Assembly (NCBI RefSeq): GCF_001536285.1 | Contig: NZ_FAOZ01000004.1 | Coordinates: 62,001 to 126,000, forward strand | From: Parafrankia irregularis | Lineage (GTDB): Bacteria; Actinomycetota; Actinomycetes; Frankiales; Frankiaceae | Direction of reading: 5' to 3' | Length of the DNA: 64,000 bases | The notes under the pieces: model-generated | The model's input: the letters and a program-made list of their open reading frames with translations, nothing else | Databases searched by the model: none | Told to the model about the DNA's origin: nothing | Translations under genes and position numbers: made by a program | Shown: piece after piece, positions 1-64,000 of the stretch | Position numbering within the stretch: the first letter of the stretch is position 1 | Layout: each line of letters starts with the position of its first letter

Positions 1-2
1 GC

Positions 3-104
3 TACGTCCACCCGGATCGCATCCGAGATTCCGCCGGTCATACCGATCCCCGCGTGGCGCTGGGCATGCGGTGGCTGGTGATCGTGGTGTTCATCCGTTC
101 GTAG
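3..104 (+). CDS. possible 3' end of an unidentified gene
   Basis: One forward frame is open from the window edge to a TAG at 102-104, giving 33 residues that end in a hydrophobic stretch (MRWLVIVVFIRS). It could be the tail of a gene starting outside the window. There is no recognisable motif and the stretch is too short to judge coding potential, so the call is tentative. Confidence 0.2.
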   Translation, partial: YVHPDRIRDSAGHTDPRVALGMRWLVIVVFIRS

Positions 105-384
105 GCCACGCGGGCTGGCGGCGCGACGGGTCGCCCATGGCTGGAGTGAGGCCGGGGAGGTCGCAGCCGGGGAGAACGGCGAACTCGACCCAGGCCACCA
201 GCTCGTAGCGCGCCCGTGACAGGCGGCGGCTGACCTTCGCCACCCGGTCATCCACGGTCAGGGGAAGGCGGGTCAGCGCCTGCCGCAGACGGCGGTGCGC
301 CCACTCGTGGGCGGTGTCGAAGTCGCCGAACGCGCCCAGCGGCCGTCCTTCCGCGTCCCACACCACGAAGCGGCGTTCCTCCAT
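91..384 (-). CDS. small protein of a whiJ-like regulatory locus
   Basis: This 97-residue hydrophilic protein has no enzyme motif I recognise. A purine-rich ribosome site (GGGAGAAGAG) precedes its ATG. It is transcribed divergently from an XRE/DUF5753 regulator that is followed by a DUF397 gene. In actinomycetes such divergent small genes commonly accompany whiJ/abaA-type loci, where regulator and small proteins act as a switch during development or secondary metabolism. Assignment to that kind of locus rests on context; the biochemical role of this protein is unknown. The last ~12 residues overlap the possible gene end at the window edge, which slightly weakens one of the two. Confidence 0.55.
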   Translation of the reverse strand: MEERRFVVWDAEGRPLGAFGDFDTAHEWAHRRLRQALTRLPLTVDDRVAKVSRRLSRARYELVAWVEFAVLPGCDLPGLTPAMGDPSRRQPAWPTNG

Positions 385-496
385 AGCTCTTCTCCCTCGC
401 CGGCTGGAAGCGATCTCCTGGCGTGCCTTGTGTTCCGGGGCCCCACGCGGTGACGGGCGGCGCCGGGGTACTGGCAGGATGCACCCATGGAACTCT

Positions 497-526
497 CATA
501 CGCAAGTACGTATGACAGATACGTGA
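497..526. promoter_or_regulatory. candidate operator between divergent genes
   Basis: CATACG-6 nt-CGTATG forms a perfect inverted repeat at 497-514 and a third related half (ATACGTGAG) follows at 518-526. The site lies in the 200-bp gap between the small reverse gene and the XRE regulator, where autoregulation would be expected. No binding data exist for this sequence; the operator role is inferred. Confidence 0.4.
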
Positions 527-586
527 GTCGGCGTTGATCGGCCCGAGACAGGGGCTGGCAGACTGCTACCGGGAGAAGGGAAGGCG

Positions 587-1456
587 ATGCCGAGCACACC
601 AGGCCCTACCGTGCGGCGCCGGCGCCTGGGCGCGGAGCTGCGCCGCCTGCGGGAGGCCAAGGAACTGACCGTCGACCAGGCCGGGGAACACATCCACCGC
701 AGCGGGCCGACGATCAGTCGGATGGAGACCGGCCAGTTCCGGTTCGTCCTGCGTAACGTCTCGGACCTGCTCGACCTCTACGGCGTCACCGACGACGAGC
801 AGCGCCAAGCCCTGCTGGCGCTGGTGAAGGAGAACCGCAGACCCGCCTGGTGGCACTCCTACGGCGATCTCGTGCCCCGCTGGTTCCAGGTCTATATCGG
901 CCTGGAAGCCGAGGCCTCCACGATCACGACGTTCGAGAGCCTGCTCGTCCCCGGCCTGCTCCAGACCGAGGACTACGCACGCGCCGTCATCCGCGCCGCC
1001 TCACCAGAGCTACCCGCCCACGAAGTCGACCGGGCCGTGGAAGTCAGGATGAACCGGCAGAAGATCCTCACCGGAGACCAGCCCGTGCAGCTCTGGGCGA
1101 TCCTCGACGAGGCCGTGATCCGCCGCCACGTCGGAAGCCCCACCGTCATGGCCCGGCAGCTCGACCGGCTGATCGAGGCGGCCGAGCAACCCGCGGTGAC
1201 GATCCAGGTCGTGCCGTTCACCGCGGGCGCCCACGCCGGCATGATGGCAAGCTTCACGATCCTGGGTTTCCCCGACACCGGCGGAGCCTCCGAGACGGTC
1301 TACATCGAAGCTCCCACGGGCAGCCTCTACCTGGAGAAACAGGCCGAGGTACGACGCTACGAAGCCTGGATGAACCAGCTCCGCAGCTCCGCCCTCGCGC
1401 CCACCCCCAACACCCTCTCGATCATCAAAGCGGCACGTGAGGACCTCCAACGATGA
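587..1456 (+). CDS. XRE-family regulator with DUF5753 domain (Scr1/WhiJ-like)
   Basis: The 289-residue protein has an N-terminal helix-turn-helix (about residues 10-65, LRRLREAKELTVDQAGEHI and SGPTISRMETGQ) followed by a DUF5753 domain. The second domain shows the family phrases ESLLVPGLLQTEDYARAV, WAILDEAVIRR, TIQVVPF and YLEKQAEV. Proteins of this class are DNA-binding regulators abundant in Streptomyces and Frankia and are usually paired with DUF397 proteins. The gene ends in ATGA, overlapping the DUF397 start by 4 bases, so the two are translationally coupled. The likely target is the palindromic site upstream. Confidence 0.9.
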   Translation: MPSTPGPTVRRRRLGAELRRLREAKELTVDQAGEHIHRSGPTISRMETGQFRFVLRNVSDLLDLYGVTDDEQRQALLALVKENRRPAWWHSYGDLVPRWFQVYIGLEAEASTITTFESLLVPGLLQTEDYARAVIRAASPELPAHEVDRAVEVRMNRQKILTGDQPVQLWAILDEAVIRRHVGSPTVMARQLDRLIEAAEQPAVTIQVVPFTAGAHAGMMASFTILGFPDTGGASETVYIEAPTGSLYLEKQAEVRRYEAWMNQLRSSALAPTPNTLSIIKAAREDLQR

Positions 1457-1662
1457 CCACCCACGGTGCGGACGCCCCACTGACCTGGCGCAAGAGCAGC
1501 TACTCCGGAGGCACCGGCGGCAACTGCGTCGAGGTCGCCACCCTCCCCGACGGCGGCCGAGCCGTCCGCGACTCCAAGAACCCAGACGGACCGGCCCTGC
1601 ACTTCACCGCCACCGAATGGGCCGCGTTCCTCGCCGGCGTACAGGGCCACGAGTTCGACTGA
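1453..1662 (+). CDS. DUF397 domain protein
   Basis: This 69-residue protein carries the DUF397 signatures WRKSSYSGGTGGNCVEVA, GRAVRDSKNPDGPAL and EWAAFLAGVQGHEFD. Such proteins are encoded beside XRE/DUF5753 regulators across actinomycetes and are thought to modulate them; the exact mechanism is not settled. Here the start codon overlaps the regulator stop by 4 bases. A broken relative of the same family lies at 53031-53159. The gene is convergent with the end of the lanthipeptide operon, only 11 bases away. Confidence 0.9.
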   Translation: MTTHGADAPLTWRKSSYSGGTGGNCVEVATLPDGGRAVRDSKNPDGPALHFTATEWAAFLAGVQGHEFD

Positions 1663-1673
1663 ACGTCCACGGG

Positions 1674-2645
1674 TTAGTCCTCGGGAAGGCATGCGCGGGC
1701 CGCCGCGCGGGCGAGGGTCGCCTGTGCGCCTGCGGGCAGGCCGAGCCTGTTCCAGTGGAAGATCACCAGGTGGGCGAGGAGAGCACGTAGGCCCCGGTTG
1801 AGGGTGCCGGCGGTGGCTGCCGAGCCCAAGCGCTGCCCTGCCTTTGCGAAGGCGTCGCGCCATGGGGTGGCGAACGCGACCGGCCCGCTGGTTGCGAACA
1901 GCGGCGATCCGGCGTGGGCAGGCGCTGAGAGCATGACGCGGAGCTGGGCGGTGAGTGCGGCCCGCGCGGCGGCCGCGGGCGGGTCGGGGCGCATCGACGC
2001 GATGCGGGTGAAGACGTCGCCGCGCTCGTACCAGTCGAGGCCGGCGGCGGCGCACATGGCGCTGATCAGCAGGACAGACAGTTCTCGGCGGTCCAGCGGC
2101 GGGTTCTCTTGGCGGAGGTAGTCGAGGACTCCGGCCGAGTCGGCGCAGAACAGGGCGTGGGCGATGCCCATCCCGGCCTCCCCGCCGAACGCGGCCGCTT
2201 CCGGCTCGTAGACGGCCGGGTTCCACGCCGCGATGGTGCCCGCGCCCGCCAGGTCGTCCAGCAGCGCGGACACAGCGTCGGTGTCGGCGTCGAGGAGGCG
2301 TATGCGCCAGCCTGGGCTCTTGTTCATGTACCACCAGCCGGCTGCGGCGTGGTCCGTGACGAGCGCGTCGAGCCGGGGGCCGAGGCGGGCCGCCAGGGTG
2401 CGGTCGGCGGGTTCGGGGCCGGCGGGATGGACGTGCACCTGGTGCCATCGCCCGTGGGCGGGTCGTTCGAGGGCGGCGAGCCCAGCCAGATGGTAGACGT
2501 CTGCCGCGTCCGCGAGGTCCGCCGGTTCCAGGCCCACCTCGGCCGCGGTGGTGGCGAGGTCTCCTCCGGCGAGGAGAACGCGGATGGCGTCGGCGACCTG
2601 GCCGGCGGCTGGTGCGGTCAGGTGAGCAGAAGACATGAGTCCCAT
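1674..2645 (-). CDS. thiopeptide-type bacteriocin biosynthesis protein (LanB elimination-like domain)
   Basis: The 323-residue protein starts with a small helical region (residues ~10-65) and continues into a domain resembling the C-terminal glutamate-elimination domain of split LanB dehydratases. Typical phrases are WHQVHVHPAG, DHAAAGWWYMNKSPGWRIRL, EPEAAAFGGEAGMGIAHALF and RAALTAQLRVML. In lanthipeptide and thiopeptide pathways this fold removes glutamate from glutamylated Ser/Thr to give dehydro residues, or catalyses related steps. It is the last gene of the FxLD operon and overlaps LanC by 28 bases; a second ATG three codons in (2636) is an equally good start. Its last ~145 bases are duplicated at 27709-27853. 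Confidence 0.85.
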   Translation of the reverse strand: MGLMSSAHLTAPAAGQVADAIRVLLAGGDLATTAAEVGLEPADLADAADVYHLAGLAALERPAHGRWHQVHVHPAGPEPADRTLAARLGPRLDALVTDHAAAGWWYMNKSPGWRIRLLDADTDAVSALLDDLAGAGTIAAWNPAVYEPEAAAFGGEAGMGIAHALFCADSAGVLDYLRQENPPLDRRELSVLLISAMCAAAGLDWYERGDVFTRIASMRPDPPAAAARAALTAQLRVMLSAPAHAGSPLFATSGPVAFATPWRDAFAKAGQRLGSAATAGTLNRGLRALLAHLVIFHWNRLGLPAGAQATLARAAARACLPED

Positions 2646-3781
2646 CCGGACACGGGCGGGGCGGTGCGGCGGGCGGTCTCCAGCACGAGCCGGACTCCGG
2701 TGTCACCGGTGAGAAGCGCGGGTGTCCCGTCGGAGATGGCTGCCTGTCTCCTCAGCCCGGCGGCGACTTCAGCCAGGTGGGTGCTGAGGCCGGGTGTGAT
2801 CGCGTCGGCGGCGGCGCGGACGGCTGTCTGGTAGACGCCGGCGAGGCCGTGGCAGAGGCCCGCGTCGGGGAGCCTGGCGAGCTGGGGCCCGGCCAGGCAG
2901 TGGGCGAGGGCGTGCTCGGCTGCAGCCTGGCGGGCAGGGTCGGCGGTGGCGATGCCGGCGAGTTGGAGGGCGCGGGCGATCCCGGGCGTCCCGTAGCACC
3001 AGGACGGCCGTCCGGCAGACAACTGCGCTGGGTACCCGGCGCGTAGATCCTTGCGGCTGAGCCATTGTGGCCACCACGGCCCGTCGTCCGAGTGCTGCTG
3101 CCATCGGTCAAACCAGGCACAGAGAATCTTGATCGCGTCCTGTTGCCCCTCCACGGTGCGCCCTCGCCGGGCGGCGAGGGCGAGGAAGGCGAGGATGCCG
3201 GCCGCGCCGTGGGCCATGCCCAGGTTCGCGTGGCCGCCCGGGGTTGGAGACAGCGGGTCGGGGTCGCGAGCTGCCCACCAGCCTGGCGCCTGGAGCCCAT
3301 CGAGGGGGAGGGGCCGGGTGGCGAGACGGGTGAGGTAAGTGAGGATGTCGGCGAGGGTGTCGTTGGCGGGGGCGGTGCGCAGGAGGATGAGGCCGAGGCC
3401 GGTGAGCCCGTAGAACAAGTCGTACTCGCCGAACGTGCCGGGAGCGCCGTCGGCCATGCGGTTGCGGGCGGCATCCAGCCGCCCGCGGGTGATGCGGTGC
3501 AGGTGGTGATCGAGCGCGCTCGCGGCGGGCGCGTAGCGGGGCTGCCCGTCCGCGGCGGCGGTGTGCAGCACGAAGCGCAGGGCTGGGGCGCCGTGCACGA
3601 GGCATCCGCTCGGGCTGCCGTCCACTGGCTCGGATGTGGCGAGGACCAGAGCGTCGTGCGCGTCCTGCCAGGTGCCGGAGCCGGTGAGCGCGAGTTCGAC
3701 GCGTAGCAGCGCGAGGCCGGCCGCGCCGTGAGCGAGGGACTGGGCAGCCGCCTGATCGGCGTTGATCGTCGGTGATGTCAC
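2618..3781 (-). CDS. lanthionine synthetase C-like cyclase (LanC)
   Basis: The 387-residue protein has the LanC toroid signatures: GMAHGAAG (residues 189-196), SWCYGTPG with zinc-ligand Cys262, and LCHGLAG with ligands Cys310/His311. LanC enzymes add Cys thiols to dehydroalanine/dehydrobutyrine, closing thioether rings in the precursor peptide. The start is a GTG inside the LanB stop (GTGA, 4-base overlap), indicating translational coupling. It presumably acts on the four-Cys peptide encoded at 6955-7146 together with the LanB upstream. Confidence 0.93.
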   Translation of the reverse strand: MTSPTINADQAAAQSLAHGAAGLALLRVELALTGSGTWQDAHDALVLATSEPVDGSPSGCLVHGAPALRFVLHTAAADGQPRYAPAASALDHHLHRITRGRLDAARNRMADGAPGTFGEYDLFYGLTGLGLILLRTAPANDTLADILTYLTRLATRPLPLDGLQAPGWWAARDPDPLSPTPGGHANLGMAHGAAGILAFLALAARRGRTVEGQQDAIKILCAWFDRWQQHSDDGPWWPQWLSRKDLRAGYPAQLSAGRPSWCYGTPGIARALQLAGIATADPARQAAAEHALAHCLAGPQLARLPDAGLCHGLAGVYQTAVRAAADAITPGLSTHLAEVAAGLRRQAAISDGTPALLTGDTGVRLVLETARRTAPPVSGWDSCLLLT

Positions 3782-6700
3782 AGGTGGCCGGCCTTTCCGA
3801 GCTGGCGGAGAGCGGCGGCGCGAGCAAGCCGTCCGGTCTGCTTCTCAAAGGTCGGATCAAGTCCGACCGCGCGCATGTGGTGCTCGTGCAGCAGGGTCCG
3901 CAGCACGGTGCTCGGGTCGCGCTGTGCGGCAAGCTGTCCGTGGTAGGCGGCGAGCGCGGTGTCGCGGTCGGCCCAGGCCTGCGCGACGGTGTCACCGCCG
4001 GGCAGCGAGGCCATTGCGCGGGGGCCGCCGGCCGGGTCGGTCAGGTCGCAGGCCAGATCACGCAGGTCACGATCCAGCGGCCCGCTTCCCTGGTTCAGGC
4101 AGCGGATCAGGGCCCCGTAGCCGGTCGTGGCGTCGGGGGCGAACGCAGCCGCGATCCTGGCCATCGACGCGGCGGCGAGCGCCTGGCCCGGCACACCGTC
4201 GGCGGCGGTGGCGAGTTGGGCGACGGCCGCGGCGGTGTCGGCCGCCCAGACCTCTTCGACTGCGGCGAGGGCGCTGCCTGTGCCGTACCGGCCGGGCTGT
4301 TCGTAGTACGGGACGAAGCTCAGCGTCGCGGGCAGGCCCCGGTCCTCCAGGTCGGCGGCGAACCGGGCGAGTTCGGCGGCGAGCAGGCCGAAGCGATCCG
4401 GGTCGGTCAGCCGTAGGTGCAGGGCGATGTGCTGCGGGATCTCCGGGTGGATCATGTCGCGGTAGCGGCGAACCCACCAGTGCGCGACCTCGGGGCGCAG
4501 GCCGTCGGCGAGTCGGGGCAGGTGAACGGCGATGAGATCGTCGAAGCGGGCCGGGTTGCCGGTGATCCGGGCGCAGACCACCAGGCCTGTCCCGGGGTGG
4601 TGCACGTCGCCGGGCGTAGCGGTGACCGGCAGGGGGCGCCGTGGTGGGCTGGCCAGGGTCAGCGGGATGAGGAGTTCGGCGGGCCGGCCGAGCCAGCCGT
4701 CGGAGCCGGCCGGGCTGTCCTCACGGAGCTCGGCGCGCGAGGCGCGGGTCAGATGGGCGTGCAGGAGTTCCCGGTCGAGGGGGTGCTCGAGGTCCAGCGG
4801 TAGCCGCTGTTCGCCGTCGCAGAGCACCACGCGGCTGGGAAGTCTCCACCGGCGCCGCCACGCGGCCAGCCGCGTCTCGAAGCTGGTGCCGGGAGAGCCG
4901 TCGAGGGCGGCTTTCTCGAGGTTCCAGCGGGCGGGGAACAGGATCGTCCTGCGGTAGCGGACGCGAGGCACGTAGGGCAGGACGCGGGCCGCGCCGACAT
5001 CGAAAGGGCGCAGTTCGGCGCAGCGGGCGTCCGCGACCTCGGCGAGGAACCGGGCAAGCGGTGGGGTGAACGCGGTCATCTCCAGCGCATGCGGGATGTG
5101 CGGGACCACGCGCCGACCGGTGGGCAGATGCACGAGGTAGAGCTGCGCCGCGTCGGCGGTCACGGCCAGCTCGTCGACGGAGACGATCATCGCGGTGCCG
5201 TCGGGATGGTCCCCGACCGGAAGGATCGTGTCGGCCAGGGGTGCGACCCGGGTCATGTGCTCGGTCCGGGGCACCCGCGGCCGGAACGACACCTGCACCG
5301 TGAGGTTGCCCTCCTGCCGGTCGGCTGTGCGGAAGGTCGCGGCGAGTGCGTCGCGTTCCGTCGCGGTGAGCAGGTGGGTGAAGCGGCCGGCCATGCTGCC
5401 GGGGACGCGGGCCGTCCCGGTCACCTGCAGCTCGAAGTGCCCGGCGTTGATCGCCTCGGTGGATCGGGCGTGCAGGGCGACAGCGATCTCGATACGTGCT
5501 GGCGGCACGACCGCGCCGGGATCACCGACGGTGAGGGCGCGTACGTCGTCACCGGTTAGACGGATCTCGTCGCTGCTCTCCAGGGCGGCCTGGTGGATCA
5601 GTGCCAGCAGGGCCGCGTCGCGTTCGGTCAGCGTCCGCCACACCGGACGTGGCGCTGGCGCACCGAGGTAGCCGTCCGGATAGCCGAGGCCGGAGTCGGC
5701 GACCAGCTCCCGTACCGACACCAGTGCTCCGGGGCCGTAGCGTTCCTTGAACCGTGCCTGGTACTCCAGCCAGGACATCGCTCCGAACGGCCAGGTTGTC
5801 AGGCGGAGAAGCACCTCGGCCGCGGCGGTGGCCTCGTTCAGCACCGCGTCGGGAATCGTCACGTCTGCGTCGAGCCGGGTGTCCATCGCCAGCGGGCGGT
5901 CCATGGCGGGCGTCAGCGTGGCCATCCGCGTGCCGGCCGCCGCGCGTAGCGCGGTCGCGTCGGACGGGTTCGCGCAGTCGTTGTGCGCGGCGAGGATGCA
6001 GGCGATGTCCGCCAGCTCGCCCAGCACTGGGGCGACCTGCGGCACCCCACCGGCACCGGCGGCGGCGCGGAGCGCGGCGCACAGGTACTCCAGCGGGTCG
6101 CCGGCTGTCATCGGCGGATGCAGGTCGGTGAGCAGGAACTCCTCGTCGAGGAGCTGGTCGAGCAGTGCGCGGACGCGGTCTGGCGCCGCCCTGGGGAACC
6201 GTTCGGTAAGGGCGGCGGCGAGCCCGGCAATGCTGACCGGTGTTCTGGCCAGATCGATGGCGGCCCGCACGGGGTCGGCTGCGCGGATCGACGTCTCGCG
6301 AAGTGGGCCCGGCTTCCGGGCGTCGAGCGGAGCGCGGCGGGCCAGGATCAGCCGGCCGTCCCGGAAGGTCGCGGTTGAGTTCGCCGTGACGGTGAGCCGG
6401 TCTCGTAAGGCGGGGGTGCGGGCGAGTTGGCGCGCCAGGGTCGCGATCCATTCGGCATCCGGGCGCGCGATCACCCGGTGGGCGCCGCCGATCGTCGCCC
6501 TCGCTGGTCCGACGTGGGCGGGTGCGACCCCGGCGAACAGGCCGAACGGTGTGACGCGCCGCTGCCACCGCAGCAGGTAGGACGCCAGTGACAGCGCCGT
6601 GCGCCGCAGATCCCGGGCAGTGCCCTGCCCAGGTTCGGAGACGACACCGTTGACCCAGGCGGCGAGGTCACTGCTCGCGGCGGTGACCGCAGCGCGGACG

Positions 6701-6855
6701 TCGTCCCGTGACCAGGTCTTCGTCAGCCAGGCACCGCCCTCGGTCTCGACAGCCCCGAGATCGGCCAGATCCAGGTCGTGTGGCAGGTCAAGATCTCCGG
6801 GATCTGTCGTCGACCGGAGCAGAACCACGCCGTGATGCCGGTATCGCGCGGCCAT
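3778..6855 (-). CDS. lantibiotic dehydratase (LanB)
   Basis: At 1025 residues this is a full-length class I dehydratase. The N-terminal glutamylation domain shows SYLLRWQRRVTPFGLFAGV and later SWLEYQARFKERYGPGALV. The C-terminal elimination domain begins near residue 740 and includes HWWVRRYRDMIHPEIPQHI. It uses glutamyl-tRNA to activate Ser/Thr of the precursor core, then eliminates glutamate to form dehydro residues. An ATG with GAGGAG six bases upstream is the start. The gene follows the precursor across a 99-bp gap holding a perfect 28-bp palindrome, and overlaps LanC by 4 bases. Confidence 0.93.
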   Translation of the reverse strand: MAARYRHHGVVLLRSTTDPGDLDLPHDLDLADLGAVETEGGAWLTKTWSRDDVRAAVTAASSDLAAWVNGVVSEPGQGTARDLRRTALSLASYLLRWQRRVTPFGLFAGVAPAHVGPARATIGGAHRVIARPDAEWIATLARQLARTPALRDRLTVTANSTATFRDGRLILARRAPLDARKPGPLRETSIRAADPVRAAIDLARTPVSIAGLAAALTERFPRAAPDRVRALLDQLLDEEFLLTDLHPPMTAGDPLEYLCAALRAAAGAGGVPQVAPVLGELADIACILAAHNDCANPSDATALRAAAGTRMATLTPAMDRPLAMDTRLDADVTIPDAVLNEATAAAEVLLRLTTWPFGAMSWLEYQARFKERYGPGALVSVRELVADSGLGYPDGYLGAPAPRPVWRTLTERDAALLALIHQAALESSDEIRLTGDDVRALTVGDPGAVVPPARIEIAVALHARSTEAINAGHFELQVTGTARVPGSMAGRFTHLLTATERDALAATFRTADRQEGNLTVQVSFRPRVPRTEHMTRVAPLADTILPVGDHPDGTAMIVSVDELAVTADAAQLYLVHLPTGRRVVPHIPHALEMTAFTPPLARFLAEVADARCAELRPFDVGAARVLPYVPRVRYRRTILFPARWNLEKAALDGSPGTSFETRLAAWRRRWRLPSRVVLCDGEQRLPLDLEHPLDRELLHAHLTRASRAELREDSPAGSDGWLGRPAELLIPLTLASPPRRPLPVTATPGDVHHPGTGLVVCARITGNPARFDDLIAVHLPRLADGLRPEVAHWWVRRYRDMIHPEIPQHIALHLRLTDPDRFGLLAAELARFAADLEDRGLPATLSFVPYYEQPGRYGTGSALAAVEEVWAADTAAAVAQLATAADGVPGQALAAASMARIAAAFAPDATTGYGALIRCLNQGSGPLDRDLRDLACDLTDPAGGPRAMASLPGGDTVAQAWADRDTALAAYHGQLAAQRDPSTVLRTLLHEHHMRAVGLDPTFEKQTGRLARAAALRQLGKAGHL

Positions 6856-6901
6856 GCCGGGCTCCTCGGTCAGGCGACAACAAGGTCATCAGGCTCCGGC
6901 A

Positions 6902-6929
6902 CCGCCGGTGTCCCCGGGGACACCGGCGG
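6902..6929 (-). terminator. perfect 28-bp palindrome between precursor and lanB, likely attenuator
   Basis: CCGCCGGTGTCCCC is followed immediately by its exact reverse complement, so the RNA can form a very stable GC-rich hairpin. It lies between the end of the precursor gene and the LanB start, with no T-tract. In RiPP operons such hairpins often cause partial termination or RNA stabilisation so that precursor is made in excess of enzymes. That role is inferred from position. Confidence 0.65.
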
Positions 6930-6954
6930 AGCGGGCCGTCTGGGCGGGGTGTTG

Positions 6955-7146
6955 TCAGGACGGGTTGTCGGAGGAGGTGGAGCAGGCACTCGGCTTGCAG
7001 GTCGTCCCGCAGTTGTCGTCTGTGGCGCACATCGTGATGACGAGCGGGCCGACCGCCTCGATCACTCGCAGATCAAGGTCGACGTCGAACGGGTCAAGGT
7101 CGCTGGGAGTCGCAGCGGGCGCGAGAACTGCTGAGGTCGGTGTCAT
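6955..7146 (-). CDS. FxLD-family lanthipeptide precursor
   Basis: The 63-residue peptide has a leader with the FxLD-type motif PFDVDLDLRVIE (residues 19-30), the recognition element for the cognate LanB. The C-terminal core is rich in Cys, Ser, Thr and Asp, with TMCATDDNCGTTCKPSAC followed by a Ser-rich tail. The four Cys and many Ser/Thr allow up to four thioether rings. The Asp residues are possible targets of the linked isoaspartyl-type methyltransferase. An AAGG site precedes the ATG. The ring pattern, leader cleavage site and final product cannot be read from sequence. Confidence 0.9.
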   Translation of the reverse strand: MTPTSAVLAPAATPSDLDPFDVDLDLRVIEAVGPLVITMCATDDNCGTTCKPSACSTSSDNPS

Positions 7147-7232
7147 GGCTACCTTTCCTGGGCAGGTGGGGGCGCGGACGGAGTACCGGAATGTGCGTTG
7201 GCGAAGGGGCTGTGAACGTTGGAGGCGGAACG

Positions 7233-8483
7233 TCAGCTGACCGGGGGCCAGGTGATGGTGGCCGTGCCGTGGATCTTGTGGAACTGCCCTACGGGAGCGT
7301 CGGAGGCGGGAATGGTGGTGCCCGCGGGCCAGTAGGCGAAGGCGTCGTCGGGGATCTGCCGGCCGTGGACGTCCCAGGCCTTGATCTGGGCGACCAGAGC
7401 CTCGGCCGCCTCGGTGGCGTGCGGCCCATATCCCCGGGCGCCGAACTCGCGGTCCCCGCCGGGCAGGTCACTTTCGCGTAGTTCCATCACGCCGAACGAG
7501 TCGTCGAGCACCGCTCCGAAGGGGAACCAGGTTCTGCACACGCCCTCGGCCGCCATCGGCGTGCCGGGCCCGGCCTCGACGCGGCAGAACCCGGGCAGGA
7601 AGCCTGCGAGCCACAGGTGCAGGTCGCCGAACTCGCCCTGGTCCGGGATCGTGACTCCAGACCAGGCGTGGACCGGGCCGTGCTCCAGTGCGCCGGCCAG
7701 GGAATGCGGGTTGTCGATCTCAGTCTCGTCGAACAGGAGCGTCACCACCCCGCCAGCGGGATCGCGCATCTGAAGCCGGCGCTCCTTGCGCGCTCCCAGG
7801 CCCTGCATCGGCACGAACCCGCACAGCTGCGCCGACGTGCTTACCCAGTGCTCGCCCGACCGGCGCAACGCCAGCGACCGGGTGAACGTGTTCATCCGTA
7901 GCGGCACGACGATGACGCCGCCATCGGTCAGCTGTTCCAGCCACGCGGGGGCCAGGTCCCACGCCCCGACGGTGACCACGATCGCGTCGTAGTCCGCGTA
8001 CGCCGGCACGCCGTGCTCGGCGTCCGCGGTGACAACGATGACCCGGTCGCCGTAGCCGGCGGCGCCCAGCCCCGCGGTCGCGCGGGCGGTCACCTCCGGA
8101 TCGATGTCCACGGTCACCACCTGGCCCTGATCACCTACGACGTGCGCGAGCAGGGACGCGTTATAGCCACCGCTGCCCACCTCGAGGACCTTCATCCCCG
8201 GGGCGATACCCGCCTGGGCGATCATGTGGGCCTGCAGCCACGGCGCCGACACCGTCGACATGCTTACCCCGTGCGGGCCTGCCTTTGCGACCACCGACTG
8301 GTCGGCGTCGTAGGCCTTCTCCAGCGGGGTGCCCTCCGGTACGAACAGGTGCCGTGGAACGGTCCGGAACGCGGCCTCCACCTCGGGCCCGCTGATCCAG
8401 CCGTCGGCGACGAGCCGGTCGACCATCGCAGCCCGCCTCTCGTCCGCCAGGTCGGGGTTGGTCGCGTCGGGCGCCTGAGTCAC
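7233..8483 (-). CDS. FxLD-system O-methyltransferase (protein-L-isoaspartate methyltransferase-like)
   Basis: The 416-residue protein has a PCMT-like SAM-binding domain (VPRHLFVPEG, KVLEVGSGGYNASLLAHVVG, VVTVDIDPEV, YDAIVVTVGAW) and a C-terminal extension of about 200 residues typical of the lanthipeptide-associated group. Relatives methylate an Asp side chain in the modified peptide, which then collapses through a succinimide to isoaspartate, a beta-amino acid. The GTG start has GGAG five bases upstream. It sits 86 bp ahead of the precursor and is probably co-transcribed with it. Confidence 0.9.
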   Translation of the reverse strand: MTQAPDATNPDLADERRAAMVDRLVADGWISGPEVEAAFRTVPRHLFVPEGTPLEKAYDADQSVVAKAGPHGVSMSTVSAPWLQAHMIAQAGIAPGMKVLEVGSGGYNASLLAHVVGDQGQVVTVDIDPEVTARATAGLGAAGYGDRVIVVTADAEHGVPAYADYDAIVVTVGAWDLAPAWLEQLTDGGVIVVPLRMNTFTRSLALRRSGEHWVSTSAQLCGFVPMQGLGARKERRLQMRDPAGGVVTLLFDETEIDNPHSLAGALEHGPVHAWSGVTIPDQGEFGDLHLWLAGFLPGFCRVEAGPGTPMAAEGVCRTWFPFGAVLDDSFGVMELRESDLPGGDREFGARGYGPHATEAAEALVAQIKAWDVHGRQIPDDAFAYWPAGTTIPASDAPVGQFHKIHGTATITWPPVS

Positions 8484-8548
8484 GTCACGCTCCAGTGGTG
8501 GTCGTCGGGGGCGCGATCACCGTAGGACCGGCGGGATCACGACGGCCA

Positions 8549-8569
8549 GGAGTGTGCCCGAGTGTGGCA
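8549..8569. promoter_or_regulatory. candidate operator upstream of the methyltransferase gene
   Basis: AGGAGTGTGCCCGAGTGTGG lies between the regulator gene and the methyltransferase. The 11-mer AGGAGTGTGCC and the following GAGTG-like half recur at 10266-10281, ahead of the upstream regulatory operon. A shared site at both operon heads suggests control by the same regulator, most likely the DUF5753 protein between them. This is inferred from the repeat alone. Confidence 0.45.
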
Positions 8570-8582
8570 AGCAGGACCACGG

Positions 8583-9425
8583 TCACTGATGCGCGGCGGC
8601 GATGAGATCACGGGCCCGGCCGCCGAAGATGGCGATCTCGCTCAGACGGGCGAACATCTGCGCGTAGAGGGCGATCTCGGTGGGCTGGGTCACCGTCAGA
8701 TATCCCGAGACGAGCTCGACGTTCACCTGGTCGTTGTCGAAGATCCAGAAATCCTCGACAGGGCTGGCCATGCCACGATCGGCAGAGACCGGGATGACCC
8801 CGAGGGACACCGCCGGCCACGTCGTGACCTCGGCCAAATGCGCGCACTGGCCCCGCATGACTGCCGACCCGCCGAAACCATTACGCAGCACGGACTCCTC
8901 GACGAGGAACGCGGCGGTCCGCTGGTGACGACGCAGGACACGCTGACGCTTCATCCGAGCCGCGACCGCAGCTTCCACATCGTCATGGACTCCACGGCGC
9001 TGCTGGTAGGCACGCAGCACAGCGCGGGTGTAGTCCTCGGTCTGGATCAGGCCGGGCACAACCCAGCAGCTGTAGCCGCGGAACTGGCGGGTCCGCTCAT
9101 ACAGCGGCAGCCGCGCCTCCTGTGCGTGCCGCAGCCCGGAACGCTCCATCCGGCGCCATTCGACCCACATCCCCTCCGCCGAGTGCAGGGACGCGAGCAG
9201 ATCCGCGGTCTCGCTTTCGGCGCCGCAGATCTCGCACCACGCGCGGACGTCCGCCGCCGATGGGGGCCGGGTGGCATGCTCGATCTTCGAGACCTTCGTA
9301 CGCTCCCACCCAGCACGGGCAGCCAGCTCGATCGCGGTCAGACCAGCATCGCGGCGCAGGTCACGAAGCCGGCCCGCGAGAAGCTGACGGGCCTGCTGGG
9401 CACTGGAAGACGACGACGGCTGCAC
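8583..9425 (-). CDS. XRE/DUF5753 regulator of the lanthipeptide locus
   Basis: The 280-residue protein has an N-terminal helix-turn-helix (LRDLRRDAGLTAIELAAR, WERTKVSKIEHATRP) and a DUF5753 domain with VVPGLIQTEDYTRAV, FLVEESVLRNGFGG and VSLGVIPVS. It is the second such regulator in the window. It lies between the DUF6879 gene and the methyltransferase, all on the reverse strand, so it is the likely pathway regulator. The start used is a GTG; a stronger ribosome site is not evident, so the N-terminus is uncertain by a few residues. Confidence 0.88.
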   Translation of the reverse strand: MQPSSSSSAQQARQLLAGRLRDLRRDAGLTAIELAARAGWERTKVSKIEHATRPPSAADVRAWCEICGAESETADLLASLHSAEGMWVEWRRMERSGLRHAQEARLPLYERTRQFRGYSCWVVPGLIQTEDYTRAVLRAYQQRRGVHDDVEAAVAARMKRQRVLRRHQRTAAFLVEESVLRNGFGGSAVMRGQCAHLAEVTTWPAVSLGVIPVSADRGMASPVEDFWIFDNDQVNVELVSGYLTVTQPTEIALYAQMFARLSEIAIFGGRARDLIAAAHQ

Positions 9426-9461
9426 AGGAGCAAGACTGCCGCGACGACGCGAAGACCGTCG

Positions 9462-10031
9462 TCAGACCAGCTCGTAGTCCTCGTGCGGCACGGCCCGCTC
9501 CCACACCGCCTCGAACGCCGCCGCACACTGAGCGGCGATCTCCGGGTCCGGCGAAAGCCGGGTCTGGAGGAACTCCCCACCACCGGAGAAGTAGTTGAAC
9601 TGCGCCCGCTGGCCGTCGAACACCCAGAAGTCGTTCGCCGGGATTAGCAGGCCGGTCGCCAGATGCCGGGGCAGCCAGCGGATCTGCTCACCCGCGGCGA
9701 CGTTCGACGCCGTCGTCGCATGCTCGAACCTGATGTAGTCGCTCACCGGCTCCGACACCACCCGGACCCGGCGAACGTCGACCCCGCGACCGGTCACCTC
9801 GGCGATCAGATCCAGCCATGGCCGCGGCGCGAGCCGCCGCCGAAACTCCTCCTCGTCGCCGGCGAGCCACGCCCGAAACCACGGGTCCCCGCCGTCATAG
9901 GAATCCCGCAGCTCCAAATGCACGGCGGACGACCCGCACGCGCGAAGCAGCGTGTCGAACGGCGGGTCGGGCTCCTCAGCTACGCCCGGGATGCGGCCCA
10001 GGACCCTGCTTGCCTCGCTCGTAGGTCCCAC
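9462..10031 (-). CDS. DUF6879-like protein
   Basis: The protein (up to 189 residues) has the pattern of DUF6879: HLELRDSYDGGDPWFRAWLAG, RRVRVVSEPVSDYIRFEH, IRWLPRH and DFWVFDG. Members are frequently encoded directly upstream of XRE/DUF5753 regulators in actinomycetes, as here (36-bp gap). Function is unknown. The GTG start overlaps the preceding small gene by 56 bases. An internal GTG just before LELRDSYD is a possible shorter start. Confidence 0.8.
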   Translation of the reverse strand: MGPTSEASRVLGRIPGVAEEPDPPFDTLLRACGSSAVHLELRDSYDGGDPWFRAWLAGDEEEFRRRLAPRPWLDLIAEVTGRGVDVRRVRVVSEPVSDYIRFEHATTASNVAAGEQIRWLPRHLATGLLIPANDFWVFDGQRAQFNYFSGGGEFLQTRLSPDPEIAAQCAAAFEAVWERAVPHEDYELV

Positions 10032-10248
10032 TCGCCGCCTCCACGATGAACGCCTTCATGACCGCCGGGAGCCGGACCACGGCCTCGGTCGACCCGATCG
10101 GGCTGTGCCGTGCGACCTCCGCGAGCGCCTCCCGATCCGTGACCGACTCGCCCTGGAACCACAGGTCGCCGGTGTCCTCATCGACGAAGACCGCCGGGCA
10201 ACCGTTGTCAGGCGACCCCGGATCGATACCCACGAAACTTAGCCGCAT
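9976..10248 (-). CDS. small protein at the head of the regulator operon
   Basis: An ATG at 10248 preceded by GGAGG (six-base spacing) opens a 90-residue frame beginning MRLSFVGIDPGSPDNGCPAV. Its sequence (FVDEDTGDLWFQGESVTD) resembles small actinobacterial proteins found ahead of DUF6879/XRE pairs. No catalytic motif is visible. The longer frame upstream lacks a good ribosome site and is not used. It overlaps the next gene, so the three are probably one transcript. Confidence 0.65.
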   Translation of the reverse strand: MRLSFVGIDPGSPDNGCPAVFVDEDTGDLWFQGESVTDREALAEVARHSPIGSTEAVVRLPAVMKAFIVEAASGTYERGKQGPGPHPGRS

Positions 10249-10265
10249 CAAGGCCTCCGAACTCA

Positions 10266-10297
10266 GGAGTGTGCCGAAGTGGGCCACTCCGGCACAC
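10266..10297. promoter_or_regulatory. inverted repeat upstream of the regulator operon
   Basis: GTGTGCCG (10269-10276) and CGGCACAC (10290-10297) form a perfect 8-bp inverted repeat 20-50 bp ahead of the small gene's start. The left arm is embedded in AGGAGTGTGCC, which recurs ahead of the methyltransferase. The arrangement fits an autoregulatory operator; binding is untested. Confidence 0.5.
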
Positions 10298-10533
10298 TTA
10301 ACCATGCGGACACTTTTTGTCAAGGCCTGACTACGGTTCGGAGCTACCCAGCCGCTGGGAGATCTCCTTGATCGGCGCACCCTCGGCCCGATGAGACCCG
10401 ACGATCTCCAAACGCCGTCGCCGTGGTGATGACCGACAGCGCCGGTCGAACTGCTATGGACCGTTCCGCCTCGCCCAGAGCAGGCGTGCGGAGTACAGGC
10501 GAATAGGCGTTCAATCCCGCGAGCTCCAGGATG

Positions 10534-13500
10534 TCAATCCAGGATGTCGAGCGGCGGAAGGGTGTCCACGATCTTCGTCGTCTCCAGACTGACTGTGACG
10601 ATCCGCTTGAGCAGGTCGATGATGTAGCGCGGGTCCTCGGACCAGTCGTTGGGGTCGTTGGTGATGCCGGAGGCCTTGTCGACCTTGACCTGGTAGCGGT
10701 CGATGATCCACTCGATCGCGGAGCGAGCACCGAGCTGGTAGCGGTACGCCTCGGCCGGGATGTTGGTCAGCGTGACCCGGGTGTTGTAGATGATCGTCGA
10801 GCGGTCCGGCTCACCCTTCACCTTGGGGATCTTCATCTTGGCGACCCGGTACAGCTCGCGCGGCGTGACGTCGTTGGCGTCTCCTGTAACGGTCTCGACG
10901 ATGCCGGTGTGCTTCTCCGCCTGCTCGTAGCCGATGTGCAGATCAGCCAGTGTGCGCCCGGCCTCGGCGAAGCCGCGGAAGTCCCGTACCCGGGGGATAC
11001 GCGGAAGCGCCTTTTTCAGGTCCGCGGCGAACCGCTCCCGGTACTCCGGGGAGTGCAGGAGCCCGTACGTGTAGTAAAAGATGTCGTCCTTGGTGACCGT
11101 CGGGTCGGTGTAGGTCTCACGGTAGTCACCCAGTGCAACATCGGTAATGTTGTCGACCTGCTCGTAGCTCTCGCCCTCGGCATCGGCGAACATGTCGTCG
11201 CCCGCGCCGAGTGCTCGGTAGGTGTAACGAGGGAAGAACTGGCCGTTACTCGAACCCCAATACGCAAGATCGGGAATGCCGTCGACGGCATGTACAGAGA
11301 AGGGCTTGTCCGATCCAACGCCGGTGATGTAGAAGCCGAAGTTCTTATTTTCAGATGCCGGGAAGATGCGACCAATCCGATAGACCATGTCATTCAGCCG
11401 TGCATCGAAGGCGACGCGCTGCTTAGTGAATGGGCGATATGCGGATGCGAAAATGCGTTCGCGGTCGAAGGAGTATTGAGCGCCTCGGGCGACGCTGTAC
11501 TTGTCGGCGCGATTCCAGCTGATCTTCTCGGGATCGGGGTCGATGTACCTTCCCGCATCGTCTGCCGTTGGATCGAGGATGCCCTGCAGCTTGCAGTATT
11601 TTGCAAAATCTGCGACTTGAGCATTATGGAAGTCGACCATCGATCGCATGTTCTCTTCGAGTTTTTGCTCGGAGAAGTTGTATGCCCAGACATCCCGCCC
11701 GGTCTTGAGGCCAGACGAGTACAGATCGAAAACGGTCTTGACGCGGGCCGTCTTCTCCTTTTCCCCTATCGCTTGAAAGGTTGCGAACCGCTCGTCACGC
11801 TGGTTGATCCAGTCCCCGTCCGTGTTCGGGGTGAGCTCTTGCCACGGAACCGTGTCGAGGGCCTGCGAGCCCAGGATGCGCAGCTTCTCCTCGCGGTCGA
11901 GGTAGTCGCCGATGTCCCGGTAGTGCAACGCGCAGCCCGCCGCCGCGTCCACCGCTTTGGCGCCCTTGATGAGGATGAGGATGGCGACGGTGTTCCGGCT
12001 GCCCGAACCGAAGATCTTCCCGCCCTCCTGGCGGGACTGTTCGCCAGCGGTGCGCTGGTTGCCGCGCAGGTTGTAGCAGTAGATCACGTCGAACTCGTCG
12101 ACGAGGGACTTGCGCAGGCCGTCTGCGGTGTTGCCGTCGATGTAGCCGCCGTTGGAGACGAAGGCCACGACTCCCTCGTCCTTGATCCGGTCGGACGCCC
12201 AGCGGATTGCACGGATGTAGGAGTCGTACAGCGAGTTCTTGTTTGTGGCGGTCGAGCGTGCGACGTAGGTCTGCTGGATGCGTTCGTCGAGCGCGGGGTA
12301 TTTCAGGTTCTGGTTGTTGTCGTTCTGGCTGTCCTGTCCGACCGAGTAAGGCGGGTTACCGAGGACGACGGTGATGTCCTGCTGCTTCTGCCGTTTTGCC
12401 CGTTCGCTGTTGCCTTCGAGGACGTCCATCCCGTCGAGCTTCGCGGTGCCCTCAGCGAGTTGGAAGGTGTCGGTGAGCACGATGCCCTCGAACGGCCGAT
12501 AGTCGCCGCCGGCGAGGTCGTGGAAGGCCGCCTCGATGTTGACGGCGGCGATGTAGTAGGCCAGTAAAACGATCTCGTTGGCGTGCAGCTCGCTGGTGTA
12601 CTTCCGCGCCAGGTCGTTCGGACGGATCACCCCGGACTGCAACAGCCGTACCGGGAAGGTGCCGGTGCCCACGAACGGGTCAATGATCTGCACGCCCTCG
12701 TCGGACAGCGAGCTACCGAGGTGCAGGTTCAGGGCCTGCTCGGTGGCGCGGATGATGAAGTCGACGACCTCGACCGGGGTGTAGACGATCCCGAGGGCAT
12801 CCGCGGTCTTCGGTAGGGCGGTCTTGAAGAACTTGTCGTACAGCTCGACGATGACCCGCTGGCGGCCCTCGGAGTTGTCGATACCCTCCACGCGGACCCG
12901 TATCGACTGGTAGAAGCCTTCGAGTGTCTTCGTCTCGGCGTCGAGGCCCTGGTCGTCGAGGACGTCGAGGACTCGCTGCATGGCCCGGGAGACCGGGTTG
13001 TGCGCGGTGAAGGCGTAGCCGGAGAACAGTGCGTCGAACACCGGTCGGGTGACGATGTGCTGAGCGATCATCCCGATCGCGTCGGCTTCGGAGACACCCG
13101 GGTTGATGGTGGCCCGCAGTTCGCCGAGGAACTCGGTGAACACCGCCCGCTTGGCGGGGATTTTCAGCCCGGCTTTGATCCGGGTGATGTGCCGGTCGGC
13201 GATTCCGGCAATGTCGCGGGCCCAGTCTTCCAAGTAGTGACGTTCGCCGACCTTGTCCACGATCCGGGCGTAGATCGCGTCCCGCCAGTTCGCGATCGAG
13301 AACAGTGCGTCCTGGACGTGCGCGGCGGTCTGCGCCTCCTTCTCCTTCGCGGCCCGCGCGCTGTCGGGGGTGCTGGAGCCGTCCTGTTCGCCGGTCGTCT
13401 CGTCCGCGGGGCCGATGCTCCCGATGCCGATCTTGTTGTCGGGTCGGCGGGTGTTCAGCTCGATCTGGTTGACCGTGGCGTTGAAACGATCGTCGTGCGC

Positions 13501-15408
13501 CCTCAGCGCCTGGAGGACCTGCCAGACCGTCTTGAACCGCTGGTTGTCCGCGAGTGCCTTCGCTGGCTCCATGCCCGCGGGGACCGCGACCGGCAGGATG
13601 ATGTAGCCGTAGTTCTTCTCCGGGGCCAGGCGCATCACCCGCCCCACCGACTGCACGACGTCCACCACGGAGTTGCGGGGGTGCAGGAACAGCACCGCGT
13701 CCAGGCCCGGAACGTCCACCCCCTCGGACAGACAGCGGGCGTTGGACAGGATTCGGGCCTGACCTGGGCCGGGGTCGGTCCGCAGCCAGTCCAGCAGCCG
13801 GTTGCGCTCCAGAGCGTTGAACGTGCCGTCGACATGGTCGACGGTGCAGCGCAGGACCTCGTCGTCCGCGTCGTCGTAGGCGTCGATGACCTCGTTGAAC
13901 CGGGTCGCGATGGTCTTGGAGTCCGCGATCGACCGGGCGAAGGCCACCGCTCGCTTCATCGGCGGCTCGCCGTCGGCGAATCCCGAGCCGTCGGCGAAGG
14001 TGCCGGCTCGTTTGGCCAGCGCGTTCCAACATCCGATGATCTTCGCGGCGTCGTCGAGGGTCAGTTCCGACTCGCCGGCGGCCAGCCCCTCCTGCAGGGT
14101 CTTGGCGACCACACCCTCATCGATGGTGAGGATGAGGACCTTGTAGTCGGTGAGCAGGCCCTGCTCCACGGCGTGGCCGAAGCCGAGCCGGTGGAACTCC
14201 GGGCCGAAGATAGCCTCGTCGTCCATCGACGCCAGCACCGCGCTCGCCTGCCGGGCGTCGGCCTTGGTGTCCTCGCTATAGAGCCGCGGAGTGGCCGTCA
14301 TGTACAGCCTGCGGTCGGCGGCCAGATAGCTGTCGTCGTGGACGCGCACGAACGCGGACTCGTTGTGGCCGGAGAGAGTCACCCCGGTGGTTCGGTGCGC
14401 CTCGTCGCACAGCACCAGGTCGAACCGGCCCATTCCCCGGGACTGCGCCTGGGAGATCGTGGCGATGGACTGGTAGGTCGAGAACACCGCCGTCAGCCCA
14501 GCGACCTTCTCGGCCGCGGCGATCTGCGCGATCAGCCGGTCCGGGTCCGTGGTAGCGGGGAGAGCCAGGTCGTGGGTGGCCATGTCCCCGTCGTCCCCGG
14601 CGCCCCGCTGCTTGCCGACCTTGATGTCTGAGCACACCGCAAACGCCCGCAGCGGCACTTCCGCCTCGTACGACCACTCCCGTAGCGCCTGGGACAGCAG
14701 CGCGATGGAGGGGACGAGGAACAGGACGGTGGTGTGCTCGCCCTGCCCGGTCTCGGCGCGCTCCCGGCGCAGCCGTTCGGCGAGCTTCAGGCCGGTGAAG
14801 GTCTTCCCTGTCCCGCAGGCCATGATCAGCTTGCCGCGGTCGTGGCCGGCGAACCCAGCGAAGACGTCGTCGATCGCCGCCCGCTGATGAGGACGCGGGG
14901 CCTTCTTCGCCCGCAGCCCAATCTCGATCGGGGTGCCCGGGGAGGGCAGCTGCCACTGGACCGGGCTGCCCGCGATGTCGGACAGCCCAAGCCGGGTGAC
15001 CGGTACCTGCTGGTCGTCCAGCGCCGCCTCGGCGTGGACGGACCACTTCTCGGTCGTCGAAATGATCATCCGGCGGGTGAAGACACCCTTTCCCGAAGCG
15101 GTGAAGAACGAGTCGATGTCCTCTTTGCGGACCGTGTGCTGAGGCTCGTAGAACTTGCACTGGATGGCGCAGAACCCGCCGGTCTCACGATCCTGGGCCA
15201 CCAGGTCGATGCCCGCGTCCCGCTTGTCCACCTCCGCGCCCGGCCAGTCCACCCACATCCACACCTGGGTGAACTGCTCCGTCCACTGTGGGTCGGTACT
15301 CAGGTACTGGCGCATCAGCTCTTCGAACCGGGTGCCGCGATCCCGATTCGAAGTGGAGCCGTCACGGATCGCCCTGATTACGTCATGCACCGTCGTGGCT
15401 GTGGACAC
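10534..15408 (-). CDS. type ISP single-chain restriction-modification enzyme
   Basis: This ~1624-residue protein combines restriction, translocation and methylation in one chain. An N-terminal Mrr-like nuclease domain shows GIDLVA (D68) and IQCK (Q83-K85). A superfamily 2 motor follows with Walker A ACGTGKT near residue 200 and DEAH near 336. A gamma-type adenine methyltransferase has DPFVGTGTFPVR near 911 and NPPY near 1017, and a C-terminal target-recognition region follows. The order and length match LlaBIII/LlaGI-like enzymes. I chose the GTG at 15408 because AGGGGGAG lies eight bases upstream; the frame extends 88 codons further without a good site and with low-complexity sequence. No separate modification or specificity gene is present, as expected for this class. 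It anchors a defence-like island. Confidence 0.93.
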   Translation of the reverse strand: MSTATTVHDVIRAIRDGSTSNRDRGTRFEELMRQYLSTDPQWTEQFTQVWMWVDWPGAEVDKRDAGIDLVAQDRETGGFCAIQCKFYEPQHTVRKEDIDSFFTASGKGVFTRRMIISTTEKWSVHAEAALDDQQVPVTRLGLSDIAGSPVQWQLPSPGTPIEIGLRAKKAPRPHQRAAIDDVFAGFAGHDRGKLIMACGTGKTFTGLKLAERLRRERAETGQGEHTTVLFLVPSIALLSQALREWSYEAEVPLRAFAVCSDIKVGKQRGAGDDGDMATHDLALPATTDPDRLIAQIAAAEKVAGLTAVFSTYQSIATISQAQSRGMGRFDLVLCDEAHRTTGVTLSGHNESAFVRVHDDSYLAADRRLYMTATPRLYSEDTKADARQASAVLASMDDEAIFGPEFHRLGFGHAVEQGLLTDYKVLILTIDEGVVAKTLQEGLAAGESELTLDDAAKIIGCWNALAKRAGTFADGSGFADGEPPMKRAVAFARSIADSKTIATRFNEVIDAYDDADDEVLRCTVDHVDGTFNALERNRLLDWLRTDPGPGQARILSNARCLSEGVDVPGLDAVLFLHPRNSVVDVVQSVGRVMRLAPEKNYGYIILPVAVPAGMEPAKALADNQRFKTVWQVLQALRAHDDRFNATVNQIELNTRRPDNKIGIGSIGPADETTGEQDGSSTPDSARAAKEKEAQTAAHVQDALFSIANWRDAIYARIVDKVGERHYLEDWARDIAGIADRHITRIKAGLKIPAKRAVFTEFLGELRATINPGVSEADAIGMIAQHIVTRPVFDALFSGYAFTAHNPVSRAMQRVLDVLDDQGLDAETKTLEGFYQSIRVRVEGIDNSEGRQRVIVELYDKFFKTALPKTADALGIVYTPVEVVDFIIRATEQALNLHLGSSLSDEGVQIIDPFVGTGTFPVRLLQSGVIRPNDLARKYTSELHANEIVLLAYYIAAVNIEAAFHDLAGGDYRPFEGIVLTDTFQLAEGTAKLDGMDVLEGNSERAKRQKQQDITVVLGNPPYSVGQDSQNDNNQNLKYPALDERIQQTYVARSTATNKNSLYDSYIRAIRWASDRIKDEGVVAFVSNGGYIDGNTADGLRKSLVDEFDVIYCYNLRGNQRTAGEQSRQEGGKIFGSGSRNTVAILILIKGAKAVDAAAGCALHYRDIGDYLDREEKLRILGSQALDTVPWQELTPNTDGDWINQRDERFATFQAIGEKEKTARVKTVFDLYSSGLKTGRDVWAYNFSEQKLEENMRSMVDFHNAQVADFAKYCKLQGILDPTADDAGRYIDPDPEKISWNRADKYSVARGAQYSFDRERIFASAYRPFTKQRVAFDARLNDMVYRIGRIFPASENKNFGFYITGVGSDKPFSVHAVDGIPDLAYWGSSNGQFFPRYTYRALGAGDDMFADAEGESYEQVDNITDVALGDYRETYTDPTVTKDDIFYYTYGLLHSPEYRERFAADLKKALPRIPRVRDFRGFAEAGRTLADLHIGYEQAEKHTGIVETVTGDANDVTPRELYRVAKMKIPKVKGEPDRSTIIYNTRVTLTNIPAEAYRYQLGARSAIEWIIDRYQVKVDKASGITNDPNDWSEDPRYIIDLLKRIVTVSLETTKIVDTLPPLDILD

Positions 15409-16059
15409 CGTGTGACTCCCCCTGACCCCCGCGGGATGCAAAGCGGCGCCCCGCATACGTTGCGATACGTGCACCAGCACCCTACTTGGGTCGGCTCCGC
15501 TCTCCCCGGGAGGACTCAAAGGGCATCGATACTTCTGGTGCTGAGCGAGGTGGACGATTTCGGCCGACACCGTGTCCATCGCCGCCGCCGAGTTCTGCCT
15601 GGTCCACCCGCCCGCGTCCGACTCCGACTCCGACTCCGATGACGATCTTAATCGTCGCCTGCCGGCTGGCACGGTGGTCCTTATGGTCTGGATCCCTCAC
15701 GAGTTCGGTGGCGCTGATGGGCTGACGCCGACGCGGTCCGCATTCGCCAGTGGCAAAGGCTCAAGGTGGGGCCGCTACCAGCAGCCCCGGCCAAAGGCGA
15801 TATGGCCGTCTCGCGCATCCATACCCACCCACTCGACCTCGACCGGTCCCCACCGGGCTCCTGATCCAGGTCAACCTGCTCGCCGCCGGATGAGCTGCGT
15901 GGCAGGCCGAACCGAGGGGCGAGCCCCATGTCGGTGTCAGCGCGAGTCGACAGCCGGGTATCCGGATCTGCTAGCCGAAACAGACTGGGTAGATGATGTA
16001 GGAAAGTAAAGTGTAGGATCGCACTGTCGATGATCCAGTGAAGTGGGCAAGGTGGTCGC
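15409..16059. other. 651-bp gap without a convincing gene
   Basis: Short frames exist on both strands but none has a recognisable domain or a good ribosome site. A 6-bp tandem repeat (TCCGAC, four units, the last imperfect) lies at 15617-15640. The segment should hold divergent promoters for the restriction enzyme and the operon starting at 16060. Confidence 0.5.
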
Positions 16060-16887
16060 GTGGAAGACTCGCAGCCGTCGGGATGGGCTGTGGCGCGGTT
16101 CGGGGCGGTGGCTGGTGAGCTATGCCGGGCGGTGCCCGAGGCGATCCACCGCGCGCACGAGCTGGCACTGGCCGCGCATGTGAGCGGTGCGCTCGCGACG
16201 AACGATGCCTACGGCGCGACGTTGCACGCCCAGCAGCACCAGCAGCTGGCCGATCAGACAGATGGGCTCGACGGGGTTCGTCTTCGCAAACCCCTTGGCG
16301 TGCGCAGCCGTTTCGAGCTGGTCGTCCTTGATACTGCAGCGGTGGTTCTGTATCCCTGGCGGTACGCCACGGACCGGGCGACACCGCGTACACAGGCCAA
16401 GTTCCGCACTGTGTCAGACCTGCGAAAGAATCTGTTGACGCTAACAGCGCGAACGGTCACTCCGCAGCTCACGATCGACCACATCAACCTCGATCCGGAA
16501 GATCTTGCTGCCGAGTTCGCCGATGAGCAGGCGGTGCTCGACCAATTGGCGGCCTTCGGCCAGGTCGTCACCATCGGCTATGCCAGTAATCCGTCGCTAG
16601 GCGTCTTCGACCTGGGATGGGGAGACCTGGAACTGGTCGACGACAAAACAGGCGAGGTGATCTGGCACAGCTGGGAGCCGCTGCGGCGTTGGGGTCACGG
16701 CAGCGCCGGCGGTGCGGTCGAGCCGAGTCCGGTGCAGCCTGTCGACGGTTTCAGCCACGCGGGCCGGTTCGATGACGCTCCGCTGAAGGACAGGTTCAAT
16801 CTGGCTCCACGCTCGCCGCTTGCTGAACCCCCAACCAGCGAGCCGGAGCCGCCGCGGCGGCTCACCGGTAGCGATGAGAAGAACTAG
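16060..16887 (+). CDS. unknown protein, first gene of an ImmA/IrrE-nuclease operon
   Basis: This 275-residue protein starts at a GTG with AAGGTGG upstream. I do not recognise its family. The first ~90 residues are mostly helical and contain a His/Gln-rich stretch (LHAQQHQQLADQ). The middle is a mixed region with RSRFELVVLDTAAVVLYPWR, and the conserved-looking VFDLGWGDLEL lies near residue 190. The C-terminal ~50 residues are disordered and rich in Pro/Arg/Glu. No membrane segment is visible. Only 12 bases separate it from the HTH-ImmA/IrrE gene, so the two are co-transcribed and probably functionally linked. Confidence 0.75.
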   Translation: MEDSQPSGWAVARFGAVAGELCRAVPEAIHRAHELALAAHVSGALATNDAYGATLHAQQHQQLADQTDGLDGVRLRKPLGVRSRFELVVLDTAAVVLYPWRYATDRATPRTQAKFRTVSDLRKNLLTLTARTVTPQLTIDHINLDPEDLAAEFADEQAVLDQLAAFGQVVTIGYASNPSLGVFDLGWGDLELVDDKTGEVIWHSWEPLRRWGHGSAGGAVEPSPVQPVDGFSHAGRFDDAPLKDRFNLAPRSPLAEPPTSEPEPPRRLTGSDEKN

Positions 16888-16899
16888 AGAGCGACGGTC

Positions 16900-18087
16900 G
16901 TGGACGATCCGCAGCAGCTGTGCTTGCCGGACCTGCACTCTCCGCGCCCTGCCATCGGTACCTCCGCCCTGGCGGCGATCGCGGTGGGGTTCGATCCAGC
17001 CCGACTCACCCAGGCCCGTCGCCTGGCTGGGCTGACGAAACGGGCAGTCGCCGACCAGCTTCTGGTCTCGCCAGTCGCCGTCGGCCAGTGGGAGGCGGGC
17101 ACCCACGCACCCCGCCCTGACCATGTAGCCAAGCTCTCGGACCTGCTGGGGGTGCCGCCCGCATTCCTGGCAGCCGGTCGGCCCTACGCACGGCTGGAGA
17201 GCTCGGCGGCGCACTTCCGGAGCCTGCGGCGAACCCCGGTCGGCGAGCGCCAGAAGGCGATCGCGTTCACCGAACAGTTGTGGGAGCTGACCTATGCGTT
17301 GGAGAAACGTGTGCAGCTTCCCCCTATCGATCTTCCCGGCTTCTCAGCTGGCGAGGTTGTCACCGACGCCACCAGCGCCGACCCGGTCACGGCCGCGCGA
17401 GCCCTTCGGCAGGCGTGGAACCTGGGCACCGGACCGATCCCTCACCTCGTGCGGTCGATGGAGCACCACGGGTTGATCGTCACTCTTGTTCCGTTCGCCG
17501 GTATGGCCACCGCGACCGTGGATGCCTTCTCCACCTCGCACCTGCCCCGACCCGTCGTCGTGCTTACCCCCGACCGGGCCGACGACGTCTACCGACACCG
17601 GTTTACCGCGGCCCACGAACTCGGTCATCTCCTGCTCCACCCCGACACTGCACCCGGTGACGCGGTCCAAGAGAAAGAGGCGGACGCGTTCGCTGCTGAG
17701 TTCCTCACCCCGAGCAGTGAGATCACATCGCTTCTGCCAGGCCGGGTCGACCTGCACGCTCTCGACAGGCTCAGCAGGCAGTGGGGGGTGTCCGTCGGCT
17801 CGCTCATCTACCGCTGCCGCGAGGTCGGCGCGGTCTCAGACGCGGCGTACCGCCGCGCTTACCAGCGGCTCAGCCAGCTTCGGAACCTTGGCCTCTTCCA
17901 GCACGAGGCTGTTGACGGCTACCCTGGCGAGATTCCCGTGCTCCTTAGCCGGGCTTTTGCCCTTGCGGAAGAACATGGGCTCACCCTTGCCGCTCTTGCC
18001 GCGGAACTCGCCTGGCCGCTGCCCCGCCTGCGCCTGCTGCTGGGCCAACCCGACGCGGGCAGCCGGCCGCGTCTCCGTCTCGTCTGA
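16900..18087 (+). CDS. HTH and ImmA/IrrE metalloprotease regulator
   Basis: In 395 residues this protein joins an XRE-type helix-turn-helix (about 36-95, LTQARRLAGLTKRAVADQL) to an ImmA/IrrE zinc protease domain. The catalytic motif is HELGH at residues 239-243, with the third ligand in EKEADAFAAEFL (Glu260). Such proteins cut or displace repressors, for example in phage ICEBs1 and Deinococcus stress responses, and many are embedded in toxin-antitoxin or defence loci. Here it is flanked by an unknown gene (12 bp) and a nuclease-like gene (20 bp) on the same strand, so it may control or activate that nuclease. Confidence 0.9.
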   Translation: MDDPQQLCLPDLHSPRPAIGTSALAAIAVGFDPARLTQARRLAGLTKRAVADQLLVSPVAVGQWEAGTHAPRPDHVAKLSDLLGVPPAFLAAGRPYARLESSAAHFRSLRRTPVGERQKAIAFTEQLWELTYALEKRVQLPPIDLPGFSAGEVVTDATSADPVTAARALRQAWNLGTGPIPHLVRSMEHHGLIVTLVPFAGMATATVDAFSTSHLPRPVVVLTPDRADDVYRHRFTAAHELGHLLLHPDTAPGDAVQEKEADAFAAEFLTPSSEITSLLPGRVDLHALDRLSRQWGVSVGSLIYRCREVGAVSDAAYRRAYQRLSQLRNLGLFQHEAVDGYPGEIPVLLSRAFALAEEHGLTLAALAAELAWPLPRLRLLLGQPDAGSRPRLRLV

Positions 18088-18107
18088 CCGACAGTCAGTA
18101 GGAGAAT

Positions 18108-19556
18108 GTGCGATTCACCGAACTCACCGGCATCAGTGTCGGCGGCGCCGACGACTGGTTCGACCCGGTCCTCACGGAGGACACACCCCTATACGTCGAC
18201 CCCTTCCTCGTCTTCGAGGACACCTCGCCGATGTTCGTCGACGCCCATGAAGCCGTCGTCCGATTCTTCGCCACCTGTCGCGACCTGGTCCACCTCGACG
18301 ACGGACGCCGCGGGAGGTACTGGGACAAGGCGCTGCGCCTGCTGACCTTCCCGGAGCCGAAGGAGTTCGCGCTTGGTCTGTCCATGGGGTCACCGAACGG
18401 CTCCGGTACCGACGAGCACTTCGCCGAGCAGATGGCCGATGCCCTGGAAACAATTAGCCGTGCTGTCGAACGACGCGTCGCGTATGTAGAGATGTTTTCC
18501 CTGTTCGTACCCGGCTTGGGTGTCGACCGTATTAGCGACATCTTCTGTAACATTCTCAAATCCCGCTTCATATCATTCACGCAAGAGGTTTGCGAACGCC
18601 ACGGGATAGCTACCGAAACGATCAGTGTGCGGCATGCGTCGTGGAACTCCGAGGCAGCTCGGTGGTCCGACGCGCGACTCCAACTGCCGCGCAGCCCCGT
18701 TACCGGTGAAGCGGTCCTACTCACCCCGGACCGGTTCTTGCAAGACATCCCGCCGCGGATCACCGCCAGTGGCTTCTATCGATGGGCTGAGGCGAACCGT
18801 AACGCGGCACTACGCGACGACCTCAACTATGATCTCGCGACCGCGCTCAAGGAGGCCGAGCGCGCGGAACGAGGCCGAGACATCGCCAAACGACGGCCGG
18901 ACATTGCCTTCGACTACGTGGACGATGTCGCAGCGCAGGCAGACCTGACACCGTACGATGTGAGCAAGGACCCCGAACTCTTTGTGCGCTGGTATGAGGC
19001 TGCCCGTCATGGTAGGCACATCGAGACCGTCGATCCCGTTGACCAACCCGACCAATCAGATTTCCATGCCTGGCTTGGAACTTTGGTGGACCGTTTTACT
19101 CATGCTGTGGAACACAGCGACCTGTGGCGGGTCCTGTGGAACGACGATTTCACGAAACCACGCAAGGAGAAGATCGTCCAGGCCGTCGCCGGCCAGATGT
19201 GGGCCTTGCTCTGCGAGCGCGCCAACGTCGACATCAGTCGCGAGGCGAACATGGGCCGCGGGCCCGTCGACTTCAAGTTCTCTGCAGGATGGCGGCGTCG
19301 CGCATTGATTGAAGTCAAACTCATGTCGAACAGAAAGTTCCGTCAAGGCGCAGAGGCGCAGCTTCCCGAATACTTGAAGAGTGAACATATCTCATGCGCC
19401 TACTATGTCTGCGTCGGTTTTACTGACAGTGACCTTTCGGACGGTCGAAAGGCGTTAGTCCGTGAAGTCTGTAAAGCCTACGAGGCAAAATCTGGATGCA
19501 CCGTGACGCCGCGCTTCATTGACGCGCGCCCCAAGAAGTCGGCTTCCAATCTGTAA
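18108..19556 (+). CDS. PD-(D/E)XK nuclease-like protein of the ImmA/IrrE operon
   Basis: The 482-residue protein begins at a GTG closely preceded by AGGAG. The C-terminal 110 residues carry a restriction-endonuclease-like active site: GRGPVDF (Asp388), then ALIEVKL (Glu402-Val-Lys404), followed by QLPEYLKSE. This is the D...ExK arrangement of Mrr/VRR-like nucleases. The first ~370 residues are unfamiliar: they open with FTELTGISVGGADDWFDPVL and have mixed charged helices. Its tight linkage to an HTH-protease suggests a regulated nuclease, perhaps an abortive-infection or stress effector. The nuclease call is by motif; the system-level role is inferred. Confidence 0.75.
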   Translation: MRFTELTGISVGGADDWFDPVLTEDTPLYVDPFLVFEDTSPMFVDAHEAVVRFFATCRDLVHLDDGRRGRYWDKALRLLTFPEPKEFALGLSMGSPNGSGTDEHFAEQMADALETISRAVERRVAYVEMFSLFVPGLGVDRISDIFCNILKSRFISFTQEVCERHGIATETISVRHASWNSEAARWSDARLQLPRSPVTGEAVLLTPDRFLQDIPPRITASGFYRWAEANRNAALRDDLNYDLATALKEAERAERGRDIAKRRPDIAFDYVDDVAAQADLTPYDVSKDPELFVRWYEAARHGRHIETVDPVDQPDQSDFHAWLGTLVDRFTHAVEHSDLWRVLWNDDFTKPRKEKIVQAVAGQMWALLCERANVDISREANMGRGPVDFKFSAGWRRRALIEVKLMSNRKFRQGAEAQLPEYLKSEHISCAYYVCVGFTDSDLSDGRKALVREVCKAYEAKSGCTVTPRFIDARPKKSASNL

Positions 19557-19807
19557 CACTGTCCGTGCGTGGAGACCGGAAGAAATTCCTCTGTGATGTC
19601 CGCGGATTTGAATGCGGTTCGCCATACCCATACTGCCTAGTCGAATAGAATTGTGGGTCGGCGAAATCGGGTGGTTGGGACCTGGGTCGGAGCCATAACC
19701 ATGGAGTCAGTCACCGGCAGGGGTCGGGATCGCGTACCACTGGCTGGGCATCACAGGTTTGCAGTGTCGCACATGTACCAACCCAAGGCGCACGGGTAGG
19801 GCTCTGG

Positions 19808-22800
19808 CTAGACGAGGAGAGCTGTGAACTCCTCGGCGATCGCGGACACCGCACCGGGATCGACACGTACGAGTGTCGTCAGTGACTCGGACCAGTCGTC
19901 GTCACGCAGCAGGGTCACGAGGATTTTTCGCGCAACCGCCGGATCTGCCTGGTCTGCGACGTCGATTAGTGCCCGTACGCGCCTACTACTCCAGGTGATC
20001 GTACGGGCCATGGCCTCGGCCTGCCCATATTCACCGGTCCGCGCAAGTGCTGCGGCGACAGGGTGTAGGAACCGCTCCCGCTCGTCTGGGTCGATAATCG
20101 AACGTACGTCAGCGCCGGCAATGCTAACCAGCAAAGATGCTCGGACCTGGTCGCCGGCCTGAGCGAGCGCTCCAGCGACAGCGGCCAGCGCCCGTACCCG
20201 GATGTCGAATGGCTCGATGATTGAGCGAGCAATGGCCTCGGCCTGGCTGTAACCGCCGGTTCGGGCGAGTGCTTTGGCCGCCGCGATCTGGGCCAGAGAC
20301 TCCGGGCGGCCCGAGTGAGTGATCGAACGGGCGGTTATCGCGGCCTGGCCGGCCAGAGACGCAGCCCGCTCATATTCGCCTGATTGCGCAAGCGTTTCCG
20401 CCATTTCGGCCAGAGCTTCCATCCGTAGCGTTCGGTTGGGAATTGAGCGCGCGTGCTCCTCGGCCTCATCGGCCAAGGCTGCGGCCCGCTTGTGCTCCCC
20501 TGCTCGGGCCAGCGCCCCAGCCAACTTGGCCAGCATCCGGGACGCTACCAGCGGGAAGGTGATCGAACGGACGATAGCTTCGGCTCGGTCGTAGTCACCG
20601 GCCTGGGTCAGCGCCACGGCGACAGCGGTCAGTGCCCATTCCTTCGGGTAGTCGTCCGTAACTTCCGAATAGGGAATCGAATGGGCGATCGTCTCGGCCT
20701 TGTCGTACTCACCGATGTCGGCTAGAACCGTTGTCACCATGAACAGCGCACGTGCCCGCGATGTCGTACCGCCGATCTGACGAGCTATGGGCTCGGCCAG
20801 ATCGGCAAGGGCCCTGGCTGTACTGTGGTCACCTGTTTGGGCCGCCGCTCTGGCGACGGCGGCTAGTGTCCTCGCTTGCACGTCGTAGTCCGGTGCCGAC
20901 CGGGCGACCTCCTCAGCCAGCCTGGCGAGTGACGACGCTTCGGCGACCTGGTCATTGTGGATTAGCATCCGAGCGATCTCGACAAGTGCTTGTGCCCTCA
21001 CGGCCGGATGAGTGATGGTATCGGCGGTCGCCTGCGCCGTGGCGAACTCGCCGGCGTGGGCGGCCGCCATTGCAACATCACCGAGCGCCTGCGCACAAAG
21101 ATCCTTGTAGATGACAGAGCGGGCGATCGCTGTGGCTCGGTCGTAGTCGCCGGCTTGGGCGACTCCTTCTGCGACCTCACCTAGAGCCCGCGACCGCATA
21201 TCTTCGTCATCGGAGATCGAACGGGCGATGTTTTCGGCCCTGTCATAGTCCCCGAGATGGGCAATTGCTCCTATTATCTTGACCCTGGCCCAAGTGATCA
21301 AGAGAGGATCTCCGAGCCCGCCGATCTTTCTGGCTATTTCAACCAGAGACGATGCCCGCTCGTGCTCGCCATTTCGAGCCAGCACGCGAGCGACTTCTAT
21401 AATTTCCTGGATCTTTTCGAACGGCTCGGGGATCGAATGAGTCGCCTCTTCGGCCAGGTTTGCTACCGATGATGCCCGCTGCTGCTGTCCGGTTTGTGCG
21501 AGCGCGCGAGCGACGCCTGCCAGTGCCTTCGCTTTCTCGAATGGCTTCGCTATCTTTCCGGCGATGCTCTCGGCCCTGTCGTAGTCGCCGGCCTTAGCTA
21601 GAGCCTCGACCACGTCTGCCCTCGCCAACGAGGTGGGATCCCAGGTAAGGGAATCAGCGAGAGTCTCGGCGCGCTCGTAGTCTCCAGTGCTGGTCAGCGC
21701 TCCAAGTAAGCCTGCTAGTGCCTCTATCCGCTTCGGGTTCGTCCGGGCGAGTGCTTCGGCCCGGGTGGGTTGACCGAGCATGGTCAATACGGCTGGCAGC
21801 TGTGGCGGAATATGGGAATTATTGTCGACGAGAGAATAGCGGTGTACCGCCAGCCGCCCCAAATCTTTCAGGTCCGGGTCAGGCAGGTCAAAGAGTGCGT
21901 CCTGCGCTGCCGTGATTTCTGTCAGGGCGGCGGTGTCGCCACCGGTGATATCGCGCATTCTGTCGTGGCGGGCGCGAGATGTTCCGCAGGCCACGATTCG
22001 AGGGACATCACGCGTAGCGGTCAGCATCCTGAAATAGCCGTGTTGCAGGTATTCGGGTGTCTCGGGAGGCCAGCCCCGCTGGCCGTAGCTATCGGCCCAT
22101 GCGTGTAGGCGCTGCCGGTAACCCTCAAGCCGCCTGTCGCCGAACTCCTCGATCGCAGTGTCCTGCAGTTCTTCATGACCGAGAATGTAGACGTTCGAGC
22201 TTACGTTGGCCCAGCGACCAGCGCGGGTGGTGAAGCTACGTCCCGCAACGGTGCCCAGGTGTCTAATGACCTGTCGGGCTGTCCGCCCCGACAATTCCGC
22301 CAGATCTTCCGCGCTTAGGCCTCCGAGGGCAGCAGTAAGCAAGCCGAGTAGATCCTGTTCGTACGGGCTGCCCTCTAGCAGGCGGTCGAGCTCGCGCTCC
22401 ATATCAGCGCGGACCACCTGCGCCGCGCCCGCAACAGCCAGCGGGCGCTGAACGTGAGGGTCGCGTAGTGGGTGCTCATCCGGCACATCGGAAGGGATCG
22501 GCGGATTGGGGCGACCGGATACCACGAGGCGCATTCCGGCGGGCGGGCGAGCAGGCAGGAGCGCGGCGATGCTGTGCCCCTGTGGACCGGTCGCGCCACG
22601 GTCCTCGTCTAGGCCGTCGACTACCAGCACTAGCCGCTCGCCGCGCTGTTGACATATCTCGGCGGCCTCGGCAAGCATTCTAAAGAGATGCGCATCGCGA
22701 GTCGCTTCGGAAAGGTATTTCGGTATCGGTTCAAGCAGTAGATTGGCCAGTTGTTCCATCACAACGTCGGCGAACGCGACCCGGTCGTTCTGGCTCGCGA

Positions 22801-23380
22801 ACCGCGCTGTTACGAAGAACGAAACCACCCTTACCCCGGGCGGGGGGTGCAGTACAAACCACGCCAGCAGCGCCGACTTCCCCGACCAGGCCGGCGCCCG
22901 CCAGTACATGTAGACCTCGGGCGATTCCTTCAGGATACAGAACTCCCGTATCTCCTCCAGCTCCGCATCTCTACCGACCAGGCGCGGCGGAGCGATTCGT
23001 GCTACCTGCTCGCGGTAGCCCGATCGAGCCACCGATCTGACAGTAGCATCGCGATCGACGGAGGTGCCGCCTCTATTCCCGTGGCCGCCGCTCCCGCTCG
23101 GGTTCGCGTCAGGCGATGCCCGAGTGCTCTGTTTATTAAGTCTGAGAGCTTCCTGGTGAATTTTCAGCAATTCTGCCCGGTCGAGCTTTAGGGCATCCGC
23201 AAGAAGGTTAATTGTTCTCTCTGAGGGGATATTTGCGGATTTCTCGTTGAGTGCATTGCTAACGGTCACATGACTGAGTCCAGTGCGCCGCTCAAGGTTC
23301 TCCATTGTCCACCGACGCCTGTGCAACTCCCCGCGCAAAATTGACTTGAGGCTCCTCAAGGCCGACGACGGCTCCCCCAT
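19808..23380 (-). CDS. HTH-STAND ATPase with ~16 TPR-like repeats
   Basis: The 1190-residue protein has three parts. Residues ~15-75 form an XRE helix-turn-helix (MENLERRTGLSHVTVSNALN). Residues ~130-400 form a NACHT/AAA-type module with Walker A APAWSGKSA (162-170) and Walker B LVLVVDGLDED (250-260). From about residue 540 to the end are some 16 degenerate repeats of the form LAQAGDYDRAEAIARSI, spaced 35-45 residues, as in TPR sensors. STAND proteins use such repeats to sense a ligand and then oligomerise. AGGAGG six bases before the ATG makes the start secure. It faces a small membrane-protein gene across 112 bp. It could be an antiphage sensor or a transcriptional switch; no nuclease or TIR effector domain is fused. 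Confidence 0.88.
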   Translation of the reverse strand: MGEPSSALRSLKSILRGELHRRRWTMENLERRTGLSHVTVSNALNEKSANIPSERTINLLADALKLDRAELLKIHQEALRLNKQSTRASPDANPSGSGGHGNRGGTSVDRDATVRSVARSGYREQVARIAPPRLVGRDAELEEIREFCILKESPEVYMYWRAPAWSGKSALLAWFVLHPPPGVRVVSFFVTARFASQNDRVAFADVVMEQLANLLLEPIPKYLSEATRDAHLFRMLAEAAEICQQRGERLVLVVDGLDEDRGATGPQGHSIAALLPARPPAGMRLVVSGRPNPPIPSDVPDEHPLRDPHVQRPLAVAGAAQVVRADMERELDRLLEGSPYEQDLLGLLTAALGGLSAEDLAELSGRTARQVIRHLGTVAGRSFTTRAGRWANVSSNVYILGHEELQDTAIEEFGDRRLEGYRQRLHAWADSYGQRGWPPETPEYLQHGYFRMLTATRDVPRIVACGTSRARHDRMRDITGGDTAALTEITAAQDALFDLPDPDLKDLGRLAVHRYSLVDNNSHIPPQLPAVLTMLGQPTRAEALARTNPKRIEALAGLLGALTSTGDYERAETLADSLTWDPTSLARADVVEALAKAGDYDRAESIAGKIAKPFEKAKALAGVARALAQTGQQQRASSVANLAEEATHSIPEPFEKIQEIIEVARVLARNGEHERASSLVEIARKIGGLGDPLLITWARVKIIGAIAHLGDYDRAENIARSISDDEDMRSRALGEVAEGVAQAGDYDRATAIARSVIYKDLCAQALGDVAMAAAHAGEFATAQATADTITHPAVRAQALVEIARMLIHNDQVAEASSLARLAEEVARSAPDYDVQARTLAAVARAAAQTGDHSTARALADLAEPIARQIGGTTSRARALFMVTTVLADIGEYDKAETIAHSIPYSEVTDDYPKEWALTAVAVALTQAGDYDRAEAIVRSITFPLVASRMLAKLAGALARAGEHKRAAALADEAEEHARSIPNRTLRMEALAEMAETLAQSGEYERAASLAGQAAITARSITHSGRPESLAQIAAAKALARTGGYSQAEAIARSIIEPFDIRVRALAAVAGALAQAGDQVRASLLVSIAGADVRSIIDPDERERFLHPVAAALARTGEYGQAEAMARTITWSSRRVRALIDVADQADPAVARKILVTLLRDDDWSESLTTLVRVDPGAVSAIAEEFTALLV

Positions 23381-23492
23381 GGACTACCTCCTGTTGGCGC
23401 GCCGAGTTCGTTCAGACTCGTCTGTACATACGAAGTTGAACATCCGCACGGCGATTGTAGCGGGACCATCCCACTGCAACTCGGAGAGTCCG

Positions 23493-23690
23493 ATGACCAC
23501 CCATTTGCTGCTAGCGCTCGTCCTTGCTATCGAGGTACTTGTTTCGATCTTGATCGCGATGATCGCTGCCCTTTTGGTGCGCCGGGACGGAGCCTCGGTT
23601 GCGACGGCTGTGGAGCGGAGCGCAACTGCCTTCGGCGGGGCGTTCACTCTGATGCTTGCGGTCACCGCACTTTGGCTCCAGGGTACGTGA
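23493..23690 (+). CDS. small two-helix membrane protein
   Basis: An ATG with CGGAGAG upstream opens a 65-residue protein. It has one strongly hydrophobic helix at residues ~4-28 (LLLALVLAIEVLVSILIAMI) and a second at ~46-62 (AFGGAFTLMLAVTALWL), joined by a short charged loop (RRDGAS). No family is recognised. It is divergent from the STAND gene. Small membrane proteins paired with sensor ATPases are known as effectors in some defence systems, so a functional pairing is possible; that is inference. Confidence 0.65.
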   Translation: MTTHLLLALVLAIEVLVSILIAMIAALLVRRDGASVATAVERSATAFGGAFTLMLAVTALWLQGT

Positions 23691-23762
23691 CCGGCTTGGT
23701 AACCTGCTCGGAGTGGCCACACCCAGGTGTGGCTATACCAGCCGAAAGTACGACCGGGCAGG

Positions 23763-24216
23763 TCAGTTTGCGAGGTCGGGCCGACGGATGTTGAGGTAGG
23801 TGAGGCGGCCAGGCTCGGTGATCGGTTCGACCGCGCAGCCCTTCGCCAGCCGTCCGAGCGTGTGCGCCAGGAACACTGACGCCGTGTACTGGCTGGGTGC
23901 CAGCTCCCGATGTCCGTAGTGCGTCACAGGCGCGCGAGGTCCTGCGACGTGCGTACGCCCGTTCCACCAGGCCGTACTCGACCCACTGGCCCCGGTGCTC
24001 GGTGAGCGCGGCGGGCAGTTCGACATCCAGGCCGAACTCGTCCGCCAACCCGCTCAACCCGGGCTGCCCGGGGGCCTGTGGGGCGGCGGCCAGCCAGCGG
24101 TGCGGACCCGGCTGGGGATGCCCGCCCACCTCGCAGACGAACAGCCACGAGCCGTCATCCATCCGCGCGGGCCGGACGAACTCGTCCGAGTGGAAGGGGC
24201 ATACCTGCGCATCCAT
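23763..24216 (-). pseudogene. frameshifted copy of the gene at 34364-34909
   Basis: The first part encodes MDAQVCPFHSDEF and continues nearly identically to the gene at 34364-34909 as far as VERAYARRR. Here a 7-bp repeat unit (in CCTGCGGCCTGCG) and one further base are missing, shifting the frame. The rest of the homology (VTHYGHRELAPSQYT, FLAHTLGRLAKG) appears in another frame. Beyond about 23836 the two copies diverge and the end is unrelated. It is therefore a broken duplicate; the intact paralogue remains downstream in the window. Confidence 0.85.
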
Positions 24217-24672
24217 GCCACATAGCCTCTCAGCAGCCACGGCCACGCCGTGGCGGGAGCGGGGTCCACCGGGTCGTGGAGGGGCACGGCCGGTGGATCT
24301 GTGAAACACGAATACCCGGCGTCTGTCACCCGATTGTGTTCTCGCTGCCTGCGGATGCCCGAATCGCGATCGTGATCCCGTTGCCGGCCGCGGGGTCGAT
24401 GGCGCAGTGCAGTCCGAGATCGGTGACACGGCCGTCGCGGGCGTTCCATTCACGGGCGCCGTCGTCGCGGCCGAGGACCGCGCCCAGCGCGTCGATCGTT
24501 GCCTTCCACAGGTTCGGCCACGCCCGGCGAGGCCCGACGACGAACGCCAGTTGCAACGCGACACCGCCACCGGGCAACGGCTCCGCCGCGGCGACCTGGT
24601 CACGGATCTGTTCCTTGTAGGCGGTCGTGCTCGCCGATGCTGTTGTGCGCACCTCGAACACGCAGACCCCAC
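23836..24672. repeat. segmental duplication, copy A
   Basis: About 840 bp here are roughly 90% identical by eye to 34519-35365, in the same orientation. The segment spans most of one small gene, the intergenic region with GTGAAACACGAATACCCGGC, and the 3' half of a second gene. Gene 1 is broken here and gene 2 intact; in copy B the reverse is true. Confidence 0.9.
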
Positions 24673-25045
24673 CCGGGTCCTCGGCCGGTACCGCAGTGGT
24701 GACCTCGACCGACGAGGTCGCCGCATGACGCTTGGTCGCCCACACACTGACGAAATCCCGCCCCGTTCGCGCGATCAGTTTCGGCACGAGCGGAAACAGG
24801 TAGTTGTCGAGATCATGCGCCGTGTGCAGCGGCGCATCGCCCGCCAACCCGATGTCGAGCCGTAATGCCAGCGGACCCGGTGTCGCACGGATCGGATCGG
24901 TGACGGCTCCGTGGACGTCGCCGATGAAGGCGGCTGACCGCACCTGGCCGGGGGAGTTCGCCCTGTCCCAGCTCGCGAGCGCAGGCTCGACACCCAGCAC
25001 GACGCCTTCACCCGGCGGCTGCGCGTAGAAGACAGGAGTAGTCAC
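24326..25045 (-). CDS. unknown protein with a RusA-like DLDN motif
   Basis: The intact 239-residue protein starts at a GTG. It contains AHDLDNYLFPLVPKL followed by ATKRHA, which resembles the DxDN and Lys motif of RusA-type Holliday-junction resolvases, but the rest is not clearly RusA, so I hold this as a weak similarity. Other notable phrases are RRAWPNLWKATIDALGAVLG and EWNARDGRVTDLGLH. Its 3' half is duplicated at 35019-35365, where the 5' part is lost. It lies upstream of, and in line with, the frameshifted gene at 23763-24216. Confidence 0.6.
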   Translation of the reverse strand: MTTPVFYAQPPGEGVVLGVEPALASWDRANSPGQVRSAAFIGDVHGAVTDPIRATPGPLALRLDIGLAGDAPLHTAHDLDNYLFPLVPKLIARTGRDFVSVWATKRHAATSSVEVTTAVPAEDPGGVCVFEVRTTASASTTAYKEQIRDQVAAAEPLPGGGVALQLAFVVGPRRAWPNLWKATIDALGAVLGRDDGAREWNARDGRVTDLGLHCAIDPAAGNGITIAIRASAGSENTIG

Positions 25046-25301
25046 ACGCGGAACGTATCCCCCAGTACCGACAGTTCTGTCGGGCGAGCCCTGAAGCCTC
25101 CGGGATGCGGAGTTCTTCCCTGATGGGGCTTCACGCGGGTTGACCGGGCTACATCCTGAGGGGCTCGGCGATCGAGATCCAGCCCACCCGGTGCCCCAGA
25201 CATCGGCGCGCCGTGGGCCCGTACGTCAGGCCGCGGGCCAGGGACACGCCCGGCGACCCGGCCATACCGGTCATCCGGCAGCCGCAGCCGATGGGTGGGC
25301 T

Positions 25302-25426
25302 GTGGACGTACGACGGCGTCGCCGTGCGTTTCCGCTGGTAGGCGGCCTGTTCGTGCGGTCGGGGATGGAGATCGTGGGGCCGGGGATGGTGGGGTGGCGG
25401 TTCGGGTTGTGCCCGGTTCTGTCCAC
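25302..25426. repeat. 125-bp GTGGAC/GTCCAC element, copy R1
   Basis: This is exactly 125 bp from GTGGAC to GTCCAC. Internal hairpins are ACGGC-GTC-GCCGT (25313-25325), CCGC-TGGTAG-GCGG (25332-25345) and CGGG-TTGTG-CCCG. Similarity to copies R2 and R5 continues upstream for about 40 bp (GGTCATCCGGCAGCCGCAG). A terminator-like hairpin follows 19 bp downstream. Confidence 0.85.
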
Positions 25427-25445
25427 CATAAGTAGCAGGCAGAGT

Positions 25446-25474
25446 AAAGCCCGCCAAAGATCTTGGCGGGCTTT
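25446..25474. terminator. terminator-like hairpin attached to R1
   Basis: AAAGCCCGCCAA-AGATC-TTGGCGGGCTTT has A/T-flanked GC arms and could terminate transcription in either direction. It is followed by the short direct repeat GGTCTCAGTCTTGGTCTC. The same block follows R3 and R4. Read leftward, it would lie just after a gene ending in the codons for DQD-stop. Confidence 0.75.
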
Positions 25475-25631
25475 GTGGTCTCAGTCTTGGTCTCAGACAC
25501 CCCTCGCCACCCGTTAGGTGGCAGCGCGGCTGCCGGCGGGTCGTCCTCCTCGCTGGCCTCGTTCGGCGTCTGCGAGAGCAGTCCGCCGACTAGGCTAGGT
25601 CCGCTCTGCCGGTTCGAACCTCGTTGGGCAC

Positions 25632-26414
25632 ATGCTGGAGAGCAGCTGTTCGGAACAGAGGGCTATCGATCGGGCCACGAGCGCCGCCGAGGGTGCGGAC
25701 TGGCCCCGGCAGCTCGCTCAACGGCTACCGGGTAGCGTCTCCTTGGTGGATGTCCACCTCATCAACGACATACCCGACGGCCTGACCCGGCGAGCTCGAA
25801 CGTTTGTAGCCACGCATGGCATCAGGATCGACGTTCGGCCCGTTGAGAGGAACAGGCAGTGGTGGCTTGAGCGAGACATTCCCGCAGTAGTGATCGACCG
25901 GATGGCTGCCTATCAGAAGCGATGGGGCGGTCTGGTTCTGCCACCCGCATTGCAGTACGACGGTGGCCCCAAGTACCTCGATCCGGACTCGCCCGAATCG
26001 GATTCCGCGGGTTGGTGGTTTGAAGCCGGGATGCAGCGGACCGCAGTCCCATACTCGTTCATGATTAGTCCGTCTGGTGAGTTTGGCATTCAAGCAGGCA
26101 GATGGGCGCCTCTCCATGCGACCGTCGAGGGCTGGGTGGAATCGCTCGCACTCGCGCATCACGTGTCCATGTGCGCAAAACAGGTCACCAGGCTCGTCGG
26201 CGATGACGTCAATGGCATCGAGCTGGACGGCTACGAGCCGGTGCGCGAGGTGATGGGCCTGGCGGACACCTGGTGGAGGGGGAGCGACTCGCTGGTGGCG
26301 CTCTATACAGGGGAGGCCATGTCACTCGAGTTTCCCAAGGGTCGTATCGCATTGATCTACTCCGGCCTTGATGAGTGGGGACTGCGAGGAGGCGTCGAGG
26401 TAGGCGATGGCTGA
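25632..26414 (+). CDS. hypothetical protein
   Basis: The 260-residue protein is acidic and rich in Trp (RNRQWWLERD, AGWWFEAG, ADTWWRGSDS). It has no signal peptide or membrane helix. I do not recognise a family. The start is the first ATG of the frame and has no strong ribosome site. It is isolated between two copies of the 125-bp repeat and upstream of a tRNA remnant, so it is probably cargo of an integrative element. Confidence 0.6.
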   Translation: MLESSCSEQRAIDRATSAAEGADWPRQLAQRLPGSVSLVDVHLINDIPDGLTRRARTFVATHGIRIDVRPVERNRQWWLERDIPAVVIDRMAAYQKRWGGLVLPPALQYDGGPKYLDPDSPESDSAGWWFEAGMQRTAVPYSFMISPSGEFGIQAGRWAPLHATVEGWVESLALAHHVSMCAKQVTRLVGDDVNGIELDGYEPVREVMGLADTWWRGSDSLVALYTGEAMSLEFPKGRIALIYSGLDEWGLRGGVEVGDG

Positions 26415-26610
26415 ACTCTTCGAGGATCGAGTGCAAGTTCTGAGTGCTGTCGTGGACCAGGTTTGTCGAGCAAGCGATCTCTCCTGCAAAGACGGCTCCC
26501 CGGCTCGGGGATCTGACGGCAATGGGCGTGGACGCTGGTGAACGGGCATGGATGACCGGGCCGGGAGACACAGACCCAGGGACGACGGTGGAAAAGACGG
26601 AAGTAGCGGC

Positions 26611-26655
26611 CATTTGAAAAGAAAAGGTCGGCGGTTCGACCCGCCCCTGCCCACC
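26611..26655 (+). other. 3' half of a tRNA-Phe-like sequence (attachment-site remnant)
   Basis: The segment CATTTGAAAAG...AAGGTCGGCGGTTCGAC...CCGCCCCTGCCCACC follows the 3' half of an actinobacterial tRNA-Phe (GAA) from anticodon loop to discriminator. One C is missing in the T arm and the stem partners are degenerate. There is no 5' half. Integrative elements that use a tRNA gene leave such 3' fragments at the far attachment site. The family assignment is from memory of tRNA-Phe sequences. Confidence 0.5.
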
Positions 26656-26670
26656 GTCATATACAGGCAA

Positions 26671-26863
26671 GAATGAGTGACATGACCAGCCCGGGTCTCG
26701 GTCGTGAGTCGATGACGAGCCTGCTCCAGGAGCTCAACGACGAACCCGCCCGATCGATGTGAAGGTCCAGTTCCTCCTCGAAGAGATCGTCGAGTCGCTC
26801 CATGACGAAAACGGCGACAACGGCGGCGACGGCGGCAACGACAACGGCGGAGCTTCTGCCTGA
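26671..26863 (+). pseudogene. possible small acidic peptide gene split by a frameshift
   Basis: An ATG at about 26671 opens 29 codons (MSDMTSPGLGRES...) ending in TGA at 26759-26761. A second frame overlapping that stop continues PIDVKVQFLLEEIVESLHDE and a Gly/Asn/Asp-rich tail, ending at 26863. Joined by one base shift they would make a peptide of about 63 residues. It could be a decayed small gene or two unrelated frames; no family is recognised. Confidence 0.3.
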
Positions 26864-26957
26864 ACTGGCCTAGGCGTAGGACGCCCGTGCCACCGCGTCG
26901 TGCGCTCAGCGCCCCGCCGCGACGGGTTATCCAGCAGCAGTAGTTGACACGTCGGCC

Positions 26958-27082
26958 GTGGACGTTCGACGGCTTCGCCGCGCGTTTCCACTGGTAGATG
27001 GCCTGTTTGTGTCATCGGGGATCGTGATCGCATGGTCGGGGATGGTGGGGTGGCGGTTCGGGTTGTGCCCGGTTCTGTCCAC
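26958..27082. repeat. 125-bp GTGGAC/GTCCAC element, copy R2
   Basis: This copy is again exactly 125 bp. Hairpin 1 is CGGC-TTC-GCCG. In hairpin 2 the pair G-C of R1 is replaced by A-T (CCA...TGG), a compensatory change. The downstream terminator-like block present after R1, R3 and R4 is absent. Confidence 0.85.
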
Positions 27083-27111
27083 GCGATCGGCCTTCCTCTG
27101 TTCGGTGGTCT

Positions 27112-27240
27112 TTGACCACCTTCCCGGGCTCCCGCGCCATGCTGGCCCAGGGGGCTACCCCCTGGAACCCCCGCCTCAGGGGGCTTCGCCCCCCGAACCC
27201 CCCGACCGCTGCGCTTCGCGCGAGCGGCTTCTTCTTTCAT
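27112..27240. repeat. GC-rich inverted-repeat cluster
   Basis: Several short hairpins follow one another (for example AGGGGGC-TTC-GCCCCCC and CCGCTGCGC-TTC-GCGCGAGCGG) with runs of C and G. No gene is supported here. Such stretches are common at the borders of integrated plasmids in actinomycetes. Confidence 0.5.
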
Positions 27241-27528
27241 GTGCGGGCAAAGGCAGAGGCCGCCGGCAGCGCCGGTGGCCTCATTGGTCTCAAATCTGGG
27301 TTCAGTTGCTCTTTGCTACCTTGCTACGGTCAGGGCCAAGTGCCGGCCGTGCCGTCGTCTCCCTCGTCGTCCGGGCTTCGCGTGTGCCGGAGCAGATCAC
27401 CGACCAGATCGGCGATGCCGGTTCGGACCTCCCTGTGCACGGGCTGCTACCGGGTAGCCGTGCTCGCCTCTGACTTCGGCGGACATCGTAGAGCCGCGCC
27501 GGCCTCGGCGCAGGCTGCGCCATTTGCC

Positions 27529-27699
27529 TTAGTCGGTCGCGTCGAAGGCGAACGGCTCGATCTCCGCTTCGACTAGCCGGGGCGGCCTAGCGATGGCCGC
27601 GGGGTTCTTCACGATCCGGCGACGCTGCTCGGCCTCGTTCAGAGCGGTCCGCGAGATTCGGTGAATCTGGTGGATCGTTGCGGGCTTCAGGTTGTTCAT
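27529..27699 (-). pseudogene. tyrosine recombinase (integrase) core-binding domain fragment
   Basis: A 56-codon frame encodes LKPATIHQIHRISRTALNEA, then RRRIVKNPAAIARPPRLVEA and EIEPF. This matches the end of the core-binding domain of actinobacterial phage-type integrases (a helix ending in NPA followed by RPP and EPFT). The catalytic domain is missing and a stop comes soon after EPF. Directly upstream, the sequence changes to the duplicated end of the lanthipeptide gene. It is a remnant, not a working integrase. Confidence 0.7.
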
Positions 27700-27708
27700 G
27701 GGTTAGTC

Positions 27709-27853
27709 CTCGGGGAAGCATGCGCGGGCCGCCGCGCGGGTGAGGGTCGCCTGTGCGCCTGCGGGCAGGCCGAGCCTGTTCCAGTGGAAGATCACCAGGT
27801 GGGCGAGGAGAGCACGCAGGCCCCGGTTGAGGGTGCCGGCGGTGGCTGCTGCT
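27709..27853 (-). pseudogene. stray 3' fragment of the thiopeptide-type gene
   Basis: About 145 bp are nearly identical to 1672-1816, the last 48 codons and stop of the thiopeptide-type bacteriocin gene. Homology stops abruptly on both sides: at an integrase fragment on the left and an ABC transporter fragment on the right. It shows recent recombination involving a lanthipeptide locus. Confidence 0.9.
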
Positions 27854-28529
27854 GCCCCGGTTCGACCTCACGCTGGCCCCCGGGCAGACCGTGGCCGTTG
27901 TCGGAGCCACCGGCGCGGGCAAGACCACCCTGGCCAAGCTGCTGGCCCGGTTCTACGACCCCACCCACGGGCGGGTCCTGCTCGACGGCGTCGACCTGCG
28001 CGACCTCGCCACCGCCGACCTGCGCCGCGCTGTGGTGATGGTGACGCAGGAGGTGTTCATCTTCTCCGGCACGATCGCCGGGAACATCGCGCTGGGCCGC
28101 CCCGGCGCCGACCGCGCGGAGATCCAACGGGTGGCCGAGGTGATCGGGGCGCACGAGTTCATCAGCGCCCTGCCCGACGGGTACGACACCGACATCCAGG
28201 CCGGTGGGCACCGTGTCTCCGCCGGGCAGCGGCAGCTGGTGGCGCTGGCCCGCGCGCTGCTGGCCGACCCGGCCGTGGTGATCCTCGACGAGGCCACGCC
28301 GTCGCTGGACATCCCCGGCGAGCGGCTGGTCCAGCAGGCGATGAACACCGTGCTGCACGGCCGCACCGCCCTGGTCATCGCGCACCGCCTGTCCACGCTG
28401 CACATCGCGGACCGGGTGCTGATGATGGCCGGCGGCCGCATCGTCGAGGACGGCACGCCCGGCGACCTCATCGATGAGCAGGGCCGGTTCGCCGAGCTGC
28501 ACACGGCCTGGCAGGACAGCCTCACCTGA
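27852..28529 (+). pseudogene. beheaded ABC exporter ATPase domain
   Basis: The frame encodes a complete ATP-binding domain: Walker [11 protein letters not shown]-loop [19 protein letters not shown], signature VSAGQRQ in place of LSGGQ, Walker B VVILDEAT and the H-loop IAHRLSTL. The membrane domain that precedes it in exporters is absent, because homology begins at [10 protein letters not shown] right at the junction with the lanthipeptide fragment. A GTG at 27891 could start a product of 212 residues, but it would lack a membrane partner here. It probably came from a RiPP-type exporter gene. Confidence 0.8.
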
Positions 28530-28772
28530 GCACCGCCCGGATGCGGCAGACCCGATCGGCGGGAGTGAACCAGGATGGTGAGACCCGATAGCGACCGGCA
28601 GAAACGCCTGCCACTTGTCCACCGCTTCGTCGACGATGCGGCCGCGCTCCGCTGTGACCTCCGCGGGGTATCGCCGGCATCTGGGGGTCGTTCGGGTCGC
28701 GACCTGCGCGTAGCGCCGTATGCTGGTCTCGGTTCGTAGCGTGGCGGAGACACCAGCGAGGAGGACTCGTCT

Positions 28773-28970
28773 ATGGGCGCTCCAGAGATCGGCCATCCGC
28801 TGTACCCGCCGCTGCGCCCCACGGTCAGCGTCGAGGAGCTCTTGGCCGCGAGAGGCACCCAACCGATCCGGTCCCTCGACGACTTGGCCGCCGACACCTT
28901 CGATTCTGACGAGGAGCTCGACGAGTTCCTCGCGTTCACCTATGCCGAGCGTCGTCGCGACGTTGCCTGA
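28773..28970 (+). CDS. vapB: antitoxin of a VapBC-like pair
   Basis: The 65-residue acidic protein starts at an ATG preceded by GAGGAGG. It has no DNA-binding domain that I can name; its C-terminal half is Asp/Glu-rich (DDLAADTFDSDEELDEF), typical of the toxin-wrapping part of VapB-type antitoxins. The stop lies nine bases before the PIN toxin start, the usual antitoxin-first order. The assignment depends on the neighbour. Confidence 0.75.
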   Translation: MGAPEIGHPLYPPLRPTVSVEELLAARGTQPIRSLDDLAADTFDSDEELDEFLAFTYAERRRDVA

Positions 28971-28979
28971 GTCGTCGCC

Positions 28980-29384
28980 GTGCAGCCTGTCGTCCTTGAC
29001 ACCGACATCGTCTCCCTGAGCCACAAGCGCAGGCTCGGCGGACCCTTGGCAACCCGCCTGATCGGCCGCCGGCCACTGATCACGTTCGTGACCTTTGGTG
29101 AGCTCACCAAGTGGACAGACCTGCGAGACTGGGGTAGCCGCCGACGTCAGGAACTCGCGGACTGGCTTTCAGGAATCCCTGTACTGCCTGGCGACGAAGC
29201 AGTTGCCGCTACTTGGGGCATACTCTCCGCGGCTGCCACCCGGGCCGGACAGCCCCGGCCGGTCAACGACATGTGGATCGCTGCCTGCTGCCTTGCCCAC
29301 AATCTGCCGCTCGCCACCTTGAACCTGAAGGACTACATGTACTTCAGGGATCATCACGGTCTACGGATTCTCGGCGAGGAGTAA
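28980..29384 (+). CDS. vapC: PIN-domain toxin (VapC-like)
   Basis: The 134-residue protein has the PIN acidic residues in LDTDIVS, FGELTKW and NDMWIAACCL, then NLKDYMYF near the end. VapC toxins are Mg-dependent RNases cutting tRNA or rRNA when freed from antitoxin. It starts at a GTG nine bases after the antitoxin gene. The pair sits between the ABC fragment and repeat R3, an ordinary place for an addiction module on mobile DNA. Confidence 0.88.
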   Translation: MQPVVLDTDIVSLSHKRRLGGPLATRLIGRRPLITFVTFGELTKWTDLRDWGSRRRQELADWLSGIPVLPGDEAVAATWGILSAAATRAGQPRPVNDMWIAACCLAHNLPLATLNLKDYMYFRDHHGLRILGEE

Positions 29385-29420
29385 CCGCTGTTCCCGACTT
29401 GGACAGTGGTGTGCGGGGCC

Positions 29421-29545
29421 GGACCGCGCCCGGCACCCGGCCGTGTGTTTCTGCTGGTCGGCGGTCTGTTTATGCGATCGGGGATGGAGATCGCGGGGCC
29501 GGGGATCACGGGGTGGTGGTTCGGATTGTGCCCGGTCCTGTCCAC
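29421..29545. repeat. 125-bp element, degenerate copy R3
   Basis: The right ~100 bp match R1 (GCCGTGTGTTTCTGCTGGTCGG onward, ending GTCCAC), while the left terminus has decayed to GGACCG. Downstream, the terminator-like hairpin and a further ~80 bp match R4 (CCATCGTGCCGACGGGACGC). Confidence 0.75.
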
Positions 29546-29564
29546 CATCTGTACCAGGCAGAGT

Positions 29565-29593
29565 AAAGCCCGCCAATGATCTTGGCGGGCTTT
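29565..29593. terminator. terminator-like hairpin attached to R3
   Basis: AAAGCCCGCCAA-TGATC-TTGGCGGGCTTT is the same hairpin as after R1, with changes only in the loop. It could stop transcription leaving the toxin gene on the forward strand. Confidence 0.75.
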
Positions 29594-29792
29594 GTGGTCT
29601 CAGTCCTGGTCTCTTTGGGCTTGTTACCCCGTCGACACCAGCGCTCCAGTTGGCCCGCCATCGTGCCGACGGGACGCTCTCGCTGCGTTGCCTGCTAGAA
29701 ACCGCCCGTCGACCGGAACGGCGACGCGATGAGAGTCTCGGTGGGAAGGTGCTGGAACCTCTTGGGGTGCCGGTCGGGCAGGCTGAGGTCCT

Positions 29793-30119
29793 TCAGCCGA
29801 TGACGAGCCGTTCCCCTCCGAAGTCCGCGATGATCTCCAGCTGCCCGCCGAGTGCTTTGACGTAGGCGGCGAGGGTGCGTAGCTCGCTGGCGTCGACGTT
29901 GGCCCGCTCGATGGCGGAGACGCGCTCCTGCCGGACATGCATGCGGTCAGCGACTTCTGCCTGGGTGAGGCCCAGGCGTCGACGCATCTCGGCGAGCCGA
30001 TGTGCGCGGTTCTCCGCCACGAGCCGCCCGGCCCCTGCTTCGACCTCGCGGCGGTCCTGCTCCTCGGGAAAGAACTCGGCGAGGAACCCGTCTCTGTCGT
30101 ACCCGTGGGCGGTGCTCAT
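29793..30119 (-). CDS. higA: XRE antitoxin of a HigBA/RelE-type pair
   Basis: The 108-residue protein has a helix-turn-helix in MRRRLGLTQAEVADRMHVRQ followed by ERVSAIERANVDASEL and the HigA-like ending LAAYVKALGGQLEIIADFGG. It starts inside the toxin stop (ATGA overlap). HigA-type antitoxins bind the toxin and repress the operon. The order toxin then antitoxin is that of higBA. Confidence 0.88.
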   Translation of the reverse strand: MSTAHGYDRDGFLAEFFPEEQDRREVEAGAGRLVAENRAHRLAEMRRRLGLTQAEVADRMHVRQERVSAIERANVDASELRTLAAYVKALGGQLEIIADFGGERLVIG

Positions 30120-30478
30120 AGGTCACGCTCCTTGAGGTAGAGGGCGTAGCGGGCTTCGGCCAGTGGGATCGCCCGGTCGTACCAGGCCGACCACCGCCCG
30201 GCCTTGTCCCCGGCGACGAGCAGGACCGCGCGGCGCTCGGGATCGAAGACGAACAGGATGCGAACCTCGCTGGTTCCGCTCGAGGCGGGTCTGAGTTCCT
30301 TGAGGTTGTGGAGTCGCGAGCCCTTGATCCTGTCAACGAGCGGTCGGCCCAGGCTGGGGCCTTCGTCGAGAAGCGCGGTCACGGCCTGGCCGACGAGGAT
30401 CGCGGTATCTCGGTCTGTTCGACGGAGGTCATGCAGCCATTCCCGGACCTCGCTGACGATCTCCAGGCGGTAGGTCAT
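30116..30478 (-). CDS. higB: RelE/HigB-type toxin
   Basis: The 120-residue protein contains the family features VREWLHDLRRTDRD, GRPLVDRIKGSRLHNLKEL, EVRILFVFDPERRAVLLVAGDK and WYDRAIPLAEARYALYL. Such toxins cleave mRNA on the ribosome. The start at 30478 has AAGGGG upstream; the frame extends 24 codons further without support. It is coupled to the downstream HTH antitoxin by a 4-base overlap. Confidence 0.88.
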   Translation of the reverse strand: MTYRLEIVSEVREWLHDLRRTDRDTAILVGQAVTALLDEGPSLGRPLVDRIKGSRLHNLKELRPASSGTSEVRILFVFDPERRAVLLVAGDKAGRWSAWYDRAIPLAEARYALYLKERDL

Positions 30479-30796
30479 GACACGTCCCCTTGGGGCAGAG
30501 GGTTCAGTACCCAAGTGTACTGCTCTCGCGCCGTCACGCGAGCCAGTCATGTCACCTCGGCCGCGCTTTCGGCTGCACGTCTCGGGATCATGCGGGGGCG
30601 ATCTGGATCGAGACCTGCGATCTCTAAACCGCGTCCAGCCGCAGCGACGAGCACCGGAATCCAGCGGTCAACCGGCGGCAATGGTCGGCGATGTCCTCCA
30701 CCGTCCCGGCGTCAGCCGCGGAGTCGGTGCCGTCAGCAGGTTGGCGGCCGTGATCCCAGCGCCGCGCGATCCCAACGAACGCGCATCGGCACTGAC
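30479..30796. other. gap without a supported gene
   Basis: Short frames on both strands show no recognisable domain. A promoter for the toxin-antitoxin operon should lie near 30485-30530, where the sequence is locally less GC-rich (TACCCAAGTGTACTG), but no clear -35/-10 pair is evident. Confidence 0.4.
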
Positions 30797-30967
30797 ATGC
30801 TCGCCGGGGTCGATGCCGACAAGGCCGCGCCCGAGGTCGTCGCCGCGCGCATCCTCGACGGCGTCGCCGACGGTGACAGCGTCGTGTGGCCTGACGACGC
30901 CTCGGCCCGCGCCGGTTCGGTGTACCTGGCCGACCCGGTCCGGCTGGAGGAGATGCTGGCTGGTTGA
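30797..30967 (+). pseudogene. C-terminal remnant of a short-chain dehydrogenase
   Basis: The 56 residues MLAGVDADKAAPEVVAARIL followed by DGVADGDSVVWPDDASAR resemble the last helix and tail of SDR oxidoreductases (AAPEVVA..ILDGI..G...V..DD.S). The Rossmann domain and catalytic Tyr-x-x-x-Lys are absent upstream, so this is a truncated gene. Confidence 0.6.
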
Positions 30968-31036
30968 CCTGGGCGCCGCGCTCGGAAGAGGGCGCAAACG
31001 CCACGGGGACCGCCCGGCTCGACCTGGTCGGGCGGT

Positions 31037-31594
31037 TCAGCCAGCCGCCTCGGAGGCGCGGTGGCGGACGCGGAACGACGCGCTCTTGGCGCGGTTCCCG
31101 CACGCGGCCATGTCGCACCAGCGCCGCGAGGTGTTGCGGGAACCGTCAACGAAGACCCATCGGCAGTCCGCCCCCCGGCAGGCCTTGAACCGGGGCCAGC
31201 CGGGTCGCGCCGTGGCACGCAGAAGGGCCGTGACGGTGGCCGCGCAGACGTCGCGAACGAGCCCGTCGGGGCCGACCGCAAGCAGGGACGGGCTACCTCG
31301 CAGATCCGGACGCAGGGTGAGCCGGTCGAGCCCGGCAGGGTCTACCCGGATGTCGACGCCATTGTTACGCAGGGCGAGGCCGCGGACCACGGCGCGCAGA
31401 GCGCGAAGCGTCGTCAGGTCCTCAGGGGTGTCGGGCCGCACGGATCCCAGGTCGGCCGGCGCGTCCAGGGCCGCCCACCAGGCCCGCATCGCGGGCGGAT
31501 CGGCGAGTTCGTCGTGCTCACCGTGCCCGGTGTTGGCCACCGCCACCAGGAGCTCTTCGTCTGAAAGGCCTGGCCACCCCGGCTCCTGCATCAC
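31037..31594 (-). CDS. CGNR zinc-finger regulator (ABATE domain)
   Basis: The 185-residue protein ends in a CGNR zinc finger: FKACRGADCRWVFVDGSRN, then RRWCDMAACGNRAKS. The N-terminal ~120 residues form the ABATE-type ligand domain (LRALRAVVRGLA). These proteins are stress-induced transcription regulators in actinomycetes. It is divergent from a DMT-family exporter, which it may control. Confidence 0.88.
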   Translation of the reverse strand: MMQEPGWPGLSDEELLVAVANTGHGEHDELADPPAMRAWWAALDAPADLGSVRPDTPEDLTTLRALRAVVRGLALRNNGVDIRVDPAGLDRLTLRPDLRGSPSLLAVGPDGLVRDVCAATVTALLRATARPGWPRFKACRGADCRWVFVDGSRNTSRRWCDMAACGNRAKSASFRVRHRASEAAG

Positions 31595-31696
31595 CTAACC
31601 ACCGTACGAGATTAATCGGTTGACCATCTGGATAACCAGTGTGACCGTTACAGCGGTTACATCACCGGTGGGGCAGTGTCAGGACGGGAGGCTTCG

Positions 31697-32710
31697 GTGG
31701 CACCGCACGGCGGCACCACGACCGGCATCCAGGCCCGAGCCGGCGAGTTGTCGATCATCGTCGCCGCCGCCGTCGACGGGGTGGGCACCACCGTCTCGGT
31801 GGCCGCCCTGCAGGCCGTGCGCCCGGCCGACCTGCTGGCGGTCGAACTCGGCGGTGCCGCCGCGGTACTGCTCGGGACGGCGGCGGCGACCGGGCGGCTG
31901 CACCGGCGCGGAGCGGGGCGGCACCTGCTGCTCGGCGCGCTGGTGCCTGGCCTGGCGTTTCTGCTGGGCGACCTGGGGCTGGCCCGCACCAGCGCCTCGA
32001 ACGGCAGCCTGCTTCTGGCGGCCGAACCCCTGCTGTCGGTGCTGCTGGCTGTCACCGTCCTGAGGGAACGACTGCCCGGCCGGGGAGTAGTCGCGCTCGT
32101 CGTCGGCCTCGCGGGCGGCGCGCTCGTGGCGTTGGAGCCTGGCGTCGACCGACCGGGCGGGAACATGACGGCCGGCAATCTCCTCGTCCTCGGCGCGGTC
32201 GTCGCGGCGGCGGTGTTCCTCGTCGCCACCCGCCGTTACGGCGATGTCGGTGACGGCGTCAACGCCAGCGCCTGGCAGACGACCGGCGGAACGTTGAGCG
32301 CGGCACCGTTTGCCGCCGTCGCCTGGACCGAGGGAGGCAGCCGGCTGGGTACTGCCGGCATCACAGCCTGGGCCGCGTGTGCCGCCGTCGCGCTCTGCGG
32401 CGTAGTGGCCGGGGTCGCGTTCAACCGGGGCATCGGCCGGGTGCCCGCCGCCCGTGCCGGTCAGCTGCTGAATCTGACACCGGTGGTCGGCACGGCCACG
32501 TCCGTCGCCTTCCTCGGAGAGCGCCCGACGACGCTGCAGTGGGCAGGAGGCACAGCCATCCTCGTCGGTCTGGCAATGCTCCTGCTCAGGGGCTCGGCGT
32601 ATGCCCGGCAACATCCGCTCGACGACCTGACCGGTCGCACCACCGGTGAACCCCCGGCCATGGTCGAGGTCCACTCCGGTGCGCGTGGACGTCACGAAAA
32701 GGAGCCATGA
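31697..32710 (+). CDS. EamA/DMT-family transporter
   Basis: The 337-residue protein has about ten hydrophobic helices in two EamA repeats. Landmarks are LGDLGLARTSASNGSLLLAA, EPLLSVLLAVTVLRERLPGR in the first half and LLNLTPVVGTATSVAFLGER in the second. Such transporters export metabolites or amino acids. A GTG at 31697 with GGGAGG five bases upstream is preferred over the GTG at 31676. The stop overlaps the next gene by four bases, so exporter and acetyltransferase are co-translated, perhaps forming a modify-and-export resistance unit. Confidence 0.85.
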   Translation: MAPHGGTTTGIQARAGELSIIVAAAVDGVGTTVSVAALQAVRPADLLAVELGGAAAVLLGTAAATGRLHRRGAGRHLLLGALVPGLAFLLGDLGLARTSASNGSLLLAAEPLLSVLLAVTVLRERLPGRGVVALVVGLAGGALVALEPGVDRPGGNMTAGNLLVLGAVVAAAVFLVATRRYGDVGDGVNASAWQTTGGTLSAAPFAAVAWTEGGSRLGTAGITAWAACAAVALCGVVAGVAFNRGIGRVPAARAGQLLNLTPVVGTATSVAFLGERPTTLQWAGGTAILVGLAMLLLRGSAYARQHPLDDLTGRTTGEPPAMVEVHSGARGRHEKEP

Positions 32711-33669
32711 TCATGTTTCCCCGCGGCCTGGGCGTCATGCCGCCGCTGGCGTACCCGGTCGTGCTCGCTTCTCCAACCGCCGGCGAACCGCAGGCCTCAG
32801 CTCTGGGAGTCCCCATGCCACACCGTCCTGACGGGCAGCCGCTGTTCTGCGCCGTCGCCCTCGCCGAGCGCATCGAGCGGGCCGAAGCCCACCTCATCAC
32901 TGAAAGCAGCGAGGCAGCCCGCCGCCGTCGACCGGGTGCCACCGGGTTCGCCACGCCCCTTGCCGGCGGCGTGGCGAGCTTCGCCGACGAGGGCTCACCG
33001 CTGAACAAGATCGCCGGACTCGGCTTCGCCGGAACGCCCGAGGCAGCCGACCTCGACGAGGTCGAGCGGGCGTTCGCGGCCTGTGGCTCCCCGGTCCAGG
33101 TCGAACTGGCCCATCTCGCCGACCCGGCGGTCGGCGAGCTGCTGACCGGTCGCGGTTACCGGCTGGTGTCATTCGAGAACGTGCTCGGCCGTGTCCTGGA
33201 AGGCTGCCCGGACCAGACGAGGCCACCAGGCGTCGAGGTCCGGCCGAGCGGCGACGACGAGTTCGAGCTGTGGCTCGACGTCGTCTTCGACGGCTTCGCC
33301 CACCCCGACACGCAGGGGGTGCCCTCGCACGAGGACTTCCCGCGCGAGGTGCTTGCGGACGCCGTGCGCGACATGGCGGTATCCGGTGTCCGACGCTACC
33401 TCGCTTTGTGCGACGGATCTGTCGCCGGTGGTGCCAGCATGCGTACGGCTGACGGCGTCGCGCAGCTCACCGGCGCGGCGACGGCGCCCGCGCACCGGCG
33501 CCGCGGTGTGCAGTCGGCGCTGCTGGCCGCCCGGCTCGCCGACGCGGTCACCGCCGGCTGCGACATCGCGGTCGTCACCACCCAGCCCGGCTCCACATCC
33601 CAGCAGAACGCGCAGCGCCAGGGATTCGACCTGCTCTACACCCGGGCCGTGCTCGTGAAACACGCCTGA
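32707..33669 (+). CDS. GNAT-family N-acetyltransferase
   Basis: The ~320-residue protein has a C-terminal GNAT core with the acetyl-CoA loop APAHRRRGVQSALLAARLAD (RRxxGxQ/A type) and QQNAQRQGFDLLYTRAVL. The N-terminal half (GSPLNKIAGLGFAG) looks like a degenerate second GNAT fold. Two starts are possible: ATG at 32707, overlapping the exporter stop, or ATG at 32713, which is better spaced from AGGAG. The substrate is unknown. Confidence 0.85.
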   Translation: MIMFPRGLGVMPPLAYPVVLASPTAGEPQASALGVPMPHRPDGQPLFCAVALAERIERAEAHLITESSEAARRRRPGATGFATPLAGGVASFADEGSPLNKIAGLGFAGTPEAADLDEVERAFAACGSPVQVELAHLADPAVGELLTGRGYRLVSFENVLGRVLEGCPDQTRPPGVEVRPSGDDEFELWLDVVFDGFAHPDTQGVPSHEDFPREVLADAVRDMAVSGVRRYLALCDGSVAGGASMRTADGVAQLTGAATAPAHRRRGVQSALLAARLADAVTAGCDIAVVTTQPGSTSQQNAQRQGFDLLYTRAVLVKHA

Positions 33670-33830
33670 ACAGCCCACTGCCGGAAAGGCGAGTTCGCCG
33701 ATGAGCGGGGAGACGGCCGGGCGTCGCCGAGCACGCCGACGACGCTGTCAGACCGGCGGTTGCCGCCTCCGTCGCCGGCTGGGGCGGGGCGGCACGGGAG
33801 CCGGACGCGTCTAGATTCCCGGACTCGGCA

Positions 33831-33862
33831 GGGTTGGGGCTGCGGACCGCAGCCCCAACCCT
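33831..33862. terminator. bidirectional terminator
   Basis: GGGTTGGGGCTGCGG and its reverse complement CCGCAGCCCCAACCC are separated by one base, giving a strong hairpin between the convergent acetyltransferase and nuclease-like genes. A related hairpin (GGGGCTGCGG...CCGCAGCCCC) is at 52710-52733 with similar flanks. Confidence 0.8.
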
Positions 33863-33866
33863 GGGG

Positions 33867-34325
33867 TCAGCCGCCGGCCGGGTTGGCGTCCTGCGGTGCC
33901 AGGACCGGCGTCTGGGGGTCGTGTGTGGCGAGCCGGTCGACGTCCTGCTCGGACCAGACGAGGATCCGCGGTCCGGGGCGGTCGACGAGGGTCTGGGTGA
34001 ACCGGCGGGTGGCCTCCACCTTCTCGCCGTCTCCGAGAAGGACGATGACGCCGAGGCTGGCGCTCAGGTCGGCGAGGTTCAGGTAGTCGCCCTTGATGTG
34101 CTTGCGTGTCCGTCTGCTCGACTCCACCTCGAAACCGACCGCCGGTAGCGGGCGTTCGAAACCCGGTATCGCGAGGCCCTGGGGTGTCAGCCAGACGACG
34201 TCGAGCCGGCCACCTTGAACCGGGTATTCGCGGGCCACCTCGAAACCCAGCCGTACGCCGTGCACGCACAGGGTCTCGATGACTCTGCGTCCGCGTTCGC
34301 TGGTCGTCTCCTCAGGCCGGGTCAC
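33867..34325 (-). CDS. PD-(D/E)XK nuclease-fold protein
   Basis: The 152-residue protein has the pattern RLDVVWLT...VGFEVESSRRTRKHIKGDYLN, like the D...ExE/K core of small restriction-endonuclease-fold proteins. It continues with a hydrophobic strand (SLGVIVLLGDGEKVEA) and ILVWSEQDVDRL. A GTG at 34325 with GAGGAG seven bases upstream is the preferred start; the ATG two codons earlier is too close to that site. It lies 38 bp downstream of the 34364-34909 gene on the same strand. Whether it cuts DNA is unproven. Confidence 0.6.
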   Translation of the reverse strand: MTRPEETTSERGRRVIETLCVHGVRLGFEVAREYPVQGGRLDVVWLTPQGLAIPGFERPLPAVGFEVESSRRTRKHIKGDYLNLADLSASLGVIVLLGDGEKVEATRRFTQTLVDRPGPRILVWSEQDVDRLATHDPQTPVLAPQDANPAGG

Positions 34326-34363
34326 GGGCATGCTCCTCGATATCTCGATAGGAGGTGATCGTC

Positions 34364-34909
34364 TCAGCGATGCGCCGGAAGGTAGTCGATCTCCACGCCC
34401 GCGTCGGCCCAGGAGAGCCGCTCGGTCCAGTCCGGGGCTGGGAGCAGCGTCCACCATGAGATCGTCGAGTTGTACGACCAGCGCCCGGTCGCCGGACCGA
34501 ACCGCAGCGCCACCACGCCTCCTTTCGCCAGCCGCCCGAGCGTGTGCGCCAGGAACGCCGACACCGTGTACTGGCTGGGCGCCAGTTCCCGATGTCCGTA
34601 GTGCGTCACCAGGCGCGCGAAGTCCTGCGGCCTGCGACGTGCGTACGCCCGCTCCACCAGGCCGTACTCCACCCACTGGCCCCGGTGCTCGGTGAGCGCG
34701 GCGGGCAGCTCGACATCCAGGCCGAACTCGTCCGCCAACCCGCTCAACCCGGGCTGCCCGGCGGCCTGTGGGGCGGCGGCCAGCCAGCGGTGCGGACCCG
34801 GCTGGGGATGCCCGCCGCCCACCTCGCAGACGAACATCCACGAGCCGTCATCCATCCGCGCGGGCCGGACGAACTCGTCCGAGTGGAAGGGGCATACCTG
34901 CGCATCCAT
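34364..34909 (-). CDS. unknown protein with N-terminal Cys/His motif
   Basis: The 181-residue protein starts MDAQVCPFHSDEFVRPAR and contains FVCEVGGGHPQPG. The spaced Cys and His residues could bind a metal. The rest includes LVERAYARRRPQDFARLVTH and TLGRLAKGGVVALRF; no family is recognised. GAGAGG precedes the ATG. A frameshifted duplicate lies at 23763-24216, which supports this as a real protein family member. It precedes the nuclease-fold gene by 38 bp. Confidence 0.7.
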   Translation of the reverse strand: MDAQVCPFHSDEFVRPARMDDGSWMFVCEVGGGHPQPGPHRWLAAAPQAAGQPGLSGLADEFGLDVELPAALTEHRGQWVEYGLVERAYARRRPQDFARLVTHYGHRELAPSQYTVSAFLAHTLGRLAKGGVVALRFGPATGRWSYNSTISWWTLLPAPDWTERLSWADAGVEIDYLPAHR

Positions 34910-35365
34910 GCCACATAGCCTCTCAGTAGCCACGGCCACGCCGTGGCGGGAGCCAGGACCACCGGGTCGTGGAGGGGCGCGGCCGGTGGATCTGTGAAAC
35001 ACGAATACCCGGCGTCTGTCATCCGGTCGTGTTCTCGCTGCCTGCGGATGACCGAATCGTGATCCTGTTGCCGGCCGCGGGGTCGACGGTGCGGTGCAGC
35101 CCGAGATCGGTGACACGGCTGTCACGGGCGTTCCATTCGCAGGCGCCGTTGTCGCGGCCGAGGATCGCGCCCAGCGCATCGATCGTCGCCTTCCACAGGT
35201 TCGGCCACGCCCGGCGAGGCCTGACGACGAACGCCAGTTGCCACGCAACACCGCCATCGGGCAGCGGCTCCGCCATGGCGACCTGGTCACGAATCTGTTC
35301 CTTTTCGGCGACTGTGCGTGCCGACGCCGTTGTGCGCACCTCGACACGCACGCCCCACCCGGAAG
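34519..35365. repeat. segmental duplication, copy B
   Basis: This is the partner of 23836-24672 in the same orientation. Gene 1 is intact here, but gene 2 keeps only its 3' portion. Confidence 0.9.
35019..35365 (-). pseudogene. 5'-truncated copy of the gene at 24326-25045
   Basis: The frame reads VEVRTTASARTVAEKEQIRD to the stop, matching the last ~115 residues of the intact paralogue (RRAWPNLWKATIDALGAILG). Upstream of about 35365 homology is lost and replaced by sequence leading into the type VII-like cluster. The DLDN motif region is therefore gone. Confidence 0.85.
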
Positions 35366-35427
35366 GGCCTCCGCAGGGAAGGGCTTGCCATCGACATCGT
35401 GGCCGGGCGATTTCTAACGTCGCCGGT

Positions 35428-35778
35428 ATGGATGTTCCTCCTGGACCAAAACCACCCGGATCACCCGGGGACTGCCGGGCACTGGCCTCGGTGTGCGACG
35501 CATACGCGCAGGTTCTCGGCGACGAGATCCGCGCGGCCGGCACGATTTACGGAATCGTCGGCTCGGACCGCTGGACGGGCCGGTCGGCCCGCTTCGTTCG
35601 TGGCGCGATCAGCGACTGGCAGGGCTCGGCCCACGACGCCGAGGGCTCGCTGCGCGGGCTCGCCTCCCAGCTGCGGCGGGCGGCCGACGAGCTCACCCTG
35701 GCGCAGACGGACTGGCAGCGCCGATCCGACCGCTACGAGGCGGCCCTCCGTGACCGGGCCCGGTGGGGGCGGACGTGA
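35428..35778 (+). CDS. WXG100-like protein of the type VII-like cluster
   Basis: The 116-residue protein is largely helical with SDRWTGRSARFVRGAISDWQ in the middle, a W-x-G turn between two helices as in ESX/WXG100 substrates. The second helix is rich in Arg, Ala and Gln. It starts at an ATG preceded by a weak GCCGG. The stop overlaps the next GTG start by four bases. It is probably a secreted partner or a chaperone-like subunit of the machine encoded downstream; direct secretion is not shown. Confidence 0.7.
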   Translation: MDVPPGPKPPGSPGDCRALASVCDAYAQVLGDEIRAAGTIYGIVGSDRWTGRSARFVRGAISDWQGSAHDAEGSLRGLASQLRRAADELTLAQTDWQRRSDRYEAALRDRARWGRT

Positions 35779-36527
35779 CCGAGTATCTGCGACTCGACCC
35801 GGCGGCGATGCGGACTGTCGCCGCCGACCTCGACCGGGCGACTGACGTCGGCCGCCGGATGAGCTCGGCGTTGCCGACGTTGACGGCCGGGTACGACCTG
35901 CCCCTGGGGCTCGGGCGGCAGGCGCAGGCCGAGCTGAGCAGGCTGGGAGGGGTGATGGCCCGGGCGGGCGGGGCCCTGCACGGACTCGGGCGCGATGTGC
36001 GGGCGCGGGCGGTCCTCGCCGAGCTGGCGGACGCCGCGGAGAAGCCGGGAGCAGGCGCGGGCGGCGGCCCGGGTGCCGCACCGGCCGGTCTGGCGGACAG
36101 GCTGCGCCGGATCGTGGAGGATTTCGAATGCCCGCTGGACGACCCGGTGCGCAACCTGATTCACGAGTCCACCGCGGCGGCCGCGGGCGGTGCGGCCGGT
36201 GGGGCGAAGGCCGGCCTCGGGCAGCTGCAGGAGGCCCTGAACGACGTCGCGGACGGCGAGATCGCCAACCGTCTGCGGGAGGGGGTCAACCGGAACCTCG
36301 ATCAGTGTCAGCCACCCGTCGAACTGCCCGAGCCGTTGCCGCCACCGCCGCCCCCACCGCCGCCGCCCGGGCTGCTTGAGCGGGTCGCCGACGCTGTCGA
36401 CGGAGCCGTGGACGACGTCGTCGACGGGGCCCGGCAGGTACTCGAGGATCTTCCCGCTCCGGGTGACCAGCCGCGCGGCGGAATGCCACCGCTCCCCGTG
36501 CCGCCGCCGATCGTGCCGATTCCCTGA
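35775..36527 (+). CDS. helical Pro-rich protein, probable type VII-secreted partner
   Basis: The 250-residue protein starts at a GTG overlapping the previous stop. The first ~90 residues are helical (YLRLDPAAMRTVAADLDRAT), like the LXG/WXG class. A Gly/Ala-rich stretch follows, then a run of about ten prolines near residue 200 and a Pro-rich tail. There is no signal peptide. It forms a pair with the WXG100-like gene upstream. Function is unknown; a secreted or scaffold role is inferred. Confidence 0.6.
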   Translation: MTEYLRLDPAAMRTVAADLDRATDVGRRMSSALPTLTAGYDLPLGLGRQAQAELSRLGGVMARAGGALHGLGRDVRARAVLAELADAAEKPGAGAGGGPGAAPAGLADRLRRIVEDFECPLDDPVRNLIHESTAAAAGGAAGGAKAGLGQLQEALNDVADGEIANRLREGVNRNLDQCQPPVELPEPLPPPPPPPPPPGLLERVADAVDGAVDDVVDGARQVLEDLPAPGDQPRGGMPPLPVPPPIVPIP

Positions 36528-36551
36528 TCCGTACAGATTCCCTGATCCGCC

Positions 36552-36587
36552 CCCGGGCGGGGCCGTCCGTCGACGCCCCCGCCCGGG
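36552..36587. terminator. bidirectional terminator
   Basis: CCCGGGCGGGG and CCCCGCCCGGG form an 11-bp perfect stem with a 14-base loop between convergent genes ending at 36527 and 36606. Confidence 0.75.
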
Positions 36588-36605
36588 CCGTTCCCGCGCC
36601 GACGC

Positions 36606-39500
36606 CTACGGCCAGATGTAGCCGAGGACGAAGTTGTAGCTGGTGTAACCGCGGGCCGCGTATTCGGAGTAGGCCCCGGACGGGTTCACCGCCCACACCC
36701 AGGAGACGTCCCCCGGGTCGAACATCGCGTCGACCTGCAGGGTGCCGGCCGGGCGGCTGGCGGCGGCGTAGGTGTAGAAGGCGATCCCCTCGTTGACGTA
36801 GCCCGGTTGCGCGTTGGGATTCATCGAGAAGTAGTAGGTCGTGCCCTTGCCGCAGGCGCTGTCGCACCGGGACCGGTAGACCGCGGTGGTGCCACCGCCC
36901 GGCGACGCCGCGGAGAACACGCTGCCGAGCTGCCGGTTGAAGGTGTAGCCGGCCTCGCTCGCGTTGGTGCTCAGCAGGTAGTAGGGCTCCCCGTTGCGCT
37001 TGTGCAGGTACAGCGGCACGGGGGCGGCGTCCTCGTAGGCGTAGGTGACGGAGGCCTGCGGGGCCACCGCGGTGCCGGCCGCCGGGTCCTGCGCGAGGAC
37101 GGAGTTCGGCTGGTTCGTCGGGTAGTCCGTGGACGGCACCGGGGTGAGACCAGCGGCGGTGATCGTCGCCGCGGCGGTCGCCGGGTCCATCCCGACCACG
37201 TTGGGCACCGCGACCGGCGCACCACCGTAGTACCGGACGGTGATCGGGTCGGCCGGCCCCGCGGCGCTGCCCGCGACCGGCTGCTGGTCGATCACGACCC
37301 CGGGGGTCGTCCCGGCCGGCGCGAGCCCGAGGTCGGTCGCGGTGCAGGCGGTGAATCCGGCGGCCGCCAGCCGCCCGCAGGCGCCCGCGGCGTCGGTGCC
37401 GACCTCCGAGGGAACCGCGACCTTGTCTGGGTAGACGAGTCTCACCTGGCCGCCGCGGTCGAGCGGGCTCTTGGCCGCCGGATCCTGCCGGGTGACCAGG
37501 TTCAGGCCGGTAGCGGCATTCGCGAGGCCCTCCGCGGTCGGGGTGCAGGTCAGCCCGAGGTCGGTGACTTCCTTACAGGCCGCGGTGACGTCTCTGCCGG
37601 CCAGGTCGGGCACCTGTGCGCGGTCGCGGTAGCGGACCTCGACGATGTACCGCTCCTGCACCTGGCTCCCCGGCGCCGGGTCGGTGCTGATGACGGTGCC
37701 GACGGTCCCGCCGTCCAGCTGGCCGGATGCCACCGGCCGGCATTCCAGGCGCACGGCGCGCAATGCCGCGCAGGCAGCGGTCTGCTGCTGGCCCCGGACG
37801 TCGGGCACCGTGACGGTCGGTACCGCCGGGGTCGTGCGCGACGGTGCGCCGTTGGCCGGTCCGCCAGCCGGTGACTGCCCGACGGGACCACCGCCGGTAG
37901 GTGGCGTACGACCGGCCGGCGCCGGCTGTGGGGCCGGCGGGGTGGAGCGGGTCGACGGCGCCGGCGGGGCGGGTGACGAGCTCGAAGGGGCGCGGCCGAC
38001 GGGTGCTCGCGGGGTGGACGACGGCTGCGTCGGGGGTGTGCTCGGGATGCCCGCCGCGGCCGGCGGCCCGGTCGCTCCGGTACCGGCGCCGCCCGCCGGG
38101 CCGGCCGCATCGGCGGTGCCGGCGGGCCCGGAGCCGTCGCCCTTGTTGACGCTGGACCTGGTGCCGTCCGGCGAGACCGTGGCGGCCCAGCTGGCGTACT
38201 GGTTGTTGATCCACAGTCGGCCACCGTCGATCTTCAGCTCGATGTCACCGGAACTGCCTGCCGGCATCGCGATCTCACTTGCGGCGGCGGGGGTGGCTGC
38301 GTCGAGCCAGAGAACTTTCTGATGCGTGGTGTCCGGTACGTACAACCGCCCGTAGGCCTCCAGCGGGCGGCCGTATCGAGGCTGCCCATCGCTGCCGAGC
38401 GCGATCGGTGCGCCCACCGTGCCCTGCTCGACATCCACCCGGATCATCTGTCGCCGCGGAACCACGACCAGCCACAGCGCGCCCGCGGTCTCGCTCGGGG
38501 CGGAGATCTGGATCTCGGCGCCGGCCGGCAGCCTGACCGGGGTCGTGCGGACTCCACCGTCCGATCGGACGAGGACGACCTCGCCGGCGTCGGCCCGCAC
38601 GACCACCGGGCGGTCGTGCACCAGGGTGAGCCCGAGGCGGTTGTCCAATCCGACGTTCACCGTGCGCAGCAGTTCGGAGCCGCGGATCTGGGCGAGTCGC
38701 CCGTCTTCCAGCAGGACCCAGAGGGTTCCGGTCGAATCCGCGGCCTGCCCGACGATCCGGCCGTCCAGGTGGACCGGAGCCCCGATACCTCCACCGCCGC
38801 CCAGTCGCGACACCGAGCTGTGGGCCGGACCACTCGAACCCGGACCACTCGAACCCGGACCGTTCGAGCTCGGACCGTTCGAATCCGGCTGGTCCTGGGC
38901 CGCGCCGGTCCGGCTCGCGTCGCTGTCGGTCGCCGCGTCCTGATCCGAACCGGCCGGTGCGTCCTCGGCGGGGGTGGTACCGGTGAGGTACGCGCTCCCG
39001 CCGCCGGCCGAAAGGGCACGCTGCGATCCGTCCGGTGCCGCGCCGGGCACCGGGGAGGCGGTCATCGCCGCGGTGTCGACCTGGGACAGCACGCCGGTGT
39101 TCTGGTTGACGACGTAAAGCTGGCCGCCGACCTCCACCGTCTGCAGACGTTCCCGCTCGGCGGCGAGGGAGCCCTGGACCTGGGCGTCCGCCTCACCGGT
39201 GAGGCCGTTGACGTGCGCCACGGTGTGACCGCTCGGCAGGTAGGTGCTCGCGTCGCCCAGCACGGCCTGGGACGCCCGGTAGCCGGTTCCGGTCGAGACC
39301 GCGGCCACCCCGACCAGGAGCAACACGGCCAGCGCCAGGCGGGTACGCGGCCGGCCGCCGCCACGCAGCGCCGCGAGGCTCGGCGCCGGGGGCCGCCGTG
39401 AGGACGACAGCCGCGAGAGCGGTGCTGATCGGCGCCGCCTCCGCCGCCGGCGGTCCGCGGTGGCGGAGGTGGCGGCTGCGGTTCGCGGTCGCGGGCTCAC
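36606..39500 (-). CDS. membrane-anchored propeller protein with four PASTA domains
   Basis: The ~964-residue protein has an Arg-rich cytoplasmic start and one membrane helix (LALAVLLLVGVAAVSTGTGY). A propeller-like extracellular region follows (repeats such as GGQLYVVNQNTGVLSQVD), then a Pro/Ser/Thr linker. Four PASTA-type domains begin VTVPDVRGQ, AQVPDLAGRD, VAVPSEVGTD and VAVPNVVGMD. The C-terminal domain resembles DUF5648 (VPLYLHKRNGEPYYLLSTNA). PASTA domains bind muropeptides, so it may tether the apparatus to the wall. A GTG at 39500 with AGGGAG upstream is preferred over the ATG at 39554. It is divergent from the FHA-HTH gene. Confidence 0.8.
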   Translation of the reverse strand: MSPRPRTAAATSATADRRRRRRRRSAPLSRLSSSRRPPAPSLAALRGGGRPRTRLALAVLLLVGVAAVSTGTGYRASQAVLGDASTYLPSGHTVAHVNGLTGEADAQVQGSLAAERERLQTVEVGGQLYVVNQNTGVLSQVDTAAMTASPVPGAAPDGSQRALSAGGGSAYLTGTTPAEDAPAGSDQDAATDSDASRTGAAQDQPDSNGPSSNGPGSSGPGSSGPAHSSVSRLGGGGGIGAPVHLDGRIVGQAADSTGTLWVLLEDGRLAQIRGSELLRTVNVGLDNRLGLTLVHDRPVVVRADAGEVVLVRSDGGVRTTPVRLPAGAEIQISAPSETAGALWLVVVPRRQMIRVDVEQGTVGAPIALGSDGQPRYGRPLEAYGRLYVPDTTHQKVLWLDAATPAAASEIAMPAGSSGDIELKIDGGRLWINNQYASWAATVSPDGTRSSVNKGDGSGPAGTADAAGPAGGAGTGATGPPAAAGIPSTPPTQPSSTPRAPVGRAPSSSSPAPPAPSTRSTPPAPQPAPAGRTPPTGGGPVGQSPAGGPANGAPSRTTPAVPTVTVPDVRGQQQTAACAALRAVRLECRPVASGQLDGGTVGTVISTDPAPGSQVQERYIVEVRYRDRAQVPDLAGRDVTAACKEVTDLGLTCTPTAEGLANAATGLNLVTRQDPAAKSPLDRGGQVRLVYPDKVAVPSEVGTDAAGACGRLAAAGFTACTATDLGLAPAGTTPGVVIDQQPVAGSAAGPADPITVRYYGGAPVAVPNVVGMDPATAAATITAAGLTPVPSTDYPTNQPNSVLAQDPAAGTAVAPQASVTYAYEDAAPVPLYLHKRNGEPYYLLSTNASEAGYTFNRQLGSVFSAASPGGGTTAVYRSRCDSACGKGTTYYFSMNPNAQPGYVNEGIAFYTYAAASRPAGTLQVDAMFDPGDVSWVWAVNPSGAYSEYAARGYTSYNFVLGYIWP

Positions 39501-39591
39501 GGATCTCCCTGTCGGCGCTTGGCTCAGTGATGCTCGGCGCGATGATATGGACACGAACCATCACAACCGCAATGGGAAGGGCTTCCCTCAG

Positions 39592-40323
39592 ATGACCGGT
39601 CAGGTCGAATACGACGGTCAGGTGTTCCCGCTGTCCGCCGGGCGGCGGCTGACCTTCGGCCGCTCGCTGGAATGCACAGTGCGGCTGGCCGCCGGCGACG
39701 CCGCGATCTCTCGGATCGCTGGTTCGGTCGAGAGCGAGGTCGACGGCAGCCTGTGGTGGCTGTCGAACGACAGCGACAAGCGGCTGTTCGCGGTCGTGGA
39801 CGAGTTCGGCCTGCGCAGTGTCGTCCCACCGGGCCGGCGGGTCGCGGTCGAGAGCCCGGTCCGCGTCGTCCTCGAAGGCGCCGACCGGGTCTATTCGCTG
39901 CGGGTGGCCGTCGCCGGACCGGGCCGAGCGGTCGCCGGTGGCGCCGGTGGCGCCGGTGGCGCCGGAGTCGACGGCGGAGGAGACGGCGTCGGCGCCCCGG
40001 TGCCGGCGACGGGCACACTCACCGCCGCCGGCGAGAACGTGATGATCAACAGTGCGGACCGGCTCGCTCTGGTCGCTCTGTTCGCCGGCTACCTGGAGGA
40101 TCCGCCCCGGTACGACCCGTACCCACGCAGCTACGCCGCGGCGGCGAAGCGGCTGGATGTCCCGCGCACCACCCTGGTGAAACGGATCGAGCATCTGCGG
40201 GTCAGGCTGACCGACGCCGGCGTCCCGAACCTGATGGGGTGGAACGCTCTGACCAAGCTTGCCGAGTACGCCATCACCACCCGTCTGATCACCCGGGATG
40301 ACCTGCGGCTGCTGCGACGCTGA
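39592..40323 (+). CDS. FHA-domain protein with C-terminal HTH
   Basis: About 243 residues from the ATG at 39592 (an in-frame ATG at 39547 is the alternative). The N-terminal half is an FHA-like sandwich (LTFGRSLECTVRLAAGDAAI) with the usual S-x-x-H partly altered (ISRIAGSVE). A Gly/Ala linker leads to a C-terminal helical module (YAAAAKRLDVPRTTLVKRIE) that looks like a helix-turn-helix. FHA domains bind phosphothreonine, so it may read the kinase encoded at 45261 and regulate the cluster. The coupling is inferred. Confidence 0.78.
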   Translation: MTGQVEYDGQVFPLSAGRRLTFGRSLECTVRLAAGDAAISRIAGSVESEVDGSLWWLSNDSDKRLFAVVDEFGLRSVVPPGRRVAVESPVRVVLEGADRVYSLRVAVAGPGRAVAGGAGGAGGAGVDGGGDGVGAPVPATGTLTAAGENVMINSADRLALVALFAGYLEDPPRYDPYPRSYAAAAKRLDVPRTTLVKRIEHLRVRLTDAGVPNLMGWNALTKLAEYAITTRLITRDDLRLLRR

Positions 40324-40434
40324 CCACGCGACGCCGTCAATGGGGAGGGTTTCCGATTCCCGCGCCGGGCGGTGATCCCTACCGTCGGTCACGTCCCGCG
40401 GATCCGCCGCGGGAGGAGTCCGGAGGTGTGTCGC

Positions 40435-40698
40435 ATGGCCGTCATCGGTGCCGAGATCGGTGATCTCAATGCTCTGAACACCAGCCTCAGGCGGCAGAGT
40501 GGATCTGTCGACACGCTGCTGTCGGAGTTGACCACCCAGTTGCAGAACGCCCACTGGAAGGGCGGCGCCGCGGACAGGTTCCGTGCCTCCTGGGAGACGG
40601 AGTACCGGCCGGCGCTGCGCAGTCTGTCGGCTGCGCTGACCGCCGCCGCGGACGAGGTCCGCCGCCGGGCCGAAGCGCTGACGGCTGCCGGCTCCTGA
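40435..40698 (+). CDS. WXG100 family protein
   Basis: The 87-residue helical hairpin carries the W-x-G motif in NAHWKGGAADRFRASWETEY (Trp near residue 41). It starts at an ATG with GGAGGTG eight bases upstream and lies 42 bp ahead of the EccC-like ATPase gene, the standard pairing of substrate and motor in type VII systems. Length and motif match ESAT-6/CFP-10-type proteins. A C-terminal YxxxD/E secretion signal is not evident. Confidence 0.9.
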   Translation: MAVIGAEIGDLNALNTSLRRQSGSVDTLLSELTTQLQNAHWKGGAADRFRASWETEYRPALRSLSAALTAAADEVRRRAEALTAAGS

Positions 40699-40740
40699 CG
40701 GTCGGGGCGGCGGAGACTGGCAGCGGCGGGCGGCAGCGCG

Positions 40741-43700
40741 ATGGATCTCGACCTTGAGCTCGTCGACGGCGACGGCGGGCGGCACCGTGTCTGGGTCGAT
40801 GCCGGGCCGCGCACCCGGGTCGGTGATGTCCGGGCAGCGGTGCGTGCGCTCCAGGCCGCGGACCGGGCGCTCTTCCTCGGCGGGACCCAGCTGGACGACG
40901 ACAGCACGCTGCGCGACGCCGGGCTGATGCCGGGGGCGGTCGTCGGCCTGGGCCACCCGGCCGCCGAACCCACCAGCCCTGCGGCCGCGGACGCACCTGG
41001 CCCCTGGGAGCTGGCGGTGGTCGGTGGCCTGGACGCCGGGCTGACGGTGCCGTTGCCCGCCGGGGGCGACGTGCGGATCGGGCGTGGCCCCGCAAGCGAC
41101 ATCGTGCTGGACGACCCGGAGGTCAGTCGGGAACACGCCGGTCTGACGATCACGGCGCCGGAGACGGTGGAGCTCCGCGACCTGGATTCCCGCAACGGCG
41201 TCGCCTGGGACGGTTTCCGGCTCGACGGCCCCGCAGTCCTGCGGGAGGCCGACGTCTTCCAACTGGGCGAGACGGTGCTTGCGCTGCGGCGGCCAGCTCA
41301 CCCCGCGGCCCTTCTCAGCCCGGACCCCGGCGAGTTCGGCTGGTTGGTGAACCGGCCGCCGCGCATCCCCGGAGCGCGCGCGGAGCCGGTGTTCGACGCT
41401 CCGGCAGCGCCCACCGAGCCACGGGCGTTCCGGTTCCCGGTCGCGTCGGTGGTGCTACCGCTGATCGCCGCCGCGGTGATGTTCCTGGTGATGCCGGGTG
41501 CCCGCTACTACCTGGCTTTCATGGTGCTGTCGCCGGTGATGCTACTGGTGAGCGCGTGGAGCGACCGGCGCGGTGGCCGGGCTGAGTACCGGCGCCTGAC
41601 CGCCGAGCACGACCAGGTACTCGAGCGGCTGGACGCCGATCTGCGCGCTCACGCCACCGAGAGCGGACGGAGGCTGCGGGCGGAATTCCCTGACCCGGCG
41701 ACGCTGCTGGCCATTGCCCAGGGCCCCGGCGGACGGCTGTGGGAACGCCGCCCGCGCGACGAGGACTTCCTGCTGCTGCGCTGCGGCCTGGTCGACCGTG
41801 CTTTGGCGGCCCGGGTCACCGGAGCCGCCCCCGCAGTCACGATGCCCACCTGCCGGCTTGTGCCGGAGCTCGTCGACCTGCCCACGCTCGGGGTCGTCGG
41901 CCTGGCCGGCCCGCGGCCGACGGTGCTTGCCCTGAGCCGGGCGCTGCTCGTCCAGCTCGCGGTCCTGCACGACCCGGACACAGTCGGCCTGGTTCTGCTG
42001 ACCAGCCGCCCGGACGCCGCCCCCGCCTGGGAGTGGCTGCTGTGGCTCGAACACCTTCGGCCGGGCGCCACCGCCGCAGGGGGGCCGTGGCGCCTGGTCG
42101 GGGCGGACACGGACCAGGCGGAGGCGAGAATCGCCCAGCTGCGCACGATCATCGCCGGGCGCCGCGCCGCGGCCGGTGGCGCGCTTGCCGGCAGCGCGAC
42201 GGTGGACGGGCCCGAGGTCGATGGACCGGCCACGGACGGCCGCACCTACGTGGTCGTGGTCGACGGTGCCCGGCAGGCCCGGTCGCTGCGGGGATTCACC
42301 GATCTGCTCCGCGACGGGCCCACGGCTCGCGTGTACGTGCTGTGCCTGGACGACGAGCCCGAGGGCCTGCCCGACGAGTGCCGCGCCACGCTGGCCGCTC
42401 GGGGCGCGGGCGGCAGCCGGCTGCGGGTCAGCCAGCCGGGCGCCGAGCCCGTCGACAGCGTGCTCGCCGACGGCGTCTCCGCCGAACTGGCCGGGCGGAT
42501 CGCCCGCGCGTTGCGGCCGCTGCGCCTGCTCGGCTCCGCCCAGGGTGCCGAGCTGCCGGCGACGGTGCGATACACCGAGCTTGCGAAGGCGGCCAGCGTG
42601 ACGGCGCTGGCCCGTCCGGCCGGACCATCGACCCGGATGCTGCTCGGTGTCGGCGTGGACGGGCCGGTCAGCGCCGACCTGCGCCGGGACGGCCCGCACG
42701 CGCTTGTCGCCGGCACCAGCGGCGCGGGGAAGTCCGAACTGTTGCAGACCATGATCGCCTCGCTGGCGCAGACGAACTCACCGGACGCCCTGACCTTCCT
42801 GCTTGTTGACTACAAGGGCGGCAGCGCGTTCACGGCGGCCGCAGCCCTCCCACACTGCGTCGGCCTTGTCACCGACCTGGACGGCCACCACGCGAACCGG
42901 GTTCTGGACTCGCTGGGAGCTGAGCTCCGCCGGCGGGAACGGCTGTTGGCCGTGGCCGGTGCCCGGGACATCGACGAGCTGTGGGCGCTGGCGGAGCGTG
43001 AACCGGTCGCCGGGCCGGGGCGGGCGGGGCCAGGCCTGCCGCGGCTCGTCGTGATCGTCGACGAGTTCGCCACCCTGGTGGAGGAGGTGCCGGACTTCGT
43101 ACCAGGGCTGGTCGGCATCGGCATGCGCGGGCGCAGCCTGGGGATCCACCTCATTCTCGCCACCCAGCGGCCGGCCGGCGTCGTCACCCCTGACCTGCGG
43201 GCGAATGTCAATCTCCGGATCTGCCTTCGGGTCACCAGCGGCGAGGACAGCACGGACGTCATCGGCGTGCCGGATGCCGCCCAGCTGTCCAGCGCCCAGC
43301 CTGGGCGCGCCTACCTGCGCACCGGTCACCGTGAGCTCGCCCTGTTCCAGGCGGCGAGGGTCGGGGGCCCGGCCCTGGCAGACCCGGCGCGGCCAGGTGA
43401 AGCCGCCGGAACCGCGGGTCCGGCCGGCGCTGGAATCCCGCGGGTGGTCGCCCGGGGTCTGGCCGAGGCCGGCGCGGTCTGCCGGGCGGTCGCGCCGGAA
43501 GCGACGTCGAACCGGACGGATCTCGATGTGATCATTTCTGATCTCCGGGTGGCAGCCGAGCGGGACGGGTTCACCGGACCGCGGCGGCCCTGGCTGGATC
43601 CGCTGCCCGAGGTGCTGACCGGCGCCGAGCTCGCGGCATTCCCCACCGGCGGTGATCCGTCCGCGGCCTGTGCCGGGGCTGGAACCGACGCCCAGGCTGG

Positions 43701-45264
43701 AACTGGGACGGGGGCCGGCACGACTGTCCGGCTGGCGATCGGTCTGGCCGATCTGCCATCCGAACAGCTTCAGCGCCGCTTCGTTCTCGACCTGGAACGC
43801 ACCGGCTGCGTCGCGGTGATCGGCACGGTGCGCAGCGGCCGGTCGACGGCGCTGCGCACCGTTGCCGCGAGCCTGATCCAGGCGGCCGGCCCGGAGGACG
43901 CGCACCTGTACGTGATCGACTGCGGAAACGGAGGCCTGCGCAGCCTGGCGGCACTGCCGCACACCGGCGCCGTCATCGACGGCGCGGACTCCGCCCGCCT
44001 CGACCGGCTGGTCGCCTTCCTGGATCAGGAGATCACCCGCCGTCGCGAACGCCTGGCGGCGGCCGGTCACAGTTCGCTGGCCGAGCAGCGGTCCGCGGCC
44101 GCCCCAGCGGACCGGCTGCCCTATCTGGTCGTGCTGCTCGACCAGATCGAGGCGTTCCAGGCCCGGTACAACGAGATCGACGGCGGCAGGCTCGTCGAGG
44201 CCGTGGAGCGCCTGCTGCGCCATGGGCCATCCGTCGGAATCACAGTGCTGTTCAGCACGGACCGGTCTGGTTTCGGCTACCGCCTCAGCGGGCTGGTCGA
44301 GTCCCGGCTGGTGCTGCGCCAGGCGGATCGGGAGGACTACAGCATCTGCGGGGTGGACCGGCGCGGGGTCCCGACGCGGATGCCGACGGGGCGGGCGCTC
44401 TGGGCCGCCACCGGCGAGCAGGTGCAGATCGCCCGCCATGACCCGGCGGACATCGGCGCGCTGGCCGCGGGGCTCGCCGGGCGCCCGCCCATCCCGGCGG
44501 GTCGCGGGCCGCGGCGCCTTGACCCGCTCCCCGAGCGGGTCATCCAGACAGAACTGGCCGGGCCGGCCGGCCCCGCGAGAAGCCCCGGGGTCTGTGCGCC
44601 GGCCGTCGGCGGCGACGAACTCGCCGCGGTCGACATCGACCTGGCCGCCCTCGGTGGTTGTTTCGTGGTGGCGGGCCCGCCGGGCTCAGGCCGCAGCGGG
44701 GCCCTCGTCTCGATCGTCACGACCCTGCGGGGTCGGGCCGGCGGTGAGTTGCCCGTCATAGCGCTCGCCCCGCGACCGTCGCCGTTGCGCGGGCTCGCCG
44801 GACTGCCCGGTGTCCGGGCGGTCGTCGAGAACTCCGCGGAGCTGGCCCGGCGGTTGGAGGAGGCGCGCGACGCGCGCACGGCGGTCGCGGTCGTCGTGGA
44901 CGACGCCGAGCTTGTCGACGAACTCGGTGTGTCGGACCTGCTCGAAGCGTTCCTGCGCGGCGCCCGTGACACCGGCTCGCTGCTGGTACTCGCCGGCACC
45001 ACGGAGGATCTGGTCGCAGCCCGTTACCGCGGCTGGATCGCAGGTACTCGGCGCTCCAGGTCCGGCCTGCTGCTCTGTCCGGCCCAGCCGTCCGATGGCG
45101 AAGTCTTCGACCTGCGGCTGCCCCGGTCGGTGCTCGGGCAGTGGCCGGCGGGCCGGGCGCTGCTGGTGGAACGCGGGCGCCACCAGTTCGTCCAGGTGCT
45201 GGACCATGGCGACCCGCGAACCGCCGCCGCCACCACCGGAGCGGGAGCGGGAGTCAGATCGTGA
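40741..45264 (+). CDS. EccC/FtsK-like type VII secretion ATPase with FHA domain
   Basis: The 1507-residue motor begins with a ubiquitin-like YukD-type domain (1-75) and an FHA domain (VRIGRGPASDIVLDDPEVSR). Two membrane helices follow near 230-265, then three FtsK/SpoIIIE domains. The first is canonical: Walker A GTSGAGKS near residue 660 and Walker B RLVVIVDEFATL. The second (GTVRSGRS, near 1026) and third (GPPGSGRS, near 1310) have Arg in place of the Walker Lys, as often seen in EccC where only the first site is active. It would drive export of WXG100 proteins. It overlaps the kinase gene by four bases. Confidence 0.92.
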   Translation: MDLDLELVDGDGGRHRVWVDAGPRTRVGDVRAAVRALQAADRALFLGGTQLDDDSTLRDAGLMPGAVVGLGHPAAEPTSPAAADAPGPWELAVVGGLDAGLTVPLPAGGDVRIGRGPASDIVLDDPEVSREHAGLTITAPETVELRDLDSRNGVAWDGFRLDGPAVLREADVFQLGETVLALRRPAHPAALLSPDPGEFGWLVNRPPRIPGARAEPVFDAPAAPTEPRAFRFPVASVVLPLIAAAVMFLVMPGARYYLAFMVLSPVMLLVSAWSDRRGGRAEYRRLTAEHDQVLERLDADLRAHATESGRRLRAEFPDPATLLAIAQGPGGRLWERRPRDEDFLLLRCGLVDRALAARVTGAAPAVTMPTCRLVPELVDLPTLGVVGLAGPRPTVLALSRALLVQLAVLHDPDTVGLVLLTSRPDAAPAWEWLLWLEHLRPGATAAGGPWRLVGADTDQAEARIAQLRTIIAGRRAAAGGALAGSATVDGPEVDGPATDGRTYVVVVDGARQARSLRGFTDLLRDGPTARVYVLCLDDEPEGLPDECRATLAARGAGGSRLRVSQPGAEPVDSVLADGVSAELAGRIARALRPLRLLGSAQGAELPATVRYTELAKAASVTALARPAGPSTRMLLGVGVDGPVSADLRRDGPHALVAGTSGAGKSELLQTMIASLAQTNSPDALTFLLVDYKGGSAFTAAAALPHCVGLVTDLDGHHANRVLDSLGAELRRRERLLAVAGARDIDELWALAEREPVAGPGRAGPGLPRLVVIVDEFATLVEEVPDFVPGLVGIGMRGRSLGIHLILATQRPAGVVTPDLRANVNLRICLRVTSGEDSTDVIGVPDAAQLSSAQPGRAYLRTGHRELALFQAARVGGPALADPARPGEAAGTAGPAGAGIPRVVARGLAEAGAVCRAVAPEATSNRTDLDVIISDLRVAAERDGFTGPRRPWLDPLPEVLTGAELAAFPTGGDPSAACAGAGTDAQAGTGTGAGTTVRLAIGLADLPSEQLQRRFVLDLERTGCVAVIGTVRSGRSTALRTVAASLIQAAGPEDAHLYVIDCGNGGLRSLAALPHTGAVIDGADSARLDRLVAFLDQEITRRRERLAAAGHSSLAEQRSAAAPADRLPYLVVLLDQIEAFQARYNEIDGGRLVEAVERLLRHGPSVGITVLFSTDRSGFGYRLSGLVESRLVLRQADREDYSICGVDRRGVPTRMPTGRALWAATGEQVQIARHDPADIGALAAGLAGRPPIPAGRGPRRLDPLPERVIQTELAGPAGPARSPGVCAPAVGGDELAAVDIDLAALGGCFVVAGPPGSGRSGALVSIVTTLRGRAGGELPVIALAPRPSPLRGLAGLPGVRAVVENSAELARRLEEARDARTAVAVVVDDAELVDELGVSDLLEAFLRGARDTGSLLVLAGTTEDLVAARYRGWIAGTRRSRSGLLLCPAQPSDGEVFDLRLPRSVLGQWPAGRALLVERGRHQFVQVLDHGDPRTAAATTGAGAGVRS

Positions 45265-47750
45265 CGCTCTCACTCAACGGCGCGATCCGACCGCCTTCCG
45301 CCGCCGCGCTACCTTTTCGTTCCGAGTGGTCCGGATCCAGTCGTCCCGGCTCCTCCGATTCCGGCCATCTGCCGGTCTCGTCGCGTGACCGGGAGGACCG
45401 CCGGATCGTGAAAGTACCCAAGCCCGGACACGTTCCGCCGCACCCAGGTCACACGGGGCGGGCCGGGGGCGGGCGCACCGGGCAGGTCGGGCGGACCGGC
45501 AACACGGGACACTCCCGGGCTTACCCGGCGGACGGGCTCCCCGGCTACCGCCTCGGACCGGAGCTCGCCTCCGGCCGGCTGGGGCCGGTCGTCGCCGGTA
45601 CCCGCCTCGCCGACGAGCTCGCCGTCGCCGTGCATCTCGTCGGCCAGCTCGATCCGGCCACCGCCGGCCGGGTTCTCGACCAGGCCGAGGATCTCCGTTC
45701 CGCCCCGCACCACGCCCGGCTCTGGCCGCTGCTGGCCGCGGGCCTTGCCGACGACGGCTCCTGTTTCCTGGTCGGCGGCCGGGCCGACGGGTCGCTCGCC
45801 GATCGGCTGCGCGCGGACGGCCCGCTGGCCGCTCACGACATCCTGCGTGTCGTCGCGGCGATCTGCCCGGCGCTGGACGCCCTGCACCAGGCCGACATCC
45901 TGCACGGGAACATCACGCCGGCGAACCTGCTTGCAGTGCCGGCCGGGGAGATCGTCCTCGCCCACCCACTGCTGCCCGCGCTTGCCCCGGACGGTCCGGG
46001 CCCGAACCCCGGCTACCGGCCACCGGATGTGATCGGGGGAGACGACTGGACCGTTGCCTCCGACGTGTACGCGCTGGCGGCGACCGTGTTCACCCTGCTG
46101 TGTGGCCGGATGCCCTACGCGGCGACTGGTGGGCTGGAGGCAGGGGATGACGACGTGGCCCTCCGGGCCCTGACCGGCCCCGTTCCGGACCTGGCCGGCT
46201 GCGGAGTCCCGACGGCAGTGGTGGACGTCGTCCGCCAGGCGATGTCACCGCAGGCCAGGCAGCGCCCGGCGTCGGCCGGTGAGTTCGGCAGTCTGCTGGC
46301 CCGCTCGTTCGAACAGCTCGAAACCCGGCCGCCGACCGCTCCACTCCCGGTGGCGCCGGCACCCGGAGCGTCCGCGCGCCCCACCAGGGACGGCGGGAAC
46401 AACGGGGACGGGGGAGGGAAAGAGCTCGGGAGCAGGTACCTGCTCGACACGCCTATTGGTCGAGGTGCCACCGGCCAGGTGTGGCGCGCGCGGCGGCGTG
46501 ACACCGGCTCCGCGGTCGCCGTGAAGGTGCTGCGCTCGGATCTCGCGGAGCAGCCGGAGACGGTGACACGGTTCGTCCGTGAACGGCACACGATGCCCAA
46601 AGTGCGCCACCCCAACGTCGTGCGCGTCCTCGACCTGGTCATCGAGGGCGAGACGCTCGCGATCGTCATGGAGCTGGTGGACGGCCCCGACCTCCGCGGG
46701 ATGATCACGGCCGGCCGGCTCCCGCGGGACGAGGCCCGCCGCCTGCTCGCCCAGGTGGCGGAAGGCCTGGCCGCCGTGCACGAGGCCGGCATCGTGCACC
46801 GGGACGTCAAGCCCGAGAACGTACTGATCGACCGGAGCGGCGTGGCCGCGGTCGCCCGGCTGACCGATTTCGGGCTGGCGCGGGTGGCCGGCGACTCGTC
46901 GCTCACCCGTTCGTCCCGCCTGATGGGAACGATGGCCTACCTGGCTCCGGAACTCGCGGCGGCGCGGCCGCCGACACCAGCGGTGGACGTCTACTCGTTC
47001 GGGGTCCTGGCCTACGAGCTGTTCGCCGGCCGGCGGCCGTTCGACGCCGACAACGAGGCCGCGCTGATGCTCGCGCATCTCCAGCAGCGGCCAGAACGAC
47101 CCGCGAACCTGCCCGGCCCGCTCTGGCGCACTGTCGAGCGATGCCTGCGCAAGGATCCGGAGGAACGACCGAGCGCCGCCGAGCTGGCACATCTGCTCAC
47201 CAGCATCGACAGCCGAGGCGACAACGCTGGTCCGGAGCGGTCGGCGCCGGCCGCGGAGAGGCGGACCGTCGAACCGCTGCTGACGGCGGATGCCACGGTC
47301 GCCGTCCCACCGCGCCCACCGGCCGAGGATGTCCCGTCGTCGCGGCGGAGGTGGTGGAGGCTCGCGGTGGCCGTGCTGGTCACGCTGCTCGCCGGCGCCG
47401 GTGCCGGGGTGGGCCTCGCGATGCGCGAACGCCCACCGGCCGCCCCACCACCCACCGCGGCCGCCGAATGGTCCCTGGTGCCCGTCGCCATCATGGTCGA
47501 GGCGGCCGGCCCGGATGTCGCCAGGGTCTCGCTTTCGGCCGGAACGGATCTTCCCGGCGCGGTCGAGTACCGCGTGTACCTGAACCAGGAATCCGACATC
47601 GCGCTGCCCGCCGGCCAGCGCTCCCGCCTGTTCCCAGGGCTGGCCGAAGGCCAGCACTGTTTTCGCGCGGCGGCCGTGGTCCGGACCGCGCAGGTTTCTC
47701 CCAGCCCGACCGTTCCGGCACCGGAGTGCCTGGACATAACCGCCCGATGA
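45261..47750 (+). CDS. tandem pseudokinase and Ser/Thr kinase membrane protein
   Basis: The ~829-residue protein starts at a GTG in the EccC stop (GTGA). The first kinase-like domain (residues ~95-350) has HGNITPANLL, lacking the catalytic Asp, and no DFG, so it is a pseudokinase. The second (~390-650) is complete: GRGATGQVWRARR, AVKVL, HRDVKPENVL near 512, TDFGLARVAG and MGTMAYLAPE. A membrane helix (LAVAVLVTLLAGAGAGVGLA) near 700 precedes an extracellular fibronectin-like domain. It probably phosphorylates cluster components recognised by the FHA domains of the EccC-like and FHA-HTH proteins. Confidence 0.9.
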   Translation: MTLSLNGAIRPPSAAALPFRSEWSGSSRPGSSDSGHLPVSSRDREDRRIVKVPKPGHVPPHPGHTGRAGGGRTGQVGRTGNTGHSRAYPADGLPGYRLGPELASGRLGPVVAGTRLADELAVAVHLVGQLDPATAGRVLDQAEDLRSAPHHARLWPLLAAGLADDGSCFLVGGRADGSLADRLRADGPLAAHDILRVVAAICPALDALHQADILHGNITPANLLAVPAGEIVLAHPLLPALAPDGPGPNPGYRPPDVIGGDDWTVASDVYALAATVFTLLCGRMPYAATGGLEAGDDDVALRALTGPVPDLAGCGVPTAVVDVVRQAMSPQARQRPASAGEFGSLLARSFEQLETRPPTAPLPVAPAPGASARPTRDGGNNGDGGGKELGSRYLLDTPIGRGATGQVWRARRRDTGSAVAVKVLRSDLAEQPETVTRFVRERHTMPKVRHPNVVRVLDLVIEGETLAIVMELVDGPDLRGMITAGRLPRDEARRLLAQVAEGLAAVHEAGIVHRDVKPENVLIDRSGVAAVARLTDFGLARVAGDSSLTRSSRLMGTMAYLAPELAAARPPTPAVDVYSFGVLAYELFAGRRPFDADNEAALMLAHLQQRPERPANLPGPLWRTVERCLRKDPEERPSAAELAHLLTSIDSRGDNAGPERSAPAAERRTVEPLLTADATVAVPPRPPAEDVPSSRRRWWRLAVAVLVTLLAGAGAGVGLAMRERPPAAPPPTAAAEWSLVPVAIMVEAAGPDVARVSLSAGTDLPGAVEYRVYLNQESDIALPAGQRSRLFPGLAEGQHCFRAAAVVRTAQVSPSPTVPAPECLDITAR

Positions 47751-47784
47751 CCAACCCGAACACGCCCGATCTCGCGAGGAAAGA

Positions 47785-48861
47785 ATGACCTACCTTCCCC
47801 GGTCGGAAGACGCCCGCCAGCCGTTCGGCTCACACGGCGGCCCCGACCGTCATGGTGACCCGAGCTACTCCGGTGACCTGGGCTACTCCGGTGACCCGAA
47901 CTACTCCGACGACGGAACCGCCTTCCGCCAGGTTCACGACGCCGTGGTGGCGAACGTCGAGAGAGTCGTCCACGGCAAGACGGATGTGGTTCGGCTGGCG
48001 GTCGCGTGCCTCTTCGCCGGCGGCCATCTGCTGGTGGAAGACGTCCCGGGAGTCGGTAAGACCTCGCTGGCGAAGGCGCTCGCCACCTCCGTCGGCGGCA
48101 CCTGGCAGCGTCTCCAGTTCACGCCGGACCTGCTCCCGTCCGACATCACCGGAATCTCGATGTGGCGGGCCGAGACAGGTCGGTTTGAATTCCGGCGAGG
48201 CGCGGTCTTCGCGAACGTCGTAGTCGGGGACGAGATCAACAGGGCCTCACCGAAAACTCAGTCCGCGTTGCTGGAGGTGATGGAGGAACAGCAGGTCACC
48301 GTGGACGGCGAAACGCATCCGGTGCCTCGACCGTTCATGGTGCTGGCCACTCAGAACCCGATCGACCTGGAGGGAACCTACCGCCTGCCGGAGGCCCAGC
48401 TGGATCGCTTCCTCATGCGCATTTCGGTGGGCTACCCGGACCTTGACACCGAGATGGCGATTCTCTCTGGCGGCCCGGCAGCCGAGGCGCCGCACCTCGG
48501 CGCGGTGACCTCCCCTGGGGTGGTCAACCAGATGATCGGTATGGTCCGGGCCGCGCACACTGCGCCGTCGATCGTCCGCTATGTCGCCAGCCTGGCGGCG
48601 CGAACCCGGACCCGGCCCGAGCTACGCCTCGGTCTCAGCCCACGCGGCAGTCTCGGCTGGCTGCGGGCGGCGCAGGCCCTGGCTTATGGGCAGGGGCGGC
48701 CCTATGTCGTCCCTGACGACGTCAAGGCGGTTGCCCGGCCGGTTCTCACGCACCGGCTGGTGCTCACCACCGACGCCGACGTGCGCGGCACGCGGGTGGC
48801 CGACGTCGTGGACGATGTGCTCGCCAGTGTCCCGGTGCCGACCACCACCGACGCGGTCTGA
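47785..48861 (+). CDS. MoxR-family AAA ATPase
   Basis: The 358-residue protein has Walker A EDVPGVGKTSLAKAL (near residue 90), QFTPDLLPSDITG, Walker B VVVGDEINRASPKTQSALLE and the sensor region PFMVLATQNPIDLEGTYRLP. MoxR ATPases act as chaperones for assembly of proteins with DUF58/VWA partners, and such a partner follows directly. The N-terminal 45 residues contain a short repeat (GDLGYSGDPNYS) and are probably disordered. Confidence 0.93.
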   Translation: MTYLPRSEDARQPFGSHGGPDRHGDPSYSGDLGYSGDPNYSDDGTAFRQVHDAVVANVERVVHGKTDVVRLAVACLFAGGHLLVEDVPGVGKTSLAKALATSVGGTWQRLQFTPDLLPSDITGISMWRAETGRFEFRRGAVFANVVVGDEINRASPKTQSALLEVMEEQQVTVDGETHPVPRPFMVLATQNPIDLEGTYRLPEAQLDRFLMRISVGYPDLDTEMAILSGGPAAEAPHLGAVTSPGVVNQMIGMVRAAHTAPSIVRYVASLAARTRTRPELRLGLSPRGSLGWLRAAQALAYGQGRPYVVPDDVKAVARPVLTHRLVLTTDADVRGTRVADVVDDVLASVPVPTTTDAV

Positions 48862-48865
48862 TTCG

Positions 48866-50056
48866 ATGGCGCTCGCGACAGCGGCACGCGAGCCGGTGGT
48901 CACCCGGGTCGGCTGGGGAGTCATGGCCACGACGGCCGGTACCGGCGCTCTCGGGATGGCCGCCGGCTTCCCACTCCTGGTCACCCTGGCGGGGACCTGG
49001 GCGGCCGCGGTACTTCTGGCTGGGGCATCCGTGCTGGTCCGGCCCCGACTCACGGTGGACCGCACGGTGCGATCAGGTCATCTCACCGTCGGCGACGTCA
49101 CCCTGGGCAGTATCACCGCCAGTAACAGTTCCCGGTGGCCCAGCCCGCGGCTGGTAGCGGTCGACCGAATCCAGGGCGAACCGGTCGAGGTGGCCATCGC
49201 CGGTCTGGCCCGCGGCGGGCGGCGGACCGTCCGCTACCCCGTCACCGGGGTCCGGCGCGGTGTCCTCCGTCTCGGTCCGGTCACGGTCGAGCGGCGCGAC
49301 CTGCTCGGAATATTTCGCCGCTCACGGGTGGTCGCAGGCGAGCTGACGGTCTGGGTACGCCCGCGGGTCCACCCGCTGCGCCACGCCCCTGCCGGGGTCG
49401 TCCTCGACATGGAGGGCCAGGTCCGTCCATCAGCGAACGCGGGCAGTGCGGCTTTCGTCTCGCTGCGGGAGTACGCGCAGGGGGACGACCCCCGGCGCAT
49501 CCACTGGAAGCAGAGCGCCCGGACGGGCCGGCTGATGGTGCGGGAACACGTGGACAGCGACGAGCCGACCGTCACTGTGGTGCTGGACACCCGTGCCGGG
49601 GTCTATGACCCCGAGCGGTTCGAGGAGGCGGTCGAGGTCGCCGCCTCGTTCGCGCTCGGCCGGCTGGCCGGATCGGCGCGGGACCGCCCGGAGCGCGCGA
49701 CGCTGCGGATCCTCGGCGAGGACCCGGCGCAGACAGCGGGCAGCGATCCGTTGGACCGGCTCGCCGCGGCCCTGCCGACCACGGATGACTCGTTCACCCC
49801 GGTGCTGCACACATTCGAGCGGATCGACCCCGGTGGCTGCGTCGTGGTCGTGACCGGCCACGACGACGGTACGGCGGCGGCGCTACTGTCCCGGTCAGGG
49901 CGGCACCGGCTGGTCGTGGTCGCCGAGCTGCGGGCCGACCAGGACCGGTCCGCGACCGCTCCGCCGGTGGCGGTTCCACGGCCGGGCACGGTGGTGCTCC
50001 GCGCCGCGACCGCCGTCGCCGTCATCGCGGCCTGGCGCCGGCTGGGTACACCGTGA
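48866..50056 (+). CDS. DUF58 membrane protein
   Basis: The 396-residue protein has two N-terminal membrane helices (MAAGFPLLVTLAGTWAAAVL) and the DUF58 signature FVSLREYAQGDDPRRIHWKQ, then SARTGRLMVREH. A VWA-like fold (PTVTVVLDTRAG) follows. DUF58 proteins pair with MoxR ATPases and transglutaminase-fold proteins, exactly the order here. The gene lies four bases after the MoxR stop and overlaps the next start by four bases. Confidence 0.92.
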   Translation: MALATAAREPVVTRVGWGVMATTAGTGALGMAAGFPLLVTLAGTWAAAVLLAGASVLVRPRLTVDRTVRSGHLTVGDVTLGSITASNSSRWPSPRLVAVDRIQGEPVEVAIAGLARGGRRTVRYPVTGVRRGVLRLGPVTVERRDLLGIFRRSRVVAGELTVWVRPRVHPLRHAPAGVVLDMEGQVRPSANAGSAAFVSLREYAQGDDPRRIHWKQSARTGRLMVREHVDSDEPTVTVVLDTRAGVYDPERFEEAVEVAASFALGRLAGSARDRPERATLRILGEDPAQTAGSDPLDRLAAALPTTDDSFTPVLHTFERIDPGGCVVVVTGHDDGTAAALLSRSGRHRLVVVAELRADQDRSATAPPVAVPRPGTVVLRAATAVAVIAAWRRLGTP

Positions 50057-52488
50057 CCACCGCCCACGCCACCGCCGAGACCGCTCCGGCCGCGGCCGGC
50101 CCGCGGGCAACGGCCGCCGCGGGCCGTGCCCAGCGGGGCACCGTGCTCGCCCTGCTGCCGGTGGGGACGCAGTCCGCGCTGGCCGGACTGGCCTTCACCC
50201 CGGTCTTCGGCGGCTACCACCGGGCCGGGCCGGTCGGCCGGTTCGAACTCCTCGTGATCGGCGCGGCCGTGATTCCGGTTGTGCTCAGCGGTGCCGTCGC
50301 CGTGCGGAACCGGCTCGGAAACGGCCAGCGGACCGCGGTGGCGGCCGCGGGGCTGATCGCCTACGCCCTGCTCGCCGCCGCTCCTGGCCGGGCCGTTCTC
50401 GACGGGCCCCGCCGGCTGCTGACGACCACGCTGCCGGTCCGGGCCTCCGGGCCGGAACTCGCCGCCGTGCTGTTGATCGTGGGCGCGGCGGCGCTGGCCG
50501 GGACCGAGCTGGTCCTGGGCGGACGGACGGCACTGCTGCCCGCGCTGCCCCCGCTCGCCTGCGCCGCCACAGCCCTGGCGCTCGGCGCCTCGGCAGGGCC
50601 GCCGGCCTGGTGGCTGGGCCCGGCGTTCGCGCTCGCCGCGCTGGCCGAACTCGCGTTGTCCCGGCATGTTCCGGGAACAGGCGTAGCCGGCGCACCGCGA
50701 CAGCCGGCGGCCCCCGGCAGTGGGACGAAACGGGCAGGGGCACGGCGGGCCGGCGCGAACCGGCCCGGGCGCCGGGCCTCGGCCGGGCCGCGGCTCGCCG
50801 GGACGGACCACGGCGAACAGCCGCGGCCCGCGCGGATCCGCCGGGCCTTCGTCACCGTGGCCGCCGCCGCGGCGGCCGCCGCCCTCGGCCTGCTGTTCAC
50901 CCCGGTCGTGCCGTTCCTGCCCGAGGCCGCCGGCCCGAACAGCCCGGTGGTCGGCACGGGCGGGCCGGCCGTTCGGCCGCGGTTCGATGCCCAGTCGTTC
51001 TTCACACAGACCGTGTCGCCGCGGGCCACTGTCAGCCCACTCGTCGAGTTCCCGGCACTGGCCGCCGGCAGGGAGGCCGGGCCCACCCTCATCGTCCGGT
51101 CAGAGCAGCCCGTCGAGCTGCTGCGTGCCGTCACCCTGCCGGACTTCGACGGCGTCCACTGGACGACCTCGGCCGCCTACCGGCGCGCCGACCAGCGACT
51201 GCCCCCGCCCCCGGACCGCGTGTCATACCGGGAGCAGGAGATCTCGGTGCACGTCGAGAACGCCGACGCGCTCGCGTGGCTGCCCACCGTGGGCCGTCCG
51301 CTCGCGCTTTCCGTCGGTGGCCTCGGGGTCGACGAGTCCACCGGTGACGTCGTGGTGCCGTCCGACCGGCCCGCGCCGGAAAGCTACACCGCCCTCGGTG
51401 CTGTCCAGGCTGTGGACCAGACCCGGCTGATCGTCGACGCACCGACTCCCGCGCCGCGGCGCCCCACCTACACCCTCCCGGCCGCGGTTCGGGCGGCGGC
51501 CACCCAGGCCGCCGCGACGGCGCGCACTCCATTGGGCCGGGTCGAGGCGATCCGCGACCTGTTCCTGCGCGGCGGTGGGTTCCGCTACGACACCAGTGCC
51601 CAGCCACCGGGTGGCCATGGCGTCTACCAGATCGGCCAGCTGATCGCCCGCCACCGCGGCACAGCCGAGCAGTTCGCCAGTGCCTTCGCCGTGATGGTGC
51701 GCGAGCTGGGCTACCAGGCGCGGATCGTGCTGGGCTACCGGGTACCGGCCGGTGACCGACGGACCGGCGACTACCGCGTCACCGGCCGGGACGTTCATGC
51801 CTGGGCCGAGGTGCTGTTCGACGAGGCCGGATGGGTCGCGTTCGATCCGTCGCCGCGCGACCAGCAGTCCACCGACGAGATCGACGCCGTGGAACGGCCC
51901 GCGGGTCAGGTGCCGCCCGCCGCGGACCCGGCCGGCGATCAGCAGGCCGCTGTCGTCGCCAACGGTTCCGGCGGAGCCGGTGCCACCGGCGCCAGCCGGC
52001 CGGAGATCTCCGAAGACGGCTCGCCCGGCCCGGCCGCGGCCCGCGGCGGTGGCGTCTCCCCGGTTGTCGTTTCCGCTGCCGCCCTCGCCGCCGTCGGAGC
52101 GCTCGCGATCGGCGTCGTCCCGGTCGTCAAGGGGGTGCGTGGACGACGCCGGCGCAGCCGTCCTGGTACTACCGCCCAGATCGTCGGTGCCTACTGGGAA
52201 ATGGTCGACCAGCTGCGGGACGCCGGTCTGCCGGTGCGACCGACTCACACCGGCGGCGAACTCGCCGCTGTGGTGGAACGGCACCGCTCCCCGCGGGTGG
52301 CCGCGCCGGTTGCCGAACTGGTCGCCGTACACGAGTACGCCGTGTTCGCACCCACACCGGGCGCCGTGCCGTCGTCAGATCGAGCCTGGGCGCTGGTCGC
52401 CGCGCTCAGGCGCGAGCTGCAGACGGGCCTGCCCTGGCGCCGGCGGCTGGCGGCGCGGCTGTCACCCGCCTCCCTGCGCCCCCGGTGA
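50053..52488 (+). CDS. TgpA-like transglutaminase-fold membrane protein lacking the Cys
   Basis: The 811-residue protein has about five N-terminal membrane helices, a large external domain, a C-terminal helix (VVVSAAALAAVGALAIGVVP) and a cytoplasmic DUF4129-like tail. The transglutaminase core is at residues ~480-600. The usual nucleophile motif (G-x-C-E-x-F) reads RGTAEQFASAFAVM, with Ala for Cys, while the His (DVHAWAEVLFDE) and Asp (FDPSP) positions remain. Many actinobacterial relatives share this change, so it is likely a non-catalytic peptide-binding fold. The GTG start overlaps the DUF58 stop. It closes the cluster. Confidence 0.88.
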   Translation: MTTAHATAETAPAAAGPRATAAAGRAQRGTVLALLPVGTQSALAGLAFTPVFGGYHRAGPVGRFELLVIGAAVIPVVLSGAVAVRNRLGNGQRTAVAAAGLIAYALLAAAPGRAVLDGPRRLLTTTLPVRASGPELAAVLLIVGAAALAGTELVLGGRTALLPALPPLACAATALALGASAGPPAWWLGPAFALAALAELALSRHVPGTGVAGAPRQPAAPGSGTKRAGARRAGANRPGRRASAGPRLAGTDHGEQPRPARIRRAFVTVAAAAAAAALGLLFTPVVPFLPEAAGPNSPVVGTGGPAVRPRFDAQSFFTQTVSPRATVSPLVEFPALAAGREAGPTLIVRSEQPVELLRAVTLPDFDGVHWTTSAAYRRADQRLPPPPDRVSYREQEISVHVENADALAWLPTVGRPLALSVGGLGVDESTGDVVVPSDRPAPESYTALGAVQAVDQTRLIVDAPTPAPRRPTYTLPAAVRAAATQAAATARTPLGRVEAIRDLFLRGGGFRYDTSAQPPGGHGVYQIGQLIARHRGTAEQFASAFAVMVRELGYQARIVLGYRVPAGDRRTGDYRVTGRDVHAWAEVLFDEAGWVAFDPSPRDQQSTDEIDAVERPAGQVPPAADPAGDQQAAVVANGSGGAGATGASRPEISEDGSPGPAAARGGGVSPVVVSAAALAAVGALAIGVVPVVKGVRGRRRRSRPGTTAQIVGAYWEMVDQLRDAGLPVRPTHTGGELAAVVERHRSPRVAAPVAELVAVHEYAVFAPTPGAVPSSDRAWALVAALRRELQTGLPWRRRLAARLSPASLRPR

Positions 52489-52709
52489 TCGGCCGCCTGG
52501 GTGATGACGAGTGCGCGACGAGGACGCCAGCGTCCGCGGGTCCATCGATCCGGTGAGAACGGTGCTCATATGGGCGACGAATCCGGGAGCGAGGCCAAGG
52601 CTGCGACCAACTCGCGCGGCCAGCGACCTCATCGGCAGAGCGCACCATCAAGCATCATCTGTTGTGCCCGTGCGGTCGTCGCAGGAATGGATCCCCGGAG
52701 TCGGGCGAC

Positions 52710-52733
52710 GGGGCTGCGGTCGACCGCAGCCCC
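52710..52733. terminator. strong hairpin after the type VII-like cluster
   Basis: GGGGCTGCGGTC and GACCGCAGCCCC form a perfect 12-bp palindrome 220 bp downstream of the cluster. Its flanks resemble those of the hairpin at 33831-33862, suggesting a recombined copy of that gene end. Confidence 0.7.
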
Positions 52734-52772
52734 GGCCCTCGGGTCAGCCGCGCGCGGCGGCCGGGATCGTGG

Positions 52773-52891
52773 GCGGCGCTAGACGACGGCGTCGCCGCGC
52801 ATTTCCGCTGGTAGACGGCCTGTTTGTGCGATCGGGGATGGAGATCGTGGGGCCGGGGGTGGCGGTTCGGCTTGCGCTCGGTTCTGTCCAC
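52773..52891. repeat. 125-bp element, degenerate copy R4
   Basis: The copy matches R1 from GACGGCGTCGCCG onward and ends GTCCAC, but a small deletion removes part of the GGGGATGGTGGGGTGG stretch, and the left GTGGAC is lost. The terminator-like block and ~80 bp of downstream sequence shared with R3 follow. Confidence 0.75.
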
Positions 52892-52910
52892 CATCAGCAC
52901 CAGGCAGAGT

Positions 52911-52939
52911 AAAACCCGCCAAGGATCTTGGCGGGCTTT
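52911..52939. terminator. terminator-like hairpin attached to R4
   Basis: AAAACCCGCCAAG-GAT-CTTGGCGGGCTTT matches the hairpins after R1 and R3 except for one arm mismatch (A opposite C). GGTCTCAATCCTGGTCTC follows, as in the other copies. Confidence 0.7.
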
Positions 52940-53030
52940 GTGGTCTCAATCCTGGTCTCGTTTGGGCTTGTGACCCCCGCCGGTGCACCAGCTCCCCGGT
53001 TGGCCGCCATCGTGCCGACGGGACGCTCTC

Positions 53031-53159
53031 GCTGAGCTGCCCGATGGCGGCCGGGCTGCCCGCGACTCCAGGGACCGTAACGGCTCGACCGTCGTGTTCA
53101 CAGCCAACGAGTAGGCCGGGTTCGTCTCGGGCGTGCGCGACGACGAGTTCGGCGTCTGA
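53031..53159 (+). pseudogene. DUF397 gene remnant with internal stop
   Basis: The frame reads ELPDGGRAARDSRDRNGSTV, then VFTANE, a TAG where the family has Trp, and AGFVSGVRDDEFGV before a final stop. The N-terminal WRKSSYSG region is missing. It is therefore a decayed DUF397 gene, fused to the R4-associated sequence at its left end. Confidence 0.8.
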
Positions 53160-53347
53160 CACCGGGCCCTGCCATCACAGGACCGATAGCGGGAGCCGCA
53201 GCTGAGCCGGTGGCTCTTCAACCCGCCGTTGGTTATGGCCGGACAATGAGCACGATCGGCTGATCGCAGCTGATCCGAGGCGCGCAAGGCCTCGACAGAT
53301 ATTTGAGGCGGGCACAGTAGAAATAGCCCTAGAAAATTATACTAAAG

Positions 53348-53421
53348 TAGCGGGGACAGGATTTGAACCTGTGACCTCTGGGTTATGAGCCCAGCGAGCT
53401 ACCGAGCTGCTCCACCCCGCG
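53348..53421 (-). tRNA. initiator tRNA-Met (CAU)
   Basis: The 74-nt sequence reads from CGCGGGG at 53421 to the discriminator A at 53348. The anticodon stem-loop is CTGGGCTCATAACCCAG, with three G-C pairs below the loop and anticodon CAT. The T arm is ACAGGTTCAAATCCTGT. Position 1-72 is C-U rather than a Watson-Crick pair. The unpaired end and the GGG/CCC pairs mark an initiator tRNA. The CCA is not encoded. Confidence 0.95.
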
Positions 53422-54044
53422 TCGGCGCCTTTTACTATACGGGAACGCCGAGGCCAGATGTCAAACGAGCGGGTCGACCGTCCTCTTGACCGCCACGTGT
53501 TGGTCCGACGTCGTGCGCTTGCCCGCCCTGGCCTAGGCGCATCGCAGCCTCGACGCCCCCGACGTGCAGCCGGCGTGCTGCATCGGGTGAGTCGGGCGGC
53601 GGCATGGTCAGTTCGCGATGGACGGCTGTGTGATCAATATGCACCGGCTCGTGGTCGGGCTCGAGGGCGTGGCCGGTGGGTGCCGCCGACCCGTCCAGGT
53701 TCGAGTACGGGGTGCTGTGGGGGTGCGCCAGCGGACGCATCTACGGTGCGTGACCGGCCGGTGCGGGACTATGGGGAGTTCGTCCGGGGGTTCCTGGCGA
53801 TCCGAAGCCCGCGGATCCGTGAGCACGTCGAGGATGCGGTCGCCGACGGGTTGTTGCCGCGCCCTGGCCCCCCGTCCCTACGGGTCATCTGACAGTCGCA
53901 GTCGATGCGTCGGTGGTGGACGTACGACGACGCGGTCGTGCCTTTCCGCTGGTAGGCGACCTGTTTACGCGGCTGGGGATGGTGATCGCGGGGCCGGGGA
54001 TGGCGGGCTGGCGATTCGGGTTGTGCCCGGTTCTGTCCACTCTC
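53422..54044. other. gene debris without an intact gene
   Basis: A forward frame near 53745-53892 (VRDYGEFVRGFLAIRSPRIR) has a protein-like composition but no start, context or known family. Short reverse frames are also unconvincing. The segment ends in repeat copy R5. Confidence 0.45.
53916..54040. repeat. 125-bp GTGGAC/GTCCAC element, copy R5
   Basis: Exactly 125 bp. Hairpin 1 is ACGAC-GCG-GTCGT, where R1 has ACGGC-GTC-GCCGT: both sides of one base pair have changed together. Upstream similarity to R1 begins at GGTCATCTGACAGTCGCAG. The element abuts a truncated aldehyde dehydrogenase gene. Confidence 0.85.
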
Positions 54045-54291
54045 GAGGTCATCGCCGCCGCGAACGACACCCGCTACGGGCTCGCGGCCTCCCTCTGGAC
54101 CGAGAAACTCGGCCGCGCCCACTGGTTCGCGGACGAGCTGCGCGCCGGTCAGGTCTGGGTGAACTGTTCGATCGCGGCGGACCCGGCGATGCCGATCTCC
54201 GGCCATAAGGAGTCAGGCTGGGGCGGCGAGCGGGGCTGGAAGGGCATCGAGGCCTACCTCACCACCAAGGGCCGTCTACATCAGTCACTGA
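54041..54291 (+). pseudogene. C-terminal aldehyde dehydrogenase fragment
   Basis: The frame directly after R5 encodes NDTRYGLAASLWTEKLGRAH, then LRAGQVWVNC and GHKESGWGGERG, the conserved end of NAD-dependent aldehyde dehydrogenases. The catalytic Cys/Glu part and cofactor domain are absent. Near 54272 one extra C shifts the frame; without it the tail would read KGVYISH-stop at 54289-54291. It is both truncated at the repeat and frameshifted. Confidence 0.88.
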
Positions 54292-54336
54292 ACGCCCGAC
54301 AGCCGGGGCGGGCCGACGCCCTCAGCGGATCCCGTC

Positions 54337-56691
54337 TCAGCCATCGGACCGCACTGTGCGTGAGGCCGCCAGTGCCGCCCGCGCGTCGGCGTCGAAGCCC
54401 AGCTCGGCGAGCACCTCGGCGGTGTGCTCGCCGAGCCCGGGAATGCCGGGACGTCCCGTCGGGCGTGGCGCCGGCCCGACACCGAACTGGCAGCCCGGCG
54501 TCTCGGTGCGACCGCGCGCGCCCCAGTCGAAGCTGGCGACCCGGCCGGACTGCCGGGTGAGCGGATCGTCCAGTACCCGGGCGACGAAACCACGCCGGTC
54601 CACCTGCGCGACCGCCTCGACGGGCACGTCAGCCGCGGTGAGTCTGCGCACCCAGGCCTCCGCGGGTTCCGCCCGGAACACCTCCTCCAAAAGGCGTTCG
54701 GCGTCCTGGCGCCCCTCGCCGGCCCGCCGCAGCGGCGGTGGCGCGTCCGGCAGTCCGGAGATCGCGACCACCTGCCGTAGCCGCTCCCAGGCACCGGCAT
54801 CCGGCACGGCCAGCGCGAACCACTCCCCGTCACCGGCCTGGTAGAGCCGATAGGCGGCGCCGTAACCGGTCTGTTCCCCATCCAGCACCGGACCGCCGAC
54901 GGCGGTGCCGCCGCGCACATAGGCACCGGACTTCAGAGTGAGCGCGGAACCCAGCAGCGAGGTGGACACCGACTGCCCCGCCCCGGAGCGCTTGCGGGCA
55001 TACAGAGCGGCGATCACCGCGCACGCGGACAGCCAGCCGCCCGTGACGTCGATCGCGCCCCAGGCCATGAAGGTCGGCGGGCTGTCCGCGCCGCCCTGGC
55101 CCGCCTCGATGCCGGACAACGCCTGCATCAGATGGTCGTTCGCAGGCAGCGGCGCCCGCGGTCCCGTCGGCCCGAACCCGCTGGAATGGCTGTAGACGAC
55201 ATCGGGATTGGACATCCGCACGGTAGCTTCGTCGTAGCCGAGACGGTCGGCGAGCCCGACCCGCGCGTTGTGGTGGAGGACGTGGCTCCACCGGAACAGC
55301 CCTTCCAGGACCTGCGCTGCCCCGGGGGCCTTGAGATCGACGGCCACGGCCCGCTTGCCGCGCTGACCGGCGGCGAACATCGGTTCCATGCTGCGATGGA
55401 CGTCGCCCGACATCGGCTCGACCTTCACCACGTCGGCGCCGAGGTCGCCGAGTACCTGCGCGGTCACCGGGCCGGCGAGGTAGGCGGCAAGGTCCAGTAC
55501 CCGCACTCCGGACAGCAGGCGCGTGCTCGCGCCGGGCCTGGCGCCGGTGTCGGCGATCCCGCCTGTGTAGGCGATGCCGCCGGGGTAGGCAGCATCGGCG
55601 GGAGCCGCCGTGAGGGTGGACGTCGCAGTGACGCGGGCCACCGGCCCGAGTACGGTGACCGGGCCCAGGTCGGGGTCCTCCGATGTGACGCTCAGGCCGG
55701 TCTCCCGTACATGCGGGTCGGTCAGGGCCTCGCCCGGCCGCAGGACCGGTTCACAGCGGATCCCGGCCCGCGACAGCCGGTCCAGCCAGTCGGCTCGTTC
55801 CGCGGTGGCGAACGTCGCCGCCCAGCGCCGGCCGCGTTCGGTGAGCGCGCCGCTGACCAGGTCCGCGGTGTAGCCCTTCTCGCTGGGCTCGTCGCCGACC
55901 TCCTGAAGGAACGCCTCGTAGGCGCCTTTGGCTCCGAACCACAGCTGGATGTAGTCGCCGTCGGCGCACCGGTAGGCGAAGCCGTCCGCCGGACCCTGGT
56001 CGCGCCACAGCAGGTCGGTCGCGGGCGAGGACACCTCGACCCGTCCGATGATCATCGGAAGGATGGCGCGCAGCCCGTCGGCCAGGGACGTCTCGACCCA
56101 CCCGCCGACACCGGTCGTCTCCCGTTCGTACAGTGTCGCCAGCGCCCCCACGGTGACCGCGAGGCCGGCGCCGGCACTGGCCACGGCGAGGTCGGGGAAC
56201 ACCGCCCCGCCCCGGTGCCCGCGGATCTGGGTCGGCAGCCCGGCGCGGGCCGCGACCAGCAGTTCCAGGTCGGGCAGTGACCCGCGCGCGGTGTGCGTCG
56301 GCCGGACGCGACCGACGACGGTCCGCGGGTTGCGGGCGGCCAGTTCGGCGTAGCCGATCCCGCGCCCCTCCAGCAGTTCCTCCGGGCCGGAGAGGAACAC
56401 CACGTCTGCCTCGGCCGCCAGCGCGAGGATTCTCGGTGCGGCCTCCGGAGACTCGTGATCGACCTCGATCACCGTGGTGCCGCGCTGCCAGACCCGTTCG
56501 AAGTCGACGCCCGCGTCCAGAGTCGAACGGTGCGCCGACCGCACCCGCGTCACCTCCGCGCCAAGGTCACGCAGGAGCACTCCGGGCAGGTTGCTGGCCA
56601 GGCCCGATCCGACCGCGCTGGTCCCAAGTGAGACGTCCACCACACGTAGCCCGGACAACGCGGCCGCGTCGTCGATCGGTCGCAACTCCAT
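54337..56691 (-). CDS. fused CaiB/BaiF family III CoA-transferase
   Basis: The ~784-residue protein is two CaiB/BaiF domains in tandem. Domain 1 (to ~370) has GVLLRDLGAEVTRVRS and VGGWVETSLADGLRAI. Domain 2 (from ~395) has RVLDLAAYLAGPVTAQVLGD, DVVKVEPMSGD and GAIDVTGGWLSACAVIAALY, whose Asp fits the catalytic aspartate. These enzymes move CoA between carboxylic acids. The ATG at 56691 has GGAG five bases upstream; a GTG at 56706 is an alternative. It lies downstream of the thiolase operon on the same strand after a 105-bp gap and probably activates a substrate for it. Confidence 0.88.
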   Translation of the reverse strand: MELRPIDDAAALSGLRVVDVSLGTSAVGSGLASNLPGVLLRDLGAEVTRVRSAHRSTLDAGVDFERVWQRGTTVIEVDHESPEAAPRILALAAEADVVFLSGPEELLEGRGIGYAELAARNPRTVVGRVRPTHTARGSLPDLELLVAARAGLPTQIRGHRGGAVFPDLAVASAGAGLAVTVGALATLYERETTGVGGWVETSLADGLRAILPMIIGRVEVSSPATDLLWRDQGPADGFAYRCADGDYIQLWFGAKGAYEAFLQEVGDEPSEKGYTADLVSGALTERGRRWAATFATAERADWLDRLSRAGIRCEPVLRPGEALTDPHVRETGLSVTSEDPDLGPVTVLGPVARVTATSTLTAAPADAAYPGGIAYTGGIADTGARPGASTRLLSGVRVLDLAAYLAGPVTAQVLGDLGADVVKVEPMSGDVHRSMEPMFAAGQRGKRAVAVDLKAPGAAQVLEGLFRWSHVLHHNARVGLADRLGYDEATVRMSNPDVVYSHSSGFGPTGPRAPLPANDHLMQALSGIEAGQGGADSPPTFMAWGAIDVTGGWLSACAVIAALYARKRSGAGQSVSTSLLGSALTLKSGAYVRGGTAVGGPVLDGEQTGYGAAYRLYQAGDGEWFALAVPDAGAWERLRQVVAISGLPDAPPPLRRAGEGRQDAERLLEEVFRAEPAEAWVRRLTAADVPVEAVAQVDRRGFVARVLDDPLTRQSGRVASFDWGARGRTETPGCQFGVGPAPRPTGRPGIPGLGEHTAEVLAELGFDADARAALAASRTVRSDG

Positions 56692-56745
56692 CGCCACTCC
56701 GATCACTCACCTCAAGCCCCCGCGACGGACGTCGCGAAGCTGGAA

Positions 56746-56765
56746 AACGTTCGCTTACTTTGCTG
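56746..56765. promoter_or_regulatory. candidate operator upstream of the CoA-transferase
   Basis: On the reverse strand this reads AAAGTAAGCGAACGTTTTC. The core AAGCGAAC-n-TT recurs as AAGCGAACATTCACTC at 59869-59884 ahead of the SnoaL-like gene. Paired use suggests one regulator (TetR-type operators often look like this). The inference is from two sites only. Confidence 0.35.
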
Positions 56766-56811
56766 GACGTCGCGGGACCGCGAGGGCCATCCCGCCATCC
56801 GGCCATCCGCC

Positions 56812-57993
56812 TTATCCGGTGCGTAGCAGGATCCCGCCGCCCGGCGAGGCACCGACACCGGACGCGTACAGGGCGACCTCGGCGTTGGGGAGCTGGTTGA
56901 CGGCTGTCCCGCGCAGCTGGCGGACGCCTTCCAGAACGTGGGTGATGCCCTGCAGGTACACCTCGGCGAGGTTCCCGCCATGGGGGTTGACCGGTAGCCT
57001 TCCCTCCCGGAAGATCCCGCCGTCCTCGACGAACGGACCGCCCTCCCCGACGGGGCAGAACCCCCAGTCCTCCAGACTCATGATCACTGAGGGTGTGAAC
57101 CCGTCGTAGATGAGCGCGACGTCAACGTCCGCTGGCCCCACCCCCGCGCGGGCGTACAGGTCGCGGGCAGCGCGGCGGTGACCTGTGCTGACGAAGTCCT
57201 CGTCGATGGTGTTGAACGACGCGGTGGCCCATTTGTACTCGCCGGTAGCCGCGACCGCGCTGACCACGACCGCCGGCTGGCGCAGGTCCCGGGCCCGTTC
57301 CGGGGTGGTGAGAATGACCGCCGCGGCACCGTCGGACTCCATGCAGCAGTCCAGCAGCCGCAGCGGGTCGCAGATCAGCCGGGACGCCTGGTGCTCGGCA
57401 ACGGTGATCTCCTTGCGGAAGCGGGCCTCGGGGTTGTTCGCCGCGTTGCGCCGCGCGTTGATACTGACCTGCGCGAAATGCTCGGTGGTGGTGCCGTACA
57501 GGGACATGTGCCGGCGGGCCTTCATCGCGTAGATCGCCGCTGGAAGCGCCATGCCGAACGGCGCGCTGTAGGACGCCGACAGCGGGATCGCCTGCCCCGG
57601 CTGCACACCGGCGGCAACCGATCGACCCAGCCGGGCCGTCTGAATGATCGATCGCAGGACGACGACGTAGTCCGCGAGACCGGTGGCGATTGCCGCGTAG
57701 GCCCCGGCGACCGCTCCCGGCAGCCCCGACCCGCGCCCGCCCCAGGTCATCCCGGCGTGGCGCAGTTCCCGTGTGCCGAGTGCGACCGCCAGATCGGACG
57801 GCATGGTCGGGTCGTCGCAGTAGCCGGCGAACCCGTCGATGTCGCGGACATCGAGCCCGGCGTCCGCGCAGGCATCGTGCACGGCGTCGAGCGCGATGCG
57901 GGTGAGTCCGAGCGGCGCCAGCTCGCCGGCCTTGCCGTAACGCGAGTGTCCGATCCCCACGATGCAGGCGGCATCCCGGAGGAAGCCGCTCAC
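56812..57993 (-). CDS. thiolase-like protein, probable steroid-type aldolase subunit
   Basis: The 393-residue protein has the thiolase/SCP-x fold (IVGIGHSRYGKAGEL, CMESDGAAAVILTTPERA, NPHGGNLAEVYLQG). The position of the first active-site Cys is occupied by WGGRGSGLPG, so it should not condense acyl-CoAs. It keeps IYDGFTPSV, where the related Ltp2 aldolases have a catalytic Tyr. Its start overlaps the DUF35 gene by four bases. Ltp2-DUF35 pairs perform retro-aldol cleavage in steroid side-chain degradation. I infer a similar carbon-carbon cleavage here; the actual substrate is unknown. Confidence 0.82.
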   Translation of the reverse strand: MSGFLRDAACIVGIGHSRYGKAGELAPLGLTRIALDAVHDACADAGLDVRDIDGFAGYCDDPTMPSDLAVALGTRELRHAGMTWGGRGSGLPGAVAGAYAAIATGLADYVVVLRSIIQTARLGRSVAAGVQPGQAIPLSASYSAPFGMALPAAIYAMKARRHMSLYGTTTEHFAQVSINARRNAANNPEARFRKEITVAEHQASRLICDPLRLLDCCMESDGAAAVILTTPERARDLRQPAVVVSAVAATGEYKWATASFNTIDEDFVSTGHRRAARDLYARAGVGPADVDVALIYDGFTPSVIMSLEDWGFCPVGEGGPFVEDGGIFREGRLPVNPHGGNLAEVYLQGITHVLEGVRQLRGTAVNQLPNAEVALYASGVGASPGGGILLRTG

Positions 57994-58445
57994 CGCAGGA
58001 TCCGGAAGCAGGGCAGTGCCATCTCCGCTGCCTCGGCCGCGGTGAAGGGCATCGACGCGAAGGTCACCCGCTGGCCGACCTGCAGGTCATGCTGCTGCCA
58101 GGCATCGATCACATTGCTCAGGATGCGCACGGGATCTCCCTGCGTTCCATCCAGCGTCACGACCGCGACGTTGTAGAGCACCGGCTCGTCCCGGCCAGCC
58201 GACCGGGCCCGGTCGGGCACCCAGATGTAGGAGTAGACGGTGCCGGTGCCGGGCAGTGTGGACCATCCCCACTCCCGCGAGGTACAGCGGTAACAGCCGT
58301 CGGTGGGCGGGTAGCGGTGCGCGCCGCAGTCGGTGCAGCACTGCACCTCCAGCCGGCCGGCCGCGGCCGCGCGCCACAGCTGCTCATTGACCGGGGCCAC
58401 CACGGGGTCGGGCATCCCTACCGGCCGGTTGACCTCTTCGACCAC
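57990..58445 (-). CDS. DUF35 OB-fold zinc-ribbon protein
   Basis: The 151-residue protein has an N-terminal zinc ribbon (CTDCGAHRYPPTDGCYRCTS) followed by an OB-fold (GTGTVYSYIWV). DUF35 proteins bind acyl-CoA and form complexes with thiolase-like partners. It overlaps the thiolase gene by four bases and follows the amidohydrolase gene by seven, so all three are one operon. Confidence 0.9.
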   Translation of the reverse strand: MVEEVNRPVGMPDPVVAPVNEQLWRAAAAGRLEVQCCTDCGAHRYPPTDGCYRCTSREWGWSTLPGTGTVYSYIWVPDRARSAGRDEPVLYNVAVVTLDGTQGDPVRILSNVIDAWQQHDLQVGQRVTFASMPFTAAEAAEMALPCFRILR

Positions 58446-58452
58446 CGCGCGG

Positions 58453-59667
58453 TCAGTCCTGCAGACCGAGCAGGCGCGCGGCGTTCCCGCGCAGGATCAT
58501 GCGGATGGCCTCGGGGCTGAGTCCGTCCAGCTTGTTCAGCCACTCCGTGGGCCACAGCACACCCTCGGGATGCGGGTAGTCGGAACCGAACAGGACCCGG
58601 TCCGGCCCGATCGCCTCGACAAGGCCGACGACGTCCTCCTCGTAGAACGGTGAGACGTAGAGGTGCTCCATCAGGACCTCGCTGGGTCGCCCGGTCACCT
58701 CGCCGCCCGGCCAGAACCCCTTGCGCCCCATGTGGGCGGCGTGGTCGACGTCGTGCAGCAGCGGGACAACCCAGTTGATCCCGCACTCCAGCGCGACGAT
58801 GGTCAGCCCGGGGAACCGCCCGAACAGGTTGTTCAGGACGTAGGACGCCAGTGTGTCGGCAACCGGCTTTCCGGAGACGAGGTACCACTGGAACGGCGTC
58901 TGCCCCTGCAGCGGCGGCGTCGGCGACTCCCCGAACTGGACGCCGAGGGTGGCCAGATACCGCGGGTCGGTGCTGTGGAAGACGAGCTTGACCCCCGCGT
59001 CCTGCAGACGGGCCCAGAACCCGTCGTAGCTGGGGTCGACCGGCGAGCGCCCCCACAGCGGACCGGGCTTCATGACGACGGCCCGGGCCCCCGCGGCGAT
59101 CACCTTGTCGAGCTCTGTGATGGCCCGCTCGGGGTCCATCAGGGAGATCATCGGCGCGGTGATGATCCGGTTGTCCCGGTCGAAGCCCCACTCCTCGTCC
59201 AGCCAACGGTTGTAGGCGCGGATGTTCGCGTACAACGCCGGAATGTCGTCGTGTAGCTCGTTCTCGGCCTGCAGCATCGCCGTCCCGAGCATCAGCCCGG
59301 CCTGAACGCCCTGCTCGTCCATCTTCGCGATCCGCGCGTCGCGCAGCATCATGTCCGGATAGTCCCAGCCGCGGATGACCTCGTGGTGGACGAAGCCCTC
59401 CTTGCTGTCCGGGTCGTCCAGCATCGAGCGCAGCGACCCGGGCGCGCCGATGTAGTCGGTCTGGATCACCCGCATGAAGCGGAACTGGCGCTCTCCGAAG
59501 TACAGCTTGCCGCGACCTCTGGCATCGACCCGCACGTTGATCGCACGGTCGGCGAACGACGGCTCGATGAAGCGGGTGAAGCAGTCGTACGGCTCGTAGT
59601 AGTGGTTGTCGGCGTCGATGAGCTGGTAGCCCGGGTCCGGGCGGGTCTGCGCGGCGTCGATGCTCAT
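58453..59667 (-). CDS. amidohydrolase-2 family metal-dependent hydrolase/decarboxylase
   Basis: The 404-residue protein has the family's metal ligands: DADNHYYEP at the N-terminus, the His in KLVFHSTDPRY and the Asp in LFGSDYPHPEG. Members hydrolyse or decarboxylate ring and carboxylic compounds; the exact reaction cannot be read. An ATG at 59667 with GAGGAG seven bases upstream is the start; the extra 25 upstream codons are not used. It is the first gene of the operon with DUF35 and thiolase, read from the operator at 59727. Confidence 0.9.
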   Translation of the reverse strand: MSIDAAQTRPDPGYQLIDADNHYYEPYDCFTRFIEPSFADRAINVRVDARGRGKLYFGERQFRFMRVIQTDYIGAPGSLRSMLDDPDSKEGFVHHEVIRGWDYPDMMLRDARIAKMDEQGVQAGLMLGTAMLQAENELHDDIPALYANIRAYNRWLDEEWGFDRDNRIITAPMISLMDPERAITELDKVIAAGARAVVMKPGPLWGRSPVDPSYDGFWARLQDAGVKLVFHSTDPRYLATLGVQFGESPTPPLQGQTPFQWYLVSGKPVADTLASYVLNNLFGRFPGLTIVALECGINWVVPLLHDVDHAAHMGRKGFWPGGEVTGRPSEVLMEHLYVSPFYEEDVVGLVEAIGPDRVLFGSDYPHPEGVLWPTEWLNKLDGLSPEAIRMILRGNAARLLGLQD

Positions 59668-59726
59668 GCGTTGCTCCTCACGCGGGCTGACCTTTCGACT
59701 GCGGAACCCCTTCCGATAGCGACATC

Positions 59727-59742
59727 GTGAGTATATGCTCAC
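59727..59742. promoter_or_regulatory. palindromic operator GTGAG-6-CTCAC
   Basis: GTGAG and CTCAC form a perfect inverted repeat around the AT-rich TATATG, 60 bp ahead of the amidohydrolase start. AT-rich sequence follows (ACTTATTTG), so a promoter is likely in the same stretch. A TetR- or GntR-type regulator would fit; its gene is not in this window. Confidence 0.6.
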
Positions 59743-59923
59743 TTATTTGTCAAGGGTCAGTGGGGCGAGTCGAGGTCTGACACTCCGCGGTCCGCGGACC
59801 CTCGGGCCGTGTGGGCAGGCCGGCAAGCGCGGTCGGCGTCCTCGTCGGGGCGGGCATCGCCCTACTGAAGCGAACATTCACTCAGCTCTTGTGTGCCTGC
59901 CTCGCGAGCACTAGCGTGCCCGC

Positions 59924-60331
59924 ATGGTCGAAGACAAGGTTGTGGTGGAACTCCAGCGGCACTGGGAGGACGGGTTCAACCAATACGACCTCGACCTCGT
60001 CATGGCGCCGGTCGCCGCGGACATTGTGTTCAGTTCGCCGTTCGTGCCCCGCCTGACAGGCGACCCCGAGAAGGTGACGATCCAGGGCTACGACGCCTTC
60101 CGGGCATACATCGACGACTCGATGCGTCGCGTCCCGGACATCCGTTACGCGATCCAGTCGTCCTTCGTCAGTACTCAGACGGTCGTGTTCGTCTACACCT
60201 GCAGCTTCACGGACGGCCAGATCAAGACGGGCGCCGACTCGATCCGACTGGACCGGGACGGCAAGATCGTCGAATGGCGCTGCCATTATTCGTTCAACCC
60301 GGCCGCTCTCGACAGCCTGATCCAGGACTGA
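59924..60331 (+). CDS. SnoaL/NTF2-like protein
   Basis: The 135-residue protein has the NTF2-like cone fold pattern: RHWEDGFNQYDLDLVMAPVA, YDAFRAYIDDSMRRVPDI, VFVYTCSF and KIVEWRCHYSF. Members act as small isomerases, hydrolases or dehydratases, or as non-catalytic ligand binders. It is divergent from the amidohydrolase operon and shares a candidate operator with the CoA-transferase gene. No ribosome site is obvious. Confidence 0.85.
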   Translation: MVEDKVVVELQRHWEDGFNQYDLDLVMAPVAADIVFSSPFVPRLTGDPEKVTIQGYDAFRAYIDDSMRRVPDIRYAIQSSFVSTQTVVFVYTCSFTDGQIKTGADSIRLDRDGKIVEWRCHYSFNPAALDSLIQD

Positions 60332-60332
60332 C

Positions 60333-60366
60333 CCGCCGCGTCCTGACCGGATGGACTTCGCGGCGG
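60333..60366. terminator. possible terminator after the SnoaL-like gene
   Basis: CCGCCGCG and CGCGGCGG form an 8-bp perfect stem separated by 18 bases, starting just after the stop codon. Confidence 0.5.
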
Positions 60367-60518
60367 CACGGTCAGAACGGGGTCGACGTCCCGGAACGGG
60401 CCACGCGACCCGCGGACTCGGTCAGGCCGCCGCGACGATCTCCTCACGCCACCCCACCTGCTGCCGCCTCCTCGCGGCGGGATATGCGCCCAATGGCTGC
60501 GAGCCGCGTCGGCGGTAG

Positions 60519-61013
60519 TCAGATCTGTTCGATGAGGATGTCGGCGCGGTCGAGTGTGGCGGTGTAGGCGGTGTAGGCGGTGAGGTCGTCTGGGTCGCTG
60601 GTGAGGATCTGGGCGGGGGCGTGCAGCGCGGCGGTGATGACGACCAGGGCGTCGATGACGTCCAGCCGTTTCTTCGTGGGAAGTCTGGCATCGGTGAGCA
60701 TGGCCCCGGCCCGTTTGTACGAGTCGAGGGTGAAGGTTTTCGCGCAGGCGACGCAGCCGGCGGGGATGTTCGCCGCGCCGCGGATGGGTGGCGTGCTTTC
60801 CCGGGTTTGTGGGACGGTGCAGTCCTTCAGGTACTGGCTGAAGGCGTGGACCGTTTTCGGGTCCGGTCGCCACGATTGGGCGAGGACCGGGCCGATGAGA
60901 ACCGGCCGGTGTGGCGCTGCGCGTAGGCCGTGGTGGATTAGTCGCGCTGTGGGGTTGTCGCGCAGCAGCGCTACGAGCATCCCGGTGTCGTAGATGACGG
61001 TGCGGGTGGTCAC
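60519..61013 (-). CDS. PIN-domain toxin-like protein
   Basis: The 164-residue protein carries PIN acidic motifs: YDTGMLVALLRDN at the N-terminus, KRLDVIDALVVITAALH and LTSDPDDLTAY. Unlike a standard VapC it has a ~25-residue insertion with GCVACAKTF, which might bind a metal. The GTG start overlaps the antitoxin stop by four bases. RNase activity is inferred from the fold. Confidence 0.82.
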   Translation of the reverse strand: MTTRTVIYDTGMLVALLRDNPTARLIHHGLRAAPHRPVLIGPVLAQSWRPDPKTVHAFSQYLKDCTVPQTRESTPPIRGAANIPAGCVACAKTFTLDSYKRAGAMLTDARLPTKKRLDVIDALVVITAALHAPAQILTSDPDDLTAYTAYTATLDRADILIEQI

Positions 61014-61321
61014 GCGACGCTCGCGGTATCCGTTCCGAGCGCGCTGGCCAGGACCCGGTGGACGAGGGCCTGCGCGTCCGTGGTCAGGGCGTCGAACGGG
61101 GGCGGGTCCGCCTCGGGGAGGTCGGCGGTCTGCTCCAGGGCGGCCTGGTTGCGTGCGTCCAATGCCGCGAAGGCCGCTGTGGCGGCGTCGTCACGTGCCA
61201 TCTGGGCGACGGCCGCCGCGATCATGTAGGCGGAGACGTCCATTCCTGCCGCTTCCGCATGCGTCCTGATCGCGGCCTGGACGTCTGAGGCTGTCGAGAT
61301 CGTGAACCGGACGTTCGGCAT
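61010..61321 (-). CDS. ribbon-helix-helix-like antitoxin
   Basis: The 103-residue protein starts MPNVRFTISTASDVQAAIRT and continues EAAGMDVSAYMIAAAV, the strand-helix-helix pattern of MetJ/Arc-type antitoxins. The C-terminal half (LPEADPPPFDALTTDAQAL) would contact the PIN partner. The start at 61321 is chosen because the operator palindrome lies just upstream; the 50 extra upstream codons are not supported. Confidence 0.8.
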   Translation of the reverse strand: MPNVRFTISTASDVQAAIRTHAEAAGMDVSAYMIAAAVAQMARDDAATAAFAALDARNQAALEQTADLPEADPPPFDALTTDAQALVHRVLASALGTDTASVA

Positions 61322-61329
61322 GCCGTCAT

Positions 61330-61348
61330 CGTAACACGGCGTATTACG
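61330..61348. promoter_or_regulatory. palindromic operator of the PIN/antitoxin pair
   Basis: CGTAACACG-G-CGTATTACG is a 19-bp palindrome with one mismatch, nine bases ahead of the antitoxin start. Ribbon-helix-helix antitoxins bind such sites and autoregulate. The match to the expected location is strong; binding is untested. Confidence 0.65.
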
Positions 61349-61540
61349 CTCTGGTGGGTGGCTTGCCGCCCCGCCCGTGCGCCGGCCGGGCCCCGGGTGG
61401 CGACACTCGGGTTCCAGTCCGTCCGGCGACGGTGCTCGCCCGCCGTGGTGCACTCGAAACGGACGAATCATCCCTTTCCGTCAAGCTGTGGCCACGCAAG
61501 AGTCTCGAGCCCTCACGCCGAGGCATATTGGCTGAACGTT

Positions 61541-61567
61541 GACAGTGTTAATTGATTATTAATTGTC
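61541..61567. promoter_or_regulatory. AT-rich inverted repeat upstream of the secreted protein gene
   Basis: GACA-GTG-TTAAT...ATTAATTGTC is an AT-rich imperfect palindrome in otherwise GC-rich DNA, about 70 bp ahead of the start at 61634. It may contain the promoter or an operator. Confidence 0.45.
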
Positions 61568-61633
61568 GGAGTGTTCGTGTGGGTGTCGCCTGCGCGGATG
61601 CCGGCGGAACAAGTGGCCCGGAAGACTCCGCCC

Positions 61634-64000
61634 ATGACCTGGCGCCCCCGCGGCATTGCCGCCCTAGTCGCCTGCTCGACCGTTGTAGGCGCCGCGGCCG
61701 CAGTGCTGCCCGCGACCGCCGCTTCGGCCGCAGCGTCGGCGAAGATCGTGTTCACGGAGTTCGAATATCAGGATGCCCAGGAGGCAGGCGGCGTCTCGGG
61801 AGCGAAGTACGAGTTCTTCGAGCTCACCAACGTCGGTGATGCCGCCGCCGACCTGACCGGTTGGTCATTCTCGGACAGCCACAAGGCCACGAGCGGAGCT
61901 TTCAACCTCAGCCTCACCGGCCTGGGTACCGTCGCTCCCGGCCAGTCCGTGGTCGTCACCGAGGCCACCGCGGCGGCGTTCCGCACCAAGTGGGGCCTCG
62001 CGGAGTCGATCGTCGTGCTCGGCGGCGAGAACGTCGGCCTCGGCAACGGCGACGAGCTCCACGTCTACGACGCGTCCGGCACGGCGGTCGACAACCTCGT
62101 CTACGGAACCAGCCCGCGTACGCAGGGCACGACGGGTGTGCCGATCTCGGTGGCGGCTCTCGGCGCCAACGACATCACTCAGTGGCAGCTCTCCACTCTC
62201 ACCAACGACCCGAAGTCGTGGGCGGCGCCGAACGGCGGTGACCTCGGCTCTCCCGGCACCAGCCAGTTCGGCAGCGGCATCGACCCGCGTGCCACCTCCG
62301 GCGGCGGCACCGGTGGGGGCACCGGCGGCGGGACGGGTGGCGGCACCTTCACGCCCGACCCCAACTGGGCGAAGATCAAGGTCAACGAGGTCTCCTCGGA
62401 CAACGCTCCCGCGCCGATCCGCGACACGGTCGAGCTCGTCAACACCGGCGGCACGGCCGTGGACATCACCGGCTGGCTGCAGGGCGACAGCGGCGGCCCG
62501 TCTTCCGCGACGGGCTTCTCCGACCGCGTCCACCTTGCTGACGGCACGCTGACGACGTCCGTCCCCGCGCACGGTTTCGTGTGGTTCCAGTCGCTGCCGG
62601 GCCTGTCGAGCAGCGGCGACGCGGTGCACGTCTACCTGCCGGACGCCGCGGCGGGTGCCGCCGGGACCGAGGTCGACGGCGTCACGTACAGTGCCGGCGC
62701 CGCGGGCACGGAAGACCCGGCGAGCTTCGGCGCCGCCTCGGTCGCGCGCTGCCCGGACGGCACCGGTGTCTTCGCCTCGGTCGCCTCGCGCAGTTTCGGC
62801 GCGTCCAACGCGACGGCCTGCCAGCAGCAGGTCGTGAACCCGAACGGGCCGACCCCGAACGACCTGCCTGCACCCTGCGCACCCGAAGGGCCGAGCCTCA
62901 GCGACCGGTACCTGCCGGCGAGCGCGCTGCCCTGGCCGGGCAGCGCGCAAGTCACCACCGCGGACAACCAGTGCTACTTCGAGACCAGCACCGGCCCCGA
63001 GGGGCGTGACGTCTCCGGCCTCGTCTTCTCCAGGACCGAGCCGGGCGTCCTGTGGGCGGTCAAGAACAAGAGCTGGCTGTTCAAGCTCGTCAGGCAGGGC
63101 GGCGTCTACGTCGCGGCGCCCGGCTGGACGGGCGGCAAGCAGATCTTCTTCCCGGGCGGCACCGGCCAGCCGGACTCCGAGGGGATCACCGAAGGCCCCG
63201 ACGGCGCGATCTATGTGACGACCGAGCGGGACAACGCCTCGAACAAGATCGCGCTCAACTCGATCCTGCGGATCGACCCGTCGGCCGCGGGCAGCACCCT
63301 CACGGCCACCGCGCAGTGGGATCTCACCAGCGAGTACCCGTGGCTTTCGACCGGTAACTCCACCGAGGCGAACCTCGGCTTCGAGGGCGTCACCTACGTC
63401 CCGGACAGCTACCTGACGGCGAACGGGTTCGTCGACCAGCACACCGGTGCGGCCTACGACCCGGCGAACTACCCGGGCCACGGCGCCGGCCTCTTCTTCG
63501 CCGCGCTGGAGAGCAACGGCAACCTCTACGCCTACGCCCTCGGCGGCAACGGATCGTTCACCCGGATCGCAATCGTTTCCACCGGTCTGCCGAAGGTGCA
63601 GGACGTCCAGTACGACCCCGACCTGGGCCGGATCTGGGCGCTCTGTGACAACGACTGCGCGGTGACCTCGACGCTGCTGAAGATCGACTCGACCGGGTCG
63701 ATCGTCCCGGAGAAGGTCTTCTCGCGTCCCGCGGGCCTGCCTGACAACAACATCGAGGGCTTCGCGGTGGCGCCGGTCGGCTCCGCCGGCGGCCAGACCC
63801 GTGAGGTCGTCTGGGGCGACGACGGCATCTACGGTGCCGGCGTCGGCAGCGCCACCAACGGCCATGCTCTCTACGCCGGCACGCTCAACGTCGACCTCGG
63901 CCTCGGTGCGCAGGGCGTCCCGACCGCCGGTGTGTCGCCTTCGAGCGCGCCGGTCGGCAGCCAGATCACGGTGACCGGTAAGGGCTTCGCGCCTGGCGAG
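61634..64000 (+). CDS. secreted lamin-tail domain protein (incomplete at window end)
   Basis: An open frame of 789 codons runs to the window edge without a stop. It begins MTWRPRGIAALVACSTVVGA and has a Sec signal peptide ending near ATAASAAASA. A lamin-tail domain follows (KIVFTEFEYQD, KYEFFELTNVGDAAADLTGW), then a Gly/Thr linker and a second one (KVNEVSSDNAPAPIRDTVEL, VNTGGTAVDITGWLQG). A long propeller-like region (residues ~330-740, EGITEGPDGAIYVTTERDN, WALCDNDCAVTSTLLKID) comes next, and an IPT/TIG-like domain begins at the edge (VGSQITVTGKGFAPG). It is probably an extracellular or cell-wall protein, perhaps a phosphoesterase-type propeller; the C-terminus is unseen. Confidence 0.85.
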   Translation, partial: MTWRPRGIAALVACSTVVGAAAAVLPATAASAAASAKIVFTEFEYQDAQEAGGVSGAKYEFFELTNVGDAAADLTGWSFSDSHKATSGAFNLSLTGLGTVAPGQSVVVTEATAAAFRTKWGLAESIVVLGGENVGLGNGDELHVYDASGTAVDNLVYGTSPRTQGTTGVPISVAALGANDITQWQLSTLTNDPKSWAAPNGGDLGSPGTSQFGSGIDPRATSGGGTGGGTGGGTGGGTFTPDPNWAKIKVNEVSSDNAPAPIRDTVELVNTGGTAVDITGWLQGDSGGPSSATGFSDRVHLADGTLTTSVPAHGFVWFQSLPGLSSSGDAVHVYLPDAAAGAAGTEVDGVTYSAGAAGTEDPASFGAASVARCPDGTGVFASVASRSFGASNATACQQQVVNPNGPTPNDLPAPCAPEGPSLSDRYLPASALPWPGSAQVTTADNQCYFETSTGPEGRDVSGLVFSRTEPGVLWAVKNKSWLFKLVRQGGVYVAAPGWTGGKQIFFPGGTGQPDSEGITEGPDGAIYVTTERDNASNKIALNSILRIDPSAAGSTLTATAQWDLTSEYPWLSTGNSTEANLGFEGVTYVPDSYLTANGFVDQHTGAAYDPANYPGHGAGLFFAALESNGNLYAYALGGNGSFTRIAIVSTGLPKVQDVQYDPDLGRIWALCDNDCAVTSTLLKIDSTGSIVPEKVFSRPAGLPDNNIEGFAVAPVGSAGGQTREVVWGDDGIYGAGVGSATNGHALYAGTLNVDLGLGAQGVPTAGVSPSSAPVGSQITVTGKGFAPGE

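Follow-up and report, generated by a model that had tools for sequence, protein, structure and literature searches.

A junction of three gene fragments in Parafrankia irregularis, probably an end-joining scar in a graveyard of mobile elements

In the genome of the soil actinobacterium Parafrankia irregularis, fragments of three genes lie end to end: a piece of an integrase gene, the end of a lanthipeptide gene, and a 5'-truncated ABC transporter gene. We analyzed the surrounding stretch of 64,000 nucleotides, referred to here as the window, and consider this junction to be most probably (about 80%) a scar without function that end joining left among decayed mobile elements; in this reading, the mechanism, the sequence of events, and the absence of function are inferred. 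Between 27.3 and 28.55 kb, the pieces follow each other in the order integrase residues 377–420 (minus strand), integrase residues 137–188 (minus), end of the thiopeptide-type gene (minus), and residues 377–601 of the ABC protein (plus). Every piece is truncated on the side facing a join, with the exception of the 3' end of the lanthipeptide gene, which has kept its stop codon. A triple junction within 1 kb had been described in the first-pass annotation, and it is indeed present, with all three pieces recovered by sequence comparison.

The lanthipeptide piece has its counterpart in an intact FxLD class I lanthipeptide cluster at 1665–10335 (minus strand), which contains genes for a thiopep_ocin protein, LanC, LanB, an FxLD precursor (TIGR04363), an FxLD methyltransferase (TIGR04364), a regulator, and one more protein. 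Besides LanB, a second Lant_dehydr_C/TIGR03891 protein is encoded in this cluster, and the gene at 1674–2645 matches TIGR03891 (9e-52). The intact 3' end of this thiopeptide-type (Lant_dehydr_C) gene at 1665–1820 (minus) is the repeat partner of the fragment at the junction (blastn, 96.15% over 156 bp). The nearest clusters in the 35 family genomes compared are those of G010 (82.1% DNA identity) and G032 (80.5%), and the colinearity with both spans from the thiopeptide-type gene to a gene near 10 kb. The thiopeptide-type protein is matched at no more than 47% identity in the five remaining genomes of the genus. With its LanB, LanC, second Lant_dehydr_C protein, precursor, and methyltransferase, the cluster corresponds to the FxLD class I clusters with a PCMT-type methyltransferase, as outlined for Asp-containing actinobacterial families in PMC7268733; this correspondence is an assignment of the present analysis. 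Compared to the complete FxLD clusters outlined there, the copy at 27.7 kb consists of 156 bp only.

On both sides, the cluster has neighbors that deserve mention. To the left, it adjoins DNA of a different history: the stretch at 8–1659 contains an HTH regulator, a DUF397 gene, and upstream DNA and shares 92.7% identity with G014, which belongs to a different genus; this identity stops right at the left edge of the cluster, whereas G014's own lanthipeptide cluster (L052) is only 66% identical. A locus of G025 shares the same stretch only from 1195 onward. To the right, a single-chain Type ISP restriction-modification enzyme with Mrr nuclease, helicase, coupler, methylase, and specificity domains adjoins the cluster at 10534–15672, and, judged by eye, the G032 cluster likewise adjoins a restriction-modification-like operon. 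Furthermore, a conserved protein of approximately 370 aa that matches no Pfam family is encoded beside the thiopeptide-type gene in five of ten lanthipeptide loci (L049, at 9984–11108, L050, L052, L054, and L055); a search of the own genome, run without a positive control, gave no match to this downstream protein at E 1e-5.

By sequence comparison, the fragment at 27691–27849 (minus) comprises approximately residues 276–323 of the thiopeptide-type protein, corresponding to about 48 final codons, followed by the stop codon and the bases ATGAAC; its end bases overlap the integrase match. Positions 27694–27849 align to 1665–1820 without gaps and are identical at 150 of 156 sites (96.2%; E 3.6e-68). 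Since the runner-up ungapped placement of the same 156 bases on either strand of the window reaches only 73/156, a chance match is excluded. The near-identical copy of 1672–1816 that had been noted previously is thus confirmed with slightly different limits, as the edges proposed for it (27709 and 27853) were a few bases off. ATGAAC is the same as the first two codons of the next gene in G032, the one for the protein of approximately 370 aa, and the main copy has GTGGAC. At the six differing sites, either copy at times sides with a relative against the other, which shows that the fragment is no plain copy of the present main sequence. Four of the differences are coding, of which three alter two residues (Leu to Phe and Ala to Thr) and one is silent. 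Over the 147 coding bases, the fragment is 97.3% identical to the own cluster, whereas both are 79–81% identical to the nearest relatives, which indicates that the duplication postdates the split from those relatives. The divergence of the two copies (3–4%) is of an order similar to that of syntenic stretches in sister species, which are 92–97% identical. The earlier claim of a recent recombination consequently holds insofar as the event is younger than the split from the relatives, but with 3–4% divergence between the copies "recent" is a relative term only.

The ABC piece at 27850–28549 (plus) was delimited by homologue matches and represents the nucleotide-binding domain (NBD) of a 5'-truncated exporter gene (residues 377–601 of 602) plus approximately 20 bp. 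Its NBD-coding part extends from 27850 to 28529 and contains PF00005 (1.9e-29); the longest ORF with a start codon (27891–28529) is open over 212 codons, and what we take to be the Walker A, signature, Walker B, and H-loop motifs can be read in the alignment. When a full-length homologue of 602 aa was compared with the window, residues 377–601 matched and nothing else did. At 1e-3, nothing in the window matched the permease half (residues 1–376), so that the combination of transmembrane domain and NBD that characterizes an exporter is missing, and a second match to this NBD in the window was not found at the same threshold. A scan of the genomes of 84,980 species by pattern yielded at least 598 matching stretches, at least 582 of which encode relatives. 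The best 80 of these relatives, which were kept, comprise one from Fodinicola (88% aa identity) and 79 from Streptomyces (75–79%), and the DNA identities over these 80 loci range from 76.5 to 86.3% with a median of 79.4%, the Fodinicola locus L080 having 86.3%. The longest match per locus starts at 27850 in 45 of the 80, at 27852 in 24, and at 27836–27840 in 11; most matches end at 28520–28532, and the one to Fodinicola reaches 28549. Elsewhere in the family, the best match has 56% aa identity (35 genomes, E <= 1e-60, among at most 84 candidates scored per genome). The ABC exporter was probably acquired horizontally. The window piece and Fodinicola differ in 85 codons, 58 of them synonymously, and much of this divergence may predate the truncation. 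The Fodinicola homologue itself is read in shifted frames; this gene may be decaying or mis-sequenced. In Streptomyces, the gene at locus L082 encodes 602 aa with PF00664 and PF00005 and, judging from a second NBD match upstream, probably follows another ABC gene in a tandem pair. In NCBIfam, the ABC piece matches MsbA, HepA, and type I secretion ATPases best, and the bacteriocin-export models TIGR03796 and TIGR01193 match as well; the curated cut-off is passed by none of the 25 NCBIfam matches listed.

Two integrase remnants were detected by tblastn with the intact integrase of G027: the C-terminal part with residues 377–420 at 27342–27473 (minus; 73% aa identity), and residues 137–188 at 27541–27696 (minus; 79% aa identity, and 84% DNA identity to contig C159 of G027). 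The segment between residues 188 and 377 of this 426-aa tyrosine integrase is missing here. Residues 137–188 are contained in an ORF at 27529–27699, whose 56-aa fragment alone matches no Pfam or NCBIfam family at 0.01; its identification as an integrase was made through the intact homologue in G027. There, the integrase (PF00589, PF14659) adjoins tRNA-Phe and is followed by DUF3631, Prim-Pol, and FtsK-like genes. We take this element to be an AICE and regard the integrase in the window as putatively AICE-like. A further integrase 3' end is located at 25510–25637, and a 58-bp tRNA-Phe remnant, from the 3' end of the gene, at 26615–26672 (plus). The latter is 88% identical to positions 8134–8193 of the G027 locus L160, which are the last 43 bp of tRNA-Phe (8101–8176) and 17 bp beyond, and was called as a tRNA by neither ARAGORN nor Rfam. 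It is probably the attachment site of a dead integrative element. Whereas G027 has the tRNA-Phe end and the integrase 3' end side by side, approximately 577 bp lie between them here; this insert (26673–27249) consists of a repeat and the end of a decayed DUF6036-like gene, and its flanks overlap by 4 bp on G027 (L160 8190–8193), as a target duplication would. Frankia AICEs integrated at the 3' ends of tRNAs have been described together with AICE remnants in PMC3218068. As far as outlined there, the window has in common with them an integrase related to the tRNA-side one and the nearby tRNA-Phe 3'-end remnant; in contrast to them, it has kept only pieces of the integrase (the residues 137–188 and 377–420 and the 3' end at 25510–25637), and a search of the window at 1e-2 matched none of the replication and transfer proteins that the G027 element encodes (DUF3631, Prim-Pol, and FtsK-like).

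Around the junction, the integrase 3' end at 25510–25637 and the tRNA-Phe remnant are accompanied by toxin-antitoxin-like modules and by a direct repeat in five copies. At 28773–29384 (plus), a small gene without a Pfam match and a PIN-domain gene (PF01850, 2.3e-07) form a toxin-antitoxin-like pair; from about 28693, the DNA is up to 91% identical to other genomes of the family, and we regard the pair as an independent module. The sister genome G004 retains 53153–53536 with tRNA-Met (96.9%), 29531–30784 (92%), and 35364–39710 (93.6%), in a changed order. In the sister G002, 30799–33749 is retained (94%), a DUF6036/AbiEii-like gene with its 3' flank is found at the place of 26677–27082, and 1.7 kb with a gene that by eye is transposase-like replace 27083–30798 of the window. 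These reshuffled and replaced stretches identify the region as a hot spot of gain and loss.

The direct repeat is present at 25295–25494, 26951–27082, 29440–29613, 52783–53041, and 53860–54040. At E <= 1e-8 (23 of 52 candidates scored), the own genome has just these five matches, all of them in the window, around tRNA-Met at 53347–53421, which is also the sole tRNA that Rfam and ARAGORN found; neither reported anything at the junction. The repeat recurs in four of the five other genomes of the genus, G001 having its terminator part only, and in G004 it surrounds the syntenic tRNA-Met. One part of it resembles the 3' flank of the DUF6036/AbiEii-like gene, another the terminator and integrase 3' end near tRNA-Phe. 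The window also contains an 858-bp duplication with 91% identity (23830–24676 and 34512–35362), in whose copies ORFs without a Pfam match were called; the copy at 34512–35362 stops 2 bp short of the block that is syntenic in G004 (from 35364).

At the left join, the lanthipeptide relative reads ...CCCATGAAC, the integrase relative ...AAGAACCTGAAG, and the junction ...CCCATGAACAACCTGAAG, with a microhomology of 2–3 bp (AC/AAC) between the two parents. At the right join, where the lanthipeptide sequence reads ...GGTGGCTGCC, the ABC sequence GGTGCTGCCCC, and the junction GGTGGCTGCTGCTGCCCC, the microhomology is at most TGC (3 bp). Thus, the parents share no more than a few bp per join, a value that carries an uncertainty of a few bases because the parents compared are the nearest relatives and not the true donors. 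Joins with such tiny microhomology are typical of end joining. Consistent with this process, Ku is encoded on contig C22 (PF02735, 9e-53), and the LigD polymerase domain (TIGR02778) has a match above the cut-off on C7 (2.1e-66) and another just below it on C13. With Ku and the LigD polymerase domain both encoded, the pathway may exist in this organism, which is no proof that it acted at this junction. Repair scars in Streptomyces ambofaciens, as described in PMC5869714, show microhomologies and carry inserts that range from 30 bp to 18.8 kb, and the same account puts forward an end-joining route of horizontal transfer as a possibility. Like the junction described here, those NHEJ scars join unrelated sequences with microhomologies present, and their inserts came from other places in the same genome. 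However, they resulted from I-SceI-induced breaks with a known source, whereas the event in P. irregularis is unwitnessed and undated, the copies are 3–4% diverged, and the ABC piece is without a close parent in the own genome.

Among 35 genomes, the joins were seen in the own genome only. When 27660–27900 was compared at E <= 1e-10 with the 35 genomes of the order, which are the same 35 as those of the family, with up to 22 candidates per genome being scored, the matches outside the own genome reached at most 27691–27852 and thus carry neither join. Exact join sequences had 0 matches in viral contigs for each of two patterns. None of the 657 plasmid and 16 phage records having a match contains at least 80% of 27500–29000 in one place, and the best of the plasmid and phage matches listed cover the ABC part only. 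Among the papers listed on FxLD and lanthipeptides and on Frankia and lanthipeptides, none has a title that deals with the locus.

In the reading that we favor, a hot spot of decayed mobile elements would have been the site of fragment ligation, and non-homologous or microhomology end joining would have ligated fragments of three unrelated genes, namely an AICE-type integrase, a lanthipeptide gene represented by its 3' end, and an ABC exporter represented by its ATPase half. The source relatives are different for each piece (integrase, 84% DNA identity to G027; ABC, 86% to Fodinicola; lanthipeptide, 97.3% to the own cluster). Two versions of these events are about equally probable. The lanthipeptide piece might have been captured as "filler" during break repair, which its small size and the end joining on both sides would fit. 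Alternatively, a second copy of the cluster might have been deleted from inside the thiopeptide-type gene to inside the ABC gene, so that its last 150 bp remain. In the main cluster and in the fragment alike, the gene end runs into a recombination edge just past the same stop codon, and these two left edges (~1664 and ~27691, respectively) coincide within about 10 bp; random filler leaves this coincidence unexplained, and the shared edge mildly favors the end of a second copy. What speaks against a scar of either kind is that the ABC ORF is still open, its motifs are readable, and its differences from Fodinicola are largely synonymous (58 of 85 codons). A bolder proposal, according to which the junction is a fossil of NHEJ-driven capture with an endogenous 150-bp filler and foreign ABC DNA of Fodinicola/Streptomyces type ligated into the hot spot, appears to us conceivable but rather unlikely.

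The first-pass annotation had proposed that the ABC piece might be the lost exporter of the main FxLD cluster, split off by recent recombination. Its NBD is of the exporter type, to judge from the MsbA, HepA, type I secretion, and bacteriocin-export models that it matches, it is fused to lanthipeptide DNA, and the window has no second match to it. Yet none of the best 80 ABC loci from the at least 582 relatives, 65 of these 80 being at least 16 kb long, has a match at 1e-5 to any of 13 other query proteins, among them the lanthipeptide proteins. The two nearest orthologous clusters, in 20-kb loci of G010 and G032, have no match to the NBD at 1e-5 either. Eight of ten lanthipeptide loci are without an NBD match at this threshold (one of them, L053, spanning only 10.8 kb), and the remaining two have one of 36% identity. 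The ABC genes of these two distant clusters lie downstream of the thiopeptide-type gene and on the same strand, whereas here the pieces stand back to back on opposite strands. On the basis of the homologue contexts and the orthologous clusters we reject the lost-exporter reading as very improbable, and at the level of sequence there is no indication that the ABC piece ever exported the lanthipeptide.

It is just as doubtful that the truncated ABC ORF became a working stand-alone ATPase or regulator through loss of a domain. The open frame and the readable catalytic motifs would suit such a role, but the permease half is absent and the first in-frame start, GTG at 27891, is an internal codon of the parent gene, which means that the start of the domain has been cut. 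Moreover, the nearest homologue, that of Fodinicola, is itself in shifted frames, so that selection on this lineage may not be strong. The direct repeats at 25.3, 27.0, and 29.4 kb might instead bound mobile cassettes that carried the pieces as units, given that all five own-genome repeat matches among the candidates scored (E <= 1e-8) fall within 25.3–54.0 kb and have different DNA between them. The joins at 27694 and 27850, however, are not at repeats, and the repeat's partial resemblance to the 3' flank of the DUF6036/AbiEii-like gene also argues against such cassettes, which therefore seem most unlikely. Somewhat less remote, though still improbable, is an assembly chimera with a misjoin either at the 156-bp repeat or where the ABC piece begins, given that one join falls at a repeat end in a draft genome of 82 contigs. 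Against a chimera, the two repeat copies differ at six sites and hence are not one collapsed copy, the window sits inside a 519-kb contig, and the integrase pieces and the tRNA-Phe remnant are consistent with a local history of elements.

Overall, the junction is most likely an ordinary recombination scar without function whose fragment structure is unusually clear. It calls for caution, as debris fused to DNA of a biosynthetic cluster can mimic a missing exporter. If the junction is a true end-joining capture, it would provide a natural example of foreign DNA that was fixed without homology in these actinobacteria.
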